The translations under genes were made by a program, and so were the position numbers. Shown here piece after piece: positions 1 through 64,000 of a stretch of 64,000 nt of DNA. The notes under the pieces were generated by a model that made no database searches, was not told where the DNA came from, and worked only from the letters and a program-made list of their open reading frames with translations. Source of the stretch: Paenibacillus pabuli (GTDB lineage Bacteria; Bacillota; Bacilli; Paenibacillales; Paenibacillaceae); the NCBI RefSeq assembly GCF_023101145.1, contig NZ_CP073714.1, positions 4,278,001 through 4,342,000 of the forward strand, read 5' to 3'. Numbering within the stretch: position 1 is the stretch's first letter; each line of letters begins with the position of its first letter.

Positions 1-125
1 AAAATTGAATTTGTACCTCTCAGCTTCCCTCCTGTTTTTGTGTATATTTGTCGCAAAAAGAAAGATGAAGGACACAGTGAAACGAGAGAATCAGTATAAG
101 TTCTTGTTCTGTCTTCATAAGAAGC

Positions 126-165
126 GTTGAAAAAAAACCATCTATAAAAAGATGGTTTTTCAACG
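126..165 (-). terminator. Rho-independent terminator of the EIIC-GH3 operon
   Basis: On the minus strand GTTGAAAAACCATC pairs with GATGGTTTTT...CAAC around a short A/T loop, with a T run inside the descending arm. It lies 9 bp past the stop codon of the GH3 gene, so it closes the EIIC-GH3 transcript. Confidence 0.8.
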
Positions 166-173
166 AATTAACA

Positions 174-2441
174 TTACCGCGCCTTCTCAACACGAGCAAT
201 AAGTTCTTGAATCACATCGTCAGGCGACCGATCAATCATCCAATTTTGCCCAAACATCTGGAACAATTTCACTACAGGGAAGTCCTCCCAGAATCCGACG
301 AATTCTTCGTTTAGATAAACCTTGTCCGTGACATGCTCGTTCATTTCATGCAGGGACTCTTCTAACACTTTTTTTGCCACGGAATCGCTCAACCATTCGC
401 TTAGCAGGCTGAACTTGTGAAACGTGACTTCTTCCTTTCCAAAGTTGCAATGCAAACGTTCCGTGATCCGGATGTCTCTGGATGAGCTGCCCAGTGCGAT
501 TTGGAAAAAGCCACTCTCTGCAACCCAACGGTTATACTTGGTGTTGTAGTATGAGAAGTCTCTCTCTTCAAGCTCGAAGACGATTCTGCGCTTTTCGCCC
601 GGCTCAAGCTCGATTTTGGCAAAAGCTTTTAGTTCCTTCTCCGGACGGGTCCAGCTGCATTCCTCATCGTGCACATACAACTGAACAACTTCCTTTCCTT
701 TTCGCTTGCCCGTGTTTTTCAGTTGAAAGGACACCGTAACCCCTTTATTCACTTGAGCTACTTCGAGGTCCGTATATGAAAACGAAGTGTAGGACAAACC
801 ATGACCAAACGGGAATTGCGGTGCAAGTTCTTTACGATCGTAATATCGGTAGCCTACAAATAGACCTTCGCGATAATACAGTTTGCCGTTTTCTCCCCGA
901 ATCCGCATATGGGACGGGTTATCCGACAACTTCACAGGGAAGGTCTCGGATAATTTGCCTGACGGGTTCTCCTGTCCAAACAATACTTCTGCGATGGCTC
1001 TCCCCATGCCTTGGCCCGACAACCAAGAATGAACAACACCAGGCACAAGCTGCACCCATGGGCGCATGACAAGAGCAGAGCCACTGCTTGTCACCACGAT
1101 GCACTTAGGCTGAACCGCTGCAACCGCCTGAATCAACTTCACTTGATGCTCCGGCAGATCGATGCTCTTCAGATCGCGCATCTCCGATTCGGCATATTCC
1201 GGTTGGCCAACGAACAGGACTGCCACGTCGGAATTCATGGCCAAAGATACACTTTCTTTAATCAAGTCTTCCTGAATAGAGTCATCCTCCGGGTAACCTT
1301 CAGCGTAACCCAATGTTACCGAGGCTCCGGCCAGCTCCTTAATTTCATCCCAAGGAATGTCAACTCTAGTAGGGGTTACCTTTGCACTGCCCGCCCCCTG
1401 AATTCGCGGTTTCTTGGCAAACCGTCCAATCACGGCAATTGACGAGATCGAATCCGACTGCAGCGGAAGAATCGCGTTTTCGTTTTTCAGAAGGACAATA
1501 CTTTCGACTGCCGCTTTACGTGCAAGGGCATGATAGTTTTGATCTCCGTAAGAGTCTGTGGCTTGGTTGCTCGTCACCCGCTCGACCAGCTTCAAAATGC
1601 GGGCAACACTCCGATTCAGCTGTTCCTCGGAAAGATTCCCGTTCTGAATGGCTTCAACGATCGCTTTCGTATTGTAATGAGCAGGACCCGGCATTTCAAG
1701 ATCAAGTCCAGCCTTCAGGCCGCGAATCCGGTCATTAACGGCAGTCCAGTCGGACAGAACAACACCTTCGTAACCCCATTCTTCTCTCAAAATGTCATTC
1801 AGCAGATGTTCATTCTCGCTTGTATACGTTCCATTTAACAAGTTATAGGAACACATCACCGTCCATGGATCAGATTTTTTGATGATACGTTCAAAAGCAC
1901 TTAGGTAAATTTCGCGCAGTGTCCGCTCATCTATCTCCGAACTGGTTACCATTTTCTCAAATTCCTGATTGTTACCAGCAAAGTGTTTGAGTGAAGCTCC
2001 GACCCCCTCGCTTTGGATACCGTTAATGAATGATGCACCGAGTTCACCCGTCAAACATGGATCTTCCGAGTAGTACTCAAAATTTCTTCCGCCAAGCGGT
2101 GTTCTTTTCATGTTAATTCCCGGTCCGAGCAGTAACTCGACATCCATGGCCTTCGATTCACGACCTAGCGCGACTCCAACATCATACATTAATTCTGTAT
2201 TCCAGGAGGAGCCTATCGCAGAACCCGTAGGGTAACAGGTCGCGGGAACGTTCTCTGTTGTGATGCCCATTTCTTCGTCACTGTTCGTTTTACGGATCCC
2301 GTTAGTTCCGTCATACATATGAACGGGCGGGATATTTAACCGCTCAATTCCTTTGGTCATCCACATATTTAATCCTGCGCAGATGGAGGCTTTTTCGTTA
2401 AGAGTCATTTCCGTCAGCAATTCATTAATCGATTTGTTCAT
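174..2441 (-). CDS. Glycoside hydrolase family 3, cytosolic beta-glucosidase
   Basis: A 755-residue family 3 glycoside hydrolase without a signal peptide. It probably removes terminal glucose (or another beta-linked sugar) from imported oligosaccharides. The N-terminal barrel carries KHFAGNNQE (152-160) and the nucleophile motif LSDW with Asp231. An alpha/beta sandwich follows, then a fibronectin-III-like domain (about 560-650), and an extra helical tail of about 80 residues that resembles tails on other enzymes in this window. The start has AAGGATG upstream. The gene lies 19 bp after a PTS EIIC gene on the same strand, and a terminator follows it. The pairing is odd because PTS sugars arrive phosphorylated, while GH3 enzymes normally cut unphosphorylated glycosides. 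The second GH3 of the window matches without gaps through residue 231, so they are paralogues. Exact substrate is not visible. Confidence 0.93.
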   Translation of the reverse strand: MNKSINELLTEMTLNEKASICAGLNMWMTKGIERLNIPPVHMYDGTNGIRKTNSDEEMGITTENVPATCYPTGSAIGSSWNTELMYDVGVALGRESKAMDVELLLGPGINMKRTPLGGRNFEYYSEDPCLTGELGASFINGIQSEGVGASLKHFAGNNQEFEKMVTSSEIDERTLREIYLSAFERIIKKSDPWTVMCSYNLLNGTYTSENEHLLNDILREEWGYEGVVLSDWTAVNDRIRGLKAGLDLEMPGPAHYNTKAIVEAIQNGNLSEEQLNRSVARILKLVERVTSNQATDSYGDQNYHALARKAAVESIVLLKNENAILPLQSDSISSIAVIGRFAKKPRIQGAGSAKVTPTRVDIPWDEIKELAGASVTLGYAEGYPEDDSIQEDLIKESVSLAMNSDVAVLFVGQPEYAESEMRDLKSIDLPEHQVKLIQAVAAVQPKCIVVTSSGSALVMRPWVQLVPGVVHSWLSGQGMGRAIAEVLFGQENPSGKLSETFPVKLSDNPSHMRIRGENGKLYYREGLFVGYRYYDRKELAPQFPFGHGLSYTSFSYTDLEVAQVNKGVTVSFQLKNTGKRKGKEVVQLYVHDEECSWTRPEKELKAFAKIELEPGEKRRIVFELEERDFSYYNTKYNRWVAESGFFQIALGSSSRDIRITERLHCNFGKEEVTFHKFSLLSEWLSDSVAKKVLEESLHEMNEHVTDKVYLNEEFVGFWEDFPVVKLFQMFGQNWMIDRSPDDVIQELIARVEKAR

Positions 2442-2460
2442 GTCAATTCATCCTTTTTAA

Positions 2461-3693
2461 TCAGTTTTGTTCCTGTTCCTTTTTCAGTTCTTGAGCATCA
2501 TATAGTTTGAAAAACGGGAACCATACAACGAATACAATTACGAGGATTATCGCCAGCAAAATGAGTCCGTTGACGCCGGACATAATGTAGGTGGACAGTC
2601 CGATTGGCGTATACCACAATTGAAAGATTTGGCTCGGAATTCTTGCAAAACCCATATCTAACGCCAAATACACAATAATCGGCGTGATCAGTCCGTTGAT
2701 CCACATCGGTACCATGAGAAGCGGATTGAAAGCAATCGGTGCTCCGTACACAACTGGCTCGTTAATATTGAACAAGGAAGGGATAATGGTCGCCTTGCCG
2801 ACAGACTTTAATTTTTTCGATCTTGCCAACAGGAACCAGACGACGAGTGGCAAGGTTGCACCCATTCCTCCAATACCAAGCCAGCCGGAGAAGAAAGTTT
2901 CGAAGGTATTAATATTGACTGGATCTTGTCCTGCCGCGACGAGAGCGGCATTCTCTTCGATTGCGGGTATCCATATGGCGTACCAGATCGGTGTCATGAC
3001 CCATGGACTTACGCCGAAGGAATACAGGACAACACCGATGAAGTTAAATAATACAAACCCAGTCAGGCTTTGACCCATGGCATTGATGGGTTCAAACACG
3101 CTTACGATCAGTGCAAAGATATCGAAGTGAAGCTGGTATACGAGCAACCATCCAGAAGTTAACACCAAAGCAATAGGGACGAGAAAGTCGAACCAATCCA
3201 TGATGAATTCGGGAAGAGATGATCCTTTTTTGAAAAATGAGAATTTATTGCATACATTCATGACAACTGCAACAAATACCCCCACCAAGAGCGCCGTAAT
3301 CATACCGGAAGGACCAAATCGTTCAAGGATGAACTGAATGGTTCCATCTTCATTCACGCTCGGATTTAGAAGCATAACGAACAGGGAGACCCCTGACATT
3401 CCCGCAAGCAGCTTAATTTTGTGGCGATCCTTTTTTTCCATAACTACATATGGCGTCAAAAAAGCAATAAACAGACCCAATAAACCAAAACTGAATGTCG
3501 TTATGGGTGTCAGATCCGGCATTCCCGGAATGAAATCCTGCAAAATCGAAATTAATGTAATGATCGAACCGATAAAAATCATCGGGATAGCGACCATGAT
3601 CGCTTCTTGAATCGACGAAACCCAAATATTGTTCGTAAACGCCTCCAATCTGGGCGCAAACGATTCTGTCATCCATTTCATAAAACGCTTCAT
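2461..3693 (-). CDS. PTS EIIC subunit, cellobiose/lichenan (CelB/LicC) family
   Basis: A 410-residue polytopic membrane protein, the sugar-translocating EIIC of the lactose/cellobiose PTS family. It has about ten hydrophobic segments and the family loop FNINEPVVYGAPI around residue 310, which forms part of the sugar site. It starts MKRFMKWMTESFAPRLEAF, as expected for this family, and has a GGGGGAG ribosome binding site. No EIIA or EIIB gene lies nearby, so it must borrow them from elsewhere or work in an unusual way. The next gene is a GH3 hydrolase, not a phospho-glucosidase. A cre-like site lies 53 bp upstream of the start. Likely substrates are cellobiose or other beta-glucan disaccharides, inferred from family and neighbours. 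Confidence 0.9.
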   Translation of the reverse strand: MKRFMKWMTESFAPRLEAFTNNIWVSSIQEAIMVAIPMIFIGSIITLISILQDFIPGMPDLTPITTFSFGLLGLFIAFLTPYVVMEKKDRHKIKLLAGMSGVSLFVMLLNPSVNEDGTIQFILERFGPSGMITALLVGVFVAVVMNVCNKFSFFKKGSSLPEFIMDWFDFLVPIALVLTSGWLLVYQLHFDIFALIVSVFEPINAMGQSLTGFVLFNFIGVVLYSFGVSPWVMTPIWYAIWIPAIEENAALVAAGQDPVNINTFETFFSGWLGIGGMGATLPLVVWFLLARSKKLKSVGKATIIPSLFNINEPVVYGAPIAFNPLLMVPMWINGLITPIIVYLALDMGFARIPSQIFQLWYTPIGLSTYIMSGVNGLILLAIILVIVFVVWFPFFKLYDAQELKKEQEQN

Positions 3694-3745
3694 CCAAACT
3701 CCCCCTAATTTCCTCTTAGCTGCTATAACTAAAGTATAAAGTTAT

Positions 3746-3761
3746 ATGTTAACGCTTTCTT
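3746..3761 (-). promoter_or_regulatory. cre-like catabolite repression site upstream of EIIC
   Basis: ATGTTAACGCTTTCTT matches the CcpA consensus WTGNAANCGNWNNCWW except for T at position 5. The same deviation occurs in the sites before the GPH symporter, GH78 and the 1,691-residue protein. CcpA is the likely binder; a LacI-family relative is the alternative. Confidence 0.6.
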
Positions 3762-3847
3762 GTTGTAACTTGCCGCATCTTGGTTCGTTTTTTGTCCTCT
3801 TCATGCCTTTAGTTCTATCTTGTCTGAATCTGTTGGAATTAAACAAC

Positions 3848-3882
3848 AAAAAACACCCCTTCCTTACGGAAAGGATGCCTTC
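3848..3882 (-). terminator. Terminator after the AraC-GH39 gene
   Basis: On the minus strand GCATCCTTTCC and GGAAGGGGTG form an imperfect stem around GTAA, followed by TTTTTTGTTGTTT. It lies about 20 bp after the stop codon of the AraC-GH39 gene. Confidence 0.75.
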
Positions 3883-3903
3883 AGTTGAAGATTACACAAT
3901 CAT

Positions 3904-6429
3904 TTAGTACTGCCGATCGAGGGTAAGCAGCGTTATACCATGTGGCGGGAGCAAAATTTCTCTGCGCCAATGTTCACCTTGCACGATTTCTGAGCGGATT
4001 ACCGGACCACTTCTGCCGTCTAGATAGGAGATCTCTTCTGCCGTTAAAGAATCTGGTGAGCCCATACGGGTCCACTCGTCAAATACCGATCCGTGCTCCC
4101 GATCCAGCTGATAACTGGTGCATTTATACGTTCCTGACAGCATATGTAGCGAAAGTTCGAATGCCTTGATTCCTTTTTTCTCAAACACGTCATAACGCGA
4201 TGAATCAGATAATTCCGACCAATCGCCACTCGCAAACAGCTGATCTACATGTACGTAGTGATAGAACAGGAACTGCATGCTTCCGTCACTTTTTCGAGTT
4301 CCGACATAACCGTTTCCCTTTACAAGCAGCTCGTCCCCCAGCTTTTGCATTAGCTCAAACGCATAATACACCGGCTTTTTCAGCCCGTCACGATTCATCA
4401 GACCAAAACCTCCATAGAACGGAGAAGCAGGAACGATGCTTTCTTCGAATACGTCAGTAAAGGACCAGAAAGCCATCGCCTTTACGTCGCCGAGCGTATT
4501 CATGGTTTGGTAGATAACAAAAGGAGCCATAAACATCGTATCGTGCAGTAAGTTTCGGTCATACAGTGAAAAATTCCACTCCGTCACATGAAGCTCAACA
4601 TGGCCATACGATGACGCAATCATTTTTTCCCGTAAACGTTCAATGCTTTCCTTATAAAAAGTAGGCGGCATAATCTTCGTCAGACGATCTTCATCACTTT
4701 TAAGTTTCGGATACTCCGAATAAATATGGAACGAAAAGAAGTCAAGGGGCACCTCACGCTTTTGGCAATATGTCAAAAACTCTTCAGTCCAAGTATCGTT
4801 CCAGAGAGAGCCGTATCCCATGGCCGGGCCTCCCGTTTTCAGTTCGATCAACACGGATTTGATGGCACCAACGGTGGATTCATAAAAAGCAAAGTATTCT
4901 TCCTTGCTCCCTGCCCAACAGACTCCTGCCAGGTCAGGCTCGTTCCACACCTCGAAATACCATTTCTTCACTTCTTGCGCTCCATATCGATTCAAACAAT
5001 GGCGAATGAATTCACTGACAAGTGCTTCCCAGCGGGAGGGATCGGAGGGTGGACTGATATTCCCTTTCCACTGAAATATCGTTTCATTGGACCTCGCGAG
5101 TAGGCTCGGCATGAAACTTAACTCCACAAATGGCCGGATCCCCTGATCCAATAGGAAATCATAGAGCTTGTCCACGTAAGACCAATTGTAGACTGGTGTT
5201 CCATCCTCATTCTCGCTGTACACCATCATCTCATCATTGAATATGCCATGAAACCGGATGTAACGAAACGGAATTCGTGCCCTCAATTCGACCAGCTGCC
5301 TCCGCCAATCTTCGCGCAAACCTTCTGCAGCTCTGCCCGCAGTCATGGTAATATTCCAGTGTTTCTCATAAACAACTGTACTGTGGTCTTTCCGTATCTC
5401 AATCAGGTGCTGCTCTTCCATCAGGGATTTCGTTGGTGGAAGCAGCACCTGCTGCGTTCCCGTTTTTTCGTCCAAATACCGATACAACGATCCCATCGCG
5501 TTTAACGTGTCCATCTCATAATAATCTCCGCTTGAAGATTCCTCGTACGTTTTGGGCTTTCGGTTCTGGTTTGGATTGGGTGATTCTGGCGCGAGCGAAG
5601 CTTCGCGGTAGGAGCCGGGCGTGCAGCCGTACTTTTCTTTGAAGTATTTGTTGAACAGCTTAACATTGGCGAAACCGCAATCCAGCGCGATTTCCGAAAT
5701 TTTCTTCTCGCTCCCTGCCAGTTGAGCCTGGGCTTTCTCCAGGCGAATGAGCGTCAAGTATTTTTGGAAGGGGATTCCGATTTTATCAGTAAAAAAATGG
5801 GAGAAATAATGCAAGCTCAAATGCTCGGAAGCAGCCATGTCTTGCAACGTAATCTTCTCACTGTAGTGGCCGTCAATGTACGCAAGAACCCTGTTTAGTC
5901 TTTTATAATCGTACTCCTTGCTGCTCTCCTCTGCATCCAGATTCGTCCCATCGGAAAAATATCGTAAAAGGCATCCACATAACGTCTGCAGTCTGCCTAT
6001 CGTGTAGCTTCGATAACCCTTCGTTTTTTTGTTGATCTCCCATACCATTTGGGCGAGGTTTTGTTTGATGCTAGTTAAACGTAATTGATCTCCTTCATTA
6101 TTCAGAGCAGAATTGCAAGAGATAAACGCATTAGTGTTCAGCAATTCCGGACCGAACTGCAATGTCAGAAGTACATTGTCTTGATTGGTCCGTTCAATCT
6201 TATGGACAGACATGCTATTGACCACAATAACATCATCTTCATGAAGCGTGTACTGCTTTTGATCCAAATACATGAGGATTGAACCTTGAAGGACATACAC
6301 AATTTCAACTTCCTTATGCCAATGAAAATCAACATGTTTCACGCTGTTTACAAAGAGCTTCATGGGTAGGTCGTCCTGATGCTGTATAAACTCGTATAGA
6401 TAACGAATCGACTTCTCCTCCCCTTGCAT
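3904..6429 (-). CDS. AraC-family regulator fused to a GH39 hydrolase domain
   Basis: One cytosolic polypeptide joins a transcription regulator to a glycoside hydrolase. The order is an N-terminal cupin-like sensor (HWHKEVEIVYVLQGS), a pair of AraC helix-turn-helix motifs ending in GCTPGSYREA, a short linker, then a GH39 (beta-xylosidase family) domain of about 500 residues. Both GH39 catalytic glutamates are present: acid/base in EVWNEPD and nucleophile in VTEWN. The domain may therefore still bind or cut a sugar. The start is uncertain. The ATG used here (6429) has no ribosome binding site and lies 7 nt past a TATAAT, so it would be leaderless. A strong GGGGAGGAG lies 6 nt before an in-frame ATT at 6408, where homologues, as I recall them, begin. 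Further in-frame starts (ATG 6489, TTG 6519) lack support. A terminator follows. EIIC-GH3 next door is a plausible target. Confidence 0.9.
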   Translation of the reverse strand: MQGEEKSIRYLYEFIQHQDDLPMKLFVNSVKHVDFHWHKEVEIVYVLQGSILMYLDQKQYTLHEDDVIVVNSMSVHKIERTNQDNVLLTLQFGPELLNTNAFISCNSALNNEGDQLRLTSIKQNLAQMVWEINKKTKGYRSYTIGRLQTLCGCLLRYFSDGTNLDAEESSKEYDYKRLNRVLAYIDGHYSEKITLQDMAASEHLSLHYFSHFFTDKIGIPFQKYLTLIRLEKAQAQLAGSEKKISEIALDCGFANVKLFNKYFKEKYGCTPGSYREASLAPESPNPNQNRKPKTYEESSSGDYYEMDTLNAMGSLYRYLDEKTGTQQVLLPPTKSLMEEQHLIEIRKDHSTVVYEKHWNITMTAGRAAEGLREDWRRQLVELRARIPFRYIRFHGIFNDEMMVYSENEDGTPVYNWSYVDKLYDFLLDQGIRPFVELSFMPSLLARSNETIFQWKGNISPPSDPSRWEALVSEFIRHCLNRYGAQEVKKWYFEVWNEPDLAGVCWAGSKEEYFAFYESTVGAIKSVLIELKTGGPAMGYGSLWNDTWTEEFLTYCQKREVPLDFFSFHIYSEYPKLKSDEDRLTKIMPPTFYKESIERLREKMIASSYGHVELHVTEWNFSLYDRNLLHDTMFMAPFVIYQTMNTLGDVKAMAFWSFTDVFEESIVPASPFYGGFGLMNRDGLKKPVYYAFELMQKLGDELLVKGNGYVGTRKSDGSMQFLFYHYVHVDQLFASGDWSELSDSSRYDVFEKKGIKAFELSLHMLSGTYKCTSYQLDREHGSVFDEWTRMGSPDSLTAEEISYLDGRSGPVIRSEIVQGEHWRREILLPPHGITLLTLDRQY

Positions 6430-6435
6430 TAAATG

Positions 6436-6441
6436 ATTATA
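6436..6441 (-). promoter_or_regulatory. Candidate -10 box of the AraC-GH39 gene
   Basis: TATAAT on the minus strand, with TTGTTT 18 bp upstream. The predicted transcript would begin at or next to the ATG at 6429. That argues either for leaderless translation or for use of the AUU codon at 6408, which has a ribosome binding site. Confidence 0.4.
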
Positions 6442-6519
6442 GACATAGCGTTTACAATAAAACAAAAGACTACACCTAACCGTATGCATCTGTGCTGTAA
6501 ATTTAGTATAAATGCTCAA

Positions 6520-6825
6520 TAAATAGCTATACCTTTTCTAATTTTGAAAATATCACACAACCGATGTAAAAATATTAAGATGAATGTTTGGAGTGGGGGC
6601 AGGAAGAAATAGTAGGTTACGTTTGGATATAAGATCATCGAAAAGGAACCAAAGATCACGGCAATCACGATATGCAGCAGCTCTAGGCCACATGGCAACA
6701 AGTCCTGCTAATAATGGAATCTATGCTTGCGTCTATACTTAATTCGACACTTGCACTTTGTACTTATTAGTTTAAGCGTCAATAGGACCATGTTCTTGTC
6801 ACTCGACATAAAAATATACCTTATT
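6520..6825. other. Intergenic stretch, no supported gene
   Basis: A 61-codon minus-strand frame (6516-6701) is rich in hydrophobic residues but has no ribosome binding site and no family I recognise. It overlaps the longest possible reading of the AraC-GH39 gene. I see no terminator or repeat here. Confidence 0.5.
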
Positions 6826-8172
6826 TTAATTTGTCTCTTCGTAAATTGCATCCATTAATATTTTCTTGGCTGTAGCGCCATTGTCGAAGTAATCAAACAT
6901 TGACATACTCCCCCAATCACTGAAATCAGGAGCCCAATACCGGATCCCTATCAGACCGTGTGTTTTTCCCCACTCAATCACATCATGATAGATAGCAGCT
7001 TGTCCCTCTTCATTATGTGGGTAGCCCTTGACGGTCTTGGACCATCCGGCATATGCGCCCTGCACTTCACCTGAAGGATAAGAAAACTCGGCGATATATA
7101 CAGGAATACCTACCTGTTTGTTAATGGCAGTAACGATTTTTTTGTACATAACCATTTTATCAATGTATACTCCTGGCGCGCTAGGATAAAAACTGATACC
7201 AGCAGTATCAACTGGGAATCCATTTTCCTTTAACGTCTTGAAATATGTGACTGCTGTATGAACGGTTGTGACTACGGTTGCGATGTGAGTTGAAAACTTG
7301 ACCTTACTTGAATCAAGTCCCAAATTCTCGTAAGCATTTTTAATTCCTTTAGCAACTGAAGCCATCTGTACTGCATTGTATTTCCATATATTTTTCTTGA
7401 GCCAGTTGGTACGCATGACAGAATAGACATGCCTCATAAAACCCGGAACTTTTTCAAGTTTTTCGTTTACTGCGGTTTTCAACCCGATGCTTACTCCTGC
7501 AAAACCATAGTTAGCTTCATTACCAATGTTCCAGTTCTCTACGGTAGCACCCGTTTTCAAAATTTCGGTAGCAACAAACTCGCCGTAAGCCTCCAGAACG
7601 ACGTTCATTTCACCCAATGTTAATTCTGCCCACTGCTTGCCTTTTTGCAAGGCGCAGATCTCGGGATATTCTTCGAAGTCAGGAGCTTGTTGCCGGTCCA
7701 TATCCATATAAGTGTAAGCAAGCATGAGTTCAGGGTTTAATGGTATTTTTAATTTCGCTGCCATTCGGGCCAACTCTAATCCCTGTTCTAAAGTGTGGTA
7801 ATTAGCATTTGAATCTTCCTCACCATTCACCATGTTATCTGCAGTAGGATATCTTTTTGTCGCAATTCGAGCGTACATCTCCGTGGCACCCGATGAAATG
7901 TATATTCTTTCTAAATCCTCTCTGTTATTCGCAGTTAAATTCCCGGCAGCGTAAGTGTAACCTTTCTGAAATGCATTTCCCGAAAATGGGCTCACCGAAA
8001 GCGCTACGCGAAAGTTTTCAGTACTTTTGGCAGGTACGTAATTTTCATCTTCAACATACACTGATAAATTTCTTACGATAACGCCTGCTACGATTAGAAC
8101 AATGATAAGTACAGAGATTATGATTTTTGTTCTTGTTCTCGTATGCTGCAATAACCATTTTAGTTTGTTCAT
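6826..8172 (-). CDS. Membrane-anchored GH53-like glycoside hydrolase
   Basis: A 448-residue protein with one N-terminal membrane segment (about 16-36) after a basic patch and no clear cleavage site, so the rest is probably held outside the membrane. The barrel resembles clan GH-A and, at its C-terminal half, family 53 (endo-beta-1,4-galactanases). WNIGNEANYG supplies a putative acid/base Glu, and VYIAEFSYPSG supplies the nucleophile Glu followed by the Tyr-Pro seen in GH53. GYPHNEEGQA, RYWAPD and a final FDYFDNGATA also fit GH53. The N-terminal half lacks the WNDP signature of classic GH53 enzymes, so this is a divergent member or sister family. It starts 13 nt after GGGAG. It stands alone, divergent from the TetR gene. 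Substrate is unknown; galactan-like polymers are an inference only. Confidence 0.7.
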   Translation of the reverse strand: MNKLKWLLQHTRTRTKIIISVLIIVLIVAGVIVRNLSVYVEDENYVPAKSTENFRVALSVSPFSGNAFQKGYTYAAGNLTANNREDLERIYISSGATEMYARIATKRYPTADNMVNGEEDSNANYHTLEQGLELARMAAKLKIPLNPELMLAYTYMDMDRQQAPDFEEYPEICALQKGKQWAELTLGEMNVVLEAYGEFVATEILKTGATVENWNIGNEANYGFAGVSIGLKTAVNEKLEKVPGFMRHVYSVMRTNWLKKNIWKYNAVQMASVAKGIKNAYENLGLDSSKVKFSTHIATVVTTVHTAVTYFKTLKENGFPVDTAGISFYPSAPGVYIDKMVMYKKIVTAINKQVGIPVYIAEFSYPSGEVQGAYAGWSKTVKGYPHNEEGQAAIYHDVIEWGKTHGLIGIRYWAPDFSDWGSMSMFDYFDNGATAKKILMDAIYEETN

Positions 8173-8260
8173 TTATAATGAAGTCTCCCTCTATAGCTAA
8201 TCTTGGCTAGTGATCTGATTAGGGTTATTTGAGTATAAAACCGTTGCATACCTTGCTTCG

Positions 8261-8289
8261 TTGACAAATAGAATTGCAATTGTTAGCAT
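8261..8289 (+). promoter_or_regulatory. SigmaA-type promoter of the TetR gene
   Basis: TTGACA (8261-8266), a 17-bp spacer and TAGCAT (8284-8289). Transcription should begin near 8296. This leaves only 26 nt before the AUU codon at 8322 and rules out start codons further upstream. Confidence 0.7.
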
Positions 8290-8308
8290 AACCTGAGTTA
8301 CAGAGACA

Positions 8309-8324
8309 GGAGGTTATCCCTATT
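8309..8324 (+). promoter_or_regulatory. Ribosome binding site deciding an AUU start codon
   Basis: A perfect AGGAGG core (GGAGG at 8309-8313) is followed by 8 nt and then ATT (8322-8324). The frame is open from 8292, and the only near-standard codon before the internal ATG at 8439 is a CTG at 8361 with no ribosome binding site. ATT is therefore the best-supported start. Confidence 0.65.
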
Positions 8325-8972
8325 CAACCCCGAGAACGCCAAGAGAATGAGCGTAGCGAGCTGCGAGAAAAACGTCGTTTAAGCATCATTGAAGCTGCCA
8401 TTTCTATTTTCACACAGCAAGGATTCGAAAAAGCCACCATGCAGGAAATTGCCAAGGCTGCGAGCCTTGGCGTAGCTACTGTATTCCGCTATTTTCCCAA
8501 GAAAGAACATTTGATTGTTGCCGCTGCTTCATATATTGTTCAGTCCGAAGTGATTATCTTTGAAAAGATTGTGCATGGAGAAGGAACCTGTTACGAGAAA
8601 TTAAACGAAATATTCGATGCCCTGATCTTCTTTCAGCAAGCAGAGCATCAACAAAACTCCAAGTTGATTGAAGCCTTTGAATGTTACGTGGCGCTTTCCA
8701 AAGAGCCTGTAGAGCATATGGAATTGTATCAAACCGAATATAACAAAATCATTGGACTTTTTACCGAATTGGCAGCGTTGGGAGAACAGGATCATTCTGT
8801 CCGTGCCGGTTCAAATTCCGTCAACATTCTACTTACGATGATGAATGTATTCGGAACATTTTCCAAGAAAATGTCCATGCTAGAAGGTATCGATGCATTC
8901 AACACTCGTGTAGACCCATCCGAGCAATTCAACTTACTTAAATCTCTTTTTCTAGAGTCTTTGAAACCATGA
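8322..8972 (+). CDS. TetR/AcrR-family transcriptional regulator, probable AUU start
   Basis: A 216-residue regulator when read from ATT at 8322. The N-terminal region RRLSIIEAAISIF, then TMQEIAKAASLGVATVFRYF, is a complete TetR helix-turn-helix of three helices. The first ATG (8439) would delete the first helix and cannot give a working DNA-binding domain. Supporting evidence for 8322 is a near-consensus promoter, an AGGAGG eight bases upstream, and a family-typical length. The C-terminal ligand domain is not informative about the inducer. The gene diverges from the GH53-like gene and converges on the MMPL exporter. TetR regulators often control exporters, but here the exporter has its own two-component system, so the target is open. 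Confidence 0.85.
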   Translation: MQPRERQENERSELREKRRLSIIEAAISIFTQQGFEKATMQEIAKAASLGVATVFRYFPKKEHLIVAAASYIVQSEVIIFEKIVHGEGTCYEKLNEIFDALIFFQQAEHQQNSKLIEAFECYVALSKEPVEHMELYQTEYNKIIGLFTELAALGEQDHSVRAGSNSVNILLTMMNVFGTFSKKMSMLEGIDAFNTRVDPSEQFNLLKSLFLESLKP

Positions 8973-9048
8973 CTTCAAATTCGTATGAACGCTGTAAACT
9001 GATTCATGACATCCAACGGAGAAGGCGCTGCAGTTTTGGGCAGCCCCC

Positions 9049-11274
9049 TCATCCTCTACTTTTTACTTCTCGTACGTTTTTCTCCTTAATAGTTTGATCA
9101 AAACCACTGGCGGCTTTATGGTTTTCTCTCATAACCGATTCGCCTTCTACATCGATGTTAGGCAACAAGCGATCAAGCCATGCCGGGATATACCAGGCGC
9201 TTTTTCCAAGAAGGGTCATTATAGCCGGCACAAGTGTCATACGCACGATGAAAGCATCCACGAGTATGCCAAATGCCAGGGCTAATCCCATGGATTTGAT
9301 AATGGTATCTTCGGCAAAAATAAAGCTGGCAAACACGGCAATCATAATCAAGCCAGCAGCAGTAACGACTGGCCCACTATGGTTTATACCGCTTTTTACC
9401 GATTGTCGTGCATCTCCAGTATGAGTGAAGTCTTCACGCATCCGGCTGACAAGGAACACCTCGTAGTCCATGGCAAGTCCAAACAGAATTCCAGTGACGA
9501 GAATGGGAAGGAAACTAAGCACCGGCCCAGGCTCAGGGATACCGAACATATTGGCCAGATAACCATCTTGAATGACCCAGACAATAAAGCCGAGTGTTGA
9601 ACCCAATGTAAACAGAAAACCAAGTACAGCCTTGATCGGTACAAGCAAAGATCGGAAAACGAGCATAAGCAGTACAAAAGCAAGACCAACAATCAATAAA
9701 GCGAACTTAGGTAATGCCTGTTGCAATTTCTCGGAAATATCAATGTTTACCGCAGTTCCACCCGTAACCATAATCTCGACCTGTTTATTGTTTTGTTGAT
9801 CAGATTTTTCGCGTATAGTCTCCACAAGTTCAGTCGTTCGAATATCGTGCGGGCCTGTCTTGGGTAACACTGTAATGATGGCTGCATTTCCCGATGGACT
9901 CGGTATTGCGGGTGTTGCACTAGAGACATTCGGCAGATCGCTGATGTAAGCCGTCGCTTGAGCGATTGCTGCTTGAGGATCGTCACTATGATTAGTTTTG
10001 GCGACAATCACGAGTGGGCCATTGAACCCTTCACCGAATCCCTCAGCCATGAGATCATATCCACGACGCTCTGTCGTTTCAGTCGATTTCAGGCCATTAT
10101 CGGGCAAGCCAAGTTGCATATGCAGAAAAGGCAAGGTACACATCGTTAAGACGGCAATACATAGAATGGCAGTAAGCCAAGGCTTTCTTGTGACAACTCG
10201 ACTCCATGCGTTTTCGCTTGTTTTCTCTTTTTTGCTCCCGGACCATTTTCTCAGCCAACGATTTTCGCGGGACGGACTGATGCGGTCTCCTGCTGCAGCC
10301 AATATGGCAGGTACGAGAATGATCGCAATGAGGACAGCTACAAATACGCTAATAGCAGCCGCAAGTCCCATCATCGTAATGAAGGGAATTTGTACGACGG
10401 ATAACCCCACTAGCGCGATAATTACAGTCAGTCCTGCAAATACAACCGAGCCTCCTGCTGTTGCGTTAGCCTGAGCGATCGCTGTTTCTCTGTCATATCC
10501 TTCTGCCAACTGCTGACGGTATCGTGACATGATAAATAGTGCATAATCAATACCGACTGCTAAAGCAAGCATGACTGCTAACGTAATGGAGAATGATGAC
10601 ATCGATACGAAATTAGAACCAATGATTACAGTCATTAGACCAATTCCGAGTCCTATGACCGCTGTAAGTATGGGTAGTCCTGCTGCTAGAAACGAAGTAA
10701 ATGTAAATGCTAGAATCATGAAGGCAATTAGGATACCAATGACTTCAGATATGCCTCCAACTTCTATTTCAGAAAAGGCAACACTGCCTCCTATCTCTGT
10801 TTGAATCCCTTCCTTACCGAGCCACTCTGCAATGTTCAACACATGCTCTTTCGAGTGCTCATCCACTTCACTGGCGGGTTTAGAATACGTAATGTCCGCA
10901 TAACCAATCTTTTTATCCGCACTTAGAGTCATTGACTCGAATGGGCTAGCTACAGATTTGACTGATAAATCCGTCTTTACATCTTTCAGGGCTTGCCGAA
11001 TGTAATTTTTGTTTGCCTCGGAAGTCAATGAATCATTTTTCGCTTTGAAAATGAGCCTGATCTGACCACCGTCATCTGATGATGGAAACTCTGAGTTTAG
11101 TACTTTCGCGGCCTGATCCGACTTCGTTCCTGGTATAGTCATTTCGCCCGTAAACGAAGTACCCATACCAAGTCCTAAAGATGCAAGCACAATAAGAAGT
11201 GCTAGTCCCATCGTAATGACCATTTTCCGTTTTCTCGTTGACCAAACCCCGAGACGATATAACCATTTTGCCAT
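9049..11274 (-). CDS. ydfJ: MMPL/RND-family exporter, YdfJ-like
   Basis: A 741-residue inner-membrane transporter of the MMPL branch of the RND superfamily. It has two repeats, each with one membrane helix, a large outer loop and five further helices: the first about 15-330, the second about 365-710. Such proteins export lipids or small toxic compounds using the proton gradient. MALAVGIDYALFI-like and GLAMDYEVFL segments in helix 4 of each half carry the Asp-Tyr pair typical of the proton relay. It lies downstream of a NarL-type response regulator and histidine kinase, the arrangement of B. subtilis ydfHIJ in which YdfI controls ydfJ. Tandem 12-mers upstream look like the regulator's binding sites. 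Substrate unknown. Confidence 0.9.
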   Translation of the reverse strand: MAKWLYRLGVWSTRKRKMVITMGLALLIVLASLGLGMGTSFTGEMTIPGTKSDQAAKVLNSEFPSSDDGGQIRLIFKAKNDSLTSEANKNYIRQALKDVKTDLSVKSVASPFESMTLSADKKIGYADITYSKPASEVDEHSKEHVLNIAEWLGKEGIQTEIGGSVAFSEIEVGGISEVIGILIAFMILAFTFTSFLAAGLPILTAVIGLGIGLMTVIIGSNFVSMSSFSITLAVMLALAVGIDYALFIMSRYRQQLAEGYDRETAIAQANATAGGSVVFAGLTVIIALVGLSVVQIPFITMMGLAAAISVFVAVLIAIILVPAILAAAGDRISPSRENRWLRKWSGSKKEKTSENAWSRVVTRKPWLTAILCIAVLTMCTLPFLHMQLGLPDNGLKSTETTERRGYDLMAEGFGEGFNGPLVIVAKTNHSDDPQAAIAQATAYISDLPNVSSATPAIPSPSGNAAIITVLPKTGPHDIRTTELVETIREKSDQQNNKQVEIMVTGGTAVNIDISEKLQQALPKFALLIVGLAFVLLMLVFRSLLVPIKAVLGFLFTLGSTLGFIVWVIQDGYLANMFGIPEPGPVLSFLPILVTGILFGLAMDYEVFLVSRMREDFTHTGDARQSVKSGINHSGPVVTAAGLIMIAVFASFIFAEDTIIKSMGLALAFGILVDAFIVRMTLVPAIMTLLGKSAWYIPAWLDRLLPNIDVEGESVMRENHKAASGFDQTIKEKNVREVKSRG

Positions 11275-11372
11275 AACTTATTTCTTCCCCTTTCACTTCC
11301 GCAAAAATCCAAGAGCTATCTAAGGAAATGCTCTGTACCCTCATGTTAACGAAATAAAACCAAAAAAAAATC

Positions 11373-11407
11373 GTACGAAAGGGCAAGCCTTTCATGTACG
11401 ATGGGGC
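11373..11407 (-). promoter_or_regulatory. Tandem 12-mer operator upstream of the MMPL exporter
   Basis: On the minus strand GCCCCATCGTAC (11407-11396) and GCCCTTTCGTAC (11384-11373) are direct repeats 23 bp apart. TAACAT, a possible -10, follows 24 bp later. The kinase promoter has the same kind of 12-mers. From memory, B. subtilis YdfI binds tandem 12-mers of the form GCCCRAAYGTAC before ydfJ, which fits well. Confidence 0.65.
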
Positions 11408-11481
11408 ATAGAAGGGATATGTCATAACGGGCATACCATTTTTATCTTTGATTACGAAAGGGTGCCTTACAAGTTATAGGT

Positions 11482-12153
11482 TTACAAGTGTAAGATCCCC
11501 TTCTCGACAGCTACTGCAACAGCTTCTGATCGCGAATTCACTCCAAGTTTGTTGTAAATGTTGGTGAGGTATGCTTTTACTGTTCTCTCGGCAATACCCA
11601 TATCAAAAGCAATATCTCTGCTGCGCAAACCACGAGCCACAGCTTGTAAAACGAGTAACTCTCTCTCACTAATCAGGGTTGACTCCTTGTCAATTAATAG
11701 TTGTGGCTGTGTTTTGGGTTCTTGAGCAGACTTCGCATGAAACGCAAAGACTCTTGACGTTATTTCAGGTTGAAGTAGTGTTTCTCCACGAATGGCAGAA
11801 TCCAACGTTCGAAATAATTGTTCTCGGCTCGTATCCTTGAGCAAGTACCCTTTGGCTCCAAGGGAAAGTCCCTCGATCATCAAGTCATCTTCATTGTATG
11901 TCGTTAGAATAATGACGGGTATACGAATGTGTTGCTCGTTCATCCGTTTCAAGGTATCCAAACCACTGAGTCCCCCGGGCATATTCAAGTCCAGGAGAAT
12001 GACATCAGGCTGCTTGTCTAACATAATTCGGATAGCTTCTTCTCCCTCCTCAGCCTCTCCAACAATGAGATAGTTGTCACTGGTCTCCAATATTAATTTA
12101 AGCCCTTCACGCACCACCCAATGATCATCGACGATGAGTATGTTATATTTCAT
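11482..12153 (-). CDS. ydfI: NarL/LuxR-type response regulator, YdfI-like
   Basis: A 223-residue two-component response regulator. The receiver domain (1-120) has the acidic pair DD at 9-10 and the phospho-acceptor Asp in VILLDLNMPGG (about residue 56). The C-terminal LuxR helix-turn-helix (about 160-220) includes ERELLVLQAVARGLRSRDIA and ERTVKAYLTNIYNKLGV. Its ATG overlaps the stop codon of the kinase gene (ATGA), so the two are translationally coupled. It probably activates the MMPL exporter gene and its own operon through the shared 12-mers. The name follows the ydfHIJ arrangement and is not proof of orthology. Confidence 0.9.
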   Translation of the reverse strand: MKYNILIVDDHWVVREGLKLILETSDNYLIVGEAEEGEEAIRIMLDKQPDVILLDLNMPGGLSGLDTLKRMNEQHIRIPVIILTTYNEDDLMIEGLSLGAKGYLLKDTSREQLFRTLDSAIRGETLLQPEITSRVFAFHAKSAQEPKTQPQLLIDKESTLISERELLVLQAVARGLRSRDIAFDMGIAERTVKAYLTNIYNKLGVNSRSEAVAVAVEKGILHL

Positions 12154-13364
12154 TCAGATTTCTCCTTTATCAATGGAACACGAAACAAAATAGTCGTTCC
12201 TTGTTTTCCGCTTTCAATCTCAATGTTGCCACCGATCAACCTGGCCCGTTCATTCATCCCGATCAAGCCATAGTGCCCGGATTGTTTGCCGATTCGGTCT
12301 ACGCTAAAGCCCCTTCCGTTATCTCGTATAATAAGATGAAAATCTTCTTTCTCCATAGCCATGTGAATGGTTACGTTCGTTGCCTGGGCATGCCTGGCTA
12401 TGTTCATTAGCGATTCACTTAAAATGTGCAATACGTGCTCCATTCCTACTTTGGATATGAAACTCGGAGCATTCCCGTCCAAAACGACTTCAATGCCGGT
12501 TGCCTGTTGGAAACGTAGCGTCTGTTCCTGTATTGCCTCTCCAAAGGTAATAGCCGGTGTGGCCTTGGTTCGAAGATCATCAATGGCTTTGCGTGCATCA
12601 GCCAATGTTTGGCGTGCTTGGCCCATTGAGCTGCGGATAATCTCGTGGGCGCGCGGAAAACTTCCTCGGTTCATGTGCTCATCGACGGCTTCCAGCTGCA
12701 TTATAATACCGGCGAGTCCTTGAGCCAATGTATCATGCAGATCTCTTGCCATACGTTGTCGCTCGCTTGTTAGCGTCAATTCCTCTACTTTTTGATGAGC
12801 CTTCTCCAGCTCATGCAGAAACGTTAAAGTTCTAACACGGGCATTGACCTGACGATAGAAAAGCACCGCATAGGATACCACGACAACAATCATCATTAAC
12901 AGTAATAGAATTAACAAGGCAACATCCGTACCCGATCGTGTAAAAAGGGTTACCGTGCAGAATAATAAATATAATACAAACGCAACTAGCACGATTTTTG
13001 CCGTTTCATAATAAATGGCAAAGGTCTGTCCAATCAACACCGGAATTAAACCGATCAACACGGCTGGCATTCCGTCTGGCATTAACATGGCACTTCCGTA
13101 TATCAACCCTGCTTGAAGAAGTATGTAGAGCAATTTGGATCGTTGTATAATTTTGTTTACTTCCCAGTACACCATGGTATGCGTTAACATTGCAGCGACG
13201 AAGAAAATGCTGGGTACTAATATAGGGGCTGACATGGTTTGCAGGATCAACGTAGCCGCGGCAACAAGCCAAAGCCAGATCATTATCGGAATACGTGAGG
13301 ACGCAATCGGGTCCGTTTCTTCAATTATTCCGGACGGATTTGTCTTCTTCCGTACTATTTTCAT
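12150..13364 (-). CDS. ydfH: Membrane sensor histidine kinase, YdfH-like
   Basis: A 404-residue NarX-type sensor kinase. Five or six hydrophobic segments fill residues 25-190. Then come the HisKA_3 dimerisation motif RDLHDTLAQGLAGI with the phospho-acceptor His, and a HATPase domain with DNGRGF and HYGLIGMNERARLIGG. The start at 13364 is preferred over one 35 codons upstream. It has AGAGGTGAT five bases before ATG, and a TATAAT at 13392-13387 lies inside the longer version. The large membrane domain suggests it senses envelope stress or a membrane-active compound, probably one pumped out by the neighbouring exporter. Confidence 0.9.
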   Translation of the reverse strand: MKIVRKKTNPSGIIEETDPIASSRIPIMIWLWLVAAATLILQTMSAPILVPSIFFVAAMLTHTMVYWEVNKIIQRSKLLYILLQAGLIYGSAMLMPDGMPAVLIGLIPVLIGQTFAIYYETAKIVLVAFVLYLLFCTVTLFTRSGTDVALLILLLLMMIVVVVSYAVLFYRQVNARVRTLTFLHELEKAHQKVEELTLTSERQRMARDLHDTLAQGLAGIIMQLEAVDEHMNRGSFPRAHEIIRSSMGQARQTLADARKAIDDLRTKATPAITFGEAIQEQTLRFQQATGIEVVLDGNAPSFISKVGMEHVLHILSESLMNIARHAQATNVTIHMAMEKEDFHLIIRDNGRGFSVDRIGKQSGHYGLIGMNERARLIGGNIEIESGKQGTTILFRVPLIKEKSE

Positions 13365-13386
13365 GGTATCACCTCTTGTATAAGCC

Positions 13387-13449
13387 ATTATAGTCCAAAT
13401 CACGACCAAAAAGATGTACGATCGTGCATGCCCTTTCGTACATCCCTTT
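13387..13449 (-). promoter_or_regulatory. Promoter and operator of the kinase-regulator operon
   Basis: TATAAT (13392-13387) lies 23 bp after GCACGATCGTAC (13427-13416). A weaker copy, AAAGGGATGTAC, lies 22 bp further up. An overlapping copy on the opposite strand, GCCCTTTCGTAC (13430-13441), is identical to the proximal site before the MMPL gene. This suggests autoregulation by the response regulator. Confidence 0.6.
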
Positions 13450-13584
13450 TGGCAATGAAAATCGTCCACAAGTTAGACTTATGGACGATAACTTTGAAGA
13501 ATTATATGAAACTTGCCAAAAGGGTTCTCCCTCCGGACAGTTCCTATATTTATAGCATTTCAGAAGGTGAACTTGAACCAATGA

Positions 13585-14610
13585 TTAGAGTGTGATGCCA
13601 CCATCTGCGAGGATGATTGATCCTGTCATGTAACTGGAATAATCAGATGCAAGAAACGCAACGATCTGGGCGAGTTCTTCAGGCTCTGCATAACGCCCGA
13701 TCCGCATATTCGGAAACTCTTCTGGCACGTAACCGCTCTCCTGCAGCGATTGGGGAACCGCAGCCGTTAATGTTGTAGCTACCCCGCCTGGACAGATGGC
13801 ATTGATACGAATACCTTTGCGTACATATTCAAGGGCTGCCGCTTTGGTCAAACCTGCAACGGCATGCTTGCTAGCGGTGTATGCAGCCAGACTGTGTTCA
13901 GCACGAATAGCCGTAGTGGACGCCGTATTAATGATATGCCCGTATCCCTGTTTATCCATAACCTGCAAGGCATATTTCATGCCTAAAAAGATCCCTTTCA
14001 CATTCACATCCATGATCCGTGTAAATTCTTCCTCGGAGATATCCTGGAAACGTTGGAATTTCTGGAGTATGCCCGCGTTGTTGAATGCCACGTCAATTTT
14101 GCCATAGGCTTCTACTGCTTTTTGAATATAGTTTTGAACATCGCCCTCTTTGGATACGTCAGCCTGTACAAAAGTAGCTTCGCCGCCATTTTCGCGAATC
14201 AGTGCTAACGTTTCTTCCCCTGTCTGCTCATTGAAATCAACGAGTACAAGCTTCGCTCCGCGAGATCCCATCATCACCGCGCTGGCTCTTCCAATCCCAC
14301 TGCCAGCTCCCGTAACAACGATCACTTTACCTTCCAGAGAAATACCTTCTTTATTTCCTGTCGGTGCACCAATTTCTTGCTTCTGAACTGTTGCTTCAAA
14401 CGCAATGGCTGCCAGTTCCTGCTTCAAAATCTGAAGAGTAGACAAAGGAATATCTACTTGAGGCAATGCAGCTAGTTGATCCAACGTAAAGTTAGTGGCC
14501 ATCTTGAACGTTGGTTCCTTCACGAATTCGGGCAAATGCTTCTCCAGTACAGCAAACGATTCTGCGTTGTTCAACAATTCACCAATTCGGATATTCTCGT
14601 CATAACTCAT
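13585..14610 (-). CDS. SDR-family oxidoreductase with an N-terminal helical module
   Basis: A 341-residue protein. Residues 75 onward are a classical short-chain dehydrogenase: cofactor motif TGAGSGIG, NNAG, catalytic Ser in NTASTTAI, YTASK active site and the proline-glycine signature CPGGV. It should oxidise or reduce an alcohol/ketone with NAD(P). The first 70 residues are extra for an SDR and resemble the C-terminal tail of the GH78 enzyme (pattern hhxEhhxxPxxxxhLxxHxPxh). The ATG at 14610 is chosen because GGAGAG lies about 10 nt upstream; an ATG at 14619 touches the ribosome binding site. The stop codon of the P450 gene lies 21 bp before, so the two form an operon and the SDR may act on the P450 product. 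Confidence 0.88.
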   Translation of the reverse strand: MSYDENIRIGELLNNAESFAVLEKHLPEFVKEPTFKMATNFTLDQLAALPQVDIPLSTLQILKQELAAIAFEATVQKQEIGAPTGNKEGISLEGKVIVVTGAGSGIGRASAVMMGSRGAKLVLVDFNEQTGEETLALIRENGGEATFVQADVSKEGDVQNYIQKAVEAYGKIDVAFNNAGILQKFQRFQDISEEEFTRIMDVNVKGIFLGMKYALQVMDKQGYGHIINTASTTAIRAEHSLAAYTASKHAVAGLTKAAALEYVRKGIRINAICPGGVATTLTAAVPQSLQESGYVPEEFPNMRIGRYAEPEELAQIVAFLASDYSSYMTGSIILADGGITL

Positions 14611-14631
14611 TAGGTTCATCTCTCCAATATA

Positions 14632-15864
14632 TTAGTATACGACCGGAAAAGCTTTGAGTCCCCGGATGATCATTCCTGGCCTCCACTCCAGCAGTACCGC
14701 ATCCGTATTTAACCGAATATCCGGTAGCCGTTGAAGTAAAGTGTTGATCGCAATCTCGCCTTCAAGTCTCGCAAGTGGAGCGCCAAGACAATAATGAACT
14801 CCTTTACCAAAAGCAATATGGTCATTGACTTTGCGAGTAATGTCAAACGTATCGGGGTTTTCATATCGACTGGAATCCCGATTCGCAGAGGATAAAGCGA
14901 CCAGCATCATGTCTCCTTGGCGAATTTGTATTCCTTGAAAATCAACATTTTCCGCAGCCCAGCGAACATTGCTAATTTCTGCCGGCCCATTAAACCGCAG
15001 CACTTCCTCAACCGCCGCTTGAATCAGATCCGGTTGATCCATAAGTAGTTGCTTTTGCTGCGGATGTTCCAGCAACGCCAGCATGCCGTTCCCAATCAGA
15101 TTCACTGTTGTTTCATGCCCTGCTATGATGAGTACGAACACAAGTGCATATAATTCCTGCTCTGTTAGTTTGTCACCTTCTTCCTCTATACCGATGAGAT
15201 CGCTGATGAGGTCCTGTTGAATATGATTGCGCCGCTGCGTGATCAGTTCTTGTAAGTAATTCACAAAAGCCTTCATCACTTCATCGCTCTCCTGGTTCAT
15301 CTGCGGATTGCTGACACTCTCCATAATGGTATTGGACCAGGCTCTGAATTTGTCTTGATCCTTCAGCGGAACACCTAACATTTCACAAATAACGATAATG
15401 GGCAGCGGGAAAGCATAGTCCTCGATCAAATCAAACTCCCGAGTGTTTCCGGCCTGAATCTTGTCTAGCAATTCATCGCTTATTTCCACAATTCGTCCCC
15501 GCAGCCTCTCAATCATGCGGGGAGTGAATGCCTTCTGAATCAAGCGCCGCAGTCGACGATGATCTTCTGGACCAACACTGATCAGATTCCGTGAGATAAT
15601 CGCCTGATGCGGAGGAAGTGACTCCTCCGTTTCATCGTTCCTGTTATCGAGAACCCCGGTTACAAAGCGACTATCCTGCAAAATGTTGACGGCATCCTCA
15701 TATCGGGTAACCATCCACGCAGCATGCCCACTTGGCAGTAATAGTCGATGGACAGGCTCTTCGGCACGCAGCTTTTCGTAGACTGGGAAAGGCTGCTGAA
15801 TGAAAGAATGATCCATGAAATCTACTTTGGACTTGGAACGACCTTGATTTTCATTGGTAAACAT
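14632..15864 (-). CDS. Cytochrome P450, bacterial CYP107-like
   Basis: A 410-residue soluble cytochrome P450 that inserts oxygen into a small organic substrate using electrons from a separate redox partner. Key motifs are the oxygen-activating I-helix AGHETT, the ExxR helix EEVLRF, and the haem ligand Cys in FGKGVHYCLGAPLAR. It lacks a membrane anchor, as usual for bacterial class I enzymes. ATG at 15864 has GGGGTG upstream; a GTG lies one codon earlier. No ferredoxin or reductase gene is nearby. It is the first gene of a P450-SDR operon next to a sugar symporter and rhamnosidase, which suggests oxidation of an aglycone from a plant or microbial glycoside (inference). A perfect inverted repeat abuts the ribosome binding site. 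Confidence 0.93.
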   Translation of the reverse strand: MFTNENQGRSKSKVDFMDHSFIQQPFPVYEKLRAEEPVHRLLLPSGHAAWMVTRYEDAVNILQDSRFVTGVLDNRNDETEESLPPHQAIISRNLISVGPEDHRRLRRLIQKAFTPRMIERLRGRIVEISDELLDKIQAGNTREFDLIEDYAFPLPIIVICEMLGVPLKDQDKFRAWSNTIMESVSNPQMNQESDEVMKAFVNYLQELITQRRNHIQQDLISDLIGIEEEGDKLTEQELYALVFVLIIAGHETTVNLIGNGMLALLEHPQQKQLLMDQPDLIQAAVEEVLRFNGPAEISNVRWAAENVDFQGIQIRQGDMMLVALSSANRDSSRYENPDTFDITRKVNDHIAFGKGVHYCLGAPLARLEGEIAINTLLQRLPDIRLNTDAVLLEWRPGMIIRGLKAFPVVY

Positions 15865-15880
15865 CACATCACCCCTTAAA

Positions 15881-15919
15881 ATGATAGTCTTAATATCACT
15901 ACAATATAAAGACTATCAT
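15881..15919. promoter_or_regulatory. Perfect 11-bp inverted repeat before the P450-SDR operon
   Basis: ATGATAGTCTT and AAGACTATCAT are perfect inverted arms with a 17-bp A/T-rich spacer containing possible -10 sequences. The repeat ends 17 bp before the P450 ATG. This is the form and position of a dimeric repressor operator. The repressor is not evident; the TetR-family protein at 8.3 kb is one candidate. Confidence 0.55.
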
Positions 15920-15983
15920 ATTTAACAATTCACTTTCAAATAAGTTCATTTAATCCAAGTAATACGCGATAACTTGCATCTTC

Positions 15984-17411
15984 CTAAGGATTTAAGCGTT
16001 CTTCCAGTTCTTTTACAATTTGAGGATACTTCTCATCCAAATCGTACTTGCGCAAGCAGAGATACGTAAGAACGAATATCACCAAAGGAAGATATACCGT
16101 CAGAACCAGGATGCTGGTAATCGCTGAATCCGCCTGTGTTATTAACGCTCCATCGTAATTGCCCAAGGCAAGAATCCAGCCGATCATCGCGGCAGCCAGG
16201 CCCATACCAATTTTAACGCCAAAGCTGTTTGCGCTATTGACCATCCCAACTAATCGTTTACCTGTCTTCCATTCACCGTATTCCACGGTGTTGTTCACCA
16301 ACACCCCGCCTACAGCCATCATTGGAATGGTTGCCAGTGTCGCGATACCGCCAAGTACTATAGCTGCAATAAAGTTATATGGCATGAAGCAACGAATAAG
16401 TGATGAAACGATGCCAAGAATCATGCCTATCCGTGCAGTTCTGGTAAGTCCGAATTTCTTGATCATGGGTCCCACCATAACAAATCCCAAAAAAACCGGG
16501 ACTAATCCAACTGCCCCCATGATTCCGATCAGGTTTTCATTCCCGAGAATATACTTGGTGTAATAGATTCCTGTTGAACCATTAAGTGTATATAGCATGT
16601 TGATCAATAACTGAGCAAACAGCATGATGACCCAGTATTTGTTCTGAAATAAGAGCTTGATGCTTTCCCAGAAGGGAATGTTATCGCTTTCAACAATACT
16701 TATGCCAGCATTATTTTCTTTGGATGCTAAGAAGGTCAGGATCAAGGAAATGAAAGATACAATACCCAGAACAACCGCAACGATAATCCATGCTTTTTGA
16801 TCCCCACCAAGCATATTGGTTATTGGAATTAATGTGATAGCGATAATCATCCCGATAATATATCCAAAGATGGTTCGGGTAAGGCCCATTTTACCGCGTT
16901 CTTCTACACTTCTGGTACGGATCGCCATCAAACTTCCGAAAGGGATCGCAATTCCCGTATACACAATGGCTGAAGCAAACGCTACTGTAGCTAAAGCATA
17001 GAAGGTTTTTACCGTTGATGACGCCTCGGCGGGCACTGTGAACAGTAATATGATAGATGCCAGGGTGGGTAGAGCCATCCATAGAATCCAAGGTCTGGCC
17101 TTTCCGTATTTGGATTTTGTCGCATCAACGATTCTACCCATCAGCAAGTCTGCTATTGCATTGATAAATTTGGTGATGAGCATAATCGTACCCACTGTGG
17201 CAGCTGCAATCCCTACCTTATCTGTATAAAAATAAGTTAACATCCCAATCAGTCCGCTGATGGAGTTTAAGGCAACTTGCGCTGCTCCGTCCCCTAAGTA
17301 ATGGTAAGGGCGCATTGTTTTCTGGATACCTTGAGCATCAAGGCCCAATGCCCTGAACTTTTTACTTCCCTTTACAACTGGTGGATTAAGGATTTCCCGC
17401 TCTGCTTTCAT
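15984..17411 (-). CDS. GPH-family glycoside:cation symporter
   Basis: A 475-residue polytopic protein of the glycoside-pentoside-hexuronide:cation symporter family (MelB/XynP/YicJ group). Twelve hydrophobic segments can be traced. The family signature lies near residue 60-80, where ADLLMGRIVDATKSKYGKAR includes the Asp residues that bind the coupling cation. It probably imports the glycoside that the neighbouring GH78 and GH3 enzymes then hydrolyse in the cytosol. Its promoter has the same box, -10 and cre arrangement as the promoters of those two genes. It lies downstream of GH78 on the same strand but with a terminator and its own promoter between, so it is transcribed separately. Confidence 0.9.
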   Translation of the reverse strand: MKAEREILNPPVVKGSKKFRALGLDAQGIQKTMRPYHYLGDGAAQVALNSISGLIGMLTYFYTDKVGIAAATVGTIMLITKFINAIADLLMGRIVDATKSKYGKARPWILWMALPTLASIILLFTVPAEASSTVKTFYALATVAFASAIVYTGIAIPFGSLMAIRTRSVEERGKMGLTRTIFGYIIGMIIAITLIPITNMLGGDQKAWIIVAVVLGIVSFISLILTFLASKENNAGISIVESDNIPFWESIKLLFQNKYWVIMLFAQLLINMLYTLNGSTGIYYTKYILGNENLIGIMGAVGLVPVFLGFVMVGPMIKKFGLTRTARIGMILGIVSSLIRCFMPYNFIAAIVLGGIATLATIPMMAVGGVLVNNTVEYGEWKTGKRLVGMVNSANSFGVKIGMGLAAAMIGWILALGNYDGALITQADSAITSILVLTVYLPLVIFVLTYLCLRKYDLDEKYPQIVKELEERLNP

Positions 17412-17439
17412 TGCTGTTCCCCCTTATTTCAATCACTTC

Positions 17440-17500
17440 ATGGTACCGCTTTCAAACATTATTTTAGTCCTCCTCAAGGGTTTAATATGGTAACTTCATT
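17440..17500 (-). promoter_or_regulatory. GPH symporter promoter: ATATGGTAA box, -10 and cre
   Basis: Reading toward the gene: box AATATGGTAACTTCATT (17484-17500, plus-strand sense), then TAAAAT (17466-17461) 21 bp after minus-strand TTACCA, then a cre-like ATGGTACCGCTTTCAA (17440-17455) 29 bp before the start. The same layout recurs before GH78 and the second GH3. Confidence 0.7.
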
Positions 17501-17588
17501 ATTTTTTTAGTAAATTCGTGTTGGTACTTATCCTTTTTTTAAGTGCTATTCTTTCGTTCTTCCATAAGGAATTTCTGTAATACAAAAT

Positions 17589-17613
17589 GGCGCTGCTCGT
17601 ATCCGGCAGCGCC
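17589..17613 (-). terminator. Terminator after the GH78 gene
   Basis: GGCGCTGC and GCAGCGCC form a perfect 8-bp GC stem around eight bases, followed on the minus strand by ATTTTG. It lies 30 bp past the GH78 stop codon. Confidence 0.7.
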
Positions 17614-17642
17614 TTCTATGTTCAAACCTTTCCCCTTTTCAT

Positions 17643-20372
17643 CTAGGAGGCATTGAGCATTTGAATGACTCTTCTAAATAACTGTTCGGTCTCCTCAGGC
17701 GTATTGACCAGCATTTCGCTTACAGATAAATCATAAGCATATTGGATCATAGGGTGATCCAGCATACCGGGAGCGTGCTCGTTTAACATTCGAACTGCTG
17801 TGGGTTCTTCCACAATCTCTTTGAGTGTGGAATCCATCGTAAACCGTTCTCTTTCGAGACTGATTTGCGTCGCATATTCGAAGCTGTAAGATCCGGAACC
17901 AACCTCCACAGGCACAGGTTTCTCAGGCAGTACAATAATTGCGGTTGTATTTGCTGGTATCGTTACATTTACAATAATGTTACCCGCCCTGCATGACCAA
18001 GAGCTTTTTATCTCTCCGTAGACCGAATCAAAAGCAGCATCTACCGAACTGATTCCTCGGATGAATTGAGGTTTTATTAGAATCTTCTTATAACCTGCTT
18101 CAAGTGAATTAATTCCCGCGAGTTTTCTGTACATCCATTCACCAATGGATCCATAGGCGTAATGATTCAAGGAATTCATACCTGATGTATCGAAATCACC
18201 ATTAGGCAGAATGGAATTCCACCGTTCCCATATCGTGGTAGCCCCTTTTTTTACGGCGTACAACCAAGATGGGAAATCCTCTTTCAGAAACAAGGTACCA
18301 GCAAGGTCATGCAGGTCATTGTCTGATAAGGCATGACACAGATATGGAGTACCAACAAATCCTGTCGTGAGATGGTTTTTATGTTTCGCTATATTGCTCT
18401 CAAGCGTCTTCCGGATTCGATCCTTGTATTTTTCCTCAGCAAGGTTGAAGTGTAGAGCTAACACGCAGGCCGTTTGAGTTTCGCTGACCAGTCTGCCAGA
18501 TGAAGATATATATTCTGCATTGAAAGCCTGTTTGATCTGGCTATGCAATTCTTCGTAACGGACGGCATCTTCGGTTTTATCCAGAAGCTTGGCTGTCTTT
18601 GCAACGAGTTCGGTCGAATACGCATAATAAGCGTTTGCTACCAGATAAACATCTGTAGCCCCTGTTCTTTCGTTACTAATCTCCTCTTTGTCCAACCCTA
18701 ACCAGTCCCCATATTGATAACCAGTCTGCCATAATCCATTGGCTCCACAACGTGCAGTAATATAATCAATCCACCCCTTCATGCTGTCGTATTGTTCTCG
18801 CAGCAATCGAAGGTCTCCATAGGTTTGGTACATGACCCAAGGGACAATAACAGCGGCATCGCTCCAGGCAGCGGCACCTTCCTGATTCCCAAGAATGTTA
18901 GGAACGACATGGGGAACCCCATATTCCTCCGTCTGTTCAGAGGCAAGATCGCGCAGCCATTTCTTGAAGAAGGAAGCAACATTCATATTGAACGCAGCGG
19001 TCCCGGCAAATACTTGTGCATCTCCTGTCCACCCTAGACGCTCGTCTCTTTGAGGGCAGTCCGTCGGTATATCCAGAAAGTTACCTCTTTGGCTCCACTG
19101 AATGTTGCTTTGCAGCTGGTTCACCATGGCATTGGAGGTCTCGAAACGGCCTGTTTCCTCCAGACTTGAATGCAGCACGCAAGCTGTGAATTGATCGAGC
19201 TGGATCTCATCTACCCCTTCAATGGCGATATACCGAAATCCATGGAAAGTGAAATGAGGGCGGAAAATTTGATCTTTACCGTTACAGATTAATCGATCAA
19301 TCGATACTGCCTGCCTTAACGTATCCGGATAGAAATTTCCCTCCTTATCAAGAACCTCAGCATGCCGTATGGTTATCGTTTGCCCTTTCCGCCCTTTGGT
19401 TCGAAGCTCTACAAACCCAGTAAGGATTTGCCCGAAATCAATGACACATTCTCCTTTTGGGGTTGTAATCAACTGAAGGGCAGAGAGCCTTTTTGTGATT
19501 TTGACAGATTCACTTTCCTGAGCAACAAGGCGATTTTTATCGAAAGAGGCGGTTTCCACATGGAAGGACTGACTTTCATGAAAACAAGAATCATAAGTCT
19601 CACCCATGTAAATTTCACTTGAACGGATGGGTCCGGTAGTCACCTGCCAGGTTTTGTCGGTTGCAATGATCTCTTTTGTTCCATCCGTATAGACAATGTG
19701 GATTTCCGCGAGTGCAGCAACTCTATCTCCGTAATGGTTGGGAGTACAAGTAAAACCAAATATGCCTTTATACCAGCCATTCCCCACTGTAATCTCTATT
19801 TTATTCTGGCTCTCCAGCATCCCGTCCAAACGGTAAGTCTGATACTGCAATCGCTCGTTGTAATTCGTCCATCCAGGTGCAAAGTAGTCTTCTCCTACTC
19901 TTGTCCCATTGATCGCAATTTCATAAACACCGAGGGAAGTGGTATAGATTCGGGCTTGCTGAATTTCCTTTTCGACAGAGAATTCTTTGTAGAAAACGGG
20001 TGGAGCACTTTCTTCGCTCGGGAATGGATGTGTAATCCACTCTGCCTGAAAGTTGCTGCCGTTCAGCAACCCGGTCTCAAAATGTCCTTCCATGACTGCG
20101 TGATTACCTTGGTTATCCCAAACTTCGACTTGAACCTGATACAAAGTCGAGGCCTGTAAACGAGGACCAGCATATTCCACTAAAACGGAGACGTCTTCAT
20201 CCCTCTTTCCAGAATCCCAGATTTTCTGCAAATCTTGTGTGACACTTATTCGGTAAGCAGATTGCATTACGTTCTGTTCAGTAGAACCTAATTTCCATGA
20301 GAATCTTGGGTTTACTGTGTCCAGTCCAATCGGATTAAGCATGTATTCAATCCGGAAATCTTTTAATTCCAT
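17643..20372 (-). CDS. Alpha-L-rhamnosidase, glycoside hydrolase family 78
   Basis: A 909-residue cytosolic enzyme that releases terminal alpha-L-rhamnose by inversion. It has the usual order: N-terminal beta domains (1-330), an (alpha/alpha)6 barrel with the family signature DCPQRDERLGWTGDAQ, and TTIWERWNSILPNG with the second acidic residue. A beta domain follows, then a tail of about 64 residues not needed for GH78 activity. This tail (MDSTLKEIVEEP...) resembles the N-terminus of the SDR and the tails of the GH3 enzymes here. ATG at 20372 is chosen for GGGTGG seven bases upstream. It diverges from an AraC regulator gene, and shares its promoter design with the GPH symporter and second GH3. 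Likely natural substrates are rhamnosylated glycosides or pectic fragments. Confidence 0.93.
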   Translation of the reverse strand: MELKDFRIEYMLNPIGLDTVNPRFSWKLGSTEQNVMQSAYRISVTQDLQKIWDSGKRDEDVSVLVEYAGPRLQASTLYQVQVEVWDNQGNHAVMEGHFETGLLNGSNFQAEWITHPFPSEESAPPVFYKEFSVEKEIQQARIYTTSLGVYEIAINGTRVGEDYFAPGWTNYNERLQYQTYRLDGMLESQNKIEITVGNGWYKGIFGFTCTPNHYGDRVAALAEIHIVYTDGTKEIIATDKTWQVTTGPIRSSEIYMGETYDSCFHESQSFHVETASFDKNRLVAQESESVKITKRLSALQLITTPKGECVIDFGQILTGFVELRTKGRKGQTITIRHAEVLDKEGNFYPDTLRQAVSIDRLICNGKDQIFRPHFTFHGFRYIAIEGVDEIQLDQFTACVLHSSLEETGRFETSNAMVNQLQSNIQWSQRGNFLDIPTDCPQRDERLGWTGDAQVFAGTAAFNMNVASFFKKWLRDLASEQTEEYGVPHVVPNILGNQEGAAAWSDAAVIVPWVMYQTYGDLRLLREQYDSMKGWIDYITARCGANGLWQTGYQYGDWLGLDKEEISNERTGATDVYLVANAYYAYSTELVAKTAKLLDKTEDAVRYEELHSQIKQAFNAEYISSSGRLVSETQTACVLALHFNLAEEKYKDRIRKTLESNIAKHKNHLTTGFVGTPYLCHALSDNDLHDLAGTLFLKEDFPSWLYAVKKGATTIWERWNSILPNGDFDTSGMNSLNHYAYGSIGEWMYRKLAGINSLEAGYKKILIKPQFIRGISSVDAAFDSVYGEIKSSWSCRAGNIIVNVTIPANTTAIIVLPEKPVPVEVGSGSYSFEYATQISLERERFTMDSTLKEIVEEPTAVRMLNEHAPGMLDHPMIQYAYDLSVSEMLVNTPEETEQLFRRVIQMLNAS

Positions 20373-20410
20373 GAGATGACCACCCTTCAACATAGATCTC
20401 ACACACCTAA

Positions 20411-20470
20411 ATGTTAACGCTTACTAAAATATCATAAAGAATTTCCCTCATACAATATGGTAATATCATT
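20411..20470. promoter_or_regulatory. GH78 promoter: ATATGGTAA box, -10 and cre, shared with AraC gene
   Basis: The box AATATGGTAATATCATT (20454-20470), TATGAT (20436-20431) 21 bp after minus-strand TTACCA, and cre-like ATGTTAACGCTTACTA (20411-20426) 39 bp before the GH78 start. In the other direction a TATAAT (20478-20483) lies just past the box, before the AraC gene, so the regulator may also control itself. Confidence 0.7.
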
Positions 20471-20525
20471 GTAATTTTATAATTTTGATGTGATAAAATG
20501 ATTGAAAAAAGGAGTCAAACACAAA

Positions 20526-21749
20526 ATGGATCTAAAACGTCAATGTAAACTCATTGCAGAACTTTTTGATATGTCCATCTTCTTTGTAAGCTCCACCGGA
20601 GAGGTTCAATTCGAACTGATGGGTAATCGAATACTTAATCCGCTGTATAAAAATGATAAACAATTCTTTTTTTCAGTGTTGGGGTTTGATCCATCCGTGT
20701 GTAAAGAAGATCCTTCAATTGTAAGAACGATGTTTTTTGAGAACTACATTTTAATTCGTATTGGTAACGATCTGAACGATGAAGGAACCATCATTTTAGG
20801 ACCTTCCCTTCCATTTAGCTTGAGTGAACATAAAATAAATGGGCTCATTAATGACACACATCTCTTTGCCAACCGGGAACAAGTATTTCATTATTATCAA
20901 TCTGTTCCTGTGATACCTCATGAGAGGCTAATCAACATCACGATCTTGGTTAATCAAATGTTTAATCACGAATTGATCGAAGCTGAGGATGTAGTACAGG
21001 ACTATTTGCGCGGTATTCATATCAAGGAAAAAGAAATACAAGGTTCCATAAATTCTTCAAAAGGCTATGATGAGACGCTCCATCACAACCCGCTAAATGA
21101 AAAGAAATTGTTAACGATCGTTAAGGAAGGTAAATTGGATATGCTCAAACACTTTACACAACTTGGTCATGAAAATACAGGGGTCCTGTCCAAATCAAGT
21201 CATATCCGTTCTAAAAAGAATCTTGGCATCATCGGTATAGCACTTGCAGCCAGAGCAGCCATTGACGGGGGGCTTTATTCGGAGATTGCTTTTTCGGTAA
21301 GTGATATTTACATACAGCGCCTCGAGGATCTACGAACCGATAAAGAAATCGATCAATGTTGCTTGGAAGCATTTTTTTCGTTAACCGAGAAAGTCTCTCA
21401 GGTTAAAGAATCACAGCATTCTAAAATCGTAACACTTTGCAAAAATTATATATATAACCACCGTTATTCCAAGATTACACACGAAGAAATTGCTGAACAT
21501 GCTGGTATTAGCCCAAACTATCTGTCTGTGCTATTTAAAAAAGAAGTTGGGATTCCCGTGAATGAATATATTCAACAGATCAAAATTGAGGAAGCTAAAC
21601 ATATGATTCAATTTACGAGCACGCCACTTTCTGAGATCGGGTCTCTTTTGGGTTTTACGGATCAGAGTTATTTCACCAAAATCTTCAAAAAACACACAGG
21701 TAGAACCCCGAAGCAGTATCAACAAACGCATCATATGATACAGGAATAA
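20526..21749 (+). CDS. AraC-family regulator of the rhamnoside genes
   Basis: A 407-residue regulator. The last 100 residues hold two AraC helix-turn-helix motifs (HEEIAEHAGISPNYLSVLFK; LSEIGSLLGFTDQSYFTKIF) and the family ending HTGRTPKQYQ. The first 300 residues are a sensor of no family I recognise; it has no membrane segment, so it should detect a cytosolic sugar. ATG at 20526 has GGAG 11 nt upstream; a TTG eight codons earlier is less likely. It is divergent from GH78, and the same 17-bp box precedes GH78, the GPH symporter and the second GH3. The box overlaps the -35 region, as expected of an AraC activator site. The stop codon lies inside the terminator stem. Confidence 0.9.
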   Translation: MDLKRQCKLIAELFDMSIFFVSSTGEVQFELMGNRILNPLYKNDKQFFFSVLGFDPSVCKEDPSIVRTMFFENYILIRIGNDLNDEGTIILGPSLPFSLSEHKINGLINDTHLFANREQVFHYYQSVPVIPHERLINITILVNQMFNHELIEAEDVVQDYLRGIHIKEKEIQGSINSSKGYDETLHHNPLNEKKLLTIVKEGKLDMLKHFTQLGHENTGVLSKSSHIRSKKNLGIIGIALAARAAIDGGLYSEIAFSVSDIYIQRLEDLRTDKEIDQCCLEAFFSLTEKVSQVKESQHSKIVTLCKNYIYNHRYSKITHEEIAEHAGISPNYLSVLFKKEVGIPVNEYIQQIKIEEAKHMIQFTSTPLSEIGSLLGFTDQSYFTKIFKKHTGRTPKQYQQTHHMIQE

Positions 21750-21772
21750 GCCCGGGCTGCGACGGGCTTATT
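21745..21772. terminator. Bidirectional terminator between AraC and GH3 genes
   Basis: AATAAGCCCG and CGGGCTTATT form a perfect 10-bp stem around GGCTGCGA. It overlaps the AraC stop codon and lies 20 bp past the GH3 stop codon on the other strand. Confidence 0.75.
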
Positions 21773-21791
21773 CTAACGATGCATCATGCAT

Positions 21792-24038
21792 TCAACGGTT
21801 AACAGCGGATAAGATAGTCTGTAGTGTTTCTTCTGTGAACTGACCGCCACTCATAAGTGCTGCATTGTGCAATGTGGTACCCATAACTAATTCCTGCATT
21901 CCCTCACCCAGTCCTGCTTCATTCCCGTCATATTGCCCCATCGCACCCATAATTTCAGCTCCAACGGGATGCTGCAGTAATTCACCGAATGTGGAATGCC
22001 TGGTAATTGGTTTGGTAACAATAACGCTCGATTCTACTTCTATCGTCTCAACAAGTTCAATCTCTCTTGAAGATTTTCCGACCATAATGTCGAATTTACC
22101 CGTCTCCACATGCCAGTCTTTCAGCTTAACATCGTAGTAAGCAAAAGCTCTTTTGTCCAGTTCAAAATGTACGGTGGTCTCTTCACCAGGCTGAAGTGAG
22201 ACTTTGGTGTACCCTTTCAATTCCTGAAGTGGACGTGGGACCGTTGATTCCACATCACGTACATATAGCTGAATAGCCTCTTTGCCCGCTGTTTCACCCG
22301 TGTTTTTTACTTTTGCTGTAACCGTTACACTGCTGGTATCTTTGATCTGTTTATGACTAACCTGTAGATCACGATATTCAAATTGGGTATAACTCAAACC
22401 GAAGCCAAATGGAAACAAAGGTTCCACATCTCTTGTATCGTAATGACGGTAACCTGTAAAAATACCTTCTCGATATTCGGCAGTCTCGCCGTCTCCAGGG
22501 AAATTCAAGTACGACGGATTGTGAATCAGTTTTTTAGGGAATGTCTCAGCCAGTTTTCCGCTTGGATTTACGCTTCCAAAGAGAATATCAACGATTGCAC
22601 CGCCCAAAGCCTGTCCTCCAAGGTATGCCTCCAATACAGATTTAACTTTATCAAGCCAAGGCATTTCAATGGGACCTCCGTTGCTTAATACAACAACAAT
22701 ATTCTCTTGAACCTCCGCGACTGCTTCAATTAAAGTTCTGTGACTTTCCGGCAATTGAAGGTGTTTCCGGTCGAAACCTTCAGACTCATAACGTTCAGGC
22801 AGCCCGGCAAATATCACTGCAACCCGAGCATTCTTTGCGGCAGCTACTGCTTCTTGAATGAGTTCTTCGTTTACAACATCTTCGTCTAATCTATAACCGG
22901 CGGCATACGAGATGCTTGCACTGTCAGTGGCTGTTTTAAGGATTTCTTCATAGATGTTATCCAGCTTCGTCGGCATAATGTGTGAACTACCACCGCCCTG
23001 GTAGCGTGGTTGTTGCGCAAATGCTCCGATAACCGCGATGGAATCTTCAGTTTTTAGAGGGAGAATGTTCTCTTCATTCTTAAGCAGGACCATACATTCA
23101 CTTGCAATCTTTCTGGCCAACTGGTGCTGTGCCTCTACATCAACCGATACTGACTTCTGCTGGCTATCTACAGTTTTGAATACAAGTGACAACAATCTGT
23201 CAACAGACTGATCCAGCACCTCTTCGCTCAGCTTTCCCGATTGAACAGCCTCAATCATTTTCTTGCATCCTATTCCGTTGCTGGAAGGCATCTCAAGGTC
23301 CAGACCGGCAGCTAGCCCCTGATCCCGTTCATTGACAGCCCCCCAATCCGACACCACTACGCCTGCAAATCCCCATTCTTCCCGGAGAATTTCAGTCAGT
23401 AACCGGCTGTTTTCGGAACAAAAGTCACCATTAACTTTGTTGTATGCGGCCATGACAGTCCATGGCTCTCCCCCTTTCACTGCATATTCAAAGCTAGCCA
23501 GATAAATTTCCCGCAAAGTCCGTTCGTCGACCACCGCATTAACTGACATTCGCTTATACTCCTGGTTGTTTACAGCAAAATGTTTGATGGACGTACCCAC
23601 GCCTTGGCTTTGTACGCCATGAATATAGCTAGCTGCCAAAGTTCCCGATAAATAAGGATCTTCAGAATAATATTCAAAATTTCGGCCGCATAACGGGGAA
23701 CGCTTGATATTCACACCAGGACCCAAAACAATGGAAATATCCGCTGCCGCTGCTTCTTGTCCAATTGCTTTCCCCATCGTATGGGCAAGTTCACGATTCC
23801 ACGATGAAGCAACTCCACTTCCGGATGGGAAGCAGGTAGCTGGTATACTTTTGTTTAAGCCTAAGTGATCCGCACTCCCCTCTTGTTTTCTAATGCCGTG
23901 AGGGCCATCTGTCATCATAATAGAGGGAATCCCAAGGCGGTCGATGGATAGGGTGTTCCAGAAATCTTTACCTGAGCATAGTTCTGCTTTTTCTTCCAAT
24001 GTCATTTGACTGATCATTTCTTTCAAATTAGGATTCAT
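21792..24038 (-). CDS. Glycoside hydrolase family 3 beta-glucosidase, second copy
   Basis: A 748-residue cytosolic GH3 enzyme, a paralogue of the one at the left end of the window. Residue numbering is identical through the active site: KHFAVNNQE at 152-160 and nucleophile Asp231 in VSDW. It has the same barrel, sandwich and fibronectin-III-like order, then a 68-residue tail beginning [13 protein letters not shown] that belongs to the shared helical module. ATG at 24038 is preferred because GGAGGAG lies four bases upstream. Its promoter carries the ATATGGTAA box, a -10 and a perfect cre site, linking it to GH78 and the GPH symporter. It probably removes glucose or xylose left after rhamnose removal. 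Confidence 0.93.
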
Positions 24039-24067
24039 TCGCTCTCCTCCGTTGGTAAACATTAATA

Positions 24068-24127
24068 ATGTAATCGGTTACTTCATAAGAGTAGAGCAAA
24101 TGACCCTGAATATATGGTAAGATCGTT
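24068..24127 (-). promoter_or_regulatory. Second GH3 promoter: ATATGGTAA box, -10 and cre
   Basis: Box TATATGGTAAGATCGTT (24111-24127), TACTCT (24093-24088) 21 bp after minus-strand TTACCA, and ATGTAATCGGTTACTT (24068-24083), a full match to the cre consensus, 30 bp before the start. Confidence 0.7.
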
Positions 24128-24360
24128 TTCTTTTTGGAAAAATGATATGTTATTTATGTTGTGTGAACTCCGTAAGTGCAAACATGATCTCTGCTTCATA
24201 AACCCATTCATGAATACTCCAAAAGATTGACGAAATAGATCATACGGTTGCCGTCAATCCTCCTTTTATATGTTTAAAGAATTTCTCGAGAGAAGCCTCT
24301 TTCTTGAATGTTCCCTTTATCGAACTCTTCTGTTCTCTTCGTTAATTGATTTTTCTTATG

Positions 24361-24456
24361 TTAGAGAACCAGATCTCTGGCCTTAATGTCATCAATATTC
24401 TTCTCCCCTTCGTCTGTTTGAACCTTAGTTCCTGCTGTAAAGCAATTAAACGCTTT
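24361..24456 (-). pseudogene. Pretoxin-Hint domain remnant of a polymorphic toxin
   Basis: A stop-bounded 31-codon frame encodes NCFTAGTKVQTDEGEKNI followed by DDIKARDLVL. This is the hallmark start of the Hint autoprotease domain that precedes the toxin tip in polymorphic toxins: catalytic Cys, then TAGTxVxTxxGxxxI. Nothing before or after it continues the domain, so it is a relic. A SUKH-type protein, the usual partner immunity family, lies 1 kb away on the same strand. Confidence 0.65.
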
Positions 24457-24505
24457 CTAATGGCGTTATCTGTTATTTTGCCACCTTTTTAAGAGGGCTA
24501 CGTTA

Positions 24506-24540
24506 AAAATCCCCCCTTTTATTTCATAAGGGAGGATTTA
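24506..24540. terminator. Hairpin in the remnant region, possible terminator
   Basis: AAATCCCCCCTT and AAGGGAGGATTT pair around TTATTTCAT with one bulge. It lies between the Hint and MATE fragments and probably belonged to one of the lost genes. Confidence 0.45.
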
Positions 24541-24641
24541 AAACTAACGATTCAGAATCTTCACAGAACATTTTGTCATCGTCATAATCCAGATGGGAAG
24601 CAATGTACTTATATCCCTGCCTTCAGACAAAACAAGTATAG

Positions 24642-24878
24642 CTAGGTGATTTGTCCTGCGAGCGACACGGCCGCCATTGCCGATTGACTCATCATACCTA
24701 ACATGATCACATCAACAGATATCACCGTTGCTGATATTAGATTCTGTAATGCAATGGGGATCACAAGCGATATTAACTCTCGATTAAAGTCGCGTTTGCC
24801 GAAACCTTGAAGTTGCTGCGTTTTCTCACCTGTATCTGTCCTCTCGGTTGTTTTCAATAATATAAGAATAGGATACAT
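24642..24878 (-). pseudogene. MATE-family exporter, N-terminal fragment
   Basis: The 78-codon frame ends in RELISLVIPIALQNLI, then SATVISVDVIMLGMM and SLAGQIT, which is the first membrane helix and loop of a MATE multidrug exporter. A full MATE protein is about 450 residues, so some 400 are missing and no continuation is seen downstream. It is a truncated relic. Confidence 0.75.
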
Positions 24879-24914
24879 TGATTGTTATTTCCATCAATAT
24901 TGGCTATATTTTTA

Positions 24915-25145
24915 TTAATATCGTGTTCTTTTGTGCAAAGAAGGGATTCTCAATGACAGATTTAGAGGTGTTCTCTGATTTCCTTCTGTATCAAAGACCG
25001 TAATTTTGATAAAACAACTCTCGATCGTTTCAAATGAATCTGTTTTTATTACACGTTCATAAGAGCCCTTAACCACCTTGTACATTTCTTCTGAAATGGA
25101 AGAATGAACGTAAGCAGCATCGCTTGCACATACAATAAGAGTCAT
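24915..25145 (-). CDS. Small hypothetical protein, possibly a fragment
   Basis: A 76-codon frame beginning MTLIVCASDAAYV. I do not recognise it. A GGAGG lies upstream but too far from the ATG; the frame is open further up without a standard start codon. It sits in a patch of broken genes and may be a relic. Confidence 0.3.
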   Translation of the reverse strand: MTLIVCASDAAYVHSSISEEMYKVVKGSYERVIKTDSFETIESCFIKITVFDTEGNQRTPLNLSLRIPSLHKRTRY

Positions 25146-25427
25146 CGTTTTGTCGAAGTCCTGAATTCGACGTTATGACCTCCATATTTTAGTATGTCCT
25201 GTTTGTCCTTTGGATTGAGATCACTATCTTTATTTACACACTTTATAATATATATTTAATAAGCGTTTAAAAAAAGAGATTTATCGTGAGTTGCCTGTAT
25301 GATTGTGTGATCTCTCTCTACAAAGCAAGATTAAAATATGTAACTGGTTTCATGTCAATATTTTTTTGAATTTAACATGAATATCGTCCCATCGCCGCCG
25401 CAAAAGATTATTGCATAGTCTATCCGC

Positions 25428-25925
25428 TCATTCTAGTACTATTGAATTGGACATGATACGTTGCAAAAAATCATCTATATGGTCTGCGACTTTGGTGACT
25501 TCTTCAAATTCAGGTTCTTCTCCGCGCACAATTGAACCTATCTCGTTAAACAAATCAATCGCGTAGAACGAATATCCTCCATGAACAGAGATGACGATTG
25601 GCAGGTAATGATCCCACCATGTCTTAATCTCTGATGACCATTGATCATCTCCAACTGCTGCTTCCAAGCAGAGTAATTCAAATTCATTCCATCGAAACGC
25701 CGTATCTGCGCTATGATTATATTCATCTTCACACAGGAACCATGTCTGCTCACTAGATGAAATACATTGTTTTACAACACGTAATAATTCTAAATATTGA
25801 TCAGGAATGGTGTTGTATCTGATCCTCACATCCAGATCTAAATTTAAATCACGATCTGTTTTGGAGCTGATTGTCCAACCGTTGGTTTCAGCCCAGGTCA
25901 GAAATTCATAGAATTTACTTTTCAC
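25428..25925 (-). CDS. SMI1/KNR4 (SUKH-type) protein, probable immunity protein
   Basis: A 165-residue soluble protein. Its C-terminal half (SVHGGYSFYAIDL, then GSIVRGEEPEFEEV and a closing helix) fits the SMI1/KNR4 or SUKH superfamily, whose bacterial members mostly neutralise toxins delivered by neighbouring cells. GTG at 25925 is chosen over an ATG 28 codons upstream because AGAAGG lies close by and the extra residues look non-coding. A Hint-domain relic lies 1 kb downstream on the same strand, so this may be an orphan immunity gene kept after loss of the toxin. Confidence in the family is moderate. Confidence 0.65.
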   Translation of the reverse strand: MKSKFYEFLTWAETNGWTISSKTDRDLNLDLDVRIRYNTIPDQYLELLRVVKQCISSSEQTWFLCEDEYNHSADTAFRWNEFELLCLEAAVGDDQWSSEIKTWWDHYLPIVISVHGGYSFYAIDLFNEIGSIVRGEEPEFEEVTKVADHIDDFLQRIMSNSIVLE

Positions 25926-26071
25926 TGTGCGCCTTCTTTCTCCAAATATTGTACAATCTGAGAAATGAATATATTCGCTCGGGTGAAGAAACAATAGAAC
26001 CGCATTCAAGAGGAATTACGCCCTATTTTAAAGAATGAGTTTTTCCAAGTTCAAAGGCCTTGTACCCATAA

Positions 26072-26100
26072 AATAAAGCCGCTAAAACAGCGACTTTATT
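26072..26100 (-). terminator. Terminator of the bglP-bglA-bglG operon
   Basis: AATAAAGTCGCT and AGCGGCTTTATT pair around GTTTT on the minus strand, followed by TTATGG. It lies 48 bp past the stop codon of the antiterminator gene. Confidence 0.75.
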
Positions 26101-26147
26101 GGGGATATATTTTGCTATCTACATGCATGAGACAACAACACTTTGAA

Positions 26148-26999
26148 TTATGATCGTCCATCATCACCTTGCTCCTCTTGCACAATTCGAGCAATGTGAA
26201 TGATTAAATACAATAATTCCTCGTTTGATATGGAGATATCCAGCATGTTTTGCACGTAGGTTTTGATCATCTCCGCGCATTTGTATTCAAGCGGATGCTC
26301 CTTCACCATGTGTTCAAATATAAAATCTTTTGCCGAATTGCCCAAACGACCTTCTTGTAAACGCTGGATGAAAAATTGCAGGTGCGTAACTAGTCTCACA
26401 TAGTGGATAGAATTTTTGTTCAATTGCATATCAAAGGTGTATTGAATCAGATTAAAAATATCTTTTAACATTTTAACGGATTGCATCGTGCGTTCCATAT
26501 TCTTCTCATGTGTTTGGGCATTCACGAAATGAAAGGCGATATTCCCTGCTTCTTCTTCCGGCAGTTCAATATGAAGTTCCTGATTCAACATATGGACTGC
26601 TTCAAGGCCCAGTTCGAATTCGACGGGATGAAACCGCTGGATCTCCCACAACATGCGATTCTGTAATGCTACACCTTTTTTCCATCGTTCAATGGCAAAC
26701 GACAAGTGATCCATAAGCGTAAAGAAGATTTGATCGTCAAGAGACAGCTTTTCTTTGGCATTGGAAATCAGTTTGTTTATGACATTCACATATTTTTCTG
26801 GCATGTTTTCGATGGTGCGTACGTAAGCCTGGGCAGACGGATTATTTTGCAGAATGAATCGTTTCTGGATGTGCTCCTCATCGAGTCGCTCGCCGACTTT
26901 GCCTTTGAATGCCAAGCCTTTTCCCATGACAATCACTTCTTGTCCATGTTCATCTTTGGTTAGAAGCAAGCTGTTATTCAATATTTTGATTACTTTCAT
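26148..26999 (-). CDS. BglG/LicT-family transcriptional antiterminator
   Basis: A 283-residue RNA-binding antiterminator. Residues 1-55 (MKVIKILNNSLLLTKDEHGQ...VMGKGLAFKGKVG) are the co-antiterminator RNA-binding domain. Two PTS-regulation domains follow, with the histidine-containing segments THLQFFIQRL in PRD2 and LMDHLSFAIERW in PRD1. When beta-glucosides are taken up, it should bind the RNA hairpin before bglP and block the overlapping terminator. The start at MKVIKI is dictated by the family; a longer frame upstream overlaps the GH1 gene. It is the third gene of the bglP-bglA-bglG operon, 17 bp after the GH1 gene. Confidence 0.93.
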   Translation of the reverse strand: MKVIKILNNSLLLTKDEHGQEVIVMGKGLAFKGKVGERLDEEHIQKRFILQNNPSAQAYVRTIENMPEKYVNVINKLISNAKEKLSLDDQIFFTLMDHLSFAIERWKKGVALQNRMLWEIQRFHPVEFELGLEAVHMLNQELHIELPEEEAGNIAFHFVNAQTHEKNMERTMQSVKMLKDIFNLIQYTFDMQLNKNSIHYVRLVTHLQFFIQRLQEGRLGNSAKDFIFEHMVKEHPLEYKCAEMIKTYVQNMLDISISNEELLYLIIHIARIVQEEQGDDGRS

Positions 27000-27016
27000 G
27001 CATTCATCACGATCCT

Positions 27017-28489
<1,473 letters not shown>

Positions 28490-28520
28490 TCAAAATATAT
28501 AATGTACCGTATTAAGGCTG

Positions 28521-30479
28521 TTACGAAAGGTGAATAATGGTCGCTCCAACCTCCACAGGACTTTGCTTCTCCAGCTTAATGTCCGGGAAACGATCCGAAT
28601 TGGCAATAATGATCGGGGTTATGACTTCATACCCTTCTGCCTTGATGGCATCGATATCGAAGCGGATCAACAAGTCACCTCGTTGTACCCGATCCCCGAC
28701 TTTAATGGAAGAATCGAAATGTCTCCCCTTCAGGTTGACGGTATCCACTCCAATGTGAATGAGCAACTCTTCTCCATTATAACCATTCAATTTGACCGCA
28801 TGTTTGGAGTCCATGAAAGCCGTAACTTCACCTGCGATCGGTGCATACAGTTCTCCTTTTGCAGGAATAATTGCAGCACCCTTACCCAGTAATCCCATAG
28901 AGAATACATCGTCTGGTACACGGTCCAGATGGACTAATTCCCCTTGCATCGGGCTGGTGATTGTAAGTGGGCGTAATTCATTTTGGCTCGGTACATTTGC
29001 ATTTGTTGTTGCAACAGACTGTGTGTCTGGAGTGTTGTCTTTAACATGCTGCCCGGAAAGTGTCTTGTCATCGTTAACGATGGAATTGCCTTCTTCTTCA
29101 TCGTCTACTGGATCTTCAAAACCAATGATCCATGTCAGAGCAAAGGTAACGATAAAGGCGATCAAACAAGTCACAATGGCATGAACGATGTTCATCGGAT
29201 TGCTTCCAATGAAGGCAGGTAACGCGGCCAGCCCCGGAGAAACGAAGGCATAACGTACGAGTCCAGTCAGACCAGCGTATATTCCTGCTACACCACCACC
29301 GATCATTGCGGCAATCAAGGGTTTCTTCAGTTTCAACGTAACGCCGTACAAGGATGGTTCCGTAATGCCCAGTACAGCGGTGAAACCGGATGAAGCAGCG
29401 AGCTGTTTCAGTTTTTTGTTTTTTGTTTTCAATGCTACAGCAAGCGTAGCACCACCTTGAGCGATATTGGATGCGAGCATTCCGGGGCCATTGATCATTT
29501 CATATCCATTTTTGGTCAGTTGGCTAGTTGCAATCGGCGTCATGGCCCATGCGGTGCCTGTCACGATCAGGAATGGTTGCAAAGTTCCCATTAACAAAGG
29601 AATCAGCCAGCTGGCTCTGGCATTAATCGCTTCTGCACCCATCGCAACCAGATCATTCAGATACGTTCCGAAAGGCCCGATCGCCACTAATGCAAGTGGT
29701 GCTGTAATCAATAACACAATCATCGGTTTTGTGAAAAATTTGATCATGGACGGCGATACCCGATCTGCGAAACGTTCAATATAGGACATGAGCCAAACGA
29801 CGATAATAATCGGCAGGACGGAACCTGCATAGTCGGTTAGTCGAACCGGAACACCGATGAAAAACACATCTTTTCCTTCCGCCATCAGAGCACTCCATCC
29901 CGGATGTAACAGCACACCGGCAACGGTCATCGCCAGAATGGGACTTGTTTCAAACTTAATGGAAGCTCCATAAGCCAGCAGAATAGGCATGAAATAAAAC
30001 GCCGCGTCCGCAATCGTGTTAAGGATATAGTAGTTTTGGCTTTCCGTCGTTACGAGGCCTGTCAGCACAAGTACCGCTAATATCGCTTTGATCATACCCG
30101 CGCCAATGATTGCCGGTATTACCGGAGTAAATGTCGTTGAGATCACGCTGATGAATCTGGAGATCCAGCTCTGTTTCTGCTTTGGTCTTTTATTTTCGCC
30201 GGAATCTGATGTGGTGTCCGCACTTCGAGTTGCCGACCCCATCTGTTGAGTGATAACTCGATAGACCTGCTGCACCTCATTGCCCACAACAACCTGGTAT
30301 TGTCCACCATTATTCACAACGGTAATGACCCCTGGAAGTGCTTTAAGCTTTTCTGTCTCCGCTTTGGAGATGTCGTGCAGTTCGAACCGGAGTCGGGTTG
30401 CGCAGTGCGTAAGCCGGGCGATGTTGTCTTTTCGTCCAACCAATTCGGTAATCTCTTGTCCCAATTTGCGATAATCCAT
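28521..30479 (-). CDS. bglP: PTS beta-glucoside EIIBCA permease
   Basis: A 652-residue fused PTS permease for beta-glucosides. The order is EIIB with phospho-Cys in THCATRLRF (1-85), EIIC with about ten membrane segments (110-460), an acidic and polar linker (470-505), and EIIA with phospho-His in LLIHIGVDTV (about 585). It imports and phosphorylates arbutin- or salicin-like glucosides. GAGG lies seven bases before the ATG. The leader contains a clear RAT hairpin and terminator, so expression depends on the BglG-type protein two genes down, and a cre site sits at the promoter. Confidence 0.94.
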   Translation of the reverse strand: MDYRKLGQEITELVGRKDNIARLTHCATRLRFELHDISKAETEKLKALPGVITVVNNGGQYQVVVGNEVQQVYRVITQQMGSATRSADTTSDSGENKRPKQKQSWISRFISVISTTFTPVIPAIIGAGMIKAILAVLVLTGLVTTESQNYYILNTIADAAFYFMPILLAYGASIKFETSPILAMTVAGVLLHPGWSALMAEGKDVFFIGVPVRLTDYAGSVLPIIIVVWLMSYIERFADRVSPSMIKFFTKPMIVLLITAPLALVAIGPFGTYLNDLVAMGAEAINARASWLIPLLMGTLQPFLIVTGTAWAMTPIATSQLTKNGYEMINGPGMLASNIAQGGATLAVALKTKNKKLKQLAASSGFTAVLGITEPSLYGVTLKLKKPLIAAMIGGGVAGIYAGLTGLVRYAFVSPGLAALPAFIGSNPMNIVHAIVTCLIAFIVTFALTWIIGFEDPVDDEEEGNSIVNDDKTLSGQHVKDNTPDTQSVATTNANVPSQNELRPLTITSPMQGELVHLDRVPDDVFSMGLLGKGAAIIPAKGELYAPIAGEVTAFMDSKHAVKLNGYNGEELLIHIGVDTVNLKGRHFDSSIKVGDRVQRGDLLIRFDIDAIKAEGYEVITPIIIANSDRFPDIKLEKQSPVEVGATIIHLS

Positions 30480-30507
30480 ACGTTTGCCTCATTTCTGAAT
30501 TTGGATA

Positions 30508-30572
30508 TAAAAAAGACCAAAACGATATGCCTTCCCCTACTCACATAAGGAAAATGCAAAATCATTTTGGTC
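30508..30572 (-). terminator. Conditional terminator in the bglP leader
   Basis: GACCAAAATGAT and ATCGTTTTGGTC pair at the base of a long stem followed by TTTTTT. The first arm shares GACC with the RAT element, so the two structures exclude each other. Confidence 0.8.
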
Positions 30573-30596
30573 ATGCCTGCTTTACCAGTAACAGCC
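30569..30596 (-). promoter_or_regulatory. RAT antiterminator element of bglP
   Basis: The minus strand reads GGCTGTTACTGGTAAAGCAG followed by GCATGACC, close to known LicT/SacY ribonucleic antiterminator elements (GGATTGTTACTGNNNNNGCAGGC...). It should be bound by the BglG-type protein of the same operon. Confidence 0.85.
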
Positions 30597-30625
30597 AAAC
30601 ACTGCTAATATTCAATTCGTTAATG

Positions 30626-30674
30626 ATGTAAACGTTTACCCGATCATAATATCACACAATAAATGAGTTAGCAA
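30626..30674 (-). promoter_or_regulatory. bglP promoter with downstream cre site
   Basis: TTGCTA (30674-30669), a 17-bp spacer and TATTAT (30651-30646). The palindrome ATGTAAACGTTTACCC (30626-30641) directly follows and is a good cre site positioned to block initiation when glucose is present. Confidence 0.75.
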
Positions 30675-31117
30675 TCACTTTATTCGACATTTTCTGCATT
30701 TTGATATAAGAATGGTTCTCCATCTGCCAGCTTTCTTACTCGTCAAACCGATGGCTATATAAGCGAAGATGGCGAATTGAGATTGATCCATCAACATGTA
30801 CATTACCAACAGATTTCAGGACGGGTCATGCTACCTGTATTCAACGAATAACTCTAACGAGGTTCAACATTATGCAAAAACGTCCCCTGCATCCCTATGT
30901 ATATTCCAATTGGATCAGTGCTACTGGAAGTTCCGAATCGTCAAACAAAGAAACTACGGTACTTTATTCGGCACCGCAGTTTGTAATCAATCATACGCTT
31001 CATTTAAGATTTGAATGCCTCAGCGATTCCTTTGAATCTCATATGATTTAGATAATGTGAAACTTCCATGGGTATCATTTTGTCCTGAACAGATTGTGCT
31101 GTATTCAACAGTTTACA
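30675..31117. other. Intergenic stretch with possible coding relics
   Basis: No supported gene. A plus-strand frame reads DGYISEDGELRLIHQHVH up to an early stop near 30850, and another from ATG 30871 reads YVYSNWISATGSS. Both look protein-like but are short and lack ribosome binding sites. They may be debris of one lost gene. Confidence 0.35.
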
Positions 31118-31744
31118 CTACTGCATCTCAGCTAGACGTAGTACATCCTCCAGAGTCAACCTTTTAACGATCTCATACCCCATATGATTTCCCAGCGGTT
31201 TTAATATTACTGTCCCCATATATGGAATGTCCCCTAAACCCATACCCTGTGGAAAAGAGTGAGCTATGATAACCCTATTGGATGTATTCGGAGTTATACG
31301 TTCAACTTCATTTGTAAAGGCTTGAATGATATTCTGTGCATCCTCTGTATTGATGTTCTTGCTTAGTTCGTATATGTTCATCCAAAATTCATTTACAGTT
31401 ACATTGGGTTTGCCAAAAGCAGCTTCCGCAGTTTGCACAGTTCTACAAAGTGGACTCGATTCTACTGGAAAAGTAACGGGTATATGGAGCTTTCGAATGG
31501 CTTCACCGTAATTCTTTGCTTGATCCAAACCTCTAGCACTTAAATTCCTTTGAGTGGAACAATCCGTTAGACTAAGATCTTGTTGATCCTCTCCTAAAGT
31601 TGCTTCTCCATGACGAACATATAGGATATACCCTCCTTTACGGAGATCATTTATAAGAGAATCTTCAGAAAGAGGGGAAGCATAAGAATGTAATGGTGTA
31701 ATCAATGAAAAAATCAAGGGTAACAACATGAACAAACGGTACAT
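31118..31744 (-). CDS. Secreted histidine phosphatase family protein
   Basis: A 208-residue phosphoglycerate-mutase-like phosphatase with a signal peptide (MYRLFMLLPLIFSLITPLHS, likely cut near YASP). The catalytic RHGE comes at about residue 44, SSPLCRTVQTA supplies the second Arg, and VIIAHSFP supplies the second His. These act on phosphoesters through a phospho-histidine. AAAGGTGG precedes the ATG. Substrate unknown. It stands alone between remnants. Confidence 0.85.
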   Translation of the reverse strand: MYRLFMLLPLIFSLITPLHSYASPLSEDSLINDLRKGGYILYVRHGEATLGEDQQDLSLTDCSTQRNLSARGLDQAKNYGEAIRKLHIPVTFPVESSPLCRTVQTAEAAFGKPNVTVNEFWMNIYELSKNINTEDAQNIIQAFTNEVERITPNTSNRVIIAHSFPQGMGLGDIPYMGTVILKPLGNHMGYEIVKRLTLEDVLRLAEMQ

Positions 31745-31903
31745 TTCTCATCCACCTTTCGTTTTCATCATACTGTCCCCATTCAGAAAACACTTTATAC
31801 AACTTCTAGTTAGCAACAGATCAATATTCAGATAGAAAAAGCTTTTGCGGGGGACGCTGCGTCACAATTTATAATGAAAAAATAGATAAAAGGAGTTTTA
31901 ATT

Positions 31904-32041
31904 ATGCCTGAAACCCATGAAAAGGGGTTTCCAGGATATTTTTAAGCAAGCTTAGTTGGATGGACAAATAAAATTGTGGAGGTTACGGGCACCATTTATG
32001 AAAAAGAATATCTGAACTCCACGCATAAGGATTTAGAATAG
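31904..32041 (+). pseudogene. Small gene interrupted by an in-frame TAA
   Basis: AAAGGAG lies eight bases before ATG. The frame reads MPETHEKGFPGYF, stops at TAA (31943-31945), then continues in the same frame as ASLVGWTNKIVEVTGTIYEK and on to TAG at 32041. One C-to-T change (CAA to TAA) would explain it. I do not recognise the family. Confidence 0.5.
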
Positions 32042-32227
32042 TGTTTTCCGTAAGTATCCTAACAACCCGATCCATGTAATGACAGATACGCCGAAATCTA
32101 TTTTGCCAAGTTTTGATTTATACTTTCCTTTTAATAAATAAATTAGCGACTTCCAATGGAACAATATTCTTATATTCTGACAGTATATTTGTGTTGTTTC
32201 ATCAACTTCATTAGATCCAAATATCAT
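32033..32227 (-). CDS. Small hypothetical protein, weakly supported
   Basis: A 64-codon frame with a basic middle and a hydrophobic segment (SVITWIGLLGYL). It begins 10 bp past the broken cupin gene and has only a weak ribosome binding site. I do not recognise it, and it may be non-coding. Confidence 0.25.
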   Translation of the reverse strand: MIFGSNEVDETTQIYCQNIRILFHWKSLIYLLKGKYKSKLGKIDFGVSVITWIGLLGYLRKTLF

Positions 32228-32237
32228 TGACTGCTGT

Positions 32238-32565
32238 TTATTCTGACTCTGTCTCGCCAGTGTTTACTAGGCCCCTAGGCTCAACCATCATAATATGACA
32301 TTCCTGCTGAGCAAAAGTTTTGTGTTCGACACCTCTTGGTACAATAAACATCTCACCTTGGGAAATCTTTACTTGGCCATCGTGGAAATCGATGAACATC
32401 TCCTCTTTGATCACGATAAACACCTCGTCGGTATCTTGATAGTCGTGCCATACAAAATCCCCTTCGATTTTAACCAATTTAAATTGATAGTCATTCATTT
32501 TACCAATGACTTTCGGACCAATGTTCACTGAGCATAGATAATTTCTCATTAAAATAAAATATCAT
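32238..32565 (-). pseudogene. Cupin-domain protein, frameshifted
   Basis: The 103-codon frame from 32549 holds a small cupin (VIGKMNDYQFKLVKIEGDFV...EVFIVIKEEM...FIVPRGVEHKTFAQQE). Its first ten residues are wrong for the family. The expected N-terminus, MIFYFNEKLSMLSEHWS, is present in another frame from ATG 32565, and both frames meet at TGGTCCGAAAGTC, where two bases appear to be missing. The metal-binding H-x-H of motif 1 is also altered (WHDYQD). Both facts indicate a decaying gene. A sequencing error could explain the frameshift but not the lost histidine. Confidence 0.65.
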
Positions 32566-32741
32566 GATCAAATTCCACTGATGAGCGTTTCATCAAATCC
32601 GCTGAAGGATCGAAACGGTTCGTTCATTTACTCTGAAGACAACGCGTAAGATTTGAAAAAACTGGATTTAAAAGAAACATTCATCCACTTTGTAACGTTT
32701 AGGTTATGTAAACAAACAATATTACTTTAGGAGGCATAGAA

Positions 32742-33296
32742 ATGAAGCGAGCTATTTCTTTATTGTTGATATTAACTTTTGTTTTTAGTGTAACGTCCAT
32801 TGCATCTGCCAAGGACCAATCTACAAAGGATCTAACCTTTGAAGAGCGTGCGGCAAATATGTACAGCCCTTTACTAAAAAAATCCATCTTAAATGTAACG
32901 CATGACAACAAGCTAACTACAACGACATATCAATCGATATATATTCCAGTGAAAGATATATTTAAATCAACCGCAGCAATAATTACATGGGATGGTAAGA
33001 AAAAAATAACGACAATTAAAAATCAAGGACAAGAGCTAATTCTCAATTTCTCGGGGAATACGGTCTTCGCTGAGCAGAGTCAAGTTGTTCTCCCTCAAGA
33101 GTGGGTACAATTGAAGAACGGAGTCTCCACCATTAATGCATTTGTCTTAACGTATATTTTTGAACATTACGCTGATGAATCGGATCAGGAAAGAGTTGAA
33201 TGGGAAGAACGACTTGAATTTTTGGATATTAAACAAACAACCGGGATCGCAGGAGTAGATCGAAATATGCATGTATTTGTTGAATTTAATGATTAA
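32742..33296 (+). CDS. Secreted stalk-domain (copper amine oxidase N-like) protein
   Basis: A 184-residue protein with a signal peptide (MKRAISLLLILTFVFSVTSI, cut near ASA-KD). YIPVKDIFKS, ITWDGKKKITTI and LPQEWVQLKNGVSTINAFVL fit the copper-amine-oxidase N-terminal stalk domain common in secreted Paenibacillus proteins, where it acts as a cell-surface module rather than an oxidase. AGGAGG precedes the ATG. No enzyme domain is attached. Family call is moderate. Confidence 0.7.
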   Translation: MKRAISLLLILTFVFSVTSIASAKDQSTKDLTFEERAANMYSPLLKKSILNVTHDNKLTTTTYQSIYIPVKDIFKSTAAIITWDGKKKITTIKNQGQELILNFSGNTVFAEQSQVVLPQEWVQLKNGVSTINAFVLTYIFEHYADESDQERVEWEERLEFLDIKQTTGIAGVDRNMHVFVEFND

Positions 33297-33354
33297 CCTA
33301 GGGTCCTTGTAACTGAATCCTTTCTGAAGATACTGATATATGCCATTACTCGAC

Positions 33355-33392
33355 AAAAAAGCCGAATGGATCGTTCTCATCCACTCGGCTCT
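33355..33392. terminator. Terminator of the 1,691-residue protein gene, possibly bidirectional
   Basis: AGCCGAGTGGAT and ATCCATTCGGCT pair around GAGAACG on the minus strand, followed by TTTTTTGTCG. It lies 70 bp after the stop codon of the giant gene and 60 bp after the stop codon of the stalk-domain gene on the other strand. Confidence 0.8.
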
Positions 33393-33461
33393 TAGGTTAT
33401 TTTACATCATTCGTTTAACTTCACTTACCTTAGTTCCACTTCCATTTACAATTCACTGCCA

Positions 33462-36400
33462 TTATTCAGAAGGTGTCGGTTGACCTTGCACCTCATTGGC
33501 AAGCAGCTCCGAATCATCGGAATGCCGTTCGAACATAACTGCGTCAGCCCTCGTATAGATCATATCTGCAGGAAGCGTTGGCGGGTCTACCGTTGTAGGC
33601 GTAACCCTGGTTAAACGAACATACTCGCTGCCGTCACCCGTGAAGTCGAATGTTCCCAAATTAACCCAACCCGATGAGCCGACCGTTGCATCGATATAGG
33701 TGACCTCGGTACCCGTCTTATGCTTCACTTCCACTTTGACATGGTTATCGTTTGCCGTTGTATGGACGAGCTTGTAGATGGAAACGGTATATTTCCCTTC
33801 TGGAAACTGGCCTTTCCACGTTGCGGATGATCCTTGAACGGTTGAGTAGCGGGATTTAACCCCAATTTTGTATCCGGCTAAATTACTTTGGCTCCAAGAC
33901 CCTTCTGTTGTGTATAACCCTGTTGTATCTGTACTGTCGACGATAATCGTTAGATCCTTAATCGTGATGTTCAAATGCGGTGTGGTTAAGGTCACTCCGT
34001 CAATCGTTACAGTGGCCCATACCTCAAGGTGATCCGTGCCCCCATCGAGATTGAGAAGAGTCAACACCCCACTGCTGTCCACTTCAGCCAGATCCGTACG
34101 ATTCACGAAATACTGAACATCGGCCTGTGTCAGATCACCGATCAAACCGTTATCCAAATAGCCGGTTACGCTTAGTTGTGCGGTTTGAGTCATCTGCAGC
34201 TCGTTCCGATCGGACTGAACTACGGCAGACTCCAATTGCGGTATCCTGTTCGGGTCCACCCACATCATTGCATCGGCTACGACTCTGGATTTGTTGGCCT
34301 TGTTCGTTAGTTCCACGTACCCGCTATCACCTGCAGCAAAAGGATAATCCCCCAGGTGCACCCAAGTACCGTTCGCCATTGTCTCATCAACAGTAACCGT
34401 ATCGGAGCCTTCACTATGATAAACGGTAAACGAGGCATTGGTTGCCCAATTTTCATTCGTTGCAGTGATTTGCGGAATCTTGTAATACACACTGTACGTG
34501 ACACTTTCCGGCAGATCAGGCCGCCATCTCATTTTGCTTGTCGCTGTACCAGTCGTAGATTTGGCATACACATAGTTATCATAGTAATAGTCGTTAGCTG
34601 TCGTATCCCTTATCCAGACGCCTTCTGTCTCCGCCTCCGTATTATCCACAATGATAGATGAATGATCCTGCCCATCATCGGGCTGGACTGGCGTTTCCGT
34701 TACCTGATCCGGCAGATAGAGTGTGCGCTTGCGGGTTTGTTTCCCCTCCGATTCCACGTAGTACGTGAAGGTTTGGGATAAATCATTCACCCGTATCGAC
34801 CATTCCATCGGGTAGATCGTATCCGCGACGGTCGTATACGTAGCCCCGCCATCCAAGGAATAATGAATGGTCGCCGGTTTTGTCGTTTTGGCCTGCACAT
34901 AAGCATCATAGACCGTTTCGTCAGGCTTTACGATCAGCATACCTTTAACCGCATCAATTGGACTGTGAGTATCAAAGAAATAGCTTGCATCCGAAGGTTC
35001 AGCCGTTCTGACCTGATGCAGTGGTACATCAATGTCAAGTCCTTCTACAATGATAGCAGTAATGCCCTTGCTTGAAACTGTGGCTTGAATGATTCCGCCA
35101 CTCATAACGGTCTGCTCTGGTGTACCATTGTCGCGGATGATCGTTACAGTATAATCTCGTGCCGGGTTGAACCCAATGATCTGTTCATTCAATTCGATCG
35201 GAGTCTGAATTTCTTCTGACGATGCGTTGCTTAGCCCAATGTAGAATTTATCTCCACTCTCACCTGTGATCCAGTTCAATTGAGGATGATTGGTCTTAAT
35301 GATCCCCTTCGGCATCCATAGCCAAACGTCGGAATTGCCATAAAATTGACCTGGTTTATTCCCATAGAGGTGATATTTGAACCATAAAAAATTCGTTTCA
35401 AATACGGAAGGAAATGTAATGCTTCCGTTCGATTTCAAGGATTGTTCGCTGATCAAATAATCCATCGTTTGCCCGAGCTGCCCGGGTATGTGGTGATAAT
35501 AGATGGATGTAGCTCCGCTTGGGCCTTCCAGTGGAAAATCGGGTTCAAGCTGGCTAACAGCGAAGCCCTTATAGTAATAACCTGGATAACTGGAATATCG
35601 GCCGATAACCGCATTATGAGCAATATCCTGCAGCAGTTTATCCCCTGTATAGAGCGACAATCGCAGCATGAATGGTGCTTCCTGAGCATTCATCCGATAA
35701 TAGCCAGTGGTACTTCCTGCTTCAAACGTCAATCCGCTTGGTGAAACAAGCCAACGCTCCGCTTGAACGCCTCCGGCAATATCTTCGGGAAGCTTGAGCC
35801 TAGGATATTGGAATTTACCGCTTTCCGGCCAATGGAACGACTCCGCGTAATTATATGTTTCCGGCTGCGGAATCGTAACGTTCCCTTCTGGGACTGGACG
35901 AGCAACAAACATGGTTGCATACCGTTTAGCTTCCTTGTAAGCGGCATCCAAGTATTTGGGGTCCTGCGTTTCTTCGTAAAGCTCCAAAATTTCCATCCAC
36001 AGCTTGCTATAATAATAAATGAACTCATTTTTACTCACATCGACAGATGCAGGCGTATCGATATGTTGCGTGATATAGTTGTCGGCTGCATCCTTCGCAG
36101 CCTGTAGATACTGTGACTCTCCTGTCATGCGATACATCATCAGGGGCTGAATGACAGGCCCGCGGTCTTTCTGGTCCGGGTCACGCATAAGGTACTCTTC
36201 CTGTGCCAGTGCCCCAATTCCTGCCGAAGTGCCCATCATCTGATTGACAGCGGCTACGCTTGAAACATCGAATGGCAGAGTAGTCATTTTCCATAAAGAA
36301 GGCACACCGTATACTTTCTTCTGCGTCGGCGACCAACCGATACCATTTCGCGATACGCCATACTGGACGGACGGCAGTGCTCTCGTATCGTATAGCTGAT

Positions 36401-38537
36401 CATCCCCGGTCAAATAGTAAGCCCCTAGAAGAACCGCATTCGAGCTAGTTCGAACGCTATCCTCGTTTTCAATATCAATAAAACCCTTGGCACGACTCCA
36501 CCACCCGCTGGGTGACGGGACATAGTTAACAGAATCGTCCCCTTGCGGCTCAATCTTGAGCAAATCGATCATATTAAACATCGCATCAGTAAGCGACTTA
36601 TTTGAAACATTTTCACGATATGCCGAATAATCGTACTCATTGCGAAGAATATCCGTGTAGGAATCATACAAATTGCTTTTTTGCGCGATTAGCCCCATAT
36701 GAAATTGATAGGTGCTTTCTGCGGTCATCTGCGAATAAGTCCCTAATTGAGGCGCATACAGGATGGGCTGCACACTGCCTTCGTTATTGACCAGGCTCAT
36801 GCCCAGCCGTTGTTTCGTCACGCCCCCCGTCGGCTCAAATTCAACCGGTAGTTCTTCCGAAGGTACAAACACCCCATACGTCAATGGATTCCCCGAACCA
36901 TCATTCTTCTCAACCAGGCTCATCGGAGCGCTCAGCTCTCTCAAGCTTGTCGATTCCACGGTACCGACCATTTTGGCATGTGACCTGAATCCATTTAACA
37001 CTTCATTGATGCCCGAGACTGCCTCTGTTGTGAAGGACTGATATCCAATCACATAATTGCCGTCGCGGCGAGGCGTAAAGGCGAAAGAAACATCTGGTTT
37101 ATCCCCTGCCATGGACCAGTTCACTTGTAAATCGTAATCACTGCCATGTGAGGAATCGGTTAATACCGCCGTTTGGCTGTCTGGAAAAGTGATCCCGTCA
37201 AATGTAATCCAGCGTTTGTTCATCGTATCGTAGTAATTGGTTCGGCTCCCCGCATTCCCATCTAATAAAACCCATTGTTCTTCAAGTCTTTCCGATTCAT
37301 TATTGATTGGAACCCAGTTTCCCGTCTCCGTGTTTTTGTAGAACATGTCACGAACGATAGAACTGCCCCCATCCCACGCTGCTTCATAGAAGGTCGCCTT
37401 ATAGTTAGCATTTTCGATGCTGCCTTTTTCCGTGTAACTGAGATTCGCTAATGTGCGGCTCCGCAGCGGGGGCAACGGTGGTGCTTGCTGCCGGATATTC
37501 CCTTCGAACTTGACTGCATCGGCCCGTGTAATAATGGTACCCGTCGTAGGTTGCGTTCGAGTCAGCCTGACAAATTCGCTATCATTACCACTAAACTCAT
37601 ACTCCCCCAGATCCACCCATCCAACCGATGGACCTGACGAAGGTCTTAGATCCATAAACTTGACATCCGTTATCCCATTATGAACAATCTCAATCTTCAC
37701 ATTGCTATCTGCTTTATCCGCCCAATCCAGCTTATAGAACGATATTCTCGCCGTCCCTGCTTCCAAGCGCGGATTCCATGTGATCGTTCTACCTACGGCA
37801 TCCGTATATTTGGAACTGGAATTATTGTACCCCTTTACTCCTGCGCTTGTGGTCCAATAAGGAGCAGAGAACCCGTTATTGACGTTGCCTGAATCGACAG
37901 TGACGACATTATCAATTGTGAGGCTTCCATCATCAATGATGATCGTCTTATGTGGTTCTTTCTGCTTTATATTTCCTTCGAACTTGACCGCATCAGCGCG
38001 CGTAAGGATCGTGTTCCCGGTGCTGGTAGACCGGGTCAATTGAACAAATTCTTCACCAACTCCGGAAAAATAATACTCTCCCAAATCAACCCATCCCGCT
38101 GGAGCGCCAGATGAGGGTCTTAGATCCATAAAGACTACATCCGTCGTTCCATTATGAACAATTTCGATTTTCACATTGCTATCAGCCTTATCCGCCCAAT
38201 CCAGCTTATAGAAAGATATTTTCGCCGTTCCTGCTTCCAAGCGTGGATTCCATGTAATCGTTCTGCCTGCTGTACTTGTATATTTGGTGCTGGAAAGATC
38301 ATACCCCTTTACCCCTGTGCTTGTGGTCCAATTTGGAGCCGAATATCCATTGTTCTCGTTACCCGCATCAGGTGTCACAACATCATTAATCTTAATGGTA
38401 CCGTCATCGATGATAATCGTCTGATAAGGTAAGGTCTCCGCATAAGCGGCCCTTATTCCAATCAGGCTGGAAGGAACTACGACCGTCAACATGAAAACGA
38501 TGAAGAAAAACAGCTTCCTTTTGACCATACAATTCAC
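33462..38537 (-). CDS. Giant secreted multidomain protein, putative polysaccharide-degrading enzyme
   Basis: A 1,691-residue secreted protein with signal peptide (cut near AYA-ET). Two near-identical 158-residue beta-sandwich repeats (about 38-350) resemble the golvesin/xanthan-lyase carbohydrate-binding-like domain. A large region (about 355-1170) follows: a beta part, then an alpha-rich part with repeated hairpins (LMMYRMTGESQYLQAAKDAA; LYEETQDPKYLDAAYKEA), suggesting an (alpha/alpha) barrel as in lyases and some hydrolases. I cannot assign it to a named family or find certain catalytic residues. A third golvesin-like domain (about 1285-1425), a bacterial Ig-like domain and a fourth golvesin-like domain end the protein, with no cell-wall anchor. 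GTG start has AAGGAGAG upstream. Its promoter element matches that of the importer operon 11 kb upstream. Confidence 0.85.
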   Translation of the reverse strand: MNCMVKRKLFFFIVFMLTVVVPSSLIGIRAAYAETLPYQTIIIDDGTIKINDVVTPDAGNENNGYSAPNWTTSTGVKGYDLSSTKYTSTAGRTITWNPRLEAGTAKISFYKLDWADKADSNVKIEIVHNGTTDVVFMDLRPSSGAPAGWVDLGEYYFSGVGEEFVQLTRSTSTGNTILTRADAVKFEGNIKQKEPHKTIIIDDGSLTIDNVVTVDSGNVNNGFSAPYWTTSAGVKGYNNSSSKYTDAVGRTITWNPRLEAGTARISFYKLDWADKADSNVKIEIVHNGITDVKFMDLRPSSGPSVGWVDLGEYEFSGNDSEFVRLTRTQPTTGTIITRADAVKFEGNIRQQAPPLPPLRSRTLANLSYTEKGSIENANYKATFYEAAWDGGSSIVRDMFYKNTETGNWVPINNESERLEEQWVLLDGNAGSRTNYYDTMNKRWITFDGITFPDSQTAVLTDSSHGSDYDLQVNWSMAGDKPDVSFAFTPRRDGNYVIGYQSFTTEAVSGINEVLNGFRSHAKMVGTVESTSLRELSAPMSLVEKNDGSGNPLTYGVFVPSEELPVEFEPTGGVTKQRLGMSLVNNEGSVQPILYAPQLGTYSQMTAESTYQFHMGLIAQKSNLYDSYTDILRNEYDYSAYRENVSNKSLTDAMFNMIDLLKIEPQGDDSVNYVPSPSGWWSRAKGFIDIENEDSVRTSSNAVLLGAYYLTGDDQLYDTRALPSVQYGVSRNGIGWSPTQKKVYGVPSLWKMTTLPFDVSSVAAVNQMMGTSAGIGALAQEEYLMRDPDQKDRGPVIQPLMMYRMTGESQYLQAAKDAADNYITQHIDTPASVDVSKNEFIYYYSKLWMEILELYEETQDPKYLDAAYKEAKRYATMFVARPVPEGNVTIPQPETYNYAESFHWPESGKFQYPRLKLPEDIAGGVQAERWLVSPSGLTFEAGSTTGYYRMNAQEAPFMLRLSLYTGDKLLQDIAHNAVIGRYSSYPGYYYKGFAVSQLEPDFPLEGPSGATSIYYHHIPGQLGQTMDYLISEQSLKSNGSITFPSVFETNFLWFKYHLYGNKPGQFYGNSDVWLWMPKGIIKTNHPQLNWITGESGDKFYIGLSNASSEEIQTPIELNEQIIGFNPARDYTVTIIRDNGTPEQTVMSGGIIQATVSSKGITAIIVEGLDIDVPLHQVRTAEPSDASYFFDTHSPIDAVKGMLIVKPDETVYDAYVQAKTTKPATIHYSLDGGATYTTVADTIYPMEWSIRVNDLSQTFTYYVESEGKQTRKRTLYLPDQVTETPVQPDDGQDHSSIIVDNTEAETEGVWIRDTTANDYYYDNYVYAKSTTGTATSKMRWRPDLPESVTYSVYYKIPQITATNENWATNASFTVYHSEGSDTVTVDETMANGTWVHLGDYPFAAGDSGYVELTNKANKSRVVADAMMWVDPNRIPQLESAVVQSDRNELQMTQTAQLSVTGYLDNGLIGDLTQADVQYFVNRTDLAEVDSSGVLTLLNLDGGTDHLEVWATVTIDGVTLTTPHLNITIKDLTIIVDSTDTTGLYTTEGSWSQSNLAGYKIGVKSRYSTVQGSSATWKGQFPEGKYTVSIYKLVHTTANDNHVKVEVKHKTGTEVTYIDATVGSSGWVNLGTFDFTGDGSEYVRLTRVTPTTVDPPTLPADMIYTRADAVMFERHSDDSELLANEVQGQPTPSE
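37490..38440 (-). repeat. Tandem 474-bp duplication in the giant gene
   Basis: Two copies of a 158-codon unit are offset by exactly 474 bp. For example, the segment at 37680 recurs at 38154 with only a few base changes. They encode repeats of TIIIDDG...GYSAPNWTT...FYKLDWADKADSNVKIEIVH. High DNA identity indicates a recent duplication or gene conversion. Confidence 0.85.
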
Positions 38538-38551
38538 AGCCTCTCCTTAAA

Positions 38552-38567
38552 ATGATAACGCTTTCAA
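38552..38567 (-). promoter_or_regulatory. cre-like site in the leader of the giant gene
   Basis: ATGATAACGCTTTCAA differs from the cre consensus only at position 5. It is 15 bp before the GTG and downstream of the predicted promoter, where CcpA would act as a roadblock. Confidence 0.6.
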
Positions 38568-38647
38568 AAATAGATTGCCTTTTGCTCAAATGATTGTAAA
38601 AAAGCTATTAACCTTATCCTTCTGTCTATTCCCGCTCTGTCGTTTTT

Positions 38648-38712
38648 ATCTTAGCAGTCTCAAGACCGTGAAATTTCTATCATTTTAAGAATTTCTTATA
38701 CGATTTCAAGTA
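38648..38712 (-). promoter_or_regulatory. Promoter and activator element of the giant gene
   Basis: AAGAATTTCTTATA (38687-38700) and AAATTTCT (38671-38678), 8 bp apart, lie 17 bp from TAAGAT (38653-38648) on the minus strand. The importer promoter at 49318-49382 has the same parts at the same spacing. The leader from the predicted start point is about 100 nt. Confidence 0.7.
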
Positions 38713-38764
38713 AAAAACCTGCATCTAACTGAGCGCTCATTGCAGTCAGATAGAATGCAGGTTT
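38711..38764 (-). terminator. Terminator after the SGNH hydrolase gene
   Basis: On the minus strand AAACCTGCAT and ATGCAGGTTT enclose a second stem (CTATCTGA/TCAGTTAG), followed by TTTTACTT. It separates the SGNH gene from the promoter of the giant gene. Confidence 0.8.
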
Positions 38765-38809
38765 ATCACGTGTTCCAAATGTCCCTATTCTTCCAAGTGG
38801 ACTAATCAA

Positions 38810-40018
38810 TTACAATGGTGGCTTCACCAATAACAACTTCCCAAGCTGGATCACGGTTTGATCATACCAATCTGGATGCTGCCGCACATGCTCCATACTT
38901 CGTTCATTGCCACTTGCCTCAAACACGGCCGCTTTGTCTGTCTTTTTGTGATCGATTTCGAAGCAAACCGTATGTTTCCCATTCGGTAGCTCCGGTAAGA
39001 AAACATATTGATTTCGATTATGATCGTTATATGATGTGAATCGATCGATAAGAAAGGGTTCACCCTCATCCACCGTCACCTTCAATCTGCCGGAATCCGG
39101 CCCCCCAATATCGAATAATCCGATGTGTGTTCCCTCAAACTCCACTGTGATCGTCTCTCCTGGATCGACTGCTCGCCATAGACCGGGGAACAACCATTCA
39201 TACTCGCGCACTAAAGGAAAATCATCAGGGGTCATGTAAGACCACCCTGCGGAAAAATGAGTGAAAATATCCAGTGGCAGCATGGTTGCATACTCCCAAG
39301 GATTGGCCGGGACCAAAGGGTCCTGCGGCAAGTGATGTTCGACCTTTCCCACGTGATCTCGAAGTTCTCTCATTTTCTCAAACGATCGGGTGATTGTATC
39401 TGTGTAAATCTGATGTCCTTCGGGAATCGTTGGATGGATCGAATCATGTGTAAAAATAACGGCTCCGGGGATGGACACATCTGCCCTTGAAGTAAAAATA
39501 AGCTTTCCATCCGAAACCAATTGACTGACCGCTACGCCCAGATGAATCGAAGGAATGCCGTAATAGTCGGCGACTTCCTCTTGCATAAGAGCGCCCTTCT
39601 GGTATTCGCCGGATTGAAATAAGTTCAAATCCCGCTCCTTAACCGTATATACGAACAGGATATCAGTAAAACGGCTGCGCTTGCGGATCTGTCTCACAAT
39701 ACCTTCGATTCGCGCTTTGGATTCGGGAACTCCCCCATCGTTTCCAACAAATTCAACAAATACGAGATCAGGCTGATGACTCAGTACATCGGTCTCCAAC
39801 CGGGCGCAGCCGAGGTCCGATCCTGTTCCATCAATGCCTGCATTCACAGAGCGGATATCCGCATGAGGATATTGCCCTCGCAGCCAATCCGCCGTCATTA
39901 CCCTGTATCCTTCTGAACGTGTATTACTGCCGCCAAAATAGACGATTGTTACTGTTTCCCCATTTTCCAACTTCTGAATGACATTAGGCAGCCCTCTTCG
40001 AGGGAAAAATTCCTTCAT
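38810..40018 (-). CDS. SGNH/GDSL-family hydrolase, cytosolic esterase candidate
   Basis: A 402-residue protein without signal peptide. The N-terminal 230 residues are an SGNH hydrolase: block I is FGGSNT (the Ser nucleophile, GGS in place of GDS), block III is VGND, and block V is DSIHPT with the catalytic Asp and His. The C-terminal 150 residues look like a beta-sandwich. It probably removes acetyl or similar esters from imported oligosaccharides. ATG at 40018 is chosen; a start seven codons earlier overlaps the FAD oxidoreductase stop codon. It is the last gene of the importer-YesMN-oxidoreductase series and is followed by a terminator. Confidence 0.85.
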   Translation of the reverse strand: MKEFFPRRGLPNVIQKLENGETVTIVYFGGSNTRSEGYRVMTADWLRGQYPHADIRSVNAGIDGTGSDLGCARLETDVLSHQPDLVFVEFVGNDGGVPESKARIEGIVRQIRKRSRFTDILFVYTVKERDLNLFQSGEYQKGALMQEEVADYYGIPSIHLGVAVSQLVSDGKLIFTSRADVSIPGAVIFTHDSIHPTIPEGHQIYTDTITRSFEKMRELRDHVGKVEHHLPQDPLVPANPWEYATMLPLDIFTHFSAGWSYMTPDDFPLVREYEWLFPGLWRAVDPGETITVEFEGTHIGLFDIGGPDSGRLKVTVDEGEPFLIDRFTSYNDHNRNQYVFLPELPNGKHTVCFEIDHKKTDKAAVFEASGNERSMEHVRQHPDWYDQTVIQLGKLLLVKPPL

Positions 40019-40035
40019 CACGACTTCACCCGACC

Positions 40036-42252
40036 TCACTTAGCGTTTTTAGGAGCAAAAAATTTCACTGCAAACACTTCATAACAAGGCGAACCATACG
40101 TTGCACAGAAATCAAACCGGATTCGGGTTACCCCTTTTGTATGCACCTGATGTTTATTCAACGAAAGATAATTACCACGGATATTAATCTCACTCTCGGT
40201 TCCGTCTTCTAACGTTAAGGTCACATCATAATCTTGAATCAATGGCTCGATCGGATCTTCGAAATGCTCCAAATTCAGCTGCGAATTGAAAACAAGATGG
40301 ATTTCATCCAGATTCCTGGGGCCTGCAAAACCAAATTCCAACCATTCCTGTCCTTCGGTACGTTCCGAAATCCAGCCGTTCGGTAGGCCATAAGGTCTGG
40401 AAAAGCCGTTGACCACATTCACTGGATTATACATATCCTGCGATGGTTTCAGATCCTTGAAGCAAATGCTCTTATTGAACTTCTTCAGCCTGGATGGCTC
40501 TTCCGGTCTATAAAGAAAGCTAACCGCTCCCGTCATTTTCTCTTCATTACCTTGTACGGCAAGGCCCACCGCACCTTCCAATACGATGTAGATTTTGTCG
40601 TCTTCTGGCTTCTTACAGCCCAGGTCCAGTGTAAGCCAGTCATTGTAACCCGCTGAAATAACCAGGCGGTAGTCTTTCAACTCGCTGGTGGGAATATAGT
40701 TTTCCTTCCGATCCCCGCCATACAGCTTCACTTGCAGCGTCTCCGATTGCTCGGATCTATTTTTAATTTTGATCTGCACACTCTCAACCACAGACGTCTG
40801 AATCGGCAAGACCAGGCATAACGCTTTCTCCAAGGAAATTTCTTCGGTTGGATGAAGATGTTCATAGCTTCGCTGAGACGAGGCACGAATCATTAATCCG
40901 TCAGCGAAATAAGGATCTAACGGCTCTTGAAGCCCTACAATGGTTTGCCCGTCTCGAAGCAGCTGCGCCTGAAGCTCACCCATATGGGCTTTGACGATGG
41001 CCGCGGGGTCTGTCTCATATTTTACGCATAATGCAGCAGCCGTTCCTACCGCCTGCCCCATACAACCACAGGTTGCCATCACCCTTGTAGACCCAAAAGC
41101 CACATGGGTAGCGCTTATATTGCGGCCAGCGAACATGAGATTGGGAATGTTGCGTGAAAATAAGCTGCGGAAAGGGATATTATACAACCCCGGCACGAAA
41201 TTCCAGGCTGTAGCCGGCCCTTCATCGTAGATGCCTTTATTTGCATGCAGATCCATATACCAGCCTCCGACGGATACCGCATCTTCGAAATGAGTCTTTG
41301 CTGTAAGATCGTTCTGAGACAGCATGTGTTCCCCGATAAACCGTCTCGACTCCCGCTTTCCCGGAATCGGGCATACATAATCCAGAATGAGATTGTCTAC
41401 ATCATCAAACTCGCCGCTGTTTTTGATATAATCCCAGATCCCGTACACCAATTTCCGCAGTTCCAATGCGATGTCTTCATTATTCTTGATAATATCCATA
41501 TGTCCGCCGTATTCCAGCCACCATAATCCGCCAAGCCCATTGATTTTCCTTGGAAAAGACCGATGGTTTAATCCTTTTCTAATACTATCGAAAAACTCCA
41601 GCTTCGTAATATCATACGCAAAGCCAGGCCTTTTGTAAGGAACGGAATAGTTTACGTCACGGGCTTGAAACAGAATCGTATCTCCCATCGTGTAATGATC
41701 CGCCACTTCTGGAGCAAGCTCCTCCTTGTATTCATGCTTGGCTTCTCTTCCCCATCGGAAGTCAGCACCTGCCTGGTATCCAACAATTCCATCGCCGGAG
41801 CAATCGATATAGGTTGGGCTTTCAAAACGAAATTTTCTTTCGGAAGCTAATTGAAGGCCCTCCACCCATTTGATTCTGCCGTTCTCCATGCCCGTTTCAT
41901 GTACACATGTATTCAGAAATAGAGAAATGTTAGGCTCATCATAAATCATGTCGAGCAAGACCGTATCCGAAAGCGAAAGCATAAGTTTCTTGTTGTATAA
42001 CGGATTGTAATGAAATATCTTCAGCTTGAGTTCTTCTACCAATCCACCCTCACGAGCATAATAGGATGGGCTGTTGCCCAGATAAGCCGACCCGTTAATA
42101 TGAACTCTGACCTCGCTGCTCGCATTTCCCCCAAGAACCGGTCGATCATTAATAAGTGAAACCTGCAGCCCTTGGCGTGCGGCAGCAATAGCAGCGCATA
42201 TCCCGGCAATACCCCCACCTACGACGGTTACATCAGCTTTTATAGACTCCAT
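40036..42252 (-). CDS. FAD-dependent oxidoreductase (FAD_oxidored family)
   Basis: A 738-residue flavoprotein. The dinucleotide-binding motif VVGGGIAGICAAIAAARQG is followed by LGGNASSEVRVH and, near residue 390, PNLMFAGRNISATHVAFGST, both typical of the FAD_oxidored (PF12831) group found in polysaccharide-utilisation loci. The last 250 residues form beta-rich domains, the final one like a discoidin fold (about 610-735). No signal peptide, so it acts in the cytosol, possibly oxidising a sugar as a step in its breakdown. The donor is unknown. ATG at 42252 has GGAGG upstream. It is 99 bp after the response regulator gene and 17 bp before the SGNH hydrolase. Confidence 0.9.
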   Translation of the reverse strand: MESIKADVTVVGGGIAGICAAIAAARQGLQVSLINDRPVLGGNASSEVRVHINGSAYLGNSPSYYAREGGLVEELKLKIFHYNPLYNKKLMLSLSDTVLLDMIYDEPNISLFLNTCVHETGMENGRIKWVEGLQLASERKFRFESPTYIDCSGDGIVGYQAGADFRWGREAKHEYKEELAPEVADHYTMGDTILFQARDVNYSVPYKRPGFAYDITKLEFFDSIRKGLNHRSFPRKINGLGGLWWLEYGGHMDIIKNNEDIALELRKLVYGIWDYIKNSGEFDDVDNLILDYVCPIPGKRESRRFIGEHMLSQNDLTAKTHFEDAVSVGGWYMDLHANKGIYDEGPATAWNFVPGLYNIPFRSLFSRNIPNLMFAGRNISATHVAFGSTRVMATCGCMGQAVGTAAALCVKYETDPAAIVKAHMGELQAQLLRDGQTIVGLQEPLDPYFADGLMIRASSQRSYEHLHPTEEISLEKALCLVLPIQTSVVESVQIKIKNRSEQSETLQVKLYGGDRKENYIPTSELKDYRLVISAGYNDWLTLDLGCKKPEDDKIYIVLEGAVGLAVQGNEEKMTGAVSFLYRPEEPSRLKKFNKSICFKDLKPSQDMYNPVNVVNGFSRPYGLPNGWISERTEGQEWLEFGFAGPRNLDEIHLVFNSQLNLEHFEDPIEPLIQDYDVTLTLEDGTESEINIRGNYLSLNKHQVHTKGVTRIRFDFCATYGSPCYEVFAVKFFAPKNAK

Positions 42253-42351
42253 TTTGATAACCTCCATGATTAGATGCTCCTATCATGGTAATGGTTTTGA
42301 CCGGTCTTTTTTTACAGGATTTCGCGAAAAAATCATAACTTTTTTGCATCC

Positions 42352-43974
42352 TTATTTGGATTCGTACCGAGTCATTTTGATCCGGTATTGCTTAGGCGTA
42401 TCACCCGTATACTCTTTAAAAAGTTTGCAAAAGTAACCTTCATTGACGATGCCTACTTCCTCGCACAATTCCAATAAAGAATAATCCCGGACGTTTAACA
42501 ACTCGAGAGCCAGATGGATTTTTTTACGGTTGATGTAGCTGATCACGCCTTCGTTCATTGTTTTTTTGAATAAGCTGCTAAAATACGATGGCGCTAAATT
42601 CACTTCCTCCGCAATGGCTTCTAACGTTAAACGCTGTTTCAGGTTTTTCTCTATAAAATGAATAGCACTCATAATTTCTGCACGATGTAATCGTTGGCCT
42701 GCATGCACGTATTCAAATGTGAAGTCTCCAATATAGGCGAGCTGCTCTTGAAATGTCATATATTCCATGGGGAATTCAGCTGCTTCCATGGTCAGCTTGT
42801 TCCCCGATTTAAACTTTACGGTAATGTCTCTGTACAAGTCTCTAATCATTGGCGCCATAATGGACTTGTGGATTTTATGGTCCGAAACAAATTGCGACAG
42901 ATCGGCAAGTGCATTGTCCAGCTCTTCCTTGGAAATCTTTCGTTTCAGCCGTACAAGAAAATCAGCCAGCTTCTGCTGAAAGTCTACTTTTTTGTCATTA
43001 TAGTATTGGAACCGATGCATCGGTGTTTTTACGACTTTATCGGTATGATAATAGAAGTCCTCACTCACATTTGTAGCTTCCGTGTACGCCTGTTTGATCG
43101 ATTCCCAGCCTCGGTGTGGACCTCCAAAAGCGACGGATACCCTTTGATTCAAATATTGATGCAAATGAGAGATGATCTGTCCTCCCAAGGATAGGCAAGC
43201 ATATTCCGTTTCCATATCACTGCGGTTATTTTCCCAGGATAGAAAGCCAATAAAACGATTATCAGACAGATCCGCAGCTACCCCACTGCCACCATTCATC
43301 ACCGTTTCTTCGATAATATTCGTAATCGCATATTTCAAGATGTTTTGATCTGCGGCAGCGTATTCGTTGCGGAAACTTTCATACGTATTCATTTCAACGA
43401 TGAAGCAGCAATAGCTGGCTTGAAAGAAATGAAACTGCATGCGATTGGCAAAATCCGATGCCCGATGAGAAGGAATTTCACCCCGGATCAGTTCGTTAAA
43501 AAATTGCTTGCGGACTCTATATTTATTTTCAAGTACGGATACGTTTAACGAATGAAATTCCGCTTCTTTTTTCTCAAACTCATTTAAAATTCCAGCTGCC
43601 TTATCCAATGCACGATTCAGATCGGCTTCCCTTAGCGGAACCTTTACAATGTACTCCAATACGTTGGCTTGAATAGCTCGCTGGGCGTATTCAAAGGATG
43701 AGTAGGCGGTCAAAAGTATGTACTGGGTATGGGGGAGTTCCGCCTTGAGCTGCTCAATCATGGAGATTCCGTCCATTCGCGGCATGACAATATCGGATAT
43801 GACGATATCCGGCTTAAGTTTGATGATCTCCTCGATCCCATTCAGCCCATTATTCGCTTTTCCCACCAGAGCAAATCGTCTATCCCTTTGAGAGAGCTCA
43901 CAAAAAAACAATTCCAATCGTTGAATGATCAGGTCTTCATCGTCAACAATGAAGCAGGTATACTCTTTCCCCAT
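42352..43974 (-). CDS. YesN-type AraC response regulator, importer cluster 1
   Basis: A 540-residue response regulator. The receiver domain (1-125) has DDED near the start and the phospho-acceptor Asp in VISDIVMPRMDG. A long middle region (130-420) follows, then two AraC helix-turn-helix motifs (LEAIAEEVNLAPSYFSSLFK; EVGIVNEGYFCKLFKEYTGD) ending TPKQYR. It is the partner of the adjacent sensor kinase, whose stop codon overlaps its ATG by one base. It probably activates the importer operon and the giant enzyme gene through the shared 42-bp element. Confidence 0.93.
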   Translation of the reverse strand: MGKEYTCFIVDDEDLIIQRLELFFCELSQRDRRFALVGKANNGLNGIEEIIKLKPDIVISDIVMPRMDGISMIEQLKAELPHTQYILLTAYSSFEYAQRAIQANVLEYIVKVPLREADLNRALDKAAGILNEFEKKEAEFHSLNVSVLENKYRVRKQFFNELIRGEIPSHRASDFANRMQFHFFQASYCCFIVEMNTYESFRNEYAAADQNILKYAITNIIEETVMNGGSGVAADLSDNRFIGFLSWENNRSDMETEYACLSLGGQIISHLHQYLNQRVSVAFGGPHRGWESIKQAYTEATNVSEDFYYHTDKVVKTPMHRFQYYNDKKVDFQQKLADFLVRLKRKISKEELDNALADLSQFVSDHKIHKSIMAPMIRDLYRDITVKFKSGNKLTMEAAEFPMEYMTFQEQLAYIGDFTFEYVHAGQRLHRAEIMSAIHFIEKNLKQRLTLEAIAEEVNLAPSYFSSLFKKTMNEGVISYINRKKIHLALELLNVRDYSLLELCEEVGIVNEGYFCKLFKEYTGDTPKQYRIKMTRYESK

Positions 43975-45713
43975 TATGCATCTCCTTTTTGCAATTCTGC
44001 TGGGAATAATGCGCGTATGCGGGTTATTTCCTTAGGTATGCTAATGATATCCAGTCCGAATGGATCTCCGTAGTGAAGTCTTATTCGACCATGAATATTA
44101 TTCATTCCGATCCTTTTTCTTTTTACTTCCTCTTCACTCGGTTCTGAGATTAAAATATGCTTTAATTTGTCGGCCGGAATTCCCTCACCTTGGTCAACAA
44201 CTTCTATGATCACGATACCGTCTTCCCTGTACGCATGAATCGTAATAGGTCCCTCAATTTCGCCTCCGTTATAACCATGGAAGATACTATTCTCCACAAG
44301 GGGCTGCAACAACATTCGGAAAACCGGAAAATCCATTAATCCTGCTTCGATATGTTCAATCAAATTGAAGTTTCGGTTATACCGAATGTTCTGGATCTCG
44401 ATATAGTCCGCTACATTGCGTAATTCCTGGCGTAGGGAAACCTTCTCAGAAGCATCGTCTATCCCGTATTCCAATAATGAAATGAGCGACCCAATCACCA
44501 CATCGACTTTCTCTATTTGTCCAAGACGTATAACATTGCTGATCGAACCAAGTGTGTTATACAGAAAATGTGGGTTGATTTGAGACTGTAACACCTGGAT
44601 TTCCAGCTTCCGCTCAAGTTCATTATGAAGCTCGGCTCGACGAATCAGTTCAACAATTTGCTGTAACATACGATCAAATGCGCGTGAAAGATCTCCAAAC
44701 TCATCGTTTCGGTTAATTGTTACTGTCGTTGTGAGGATGCCTTGTTCGACCTGCTTCATTTTTGTTTTGAGTGTATAGAGTGGTTTTCTTATAAATTTGG
44801 CAACCAAAAAAGAAATGAACAAACTTAACAGAAGACCTGCAGCCAGAAGCTCAATATAATAGGTTTCCAATCTGGACAAAGCTGCTTTCAAGCGTGATTC
44901 ATCATTAACGGAGACAATGGTCCAGTTGAATTTCTCCGTTGGTTTCTTCAAAAGGGAGACGGGAATGCCATCCTTCGTATGCAGTTGAAGGTTTGTTTCG
45001 GTCGTATCCAGAATTTCTTCCGCTGACGTCTCCCCGATCGAAAACGTATGATCTTGAATATTCAGGGGTCCCATATTCTCAGAAAATCCGGCAATGATCT
45101 TCCCTGACGCGGTGATTAGAGCCAGATTCATTTGTTCCTGTTTATTAATCTTGAACAAGGTTTCTTCAATGGCATTTAGATCCAAATCAACCGCAATGGC
45201 CATAGGAAACGGAGCACCGTTGAGATATCGAACCATCGTAACAGTCCAGCCGGAGTACTTTGATTTGTATGGTTCACTAACAAAGGTAGTCCTTCTATTT
45301 TTGTCTGCTGCATCATATAAAGGCTCCCTTTCCGATAAAGGTTCATCGAATATTCGTGTAGGTGCACTTCCGCCTAGAATGGATAAATCGCTTTTGATCA
45401 AATAAATATTACTAACATAATTACTGTTGAGTTCATACAGCTCTCTTAATTGCTCTTTAATCACTTCGGTATGGTTAATGTTGGCTTTCACCGAAGTTTC
45501 AACCGAGAAGAGGATCGTTTGGAAGGAAGAAAAGTTAACGGTGAAATACTGGTCCACCTTGTCTAATATTTGATTGGTGTAATAAATATCATTGGTTCGT
45601 ATTTCTTTTTGGACATAGCGATAAGATAATTGGCTTATCAAGATGATGCAGCCCAATACAAATGCAAACACGATAAAAAATAATTTTAAAGGCAAGCTGA
45701 TTCTTCTTCGCAT
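43974..45713 (-). CDS. YesM-type sensor histidine kinase, importer cluster 1
   Basis: A 579-residue membrane sensor kinase. Membrane segments near 10-30 and 285-305 enclose an extracellular dCache-like sensor. Then come a HAMP linker, the His_kinase motif LQSQINPHFLYNTL with the phospho-acceptor His, and a HATPase domain with PLVENSIFHG and DQGEGIP. It likely senses an oligosaccharide outside the cell, directly or through the binding protein encoded just upstream. AAGGAAG precedes the ATG. Confidence 0.93.
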   Translation of the reverse strand: MRRRISLPLKLFFIVFAFVLGCIILISQLSYRYVQKEIRTNDIYYTNQILDKVDQYFTVNFSSFQTILFSVETSVKANINHTEVIKEQLRELYELNSNYVSNIYLIKSDLSILGGSAPTRIFDEPLSEREPLYDAADKNRRTTFVSEPYKSKYSGWTVTMVRYLNGAPFPMAIAVDLDLNAIEETLFKINKQEQMNLALITASGKIIAGFSENMGPLNIQDHTFSIGETSAEEILDTTETNLQLHTKDGIPVSLLKKPTEKFNWTIVSVNDESRLKAALSRLETYYIELLAAGLLLSLFISFLVAKFIRKPLYTLKTKMKQVEQGILTTTVTINRNDEFGDLSRAFDRMLQQIVELIRRAELHNELERKLEIQVLQSQINPHFLYNTLGSISNVIRLGQIEKVDVVIGSLISLLEYGIDDASEKVSLRQELRNVADYIEIQNIRYNRNFNLIEHIEAGLMDFPVFRMLLQPLVENSIFHGYNGGEIEGPITIHAYREDGIVIIEVVDQGEGIPADKLKHILISEPSEEEVKRKRIGMNNIHGRIRLHYGDPFGLDIISIPKEITRIRALFPAELQKGDA

Positions 45714-45764
45714 GGATCATCTTCCTTTTAGTTCCGTTTTAAACTAAGAATAGCATATGCGAAT

Positions 45765-45798
45765 AAAGAGAGGGGCTACGAATAGCCACTCTCTCTTT
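45765..45798 (-). terminator. Partial terminator after solute-binding protein 1
   Basis: AAAGAGAGAGTGGCTA and TAGCCCCTCTCTTT pair around TTCG on the minus strand, followed by a weak ATTCGC. Lacking a long T run, it may let some transcripts continue into the kinase gene, a common way of making more binding protein. Confidence 0.55.
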
Positions 45799-45806
45799 GT
45801 TTATTT

Positions 45807-47393
45807 TTACTTGATGAGGCCGGCGTCTTTAAATTGCTGGGTGGCCGTTTCCTTATATTTCTGCATGTCAAACTTGGTATCCAACGTTTGGAGGAAATTG
45901 TCCCAGTTGGAAAGAGGATCTTTGCCCGTCATAAATTTGACCAAGCTTTCATTAATGAAACGTTGGCGGTCAGCATCCAAGGTGTCGCTCGGGTCTGGAG
46001 TCAGTAAATTTCCGGGCAACGTTGGCCCCACATATTGCTGATTGTTCTTGAAAGCTTCCGCCGTCTTCGGATTCTGGAAGCTGAAGTACTCCGCATCATC
46101 ACCACGGCGCGGCATTCTATAATGATCGACCCACAGGTACTTCTCTTTCATTTCCTTCGATAATTCGGAGGTTTTATTTTTGATCTTGCCGTCCACGACA
46201 TCCCAATGAATTCCTTTGATTCCGTATGCAAAATTCGGATAGGCTTCTTCATCCGTAAAGAGATAATTCAGCATGGACAAGATGCGAATGATTTTGTCCT
46301 CGTCCGCTTTTGCGGATATGGCCCATGAATTACCTTGGAACGACTTTCTCTCTACAATCTGATCCCCGTAAGGACCTTTCATCGGAGGAATAACGATCCA
46401 TTCCGGGACTTCTCCACTAATTTCTTTCATTTTCTGCTGATAATCCGGCTCCAGTCTGCGGGCATCCCTGATCATGAAACCAACTTTACCCTTAAACATC
46501 TTTTGGTCCAACAGATCGGGTGAATTCATCGTCACCCAGTCCGGGTCTACGACTTTGGCTACCATCATTTTGTTAATGTAAGCAAGCGCCTCTTTCATTT
46601 TGGGATCGATAAACAGAAATACCGGTTCATTATCTTTTATCTCAACGGCCGTAGGAGGATTAACGCCAAACATCCACATCAAGCTATCAAAGCCGTAGGT
46701 TTGCAGATTGCCTTCTTTATTCATACCGCCGATGAACCCGTACGTATCGTTTTTGCCATTACCGTCCGGATCTTTCTCTGTAAAGGCTTTCATAACTTCG
46801 AACAACTCGTCAGGTGTCGTTGGCACATCCATATTCAGCTTTTTCAGCCAATCGTTACGAATGAAGAAGCTTCGACTGATACCGTTTACATTATCATAGC
46901 CTGGAACTCCGATCGTTTTCCCTTGATAGGACATTGCATCCCATGAGTCGTTGCCAAACCGTTTCTTTAATTCAGGGAATTGATCCAGATACGGTGTCAA
47001 ATCCGCAAGCACGCCTTGGTCGTAATATTGCGCGAGATCAGCCCGGCTCTTCAAGAAGATCAAATCTGGAATATCTCCGCCTGCAATGAGTGTATTCAGT
47101 TTGGTTGTTGCTTGCCCAGCTTGAGGAATCATCATATCCAAGTCGATGTTCATCTCTTTTTCCAACATTTGACGTTGAACATCTTCATCACGTGGAGGTA
47201 CCGGAGCAGCAGCGTTGAACGTACCTTGGTTAAACATTGAGATTTTCATTTTGGTTGCAAACTGGCCAGACTGCCCTTGCGAATGACTAGAAGCTGTTGA
47301 AGTAACTTCTTCGTTTCCTCCACATCCTGACAGTAGCGTTCCCAGTCCTAAGATTGCCGACAGAATAGCATATGAAATCTTCTTACGCTGCAT
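45807..47393 (-). CDS. Extracellular solute-binding lipoprotein, importer 1
   Basis: A 528-residue LplA/YtcQ-type sugar-binding protein. The lipobox LLSGC (Cys about 24) marks it as a lipoprotein on the outer face of the membrane. It captures oligosaccharides for the two permeases encoded upstream. Family features include DPDGNGKNDTYGF and the tryptophan-rich region before the C-terminal helices. AAAGGAGAGG precedes the ATG. Ligand is not predictable from sequence alone. Confidence 0.92.
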   Translation of the reverse strand: MQRKKISYAILSAILGLGTLLSGCGGNEEVTSTASSHSQGQSGQFATKMKISMFNQGTFNAAAPVPPRDEDVQRQMLEKEMNIDLDMMIPQAGQATTKLNTLIAGGDIPDLIFLKSRADLAQYYDQGVLADLTPYLDQFPELKKRFGNDSWDAMSYQGKTIGVPGYDNVNGISRSFFIRNDWLKKLNMDVPTTPDELFEVMKAFTEKDPDGNGKNDTYGFIGGMNKEGNLQTYGFDSLMWMFGVNPPTAVEIKDNEPVFLFIDPKMKEALAYINKMMVAKVVDPDWVTMNSPDLLDQKMFKGKVGFMIRDARRLEPDYQQKMKEISGEVPEWIVIPPMKGPYGDQIVERKSFQGNSWAISAKADEDKIIRILSMLNYLFTDEEAYPNFAYGIKGIHWDVVDGKIKNKTSELSKEMKEKYLWVDHYRMPRRGDDAEYFSFQNPKTAEAFKNNQQYVGPTLPGNLLTPDPSDTLDADRQRFINESLVKFMTGKDPLSNWDNFLQTLDTKFDMQKYKETATQQFKDAGLIK

Positions 47394-47457
47394 ATTGACC
47401 TCTCCTTTGCTTGTATATTATCACGGTTTCCCGTAATAAGTTAGATAGGAACACCTT

Positions 47458-48327
47458 TTAACCTTTAACGGATCCCAAGAGCACACCTTTGGTAAAATGC
47501 TTTTGTAAAAATGGGTAAACAATCAAAATCGGAACCGTAGTCACAACAACGGTAGCCATCTGCACAGCGAACGTACTTACAGTTCCGGAATTGGCGAGCG
47601 ACTCAGCGCTTTGTGTTGCGACGTTAAGCAGGATGTTGCGTAAGACTACTTGAAGCGGCATGAAGTTGGAATCATTGATATAAACAATGGCATCGAAATA
47701 ACTGTTCCAATGCCCCACTGCGTAAAATAAAGAAATGGTGGAAATGACGGGCAAAGACAGTGGTAAAATGATCCGCCATAACGACTGAAGTTCACTTGCA
47801 CCGTCAACTCTTGCTGATTCCTCGATTTCACCAGGCAATTGCTCGAAAAAGCCTTTAATGATCACCAGATTAAATGCACTAATGAGATTTGGAATAATTA
47901 ATACCCACGGACTGTTTAGCAACCCCAGAGAGCGAATTAATAGATAAGTCGGAATTAACCCTCCGCTGAACATCATGGTAAACACAATAAATAGTAAAAA
48001 TGGACTGCGTCCCGGCAAATATTTTTTGGATAACGGGTATGCCGCGATTACTGTAAAAAATACATTTAACGCAGTCCCTACAATCGTTCGAAACAACGTA
48101 ATTTTATACGCCTGCCAGAGACCATGAGAAACGAATACTTCTTTATAGGCCAGAAAGGTAAAAGATTCGGGTATAATCACAATCCCTCTTCTTAATACTT
48201 CTGATTCTGGCGTCACTGAGACAGCAATTACATATAGAAAGGGCAGTAAACAAAGTAGTGATAAAAAAATAAGAATAACATAAACGACGGATTGCCAGAC
48301 TTTTTCCCCAATTGTCAAATTGATCAT
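47458..48327 (-). CDS. Carbohydrate ABC permease, LplC type, importer 1
   Basis: A 289-residue permease with six membrane segments and the EAA-loop ESARVDGASELQSLWRIILP that docks the ATPase. ATG at 48327 is preferred for AGGTGG upstream; the longer frame overlaps the preceding gene. It pairs with the LplB-type permease 13 bp upstream. No ATPase gene is present in the window, so a shared MsmX-type ATPase from elsewhere is expected. Confidence 0.92.
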   Translation of the reverse strand: MINLTIGEKVWQSVVYVILIFLSLLCLLPFLYVIAVSVTPESEVLRRGIVIIPESFTFLAYKEVFVSHGLWQAYKITLFRTIVGTALNVFFTVIAAYPLSKKYLPGRSPFLLFIVFTMMFSGGLIPTYLLIRSLGLLNSPWVLIIPNLISAFNLVIIKGFFEQLPGEIEESARVDGASELQSLWRIILPLSLPVISTISLFYAVGHWNSYFDAIVYINDSNFMPLQVVLRNILLNVATQSAESLANSGTVSTFAVQMATVVVTTVPILIVYPFLQKHFTKGVLLGSVKG

Positions 48328-48340
48328 TTTAAAAACCACC

Positions 48341-49288
48341 TCACCAAATTTGCCCATCGAATTTTTTGGCGAGCTTATTCGCTGCCAACACTAAAGCAAA
48401 TCCAATGACAGCTTTAAACAATCCTACAGCAGTAGCCAAGCCAATCTTAAGACGCTCCAACCCTTCACGGTATACCCATGTGTCGATAATGTCGATCTTC
48501 TCCTGGTTAAAGGTGTTGGCAAACATGAATATTTGGTCAAATCCAGCATCCAGAATATGACTCAATTTGAGGATCAGCATCAGAATAATGACTCCTCGAA
48601 TGCCTGGTAAAGTGATATGCCAGAGCTGTCTCCATTTGGAAGCGCCATCCATTCGAGCCGCTTCATATAAGCTTGGATCAATACCTGCTAATGCGGCGAG
48701 GTACAGTATCGCTCCCCATCCAATGTCCTTCCATATTTCAGATGTGATGACCAGCAATCTTCCCCAAGCAGGCTCCGTTAGAAATGAAATGGGCTGAAAG
48801 CCACTTTCCTTCAAAATCATATTAAAAAGGCCATCGCCAGGGGCTAATAATGCTACCATCAATCCATATACAATGACCCAAGACAGAAAGTGGGGTAAAT
48901 AAGTAATGGTTTGTACGATTTTCTTAAACCATTGGGTATGAACTTCATTGAGCAGTAAAGCAAGTAAGATGGGAGCGGAGAAACCGAACAATAGCTTATA
49001 CAACGATATAACAATCGTATTTTTCATGATGTCCCAGAAATAAACGCCGTTCATAAAGTCCGTAAAATTCTTAAACCCCACCCACGGGCTATCCCATACG
49101 CCCAAAGCCAGGTTGTAGTTTTTAAAAGCAATCAGGATTCCTGCCATAGGAATGTATTTGAATACGGCAAAGTAAATTAAGGCTGGCAATAAGAGCGCAT
49201 ACATCACTTTGTACTTTTGGATCGTCCTTATCCATGAATTCCGTTTTTTGGAGAGGGGAATGGCGTCCGCTGCCAGTTTCGCTTGCAT
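48341..49288 (-). CDS. Carbohydrate ABC permease, LplB type, importer 1
   Basis: A 315-residue permease with six membrane segments, an N-terminal basic stretch and the EAA loop EAARMDGASKWRQLWHITLP. ATG at 49288 has AGGTGAT upstream. It is the first gene of the long minus-strand cluster, and its promoter carries the 42-bp element shared with the giant secreted protein gene. Confidence 0.92.
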   Translation of the reverse strand: MQAKLAADAIPLSKKRNSWIRTIQKYKVMYALLLPALIYFAVFKYIPMAGILIAFKNYNLALGVWDSPWVGFKNFTDFMNGVYFWDIMKNTIVISLYKLLFGFSAPILLALLLNEVHTQWFKKIVQTITYLPHFLSWVIVYGLMVALLAPGDGLFNMILKESGFQPISFLTEPAWGRLLVITSEIWKDIGWGAILYLAALAGIDPSLYEAARMDGASKWRQLWHITLPGIRGVIILMLILKLSHILDAGFDQIFMFANTFNQEKIDIIDTWVYREGLERLKIGLATAVGLFKAVIGFALVLAANKLAKKFDGQIW

Positions 49289-49317
49289 ATCATCACCTCG
49301 TCTTTGTTTGTATTTGT

Positions 49318-49382
49318 ATATTAGCACCCCCCTATTGAATAAATTTCTGAAATATCAAGAATTTCTTATAAGATCTTAAGTA
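49318..49382 (-). promoter_or_regulatory. Promoter and activator element of importer operon 1
   Basis: AAGAATTTCTTATA (49357-49370) and AAATTTCT (49341-49348), 8 bp apart, lie 17 bp from TAATAT (49323-49318) on the minus strand. Beyond them the match continues with GAT and AAGTA. This is the same layout as at 38648-38712. Confidence 0.7.
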
Positions 49383-49657
49383 TGTAAGCCGTACTAACCT
49401 AATAAACAAGCAATGAGACTAAACTGAACAAGCGATGCGCGCCGGAACTTATACCGGCCAATTCATTCCCAAAATGCAAACAAGCACTGTTCATCCCCAA
49501 AGGATAAACGTGCTTGTTTGCTAAAAATCTCATCGTTATGATGGTGAAAATGTAAAATTGATCTCTTTCATGCTCTTGATGGAGGGATATATTATTTTCC
49601 CTTGACTTACAATGCATTCTTTAGTGTAACAAACTCGTTAATGAAAATTATGCCATT
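49383..49657. other. Intergenic stretch with a 12-bp inverted repeat
   Basis: No gene seen. GCAAACAAGCAC (49476-49487) and GTGCTTGTTTGC (49510-49521) are perfect inverted arms with a 22-nt loop. On the minus strand only ATTTTGGG follows, so it is a weak terminator for the laminarinase gene or an RNA structure of another kind. Confidence 0.55.
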
Positions 49658-52600
49658 TTATTGGGTTGGCCCCATATGGATGAGGCTCACATCCGATAAC
49701 ATAATCGCTGTATTCCCGTCTTCGACACCACTAATGTTGCCCATATCAAACACGATGCGGCTGTTCGCATAGCTTGGCTCGGTAGTATCAAATATGAAGG
49801 TATACTCCCGTTCCGTTGTAGACAAGTCCACTTGTTCACCAAAAAATCCGTGCCATGCATATCCTGCGGGAACGTCAACCCAACCGATGCCTAGGCCCAT
49901 TTTGCGCGGTTTATCCGCTTTGGCTTTGAACGTCAGTTTGTATTTATATCCCTGTTGTATTGCAAAACCTTCATTTATAACCTGTCGGTCCCACGGATTA
50001 GTTCCCGCCTGACCGATTTGAGCTTGCAGCTTCTGATTCGCAACTTGGAATTCCAGTTCTGCGCTATTCCCGTCAGAATGTTTAAACCATCCTTCGCTGC
50101 CTTTTGCAAAGTCGCCGTTCGGAATCAGATTGACATGTACCGGCTGTCCCCCTTGATCCGCACCAGGATTCACTTCGTACAACATTACATTTTGAATGGA
50201 TACGTTATGCTCTCCAGCCGCAGCGGTGCCGAGACCAAAGTTCAACAAGGCAGCTGAATCCCCTTGTTCCCCCATCCCAAAGGTATACACATATGATTGT
50301 TTGGTTTCTGTCAGGTTTACCGTTTCATCCATATACTTTGTGTCTTCGCCGTTCCCCTGCGACACTACCACTTCCATGGATTTTGGAGCGGTTGCTGATG
50401 CCTCAAAGCTTAGACGATACGTTTTTCTTCCCTCCAGCAAAAGATTCCCCTGCTGCAATAACACTTCCCACCAGTTCTCATTTGTTCCCGGCAAAGTGAT
50501 ACTAATGCCTCGATCTTCTCCATGGGATACCGCGAGATCAGGAGGGATCAATTCCCAACTAGTTCGATCTGAAGTCAACTCCCCGTTCTGAAGTATGTTC
50601 TGCGAGACGTCCAGCCAGCGTGTATTATATTCATTCCCTTCAAAATTAACGTAATAGACTGCCCCGGCTTTCAGGGAAACCGCTGGTAAATATACGGTTT
50701 TGTAAGTCTGCCAGCCACCTGTATCTCCAAGCACCAGCTGTGAGGTGGCCACGATTGTACCTTGTTCATCCTTGATACTGAATCGAACTTTTGAATCAGC
50801 TTTGGCACTTGCCATCCGTGTGGAGAAGACGTACACCCCGTCGTTCGCCCCGTCTATTTTGAATTGCAGCAGATCACCTTCGTCCATGTAGCTGACATGT
50901 TTGCCGCCTTCATCGGAGTTTTCGAGTTGCAAGCCTTGCATGAGCCACGCTTCTGTTGCAGGAATATGTGCATACTTCTGGATCGATACAGGCTTTCCCC
51001 GTTTCGTCAGGCGAACGTTATCGACGTAGACTTTTCCTGCAGAACTGCCAAATAATAATTTCAGTTCAGACGTTGCTGCAGCCGGGCCCTCTCCAATCAC
51101 AATCTCACCCGTATAATTCTTCATTTCTTGACCAATCTGAATGAGTTGTCCTTGATGTATCTGTACGTCATGACCCTCAGCGGTAGACAACTCCACATTC
51201 ATCGTACGAGATACATCGGCCTTGGCATCAAAAGAGAATCCGTAGGTTGCGCCGCCTTCCAGTTTCATATCAGGCTGAACGACAGCTACTTGATCAGGCT
51301 CCCCATTCGTTTGTTTCACATCAACCACGAGCTGCCGCTCCATGATCGGGAACTTCAGGAAATTGTTAACGGAAATCTGTGCTTCAGCATCAGGTTGAAT
51401 CTGCTTGGACCAGAAGCCCAGTCGCTCCTTGCCTTGATCAAACGTACCGTTATAAACATAATTGCCATCCGGCAGTGCCTTCCGCTCCACAGGGACTGGA
51501 TCAGCCTCTCCCAACTCCGTCAATCTGACATTGGACAACAGGACTGTCCCTTCATCCAGGCCCAGATTGAATTCGAATCGAGCGTTATTGTCTGCGCCAT
51601 TCCGCATATTAAATGTGTATTCAAACGGCTGCCATTCGGTGGTCAATGAGAAGGTTTTTTCACCGGAGTAATTCGTCCAGCTTTTCTCAAATTGTGTTAC
51701 TTTGGAACGAATATCACGGTTAACGGATGCTTTGCCATCAAACTCTACTTTATACTTTTTATTTTTCTTCAAATACATCGGCATTTGCGTCAATTGTACG
51801 GAATAACTCTCGGTGCCCGCCTTGGAGATGGTCACTTTCGCGGCCTTGCCCTTCTGTTCATCGTCAACGATTTCAACTGCACCAGCTCCGCCTGCATTTG
51901 TAATAAACTTCCATTCATTTGGCACCCCGGCTCCATCGGAGCCTTCAGCGAAGCGTTCATTATAGATTTCGTTGCCGTCTGCTTGCGGAGCACGTTGTCG
52001 TTCAGGCTCCATTGGACTGGAAGTCACGTCCGGCCAGTCATTTATTTTTTTATAAGAGTACACCCGAACAAAGTCAACATTCATCTTCTCGGAGACAAAT
52101 TCGTTCTCAGGTGATCCCGGCCAGTCTCCGCCCACCGCGAGATTGAGGATCAAATAGAACGGTCTGTCGAAGGGTGCAGGGAAGGTATAGCTCTCCGGCT
52201 GACCTGCTGCAGTCGTCTGCCAATCATTCACCTGATGATGAAGCTTGCCATCCACATAGAAACGAATCATGCCAGGCAGCCATTCCACCTGAAAATCATG
52301 GTAATCATCTGCAAAGGACTCGCCAGCAGGAAGAGTAAACTTGCCTTGATCATGCCCGTGCGAACCGTCAGCCTTGACGGCATCATAGTGGATGGTGCTG
52401 TACACTTCATGGTCTTTATTTTTGCCACCGATCAGCTCCATAATATCGATCTCACCGGAAGCCGGCCATCCGCCATAATGCGCTTCATCCGTAGGCATCA
52501 TCCAGATGGCTGGCCACATGCCCTGCTGCACCGGCAGCTTTGCCCGAACGACAACTTTACCGTAAGTCCAATCCCCTTTTTCCTTGGTGATCAATTTGCC

Positions 52601-54130
52601 GGAAGTGTAGTTTTTGCTGCCCTTTTGCTCCCGTTTCGCTTCAATCTGCAGTACGTTACGATTGCCATCCTTTACAATACGTGTGTTGTTCGGACTGTAA
52701 TATTGCAGTTCATTATTATAGACTAGCTCTGTATCCTGTACCGTCCATTTGGAAGCATCTACAGCAGAGCCATTAAATTCATCATTCCAGACCATTTCCC
52801 ATTGTTCATCCGGAATTGTAGTCGCCGGAACCGGTTTCTCGCCCGATGGTGTACCAGGCACGGAAGGTGTCTGTCCACCAGAATTGGAGGACCCGCCACC
52901 ACCGCCTGCATTGGAGCTGCTGCTGCCGCCACCTGAATTACCTGCTGCATCTGGCTTGGGTTGTTCAGTCTGACCCGTTCCAGGTGCATTGATATCACTG
53001 TGCTTGCCTGTTGTAACCGCTTTCCCGTTAAACAAAACGTTATCCGCTTCTACGTCAAGCAGCTTGATTTTCCCTTTGCTATCAATCGTCGTATGACGAG
53101 CCTTGCTGCTTACTTTTAATGTATCAACGGAGCTCTCGGCAGACAGCTCGATTGTTGCTTTACGTACAACCAGCATCTCTTCAACCTCTGTTGTGCCTGT
53201 CATCTCGATATGAACAGGACTGCTGCTCTTGTCCACTACAATACGCTTCAGCTTGGAGTTCTGAATATCAATCGAATGGCTTCCTCCGCCCTTCACGATG
53301 ACACTTCCACTTACAGTCACACCGTCAAGGGTTACTGTTCCTTCACCAATCGCTTCTGTGAGCAGCAGATTACCGTTAACGGTTGTATTTTTCAATGTCA
53401 CATCTGCTGAGCGTACGATCAGATTGCCATCCACTTTGGATTCGTATGTGCCTGGAACATCTTTAATATCTGCAATTAACGACGATATCAGCATAGCAGC
53501 TTCAGCTCTTGTAATAGCTGACTGCGGTGCAAGCTTCCCGTTGTCTCCGTTTACAATTTTATTGTGAACGAAATATCCCAGCGCTTTTCTGGCATACTCG
53601 GCCACATCCTGCTCATCACTAAATGCAGACCCAAGCTGCTCACTCTCACTGCCCGTCGATAGCTGAAATGCACGATCGGCCATCACAGCAGCATCCTGCC
53701 TCGTGATTGGAAGCTGCGGCGAGAGATGGGTTTCATCGGTTCCCTGAATGATGCCTGATCCACTAGCCCGTGTGACAGCGTCATAATACCAGTCTGTTTC
53801 ATTTACATCTGCGAATGCTGCCGTTTCAGGTCCACCTGTGAATCCGAATGCCCGGTCCAGCATCACAACGAACTCGGCGCGGCTGATACGTTCACTCGGT
53901 CTGAATGTACCGTCTGCATAACCTTTGGTTAGTGCCATGTTCTTCATACGCATCACAGCGTTCTCGGCCCAATGACCTTTCAAATCTTTGTACGGGGACA
54001 GAAGCAGGCTTGATGCCTGCACCTGCTCCGCAGCTGTTTGCTGCTTACCCTGTTCTGCTCCGACTGTTGCCGGAGCGGTTAGTGAAACGATCATGCTTCC
54101 TGCTACGAGACAAGCCAACCCTTTTTTCAC
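49658..54130 (-). CDS. SLH-anchored GH16 endo-beta-1,3-glucanase with multiple CBMs
   Basis: A 1,490-residue surface enzyme. A signal peptide is followed by three SLH domains (about 47-225; e.g. FADVNETDWYYDAVTRASGS) that attach it to cell-wall polymers. A repetitive beta-helix-like part (230-375) and a Gly/Ser/Asn linker come next. The GH16 domain (about 440-690) has the catalytic motif GEIDIMELIG, with both Glu residues and the laminarinase-type insertion. Four CBM4/9-like modules and one CBM6-like module fill the remaining 800 residues. It should cut beta-1,3-glucans such as laminarin or callose while bound to the cell. GTG start has GGGAGG upstream. It lies 41 bp after the second importer's permease genes and is probably co-transcribed with them. 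Confidence 0.93.
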   Translation of the reverse strand: MKKGLACLVAGSMIVSLTAPATVGAEQGKQQTAAEQVQASSLLLSPYKDLKGHWAENAVMRMKNMALTKGYADGTFRPSERISRAEFVVMLDRAFGFTGGPETAAFADVNETDWYYDAVTRASGSGIIQGTDETHLSPQLPITRQDAAVMADRAFQLSTGSESEQLGSAFSDEQDVAEYARKALGYFVHNKIVNGDNGKLAPQSAITRAEAAMLISSLIADIKDVPGTYESKVDGNLIVRSADVTLKNTTVNGNLLLTEAIGEGTVTLDGVTVSGSVIVKGGGSHSIDIQNSKLKRIVVDKSSSPVHIEMTGTTEVEEMLVVRKATIELSAESSVDTLKVSSKARHTTIDSKGKIKLLDVEADNVLFNGKAVTTGKHSDINAPGTGQTEQPKPDAAGNSGGGSSSSNAGGGGGSSNSGGQTPSVPGTPSGEKPVPATTIPDEQWEMVWNDEFNGSAVDASKWTVQDTELVYNNELQYYSPNNTRIVKDGNRNVLQIEAKREQKGSKNYTSGKLITKEKGDWTYGKVVVRAKLPVQQGMWPAIWMMPTDEAHYGGWPASGEIDIMELIGGKNKDHEVYSTIHYDAVKADGSHGHDQGKFTLPAGESFADDYHDFQVEWLPGMIRFYVDGKLHHQVNDWQTTAAGQPESYTFPAPFDRPFYLILNLAVGGDWPGSPENEFVSEKMNVDFVRVYSYKKINDWPDVTSSPMEPERQRAPQADGNEIYNERFAEGSDGAGVPNEWKFITNAGGAGAVEIVDDEQKGKAAKVTISKAGTESYSVQLTQMPMYLKKNKKYKVEFDGKASVNRDIRSKVTQFEKSWTNYSGEKTFSLTTEWQPFEYTFNMRNGADNNARFEFNLGLDEGTVLLSNVRLTELGEADPVPVERKALPDGNYVYNGTFDQGKERLGFWSKQIQPDAEAQISVNNFLKFPIMERQLVVDVKQTNGEPDQVAVVQPDMKLEGGATYGFSFDAKADVSRTMNVELSTAEGHDVQIHQGQLIQIGQEMKNYTGEIVIGEGPAAATSELKLLFGSSAGKVYVDNVRLTKRGKPVSIQKYAHIPATEAWLMQGLQLENSDEGGKHVSYMDEGDLLQFKIDGANDGVYVFSTRMASAKADSKVRFSIKDEQGTIVATSQLVLGDTGGWQTYKTVYLPAVSLKAGAVYYVNFEGNEYNTRWLDVSQNILQNGELTSDRTSWELIPPDLAVSHGEDRGISITLPGTNENWWEVLLQQGNLLLEGRKTYRLSFEASATAPKSMEVVVSQGNGEDTKYMDETVNLTETKQSYVYTFGMGEQGDSAALLNFGLGTAAAGEHNVSIQNVMLYEVNPGADQGGQPVHVNLIPNGDFAKGSEGWFKHSDGNSAELEFQVANQKLQAQIGQAGTNPWDRQVINEGFAIQQGYKYKLTFKAKADKPRKMGLGIGWVDVPAGYAWHGFFGEQVDLSTTEREYTFIFDTTEPSYANSRIVFDMGNISGVEDGNTAIMLSDVSLIHMGPTQ

Positions 54131-54171
54131 CCATATTCCTCCCTCGAATGTGTTTCACTTGCAGGGCAGTG

Positions 54172-55050
54172 TTATTCTTTCACTGCCCCGATGACGATGC
54201 CTTTTACGAAAAAGCGTTGTAAAAATGGATACACCAGCAAAATAGGCAAAGCCCCTATAAAGATTTGAGCTGCGCGAACCGTACGCTGTGATACGTTTTC
54301 CAGCATGGACGGATCAACGTTGATTTTACTAAGATCCTGCTGCACGATAATGGTCTGCAGCAAGGAAGCCAGTGGATAATTTTTCACGTCCGACATATAG
54401 ATCATGCCGTCAAACCAGGAATTCCACTGACCTACCATGGTGAACAAGGAAAGTGTAGCAATCGCTGGCATGGACAGCGGCACGTAGACCAGCGCCAGGG
54501 TTTTGATATGACCCGCTCCATCCAGATAGGCTGCTTCCTCCAGTTCCTTGGGCAGACCGCGGAAGAAGTTCATCATCAGAATAACATTCCATACGGACAG
54601 TGCTCCCGGCAGAATCAGTGCCCAGATCGTATCCATAAGTCCCAGCTTCTGAATCAAAATGTAACTGGGGATCAGGCCCCCACTGAACAAAATGGTAAAA
54701 ACGAAAAACCATGTGTAGATCGAGCGGCCCTTGAAGCTGATATCTTCCTTCGAGAGCGGAAATGCCGTAAGCAGCATAATGACCATGCCAATAATCGTTG
54801 CAATCACCGTTCGTTTCACCGAGACCAGCAAGGAGTTAATAAAATTGGAATTGCCAAATGTCTTCACATAAGCGTCGGTGGTGAATCCAATCGGCCAGAA
54901 GCTGACGAGATTGGATGAGGCTGGCGCCATGCTGCTGAACGAGACGGCCAAAATATGAATAATGGGCAATATGCACAGCAACGATAATACGCCGAGAAAG
55001 ATATAATTGAATATGCTGAATAATCGATAGCCTTTTGTTTTGTAATACAA
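54172..55050 (-). CDS. Carbohydrate ABC permease, LplC type, importer 2
   Basis: A 292-residue permease with six membrane segments and the EAA loop EAAYLDGAGHIKTLALVYVP. It ends RFFVKGIVIGAVKE, typical for this family. It pairs with the LplB-type permease 15 bp upstream and precedes the laminarinase gene, which suggests import of beta-1,3-gluco-oligosaccharides. Confidence 0.92.
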   Translation of the reverse strand: MYYKTKGYRLFSIFNYIFLGVLSLLCILPIIHILAVSFSSMAPASSNLVSFWPIGFTTDAYVKTFGNSNFINSLLVSVKRTVIATIIGMVIMLLTAFPLSKEDISFKGRSIYTWFFVFTILFSGGLIPSYILIQKLGLMDTIWALILPGALSVWNVILMMNFFRGLPKELEEAAYLDGAGHIKTLALVYVPLSMPAIATLSLFTMVGQWNSWFDGMIYMSDVKNYPLASLLQTIIVQQDLSKINVDPSMLENVSQRTVRAAQIFIGALPILLVYPFLQRFFVKGIVIGAVKE

Positions 55051-55065
55051 GCCCTTTTCTCCTCT

Positions 55066-56031
55066 CTAGAACACGCGATAGTTAGCCAGTTTGTAAGCGA
55101 GTCGATATGAAATAACGATCAGAATTGTCGCCACCACCGATTTGAACAATCCTACAGCTGTGGCAAAGCTCATCTTGCCGTTCAGGATACCGAGTCGATA
55201 TACGAACGTATCAATGATGTCGCCTTTGTCATACACAAGCGGATTGTACAGGTTGAACACCTGATCGAATCCCGCATTCAGAATATTTCCGATGGAAAGG
55301 GTCATCAGTACGATCGTGATCGGCATCAACGCAGGAAACGTAATATGCAGTGTCTGTTTGAACCGGTTCGCTCCATCCACCTCAGCCGCTTCGTACAATG
55401 CCGGGTTGATGCCCGAGAGAGAAGCCAAAAATACAATTGTGCCAAAACCAAATTCCTTCCACACATCACTTAAAATCAGTGTTATCCGAAACCATGTTCC
55501 ATCTCCCAAAAAGAATATTGGCTGACCGCCCAGTGCAACAATCAGTTGGTTTACCATACCTCCCTGCGGAGAGAGAATATCCAGCAATATCCCGCCAAGG
55601 ATAACCCAGGACAGAAAGTGCGGAAGGTATACGAGTGTTTGACTGACCCTTTTGAAAGCGACCAGACGAACTTCGTTTAACAGAACGGCGAAAAGGAACG
55701 GAGCAATTAACCCGGCAATAATTTTGAAAAATGCAATCACCAGTGTGTTCCAGATCACTTGCCCCACATCCGGATACAGGAACAAATATTTGAAATTATC
55801 CCAACCTACCCATTTGGATTCGGTAAATCCCAGATAAGGTTTGAAATCCTGAAAAGCAATGACAATGCCTCCCATTGGTATGTACTGAAAAATGATTGCC
55901 AGCAAAACCGCCGGAACAAGCATCAAATGCAAGGACCAGTTTCGTTGCATATTCCAGCGCTGTTTTACCTTGATGGCCCGCCGTTTGCGCGGCGTCTCTA
56001 ACGTATGTTCCTTCACCCCAACATCCCCCAT
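55066..56031 (-). CDS. Carbohydrate ABC permease, LplB type, importer 2
   Basis: A 321-residue permease with six membrane segments and the EAA loop EAAEVDGANRFKQTLHITFP. The ATG at 56031 is used. A GTG five codons later is possible, but 56031 places the shared CTAATATTGCAACA box 79 bp upstream, matching 78 bp for the binding protein gene. First gene of the importer-laminarinase operon, divergent from the sensor kinase. Confidence 0.9.
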   Translation of the reverse strand: MGDVGVKEHTLETPRKRRAIKVKQRWNMQRNWSLHLMLVPAVLLAIIFQYIPMGGIVIAFQDFKPYLGFTESKWVGWDNFKYLFLYPDVGQVIWNTLVIAFFKIIAGLIAPFLFAVLLNEVRLVAFKRVSQTLVYLPHFLSWVILGGILLDILSPQGGMVNQLIVALGGQPIFFLGDGTWFRITLILSDVWKEFGFGTIVFLASLSGINPALYEAAEVDGANRFKQTLHITFPALMPITIVLMTLSIGNILNAGFDQVFNLYNPLVYDKGDIIDTFVYRLGILNGKMSFATAVGLFKSVVATILIVISYRLAYKLANYRVF

Positions 56032-56078
56032 GTTATCAATTTTGTATTTTACAAGTGCGCGTGAACTTGTATATTAAA

Positions 56079-56123
56079 ATTATAGCAACGCCCATTTGCG
56101 ATCTATATCCTAATATTGCAACA
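56079..56123 (-). promoter_or_regulatory. Promoter and box of importer 2 operon
   Basis: CTAATATTGCAACA (56110-56123) lies 25 bp from a consensus TATAAT (56084-56079) on the minus strand. The same box lies 26 bp from TATGAT before the binding protein gene at 61.4 kb. No good -35 is seen, as expected for an activated promoter. Confidence 0.65.
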
Positions 56124-56158
56124 ACGATAACAATATTTTAATGAGTTGAGGAGGTTGA

Positions 56159-57871
56159 GTGTTGTTCGCCCGTTTGAATGTCTTTACTAAAATCACGTTG
56201 CTGTTTGTCATGCTGCTCATCCTGGTGTTATTCCTCTACACTTACTCGAACAGAGAAAGTGTGCGTGTGATTGAGCACGAAATCCAGAATAATACGATGA
56301 ACCACCTATCCACTTTTGCCGATTCGGTAGAATCCAATATTTACCAACTATCACTATATGGCATATCCATTGGACAGGATTCCAGCATTCAGGAGTACCA
56401 GCGTCCGGACTATAAAGATATCCCATATGAACGTGTCAAGGTTGGAAGCGCTATTCTTGAAAAAATAAATTTGTATAACGCCGCCAGCAAATGGCATTCG
56501 ACGATTACACTGTATTTTCCAAGGTTGCAAAAAGTTATTTCCACGGATTATTATGCTTATATCCCATACAGGAAGGATGAATTTTCCAAGCCGCTTTCAA
56601 AATCCTGGGCTTATACACATGAGCAGTTTGAGTGGTACACTACGGACCCCACAACGGCTATGGATACTCCGGGAAAATCCAGACTTATCACCAAGATCAG
56701 TTTCCCGGTACATCATTTAATCGCTATGCTCGATCAGAACAAGCTGAATAACAAAGGTGACCCCTTTATGTTCCACCCCGACCTGGGCTTAATAAGCAAC
56801 AGCAGCTCAAATGACACCTTGAATGCAATCCAGTCCAAGCTCAAAGTGACGGAACTTTCGGGTAAAGGCGGATTTACCGCGACCCTTGACCACACGGAGT
56901 ACTATGTCTCGTATATTCAATCGGGCAGTCTTGGATGGTACTACGTGGATTATGTACCGATGCAGCAGATTTTAGGGCCCATTACAAACAGCCGTAATCT
57001 CTTTTATGCTTCCATCGCCGTTCTGATTGCCATGAGTGTGGTGGTGTTATATGTACTGTATCGCAGTGTGCAGCTCCCATTGCTTCAGCTTGTTAAGGGA
57101 ACGAATCGATTATCGACTGGAGATTTTTCCGTTCGTTTGCATTATACTTCTCGTAATGAGTTCAGTTTGTTGTTTGCACGATTCAACATCATGGCCCAGC
57201 GGATTCAAGAGCTGATCGAGAACGTTTATGAGGAGCAGCTTAGAAGACGTGAAGCTACGCTGAAGCAGCTGCAATCACAGATTAATCCGCATTTTCTGTA
57301 CAACTGTCTCTTCTATATCAAAAATATGGCAAGAATGAAAAATGAAAAGGCCGTTGTGGCGATGGCACTTAATTTGGGTGAGTATTACCGTTACATAACC
57401 AGATCGGAGAATGATCAGGCAACGATCAAGGAAGAGCTTACGATGGTGAAAAATTACCTGGAAATACAGGCGCTCAGGCTGGAACGAATGCATTTTACGA
57501 TTGATGTGCCAGATGATATGCTGCATAAAACATTACCCCGATTAACCCTGCAGCCGATCGTTGAGAACGCTATCATTCACGGCATCGAACCTCGTACAGA
57601 AGATGGGCATATCACGATTACAGGCCATCATACGGATGAATTGAGCACGATAACCGTGGAGGACAGCGGACGGGGTATGACAGAAAATCAGATGCAAGAG
57701 TTAACAAATAATTTGCACAAACCGCTTGACGGCAGCATGGGATGCGGGACCTGGAATGTTCATCAGCGTTTGTCTTTTTTGTACGGTGAACGAGCGGGTC
57801 TGAGTTATGAACATGGGTCACGCGGCGGAGTCAAAGTGAGCATCACATGGTACAACAATATCAACGAGTAG
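56159..57871 (+). CDS. YesM-type sensor histidine kinase, importer cluster 2
   Basis: A 570-residue sensor kinase. Two membrane segments (about 10-28 and 275-300) flank an extracellular sensor. HAMP, LQSQINPHFLYNCLFYIK with the phospho-acceptor His, and a HATPase domain (PIVENAIIHG, DSGRGM) follow. GTG start is preceded by GAGGAGG. It forms an operon with the response regulator and diverges from importer 2. Confidence 0.93.
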   Translation: MLFARLNVFTKITLLFVMLLILVLFLYTYSNRESVRVIEHEIQNNTMNHLSTFADSVESNIYQLSLYGISIGQDSSIQEYQRPDYKDIPYERVKVGSAILEKINLYNAASKWHSTITLYFPRLQKVISTDYYAYIPYRKDEFSKPLSKSWAYTHEQFEWYTTDPTTAMDTPGKSRLITKISFPVHHLIAMLDQNKLNNKGDPFMFHPDLGLISNSSSNDTLNAIQSKLKVTELSGKGGFTATLDHTEYYVSYIQSGSLGWYYVDYVPMQQILGPITNSRNLFYASIAVLIAMSVVVLYVLYRSVQLPLLQLVKGTNRLSTGDFSVRLHYTSRNEFSLLFARFNIMAQRIQELIENVYEEQLRRREATLKQLQSQINPHFLYNCLFYIKNMARMKNEKAVVAMALNLGEYYRYITRSENDQATIKEELTMVKNYLEIQALRLERMHFTIDVPDDMLHKTLPRLTLQPIVENAIIHGIEPRTEDGHITITGHHTDELSTITVEDSGRGMTENQMQELTNNLHKPLDGSMGCGTWNVHQRLSFLYGERAGLSYEHGSRGGVKVSITWYNNINE

Positions 57872-57880
57872 GTGAAGTAC

Positions 57881-59521
57881 ATGTTACAAATTTTATTAGT
57901 AGACGATGAACGATCCGTCGTAGAAACACTGGCTGAAACGATCCCTTGGGAAAGCTGCGGAATCAGTACGGTGCACGAGGCATTATCCGGTGCTGTCGCA
58001 CTTGAAATTATGGAAAACCATGATATCGATATTGTGATCACTGACATTCGTATGCCAGAGATGTCCGGTATTGATTTGATTACGACCATTCACGAGAAGT
58101 GGCCTCATGTGCAAACCATTTTACTGTCGGGTTTTGCCGACTTTGAATATGCCAAGCAAGCGATGGCTCAGGAGAGCTTTGATTATTTGCTGAAACCCGT
58201 GAGTGATGAGGACCTGATTGAAACCGTGCAACGACTGGTCGATCGGATCAAACAAAAGTGGGAAACCGCCGCATCCTATCAACGGGCTTTGCATGCGTTT
58301 CAGGATAATCTGCCACTGCTGCAGTCCACCATGCTTCACGAATTGCTTACAGGCAAAACCTACTCTCCTTCTGCGCTGGCTGACAAGCTGGAGCTGCTTG
58401 AACTGCCCTACTCCATTGGCGAGGAGCTCGGCATGCTGGTCATTCGCATGGAGGAGCATCTGTCCGAGATGGGAGATCACGATCTGTCACTGATGCAGTA
58501 CGCCATTAGCAATATCATCAGTGAAGTGATGCAGCATCATTTTCACATCTGGCACACACGGGACGTGCATGATTATCTGGTGGTTCTGGTCAGTGTTAAG
58601 AAGGGCGCAGTGCAGAGCATGAACAAAGAGGAGAAACCCCAGACATTGCTAGAGGATTATGCGGCGCAGATTCAGACCAATGTTCAGTTGTACCTCAAAG
58701 GGGCCATCTCGATCTCCGTCTCCCATTGGGGCAAGTTCCCTTATGAGATCGGAGCAATCTATGAAAGTGCGGTTCGGTCCATGCGGAAGCGTATGGGTCA
58801 GGCACAGGGGCTGTTTATCACCGCATCTGATGACAAGGATGTACATCCCCTGCCTGCCATTCGATCCCTTTACAATCCACCGACATTGATCAGTCTGCTG
58901 GAAGCGGGACGGTTTGATGCGGTAGAGCAGAAAATTGAAGTTATTTTTGAAGAATTACTGGAGTCAGGACAGCATCACGATATTGCCGAAACAACCATTG
59001 AGGTCTATCACGCGTTGGCCGGAGCTTTTGCTTATATCATTCATAAGAATGGCAAACAGATTTCTTCTGTTCTGCCTGCTGAAACCTATAAGTACTTCCA
59101 AGCTCCTGTATATGCCACAGCACAGCAGCTGAAGGACTGGTCCATACGAACACTATATTCGATCAGTGAGGATGCTGAACAAGAGCTGAAGGACAATCAC
59201 AGCACCATCGTTCGAAGTGTCAAAAGCTTTGTGGATCAGCATCTCGCATCAGATGTCTCACTCCCGGCAATTGCCGAGCATGTTCACCTGCACCCGGTAT
59301 ATTTGTCCAAAGTGTATAAAACCGAGACCGGCGAGGCGTTAACAGCTTATGTATATCGATTGCGGATGGAAAAAGCAGCATATTATTTGCGCTCGTCCAG
59401 CACCAAAGTATTTGAAATTGCCGAGCTTGTCGGATACAACAACACCGCTTATTTCATTCGGGTGTTCAAGAAGTTTTACGATTTGACTCCACAGGAATAC
59501 AGAGAGAACCTGCCTGTTTGA
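57881..59521 (+). CDS. YesN-type AraC response regulator, importer cluster 2
   Basis: A 546-residue response regulator: receiver domain with LLVDDE and the phospho-acceptor Asp in VITDIRMPEMSG, a middle region, and two AraC helix-turn-helix motifs (LPAIAEHVHLHPVYLSKVYK; IAELVGYNNTAYFIRVFK) ending LTPQEYRE. ATG at 57881 has AGGTGA five bases upstream, ten bases after the kinase stop codon. It probably binds the CTAATATTGCAACA boxes before importer 2 and its binding protein. Confidence 0.93.
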   Translation: MLQILLVDDERSVVETLAETIPWESCGISTVHEALSGAVALEIMENHDIDIVITDIRMPEMSGIDLITTIHEKWPHVQTILLSGFADFEYAKQAMAQESFDYLLKPVSDEDLIETVQRLVDRIKQKWETAASYQRALHAFQDNLPLLQSTMLHELLTGKTYSPSALADKLELLELPYSIGEELGMLVIRMEEHLSEMGDHDLSLMQYAISNIISEVMQHHFHIWHTRDVHDYLVVLVSVKKGAVQSMNKEEKPQTLLEDYAAQIQTNVQLYLKGAISISVSHWGKFPYEIGAIYESAVRSMRKRMGQAQGLFITASDDKDVHPLPAIRSLYNPPTLISLLEAGRFDAVEQKIEVIFEELLESGQHHDIAETTIEVYHALAGAFAYIIHKNGKQISSVLPAETYKYFQAPVYATAQQLKDWSIRTLYSISEDAEQELKDNHSTIVRSVKSFVDQHLASDVSLPAIAEHVHLHPVYLSKVYKTETGEALTAYVYRLRMEKAAYYLRSSSTKVFEIAELVGYNNTAYFIRVFKKFYDLTPQEYRENLPV

Positions 59522-59609
59522 TGTAATCTATTCAAAACCTTGCTTAGCTATCTGACTGATTTAAGCGGCACGAATACATTTCGTCAATTCTCGTAAAAGA
59601 TTAACACAT

Positions 59610-59648
59610 CAAAAGGCCTTGCCGGATCTTATCCCAGCAAGGCCTTTT
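59610..59648. terminator. Bidirectional terminator between RR2 and SBP2
   Basis: AAAAGGCCTTGC and GCAAGGCCTTTT form a perfect 12-bp stem around a 14-nt loop. It serves the response regulator on the plus strand and the convergent binding protein gene on the minus strand. Confidence 0.85.
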
Positions 59649-59673
59649 CTCTATTGCTCTGTTTTTCTCCAGC

Positions 59674-61359
59674 TTACTTGCCGCTAGTTACGGATTGATA
59701 CCACTCATTAACTTCCTTCGTATTTTGAACTCCACCTGAAGAATTCCATTTCTCTACGAACGTATCGAATGCGTCGATTGGAGCTTTACCATAAATGATC
59801 TGAGAGAACGTATCTTTTTCCATTTTGGTTAAGATGTCGTTATTCATTTGCATCGACATCGTTGGCGCACCTGTGAACATCTGTTTTAATGCAATATCTT
59901 TTTGATCCTGAACAATCTTGGCCGCTTCCACCATTGGTGCCGGTACGCCAGATTTGAGCTTTTTCTCGAAAGGTGTTGTTGCTTCTTCACCGTTAGCAAA
60001 TTTCGCAAGCGTAGCCATGTTCAGACTCGGGATACGTGCACCATCAAACGTTAATGTGTATTTCTCAGGTGCATAACCACCTGTCACACTAGCATCTGTT
60101 GTTACTTTGCCGTCTTTCATTGCCCAGTCATATCCTTCAGCAAAGCCATTTTCAAATTCATCACCTGCTTTTGGATTGGCATAGTGATCAAATAGATAGT
60201 TTTGATATGTGAAAAATACTTCTGGGTTCTTCATATCTTTGTTAATCAGAATTACACCGTTGTCGTTCGCGGTACCGCGTCTGCCTGCCTTGCCATCAGG
60301 TCCAGATGGAATTGGGTAAGCTTTGTACTCCGCTTCCGGATTGTTTTTCTTCACATCTTCGAGCGGCCATGACGGCATCCAGTGAGGCCCGACAACAATC
60401 CCTGCTTTACCTGCTGTAAACTCTTCTGCTGCTTTGGTTTCATCATATACCCCGGCTTCTTCTGGAATGTATCCTTTGCTCATCCAGTCAGCCAGTGTTG
60501 CCAAAGCTTGTTTTGCTCCAGGGTTTACAGAGCCGTACTCCAGTTTTCCTTCTGCGTTCAGATTCCACTGATTTGGCATCGTGCCGTAGGCTCCGAAGAT
60601 CCAGCCAGCATCAGACATCCATGTGCTCAACCAGTTTTTGAATCCGATGGTGAGACCGTATGTGTCTTTTTTACCATTGCCATCCGGGTCTTTATTCGTA
60701 AACGTTTCCATAATTACTTCAAGATCAGCCAGCGTTTCAGGTGCTTTCAAATTAAACTTCTTCATCCAATCCTCGCGAATCCACATCACTGGATCACTAT
60801 TATAGGAGTAATCCAGAATCGGAATACCAATCCGTTTACCATCCTGCATGTACGGATACCATACGGAAGGATCTTCATTCACTGCGGTTTTCCAGGTATC
60901 ACTTGCATATTGATCAAACAATTCACCAGCATCAACGAACTTGCCCGTTTCAATCAACTCACGTGCCAGATTGAAGTCGCCGCGATACGAGATAATGTCC
61001 GGCATTTCTGCATTGGAAGCCAGCGACAGACGAAGCTTCGTTTCAAACGCGTTGTTTGTGGATGGTGAGACCCATTGATTTTTCAATTCAATGCCAAGCT
61101 TGTCTTTCGCCCATTTCGTGTGCACGTTATTGTCCTGATCTTCACCAGATTTGAATTTGATTTCAGGTCCCCAAGGACGCAAATAAGTAAGTTTTACGGG
61201 TGGATCATACTTCCCGTCCTTCAATTCCAGTGCAGCACTCGGTGTGCTCGGTGCAGACTCTTTACTTGCTCCACTGTTACAGCCGCTCAGCACTGCTGAA
61301 AGCGCAAACATTCCTGCCAGAGCCAAACCACCGATCTTTTTCTTTTTGCTTGTTTTCAA
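59674..61359 (-). CDS. Extracellular solute-binding lipoprotein, importer 2
   Basis: A 561-residue LplA-type sugar-binding lipoprotein. The N-terminus KTSKKKKIGGLALAGMFALS leads to the lipobox AVLSGC. TTG at 61359 is the start: GGGGG lies nine bases upstream, while the longer frame from 61425 adds non-signal-like residues. Family motif DPDGNGKKDTYGL is present. It should serve the permeases at 54-56 kb, from which it is separated by the convergent YesMN genes. A shared promoter box ties them together. Confidence 0.92.
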   Translation of the reverse strand: MKTSKKKKIGGLALAGMFALSAVLSGCNSGASKESAPSTPSAALELKDGKYDPPVKLTYLRPWGPEIKFKSGEDQDNNVHTKWAKDKLGIELKNQWVSPSTNNAFETKLRLSLASNAEMPDIISYRGDFNLARELIETGKFVDAGELFDQYASDTWKTAVNEDPSVWYPYMQDGKRIGIPILDYSYNSDPVMWIREDWMKKFNLKAPETLADLEVIMETFTNKDPDGNGKKDTYGLTIGFKNWLSTWMSDAGWIFGAYGTMPNQWNLNAEGKLEYGSVNPGAKQALATLADWMSKGYIPEEAGVYDETKAAEEFTAGKAGIVVGPHWMPSWPLEDVKKNNPEAEYKAYPIPSGPDGKAGRRGTANDNGVILINKDMKNPEVFFTYQNYLFDHYANPKAGDEFENGFAEGYDWAMKDGKVTTDASVTGGYAPEKYTLTFDGARIPSLNMATLAKFANGEEATTPFEKKLKSGVPAPMVEAAKIVQDQKDIALKQMFTGAPTMSMQMNNDILTKMEKDTFSQIIYGKAPIDAFDTFVEKWNSSGGVQNTKEVNEWYQSVTSGK

Positions 61360-61404
61360 CTTGTGTGTCCCCCTGTCTATGTAGTGATGTTGCTTACAGA
61401 GTCC

Positions 61405-61450
61405 ATCATAATGAATCACCCGCATGTATGCCCATACTAATATTGCAACA
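61405..61450 (-). promoter_or_regulatory. Promoter and box of solute-binding protein 2
   Basis: CTAATATTGCAACA (61437-61450) lies 26 bp from TATGAT (61410-61405) on the minus strand and 78 bp from the TTG start. A second TTATTGCA follows 12 bp after the first TATTGCA. Confidence 0.65.
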
Positions 61451-61531
61451 TTTATTGCATTAATTTAGGATATTAAAAAGTGAATACGGATGTTGTATTA
61501 GTACAATGTCTCCCTGTAGACTTTTGGTTTA

Positions 61532-62098
61532 TCAAGGGGCAAACACTTCCGGGTAATCGCTGCTCCAGGCACCCATGCAGCCAATCAAACAGAACTTTAC
61601 ACAAGTGAGCACACTGCTGTCCTCATCGGTTTCATACTCAACAGAAATGTTGATGCCAGACTTGCGCCATGCGAGATAGGGTCCGCTGCCGCCAAGCCAG
61701 TCACCTTTCTCATAAATATCTGGTTGACCATAAACATCGATCCATTCATGAGGTGTTGCATCCATCGTTATTCCTTTGGGCAGTTGTCCTGGAAACGACT
61801 TTTTAATACGATCATCCGATCCAGGTGCAAGAAATAAAATGGCTCCAACGATCCACTGATCGCTAGAGAGATCATCACGTCCGGTTAGCTTGTTGATTTT
61901 CGGGGAGCGATACACATCGATACGAACAGATGCCTTGACAGACCAGATGATGTCGTCTTGAAAAGGACTATCCGGTTTCGTTATTCTTTTTACACCTAAA
62001 GGTTCCAGTATAGCTTGTATCTGCTTGGCATCATATGGTTGTCCTAACAGCTCTATTAACTGCTCGGATGCTTGAGTTGGTTTATCGTTACTGAACAT
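61532..62098 (-). CDS. Hypothetical soluble protein
   Basis: A 188-residue acidic soluble protein, no signal or membrane segment. I do not recognise the family. Tryptophan- and aspartate-rich stretches (HEWIDVYGQPDIYEKGDWLG; VEYETDEDSSVLTCVKFC) are reminiscent of small immunity proteins, but this is an impression only. ATG at 62098 has GAGAGGATGG upstream; a frame 12 codons longer is less likely. It stands alone. Confidence 0.6.
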   Translation of the reverse strand: MFSNDKPTQASEQLIELLGQPYDAKQIQAILEPLGVKRITKPDSPFQDDIIWSVKASVRIDVYRSPKINKLTGRDDLSSDQWIVGAILFLAPGSDDRIKKSFPGQLPKGITMDATPHEWIDVYGQPDIYEKGDWLGGSGPYLAWRKSGINISVEYETDEDSSVLTCVKFCLIGCMGAWSSDYPEVFAP

Positions 62099-62225
62099 AT
62101 ATTTCCATCCTCTCGAAGTGAAGTGGTAATCCACCCTTTTCCCTCATCATCTTACGTTTCGTAAGTTCTGTAAAGTGTCAGATTCAAAACAATTATGGCA
62201 TGAATTCAACTCAATCTGAAAATAA

Positions 62226-62262
62226 AAACAGAGGATGACGGATAAACTCCGCTCCTCTGTTT
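62226..62262 (-). terminator. Terminator after the lichenase gene
   Basis: ACAGAGGA and TCCTCTGT pair, with a second stem CGGA/TCCG inside, followed on the minus strand by TTTTTATTTTC. It lies about 65 bp past the lichenase stop codon. Confidence 0.8.
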
Positions 62263-62326
62263 CAGTTGCGCCTGATAGCATATGTTATGTGCGTTCCCAA
62301 TGATGACGCAAGCTGCTCAATCTTAA

Positions 62327-63040
62327 TTAATTACTTGTATACTTCACCCAGTCATATTCAGCATACAGCGGATTAGCTCCGTTGTAAGGCCCCAGCCAGC
62401 TGTCTACGCCCGTTCCGTTCCACAGATTCATCATAATTTTACCAGGCGTCGTTGGAATGTTCGTTGTGGCCGTATGTTTCAGAACGCCATCCACATACCA
62501 CTTGATATGGCCTGGTTGCCAATCAAACGCGTAGGTGTGGAAGCCCTGAGATGCATCAAATCCCAAGTTAACGATCTTCTCATGATTACCGACACCATTG
62601 GTGTAATAATTGAACTGTACCTTGGTTGTGTCTTTTCCCAAGAATTCAATATCAATCTCATCCCATTGCGTTCCGTGAGCAGGTCCGGTATATGTGAAGA
62701 AAGAAGAGACAATGCCTGTGTTTTTGGCAGGTTTCATACTTACCTCATACAGACCATATCCATAAGAATTGGTTGATCGATATTCACCGCAATCAAATTT
62801 GTTATTGGACGGGCTGGTCAAGCTCAGTCTCAGCTTACCATCACTCGTAAAGTTTGCATTGTTCGCTCGCCAGGTGCAATTAAACATTGAACCGTTGGAA
62901 TAACCATCAGCCTTTTGCCAAGTGCTCGGGTTGTGATACGTTAGAGGCTCCCAAAATACATACCCTGCGAAAGCGCTTACCGAAAGAAACAATGAAACCA
63001 CTCCCGAAATCGTTAACATCCACCATGTCTTCCTTTTCAT
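62327..63040 (-). CDS. bglS: Lichenase, endo-beta-1,3-1,4-glucanase, GH16
   Basis: A 237-residue secreted enzyme that cuts mixed-linkage beta-glucan (lichenan, cereal beta-glucan). A signal peptide ([20 protein letters not shown], cut near AFA-GY) leads to a single GH16 jelly-roll with the catalytic motif DEIDIEFLG, the lichenase form without the laminarinase insertion. Length and sequence match B. subtilis BglS and P. polymyxa LicB. The ATG at 63040 has GGAGGTGT seven bases upstream; another ATG is one codon earlier. The gene stands alone and is followed by a terminator. Products would feed the PTS and importers in this window. Confidence 0.95.
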
Positions 63041-63196
63041 CATACACCTCCATTCAAATTCACCCATTTAATATAAAACGCTTACATGGGTGTTGTTTCC
63101 ATTTTATATGCTCCACCTGAAGTGAACTATAGCAAACTTAAAAGAATATATATTCATTTTTAAAGATATGTTAGTTACGGCATCTTCTTATCTGAT

Positions 63197-63586
63197 TTAT
63201 AACAGAGCATCCCCGTAATAATACCGAATCAAAATGTCCTGGTCGTAGTTGCCGAATCCCTTTCCAAACAGCGTAAGTCCGCCCCGGCCGGGTACCCCTT
63301 CTTCTGGACTTAATTGAATGGTCCAATATGTGGCGGCTTGGAGGTTCAGATCATGAATGCGGACATCCGAGATGCGCTGACCGTCGATAAAAGTACCTTC
63401 TGCATTGATACGAAGCACTTTCAATACCCCATACTGGTTCACGTCGGAATGCCACCATTGCGGTGTAAGCTTGCCCTTGCGGTCTCCAAAATCACCAGGG
63501 CTTAGGCCATTAATACCAAAACGAACCCGCATAACGTGGTTCCGCACAACGGAGGACATACCAAGGTTGATCAGGGTAACGTACAA
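63197..63586 (-). pseudogene. C-terminal fragment of an unknown protein, probably frameshifted
   Basis: A 129-codon frame (MYVTLINLGMSSVVRNHVMR...ending DQDILIRYYYGDALL) reads as the end of a larger beta-rich protein. No ribosome binding site precedes the first ATG. The frame stays open upstream to about 63650 (FGFQTNYVPRRFVQHS) without a start, and a likely earlier segment, FEGISGLSIMPVW, sits in the next frame. I do not recognise the family. It looks like a decayed gene. Confidence 0.45.
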
Positions 63587-63756
63587 GCTGTGCTGAACAA
63601 AGCGTCGTGGAACGTAATTCGTCTGAAAACCAAACAGGCATAATGGAAAGACCGCTTATCCCTTCAAAGTGATACGCTCCTATTGCAGTTCACGTCTAAA
63701 GATCAACATCTAGGCGTACAATCGTGAACAAAATGACGGACGCGAATTCCATAAAC

Positions 63757-63791
63757 ATACCCAGCTATAGCTTAAGCCAATAGCTGGGTAT
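63757..63791 (-). terminator. Hairpin after the last small gene, possible terminator
   Basis: ATACCCAGCTAT and ATAGCTGGGTAT form a perfect 12-bp stem around 11 nt. Only a weak T-rich tail (GTTTATGG) follows on the minus strand. It lies 13 bp past the stop codon of the small gene at the window edge. Confidence 0.6.
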
Positions 63792-63803
63792 CATGTTGTA
63801 GAA

Positions 63804-63989
63804 CTATACTTCTCCCCAAAAAACCTCAGTTTCATAATCGAATTCAACAATACCATCTTGATTATTCCTATTGAATAGATTCCGTAGCTCCTTCATCATG
63901 GGATCGTAATTTGCATGCCCGGGTGCAGGGCTGTAGGAAGAGGATCGCAACCGGCCTTTCAAGCCCTCAAAATCGAACTGCTGACTCAT
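63804..63989 (-). CDS. Small hypothetical protein at the window edge
   Basis: A 61-residue polar, acidic protein beginning MSQQFDFEGLKGRLRSS. No ribosome binding site is visible in the 11 bases before ATG, and the window ends there, so the gene could be longer. I do not recognise it. A stem-loop follows its stop codon. Confidence 0.4.
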   Translation of the reverse strand: MSQQFDFEGLKGRLRSSSYSPAPGHANYDPMMKELRNLFNRNNQDGIVEFDYETEVFWGEV

Positions 63990-64000
63990 TCTGAATCGCA

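Follow-up and report, generated by a model that had tools for sequence, protein, structure and literature searches.

Trigger enzymes such as PutA, a flavoenzyme, combine an enzyme and a DNA-binding regulator within a single polypeptide chain. Regarding AraC-type regulators and GH39 glycosidases, an AraC-like domain on some GH39 xylosidases is mentioned in the accessible part of one methods section, where it was removed before alignment (PMC8543862), and a Klebsiella gene named both AraC and GH39 is described, in the available excerpt, as suspected to be active on pNP-xyloside (PMC4730625). AryK is reported to have a virulence role in S. aureus, and the terms "xylosidase" and "glycosyl hydrolase" are absent from the accessible portion of that paper (PMC3922988). 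In the open-licence literature no tested function was found for an AraC-GH39 fusion, which does not by itself prove that none has been described.

The window analyzed here, a stretch of 64,000 nucleotides from Paenibacillus pabuli (contig NZ_CP073714.1, positions 4,278,001 to 4,342,000), contains one such fusion, whose residues are numbered throughout from the ATG at 6429:

3904-6429, minus strand: AraC-GH39 regulator gene, 841 codons plus stop counted from ATG 6429
6133-6330, minus strand: AraC_binding/cupin domain, residues 34-99 (Pfam), with H36, H38, E42 and H76
5602-5838, minus strand: HTH_18 DNA-binding domain, residues 198-276 (Pfam, E 2.1e-19)
3994-5409, minus strand: GH39 domain, barrel plus C-terminal beta strands, residues 341-812 (Pfam Glyco_hydro_39, E 2.6e-97)
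4939-4941, minus strand: codon of the acid/base glutamate E497, in the motif WNEPD
4579-4581, minus strand: codon of the nucleophile glutamate E617, in the motif VTEWN

The open reading frame is real and its stop lies at 3904, matching the initial annotation, which had described an AraC regulator fused to a full GH39 domain; this description is borne out by Pfam, which identifies the cupin, the HTH and the GH39 domain. The HTH scores 70 bits against an HTH_18 cut-off of 33.6, which places the protein among AraC/XylS regulators, and the hydrolase part 327 bits against a Glyco_hydro_39 cut-off of 26, which places it in GH39. No anti-sigma domain of the RsgI type was detected in the regulator by Pfam, the AraC HTH being present instead. 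A secretion signal is absent on inspection by eye, and the protein is likely located in the cytosol. In the AlphaFold2 model (mean pLDDT 85) the best PDB matches of the GH39 half are GH39 enzymes (Foldseek E 1.2e-46, TM by target 0.88), while residues 281-302 and 322-336 of the linker between HTH and GH39 fall below pLDDT 50, and because this stretch is poorly modelled no signal path is visible between both domains.

In the alignment E497 and E617 coincide with the two glutamates of 2BS9, a GH39 xylosidase of solved structure, so that the proposed retention of both catalytic residues holds as well. The nine -1 subsite positions, which we take to be those of the T. saccharolyticum xylosidase (TsXynB), correspond in the regulator to R392, H394, N496, E497, H568, Y570, E617, W655 and E663; by alignment, all nine are identical in 2BS9, and all are invariant in 26/26 orthologs (25 plus the window) sampled from the 62 proteins of alignment A1. 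Among the 350 barrel columns, 100 are invariant in this sample and contain the nine pocket residues (hypergeometric P 9.7e-6), a value that says merely that the pocket is not decaying here, since the nine sites are family-conserved and were chosen beforehand. Mean identity over the 25 orthologs is 0.67 for the GH39 barrel, 0.70 for the HTH and 0.60 for the cupin, that is, the barrel is conserved about like the HTH and more than the cupin, whose motif HxHxxxE...H is retained in the sampled sequences. D499, C504 and F515 are found in 27/27 ortholog rows, the same positions being N, F and L in 18/18 stand-alone GH39 rows.

The GH39 part is matched in 27 of the 75 genomes of the genus and in 174 of the 394 genomes of the family, counts that include paralogs and stand-alone copies, and most relatives among the matches listed have open frames of ~840 codons. 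Matches in many genomes thereby support the earlier statement that AraC-GH39 fusions exist in Paenibacillus, where they are widespread. Named fusion relatives belong to Paenibacillus, Bacillaceae, a Tissierellia bin, Clostridium, Treponema bins and a Fusobacteriaceae bin; the fusions of L113, L117-L119 and L122 lie in Clostridium, in Treponema and Spirochaetaceae bins and in a Fusobacteriaceae bin, with an ABC permease downstream of the fusion at L117. The regulator frame is broken in L157, L168 and, among the 48 named ortholog loci L064-L111, in L082, L092, L095 and L108. At L157 (4349-6839) and L168 (3756-6309), GH39 frames lie directly 3' of separate AraC-like frames, and these two are probably frame-broken fusions.

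Downstream of the regulator, the same strand carries these elements:

3848-3877, minus strand: terminator-like hairpin with a T run, 3' of the regulator (by eye, from sequence and alignment)
3750-3795, minus strand: 46-bp operator-like block with two direct half-sites 22 bp apart (ungapped alignment and genome pattern search)
3748-3761, minus strand: cre-like site AGAAAGCGTTAACA (from sequence)
3734-3739, minus strand: -10-like TATACT of the EIIC promoter, conserved in alignment
2461-3693, minus strand: orphan PTS EIIC of lactose/cellobiose type (profile matches, PF02255 search, alignment)
174-2441, minus strand: GH3 beta-glycosidase (Pfam and solved-structure match)

Among solved structures, the GH3 is matched best by a beta-glucosidase. 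A GH3 gene follows the regulator on the same strand at 48/48 of the named ortholog loci and an EIIC gene at 45/48, the loci without EIIC being L098, L100 and L101; an MFS_2 transporter (Pfam) comes after the GH3 at L098, and a similar ORF is found there at L101. In five Bacillaceae orthologs the GH3 is placed first. At more distant named loci the EIIC and GH3 pair is absent, except that L114 and L120 have both and L115 has the EIIC, while the sequence of L112 ends too early for either gene to be judged. The EIIC-GH3 operon is the probable target of the regulator. Upstream of the regulator, 6826-8172 (minus strand) encodes a GH53-like protein, which was considered as a partner and rejected, no homolog appearing in the flanking sequence retrieved for other loci. 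Elsewhere in the window, 17643-30479 holds an alpha-L-rhamnosidase, an AraC gene, a second GH3, a PRD antiterminator and a glucose-type EIIBCA PTS, and 33462-38537 and 49658-54130 (minus strand) encode very large proteins, one with Golvesin_C repeats and the other with SLH, GH16 and several CBMs.

The operator-like block reads RCAAAAAACGAACC-N7-GGCAAGTTACAACAAGAAAGCGTTA, followed by TATACT, and lies between the hairpin and the EIIC. It is ungapped in 26/26 aligned intergenic regions (25 of the 48 loci plus the window), with 24/48 columns conserved at 90% or more versus 16/108 before it and 7/54 after it. Its matrix scores 72 bits in the window, and the core pattern, allowing up to 3 mismatches, occurs in this genome at one site, the known one. 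Weaker matches of 11 bits, with a repeat pair of the same 22-bp period, are present at L098, L100 and L101, preceding the transporter gene rather than EIIC in L098 and L101 and occupying a like place in L100. No match above 10 bits was obtained in 33 of the 36 other loci scanned, including the five Bacillaceae orthologs, where a similar pair 22 bp apart is seen before the GH3 by eye only. Since the matrix matches few other loci, and since three groups of paralog gaps carry other conserved words, a single operator for the whole family was rejected. At the -35 position the EIIC promoter matches poorly with TTGACA, which we take as the -35 consensus, and is overlapped by the cre-like word, assigned on what we presume to be the cre consensus; such a poor -35 would suit an activator.

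Against TIGR00410 (lactose/cellobiose PTS EIIC) the EIIC scores 164.7 bits, below the cut-off of 236, whereas by PF02378 it is assigned to its family. Profile search gave no PTS_IIA (PF02255) match in this genome; the domain is also absent from 36 of 40 ortholog genomes, chosen from those found, and present in four, including the nearest relatives tested (G055 and G056, one gene each). The eight EIIB (PF02302) matches in this genome belong to other systems, and the EIIC may be served by a partner from another PTS system. In 76/76 distinct sequences compared, the EIIC has Ser at the position of His250 in solved ChbC, presumably a functionally important site, and alignment with ChbC indicates that it retains the Glu of NINE. 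It may transport sugar without phosphorylation. Because PF02255 is missing and at L098 MFS_2 replaces the EIIC, an unphosphorylated ligand is suggested, likely a beta-glycoside. Two fused paralogs are found beside glucose-type PTS genes and a GH1, namely L140 (756-6722), without both catalytic glutamates, and L141 (1821-6947), without the acid/base glutamate in a poor alignment; from these two cases only, it is suggestive that catalytic glutamate loss goes with such neighbors.

Architecture, active-site residues, gene order and the DNA block are conserved, and for the regulator we infer DNA binding, activation, ligand class and turnover. With evenly balanced confidence, we propose a local activator of the EIIC-GH3 operon that senses sugar mainly through its GH39 domain and uses this domain to cleave its inducer slowly. 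A short unphosphorylated beta-glycoside, most likely a beta-xyloside or beta-glucoside, would enter via the orphan EIIC and occupy the -1 pocket of GH39, this occupation being the sensing event; the AraC part would then grip the two direct half-sites beside the weak -35 of the EIIC promoter. The pocket, if still that of a working retaining glycosidase, would cleave the inducer slowly, resetting the signal once supply ends, with bulk hydrolysis being done by the GH3. The suggestion in the initial annotation that the enzyme part could destroy the inducer, or sense the sugar as a bound intermediate, is plausible and partly supported.

A bolder and rather doubtful alternative is a turnover-coupled factor, whose active state would be the glycosyl-E617 or the Michaelis complex, and which would report substrate flux and reset by hydrolysis, the family then spanning from active enzyme-sensors to dead AryK. 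The AryK family (NF047455) is over its cut-off in 11 of the 398 genomes of the class; the regulator scores 164 bits against the cut-off of 850, and is not an AryK equivalog. Both catalytic glutamates are missing in 12/12 AryK rows (L180-L191, with L191 below the family cut-off), and in L182, the AryK tested, Pfam finds the HTH alone. The AryK C-terminal half aligns with stand-alone GH39 over 440 columns (probability 99, E 8e-18) and the AryK model has GH39 enzymes as its 12 best structure matches; judging from alignment and model, this half is a decayed GH39 fold. Counting against a strict catalytic requirement, fusions that lack the catalytic centre are retained elsewhere in the family.

Such losses bear as well on a rival explanation, unlikely but deserving weight, in which GH39 is a sensor only and the same residues bind sugar with negligible turnover, as reported for the GH10 domain of RsgI6, which retains binding with very low activity according to the accessible part of its report (PMC4711584). 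The GH3 of the operon could then supply hydrolysis. By column, both glutamates are present in 57 of 79 non-redundant fusions, one or both being missing in 22; of the 57, 51 have 9/9 pocket residues, four have an R replaced by K, L118 has an H replaced by P, and L194 has both glutamates but misses the rest of the pocket and was counted as lost, resulting in 56 kept and 23 lost. On the contrary, stand-alone GH39 rows keep 9/9 pocket residues in 20/20 cases (including 2BS9, L157 and L168; without the latter two, 18/18 have both glutamates). Selection on catalysis therefore looks looser in fusions, and catalysis appears dispensable in parts of the family, since the GH39 domain has lost its centre in other members. 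Losses are undercounted because strongly decayed members score under the search thresholds. L196 and L204, which have no intact catalytic centre, were dropped before the tree together with L056, L082, L092, L108, L179, L206 and L209 as duplicate, cut or broken; the resulting 141 names were reduced to 99 rows by removing near-copies (identity of 85% or more), and on this tree, obtained by a quick search and with long branches, the catalytic state changes at least three times, the placement of L046, L137 and L122 being uncertain. In L154, L171 and L175 the nucleophile position is occupied by Arg and the GH3 still follows in 3/3 (at L154 GH3 and MFS_2 by Pfam, with downstream ORFs starting alike at L171 and L175), so that the gene arrangement can persist with a dead centre. 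What argues against a sensor without turnover is the acid/base glutamate, which should be dispensable for binding alone but is invariant in 26/26 sampled orthologs and still present in fusions with as little as 31% GH39 identity.

Quite improbable, to our mind, is a bifunctional protein in which the cupin senses and GH39 is an intracellular beta-xylosidase joined for co-expression. The cupin could be the sensor instead of GH39, since its motif is kept, and the regulator gene itself is the sole match to its GH39 domain in its own genome. Nonetheless, other members retain decayed GH39 halves at close to their full length, for which there would be no need if the domain were just an enzyme, and the regulator would be made sparingly, as we infer from its rare ATT start:

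6406-6408, minus strand: probable true start codon ATT, codon 8 (aligned ortholog start position, where the coding signal begins)
6415-6423, minus strand: ribosome-binding site GGGGAGGAG (from sequence, position conserved)

GGGGAGGAG sits 6 nt upstream of ATT 6408, with its GGAGG core 8 nt upstream, while no ribosome-binding site was found upstream of ATG 6429, whose position is ATA in P. taichungensis (L064). Aligned start codons in 57 distinct orthologs with the motif (sites in L022-L081; 3 further orthologs had none) are ATT in 30, ATC in 5, ATA in 1, ATG in 18, TTG in 2 and GTG in 1, that is, ATT/ATC/ATA in 36/57 and ATG/TTG/GTG in 21/57. Of the 36 former rows, 15 lack an in-frame ATG, GTG or TTG between the upstream stop and the start, 13 carry, three codons before the start, a GTG overlapping the ribosome-binding site, and eight have other upstream starts, a few of them with a weak binding site. 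Over 32 sequences, the first, second and third codon positions show variabilities of 0.04, 0.009 and 0.27 in the 14 codons 3' of the ATT position, and 0.37, 0.36 and 0.31 on its 5' side. Translation thus probably starts at ATT 6408, not at ATG 6429. Many ortholog rows also have an in-frame ATG 15 codons downstream, with AGGA 10 nt before it, which could be used as an additional start; from its sequence, the stretch between the ATT position and this later ATG is clearly coding.

A chance fusion, a sequencing error or a misannotation has practically no likelihood, being ruled out by full-length open frames in many genomes and by shared invariant residues.

If the proposed activator, sensing and slowly cleaving its inducer through GH39, is correct, it would be a one-component regulator with an apparently intact glycosidase as sensor and a single-site operator at hand. 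Since its family holds intact and decayed versions, when such a regulator needs catalysis can be asked directly, and the GH39 link gives a structural identity to the AryK C-terminal half. With PutA the regulator shares an enzyme and a DNA-binding regulator in one chain, although its enzyme part is a predicted glycosidase and not a flavoenzyme. AryK (NF047455, named from Staphylococcus) resembles it in joining an AraC HTH to a C-terminal half of GH39 fold, but AryK rows are without both catalytic glutamates, which the regulator keeps. The fold, both glutamates and the nine pocket residues are common with the GH39 beta-xylosidases 2BS9, 1W91 and 1PX8, whereas in the regulator GH39 sits behind an AraC module; the architecture noted in the accessible part of PMC8543862 is this same AraC-like plus GH39 one, with no function given there. 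Finally, the anti-sigma factor RsgI6, according to the available portion of its description (PMC4711584), uses a glycosidase domain as carbohydrate sensor, as proposed here, but there the domain is a GH10 in the extracytoplasmic part of an anti-sigma factor and its ligand a polysaccharide.
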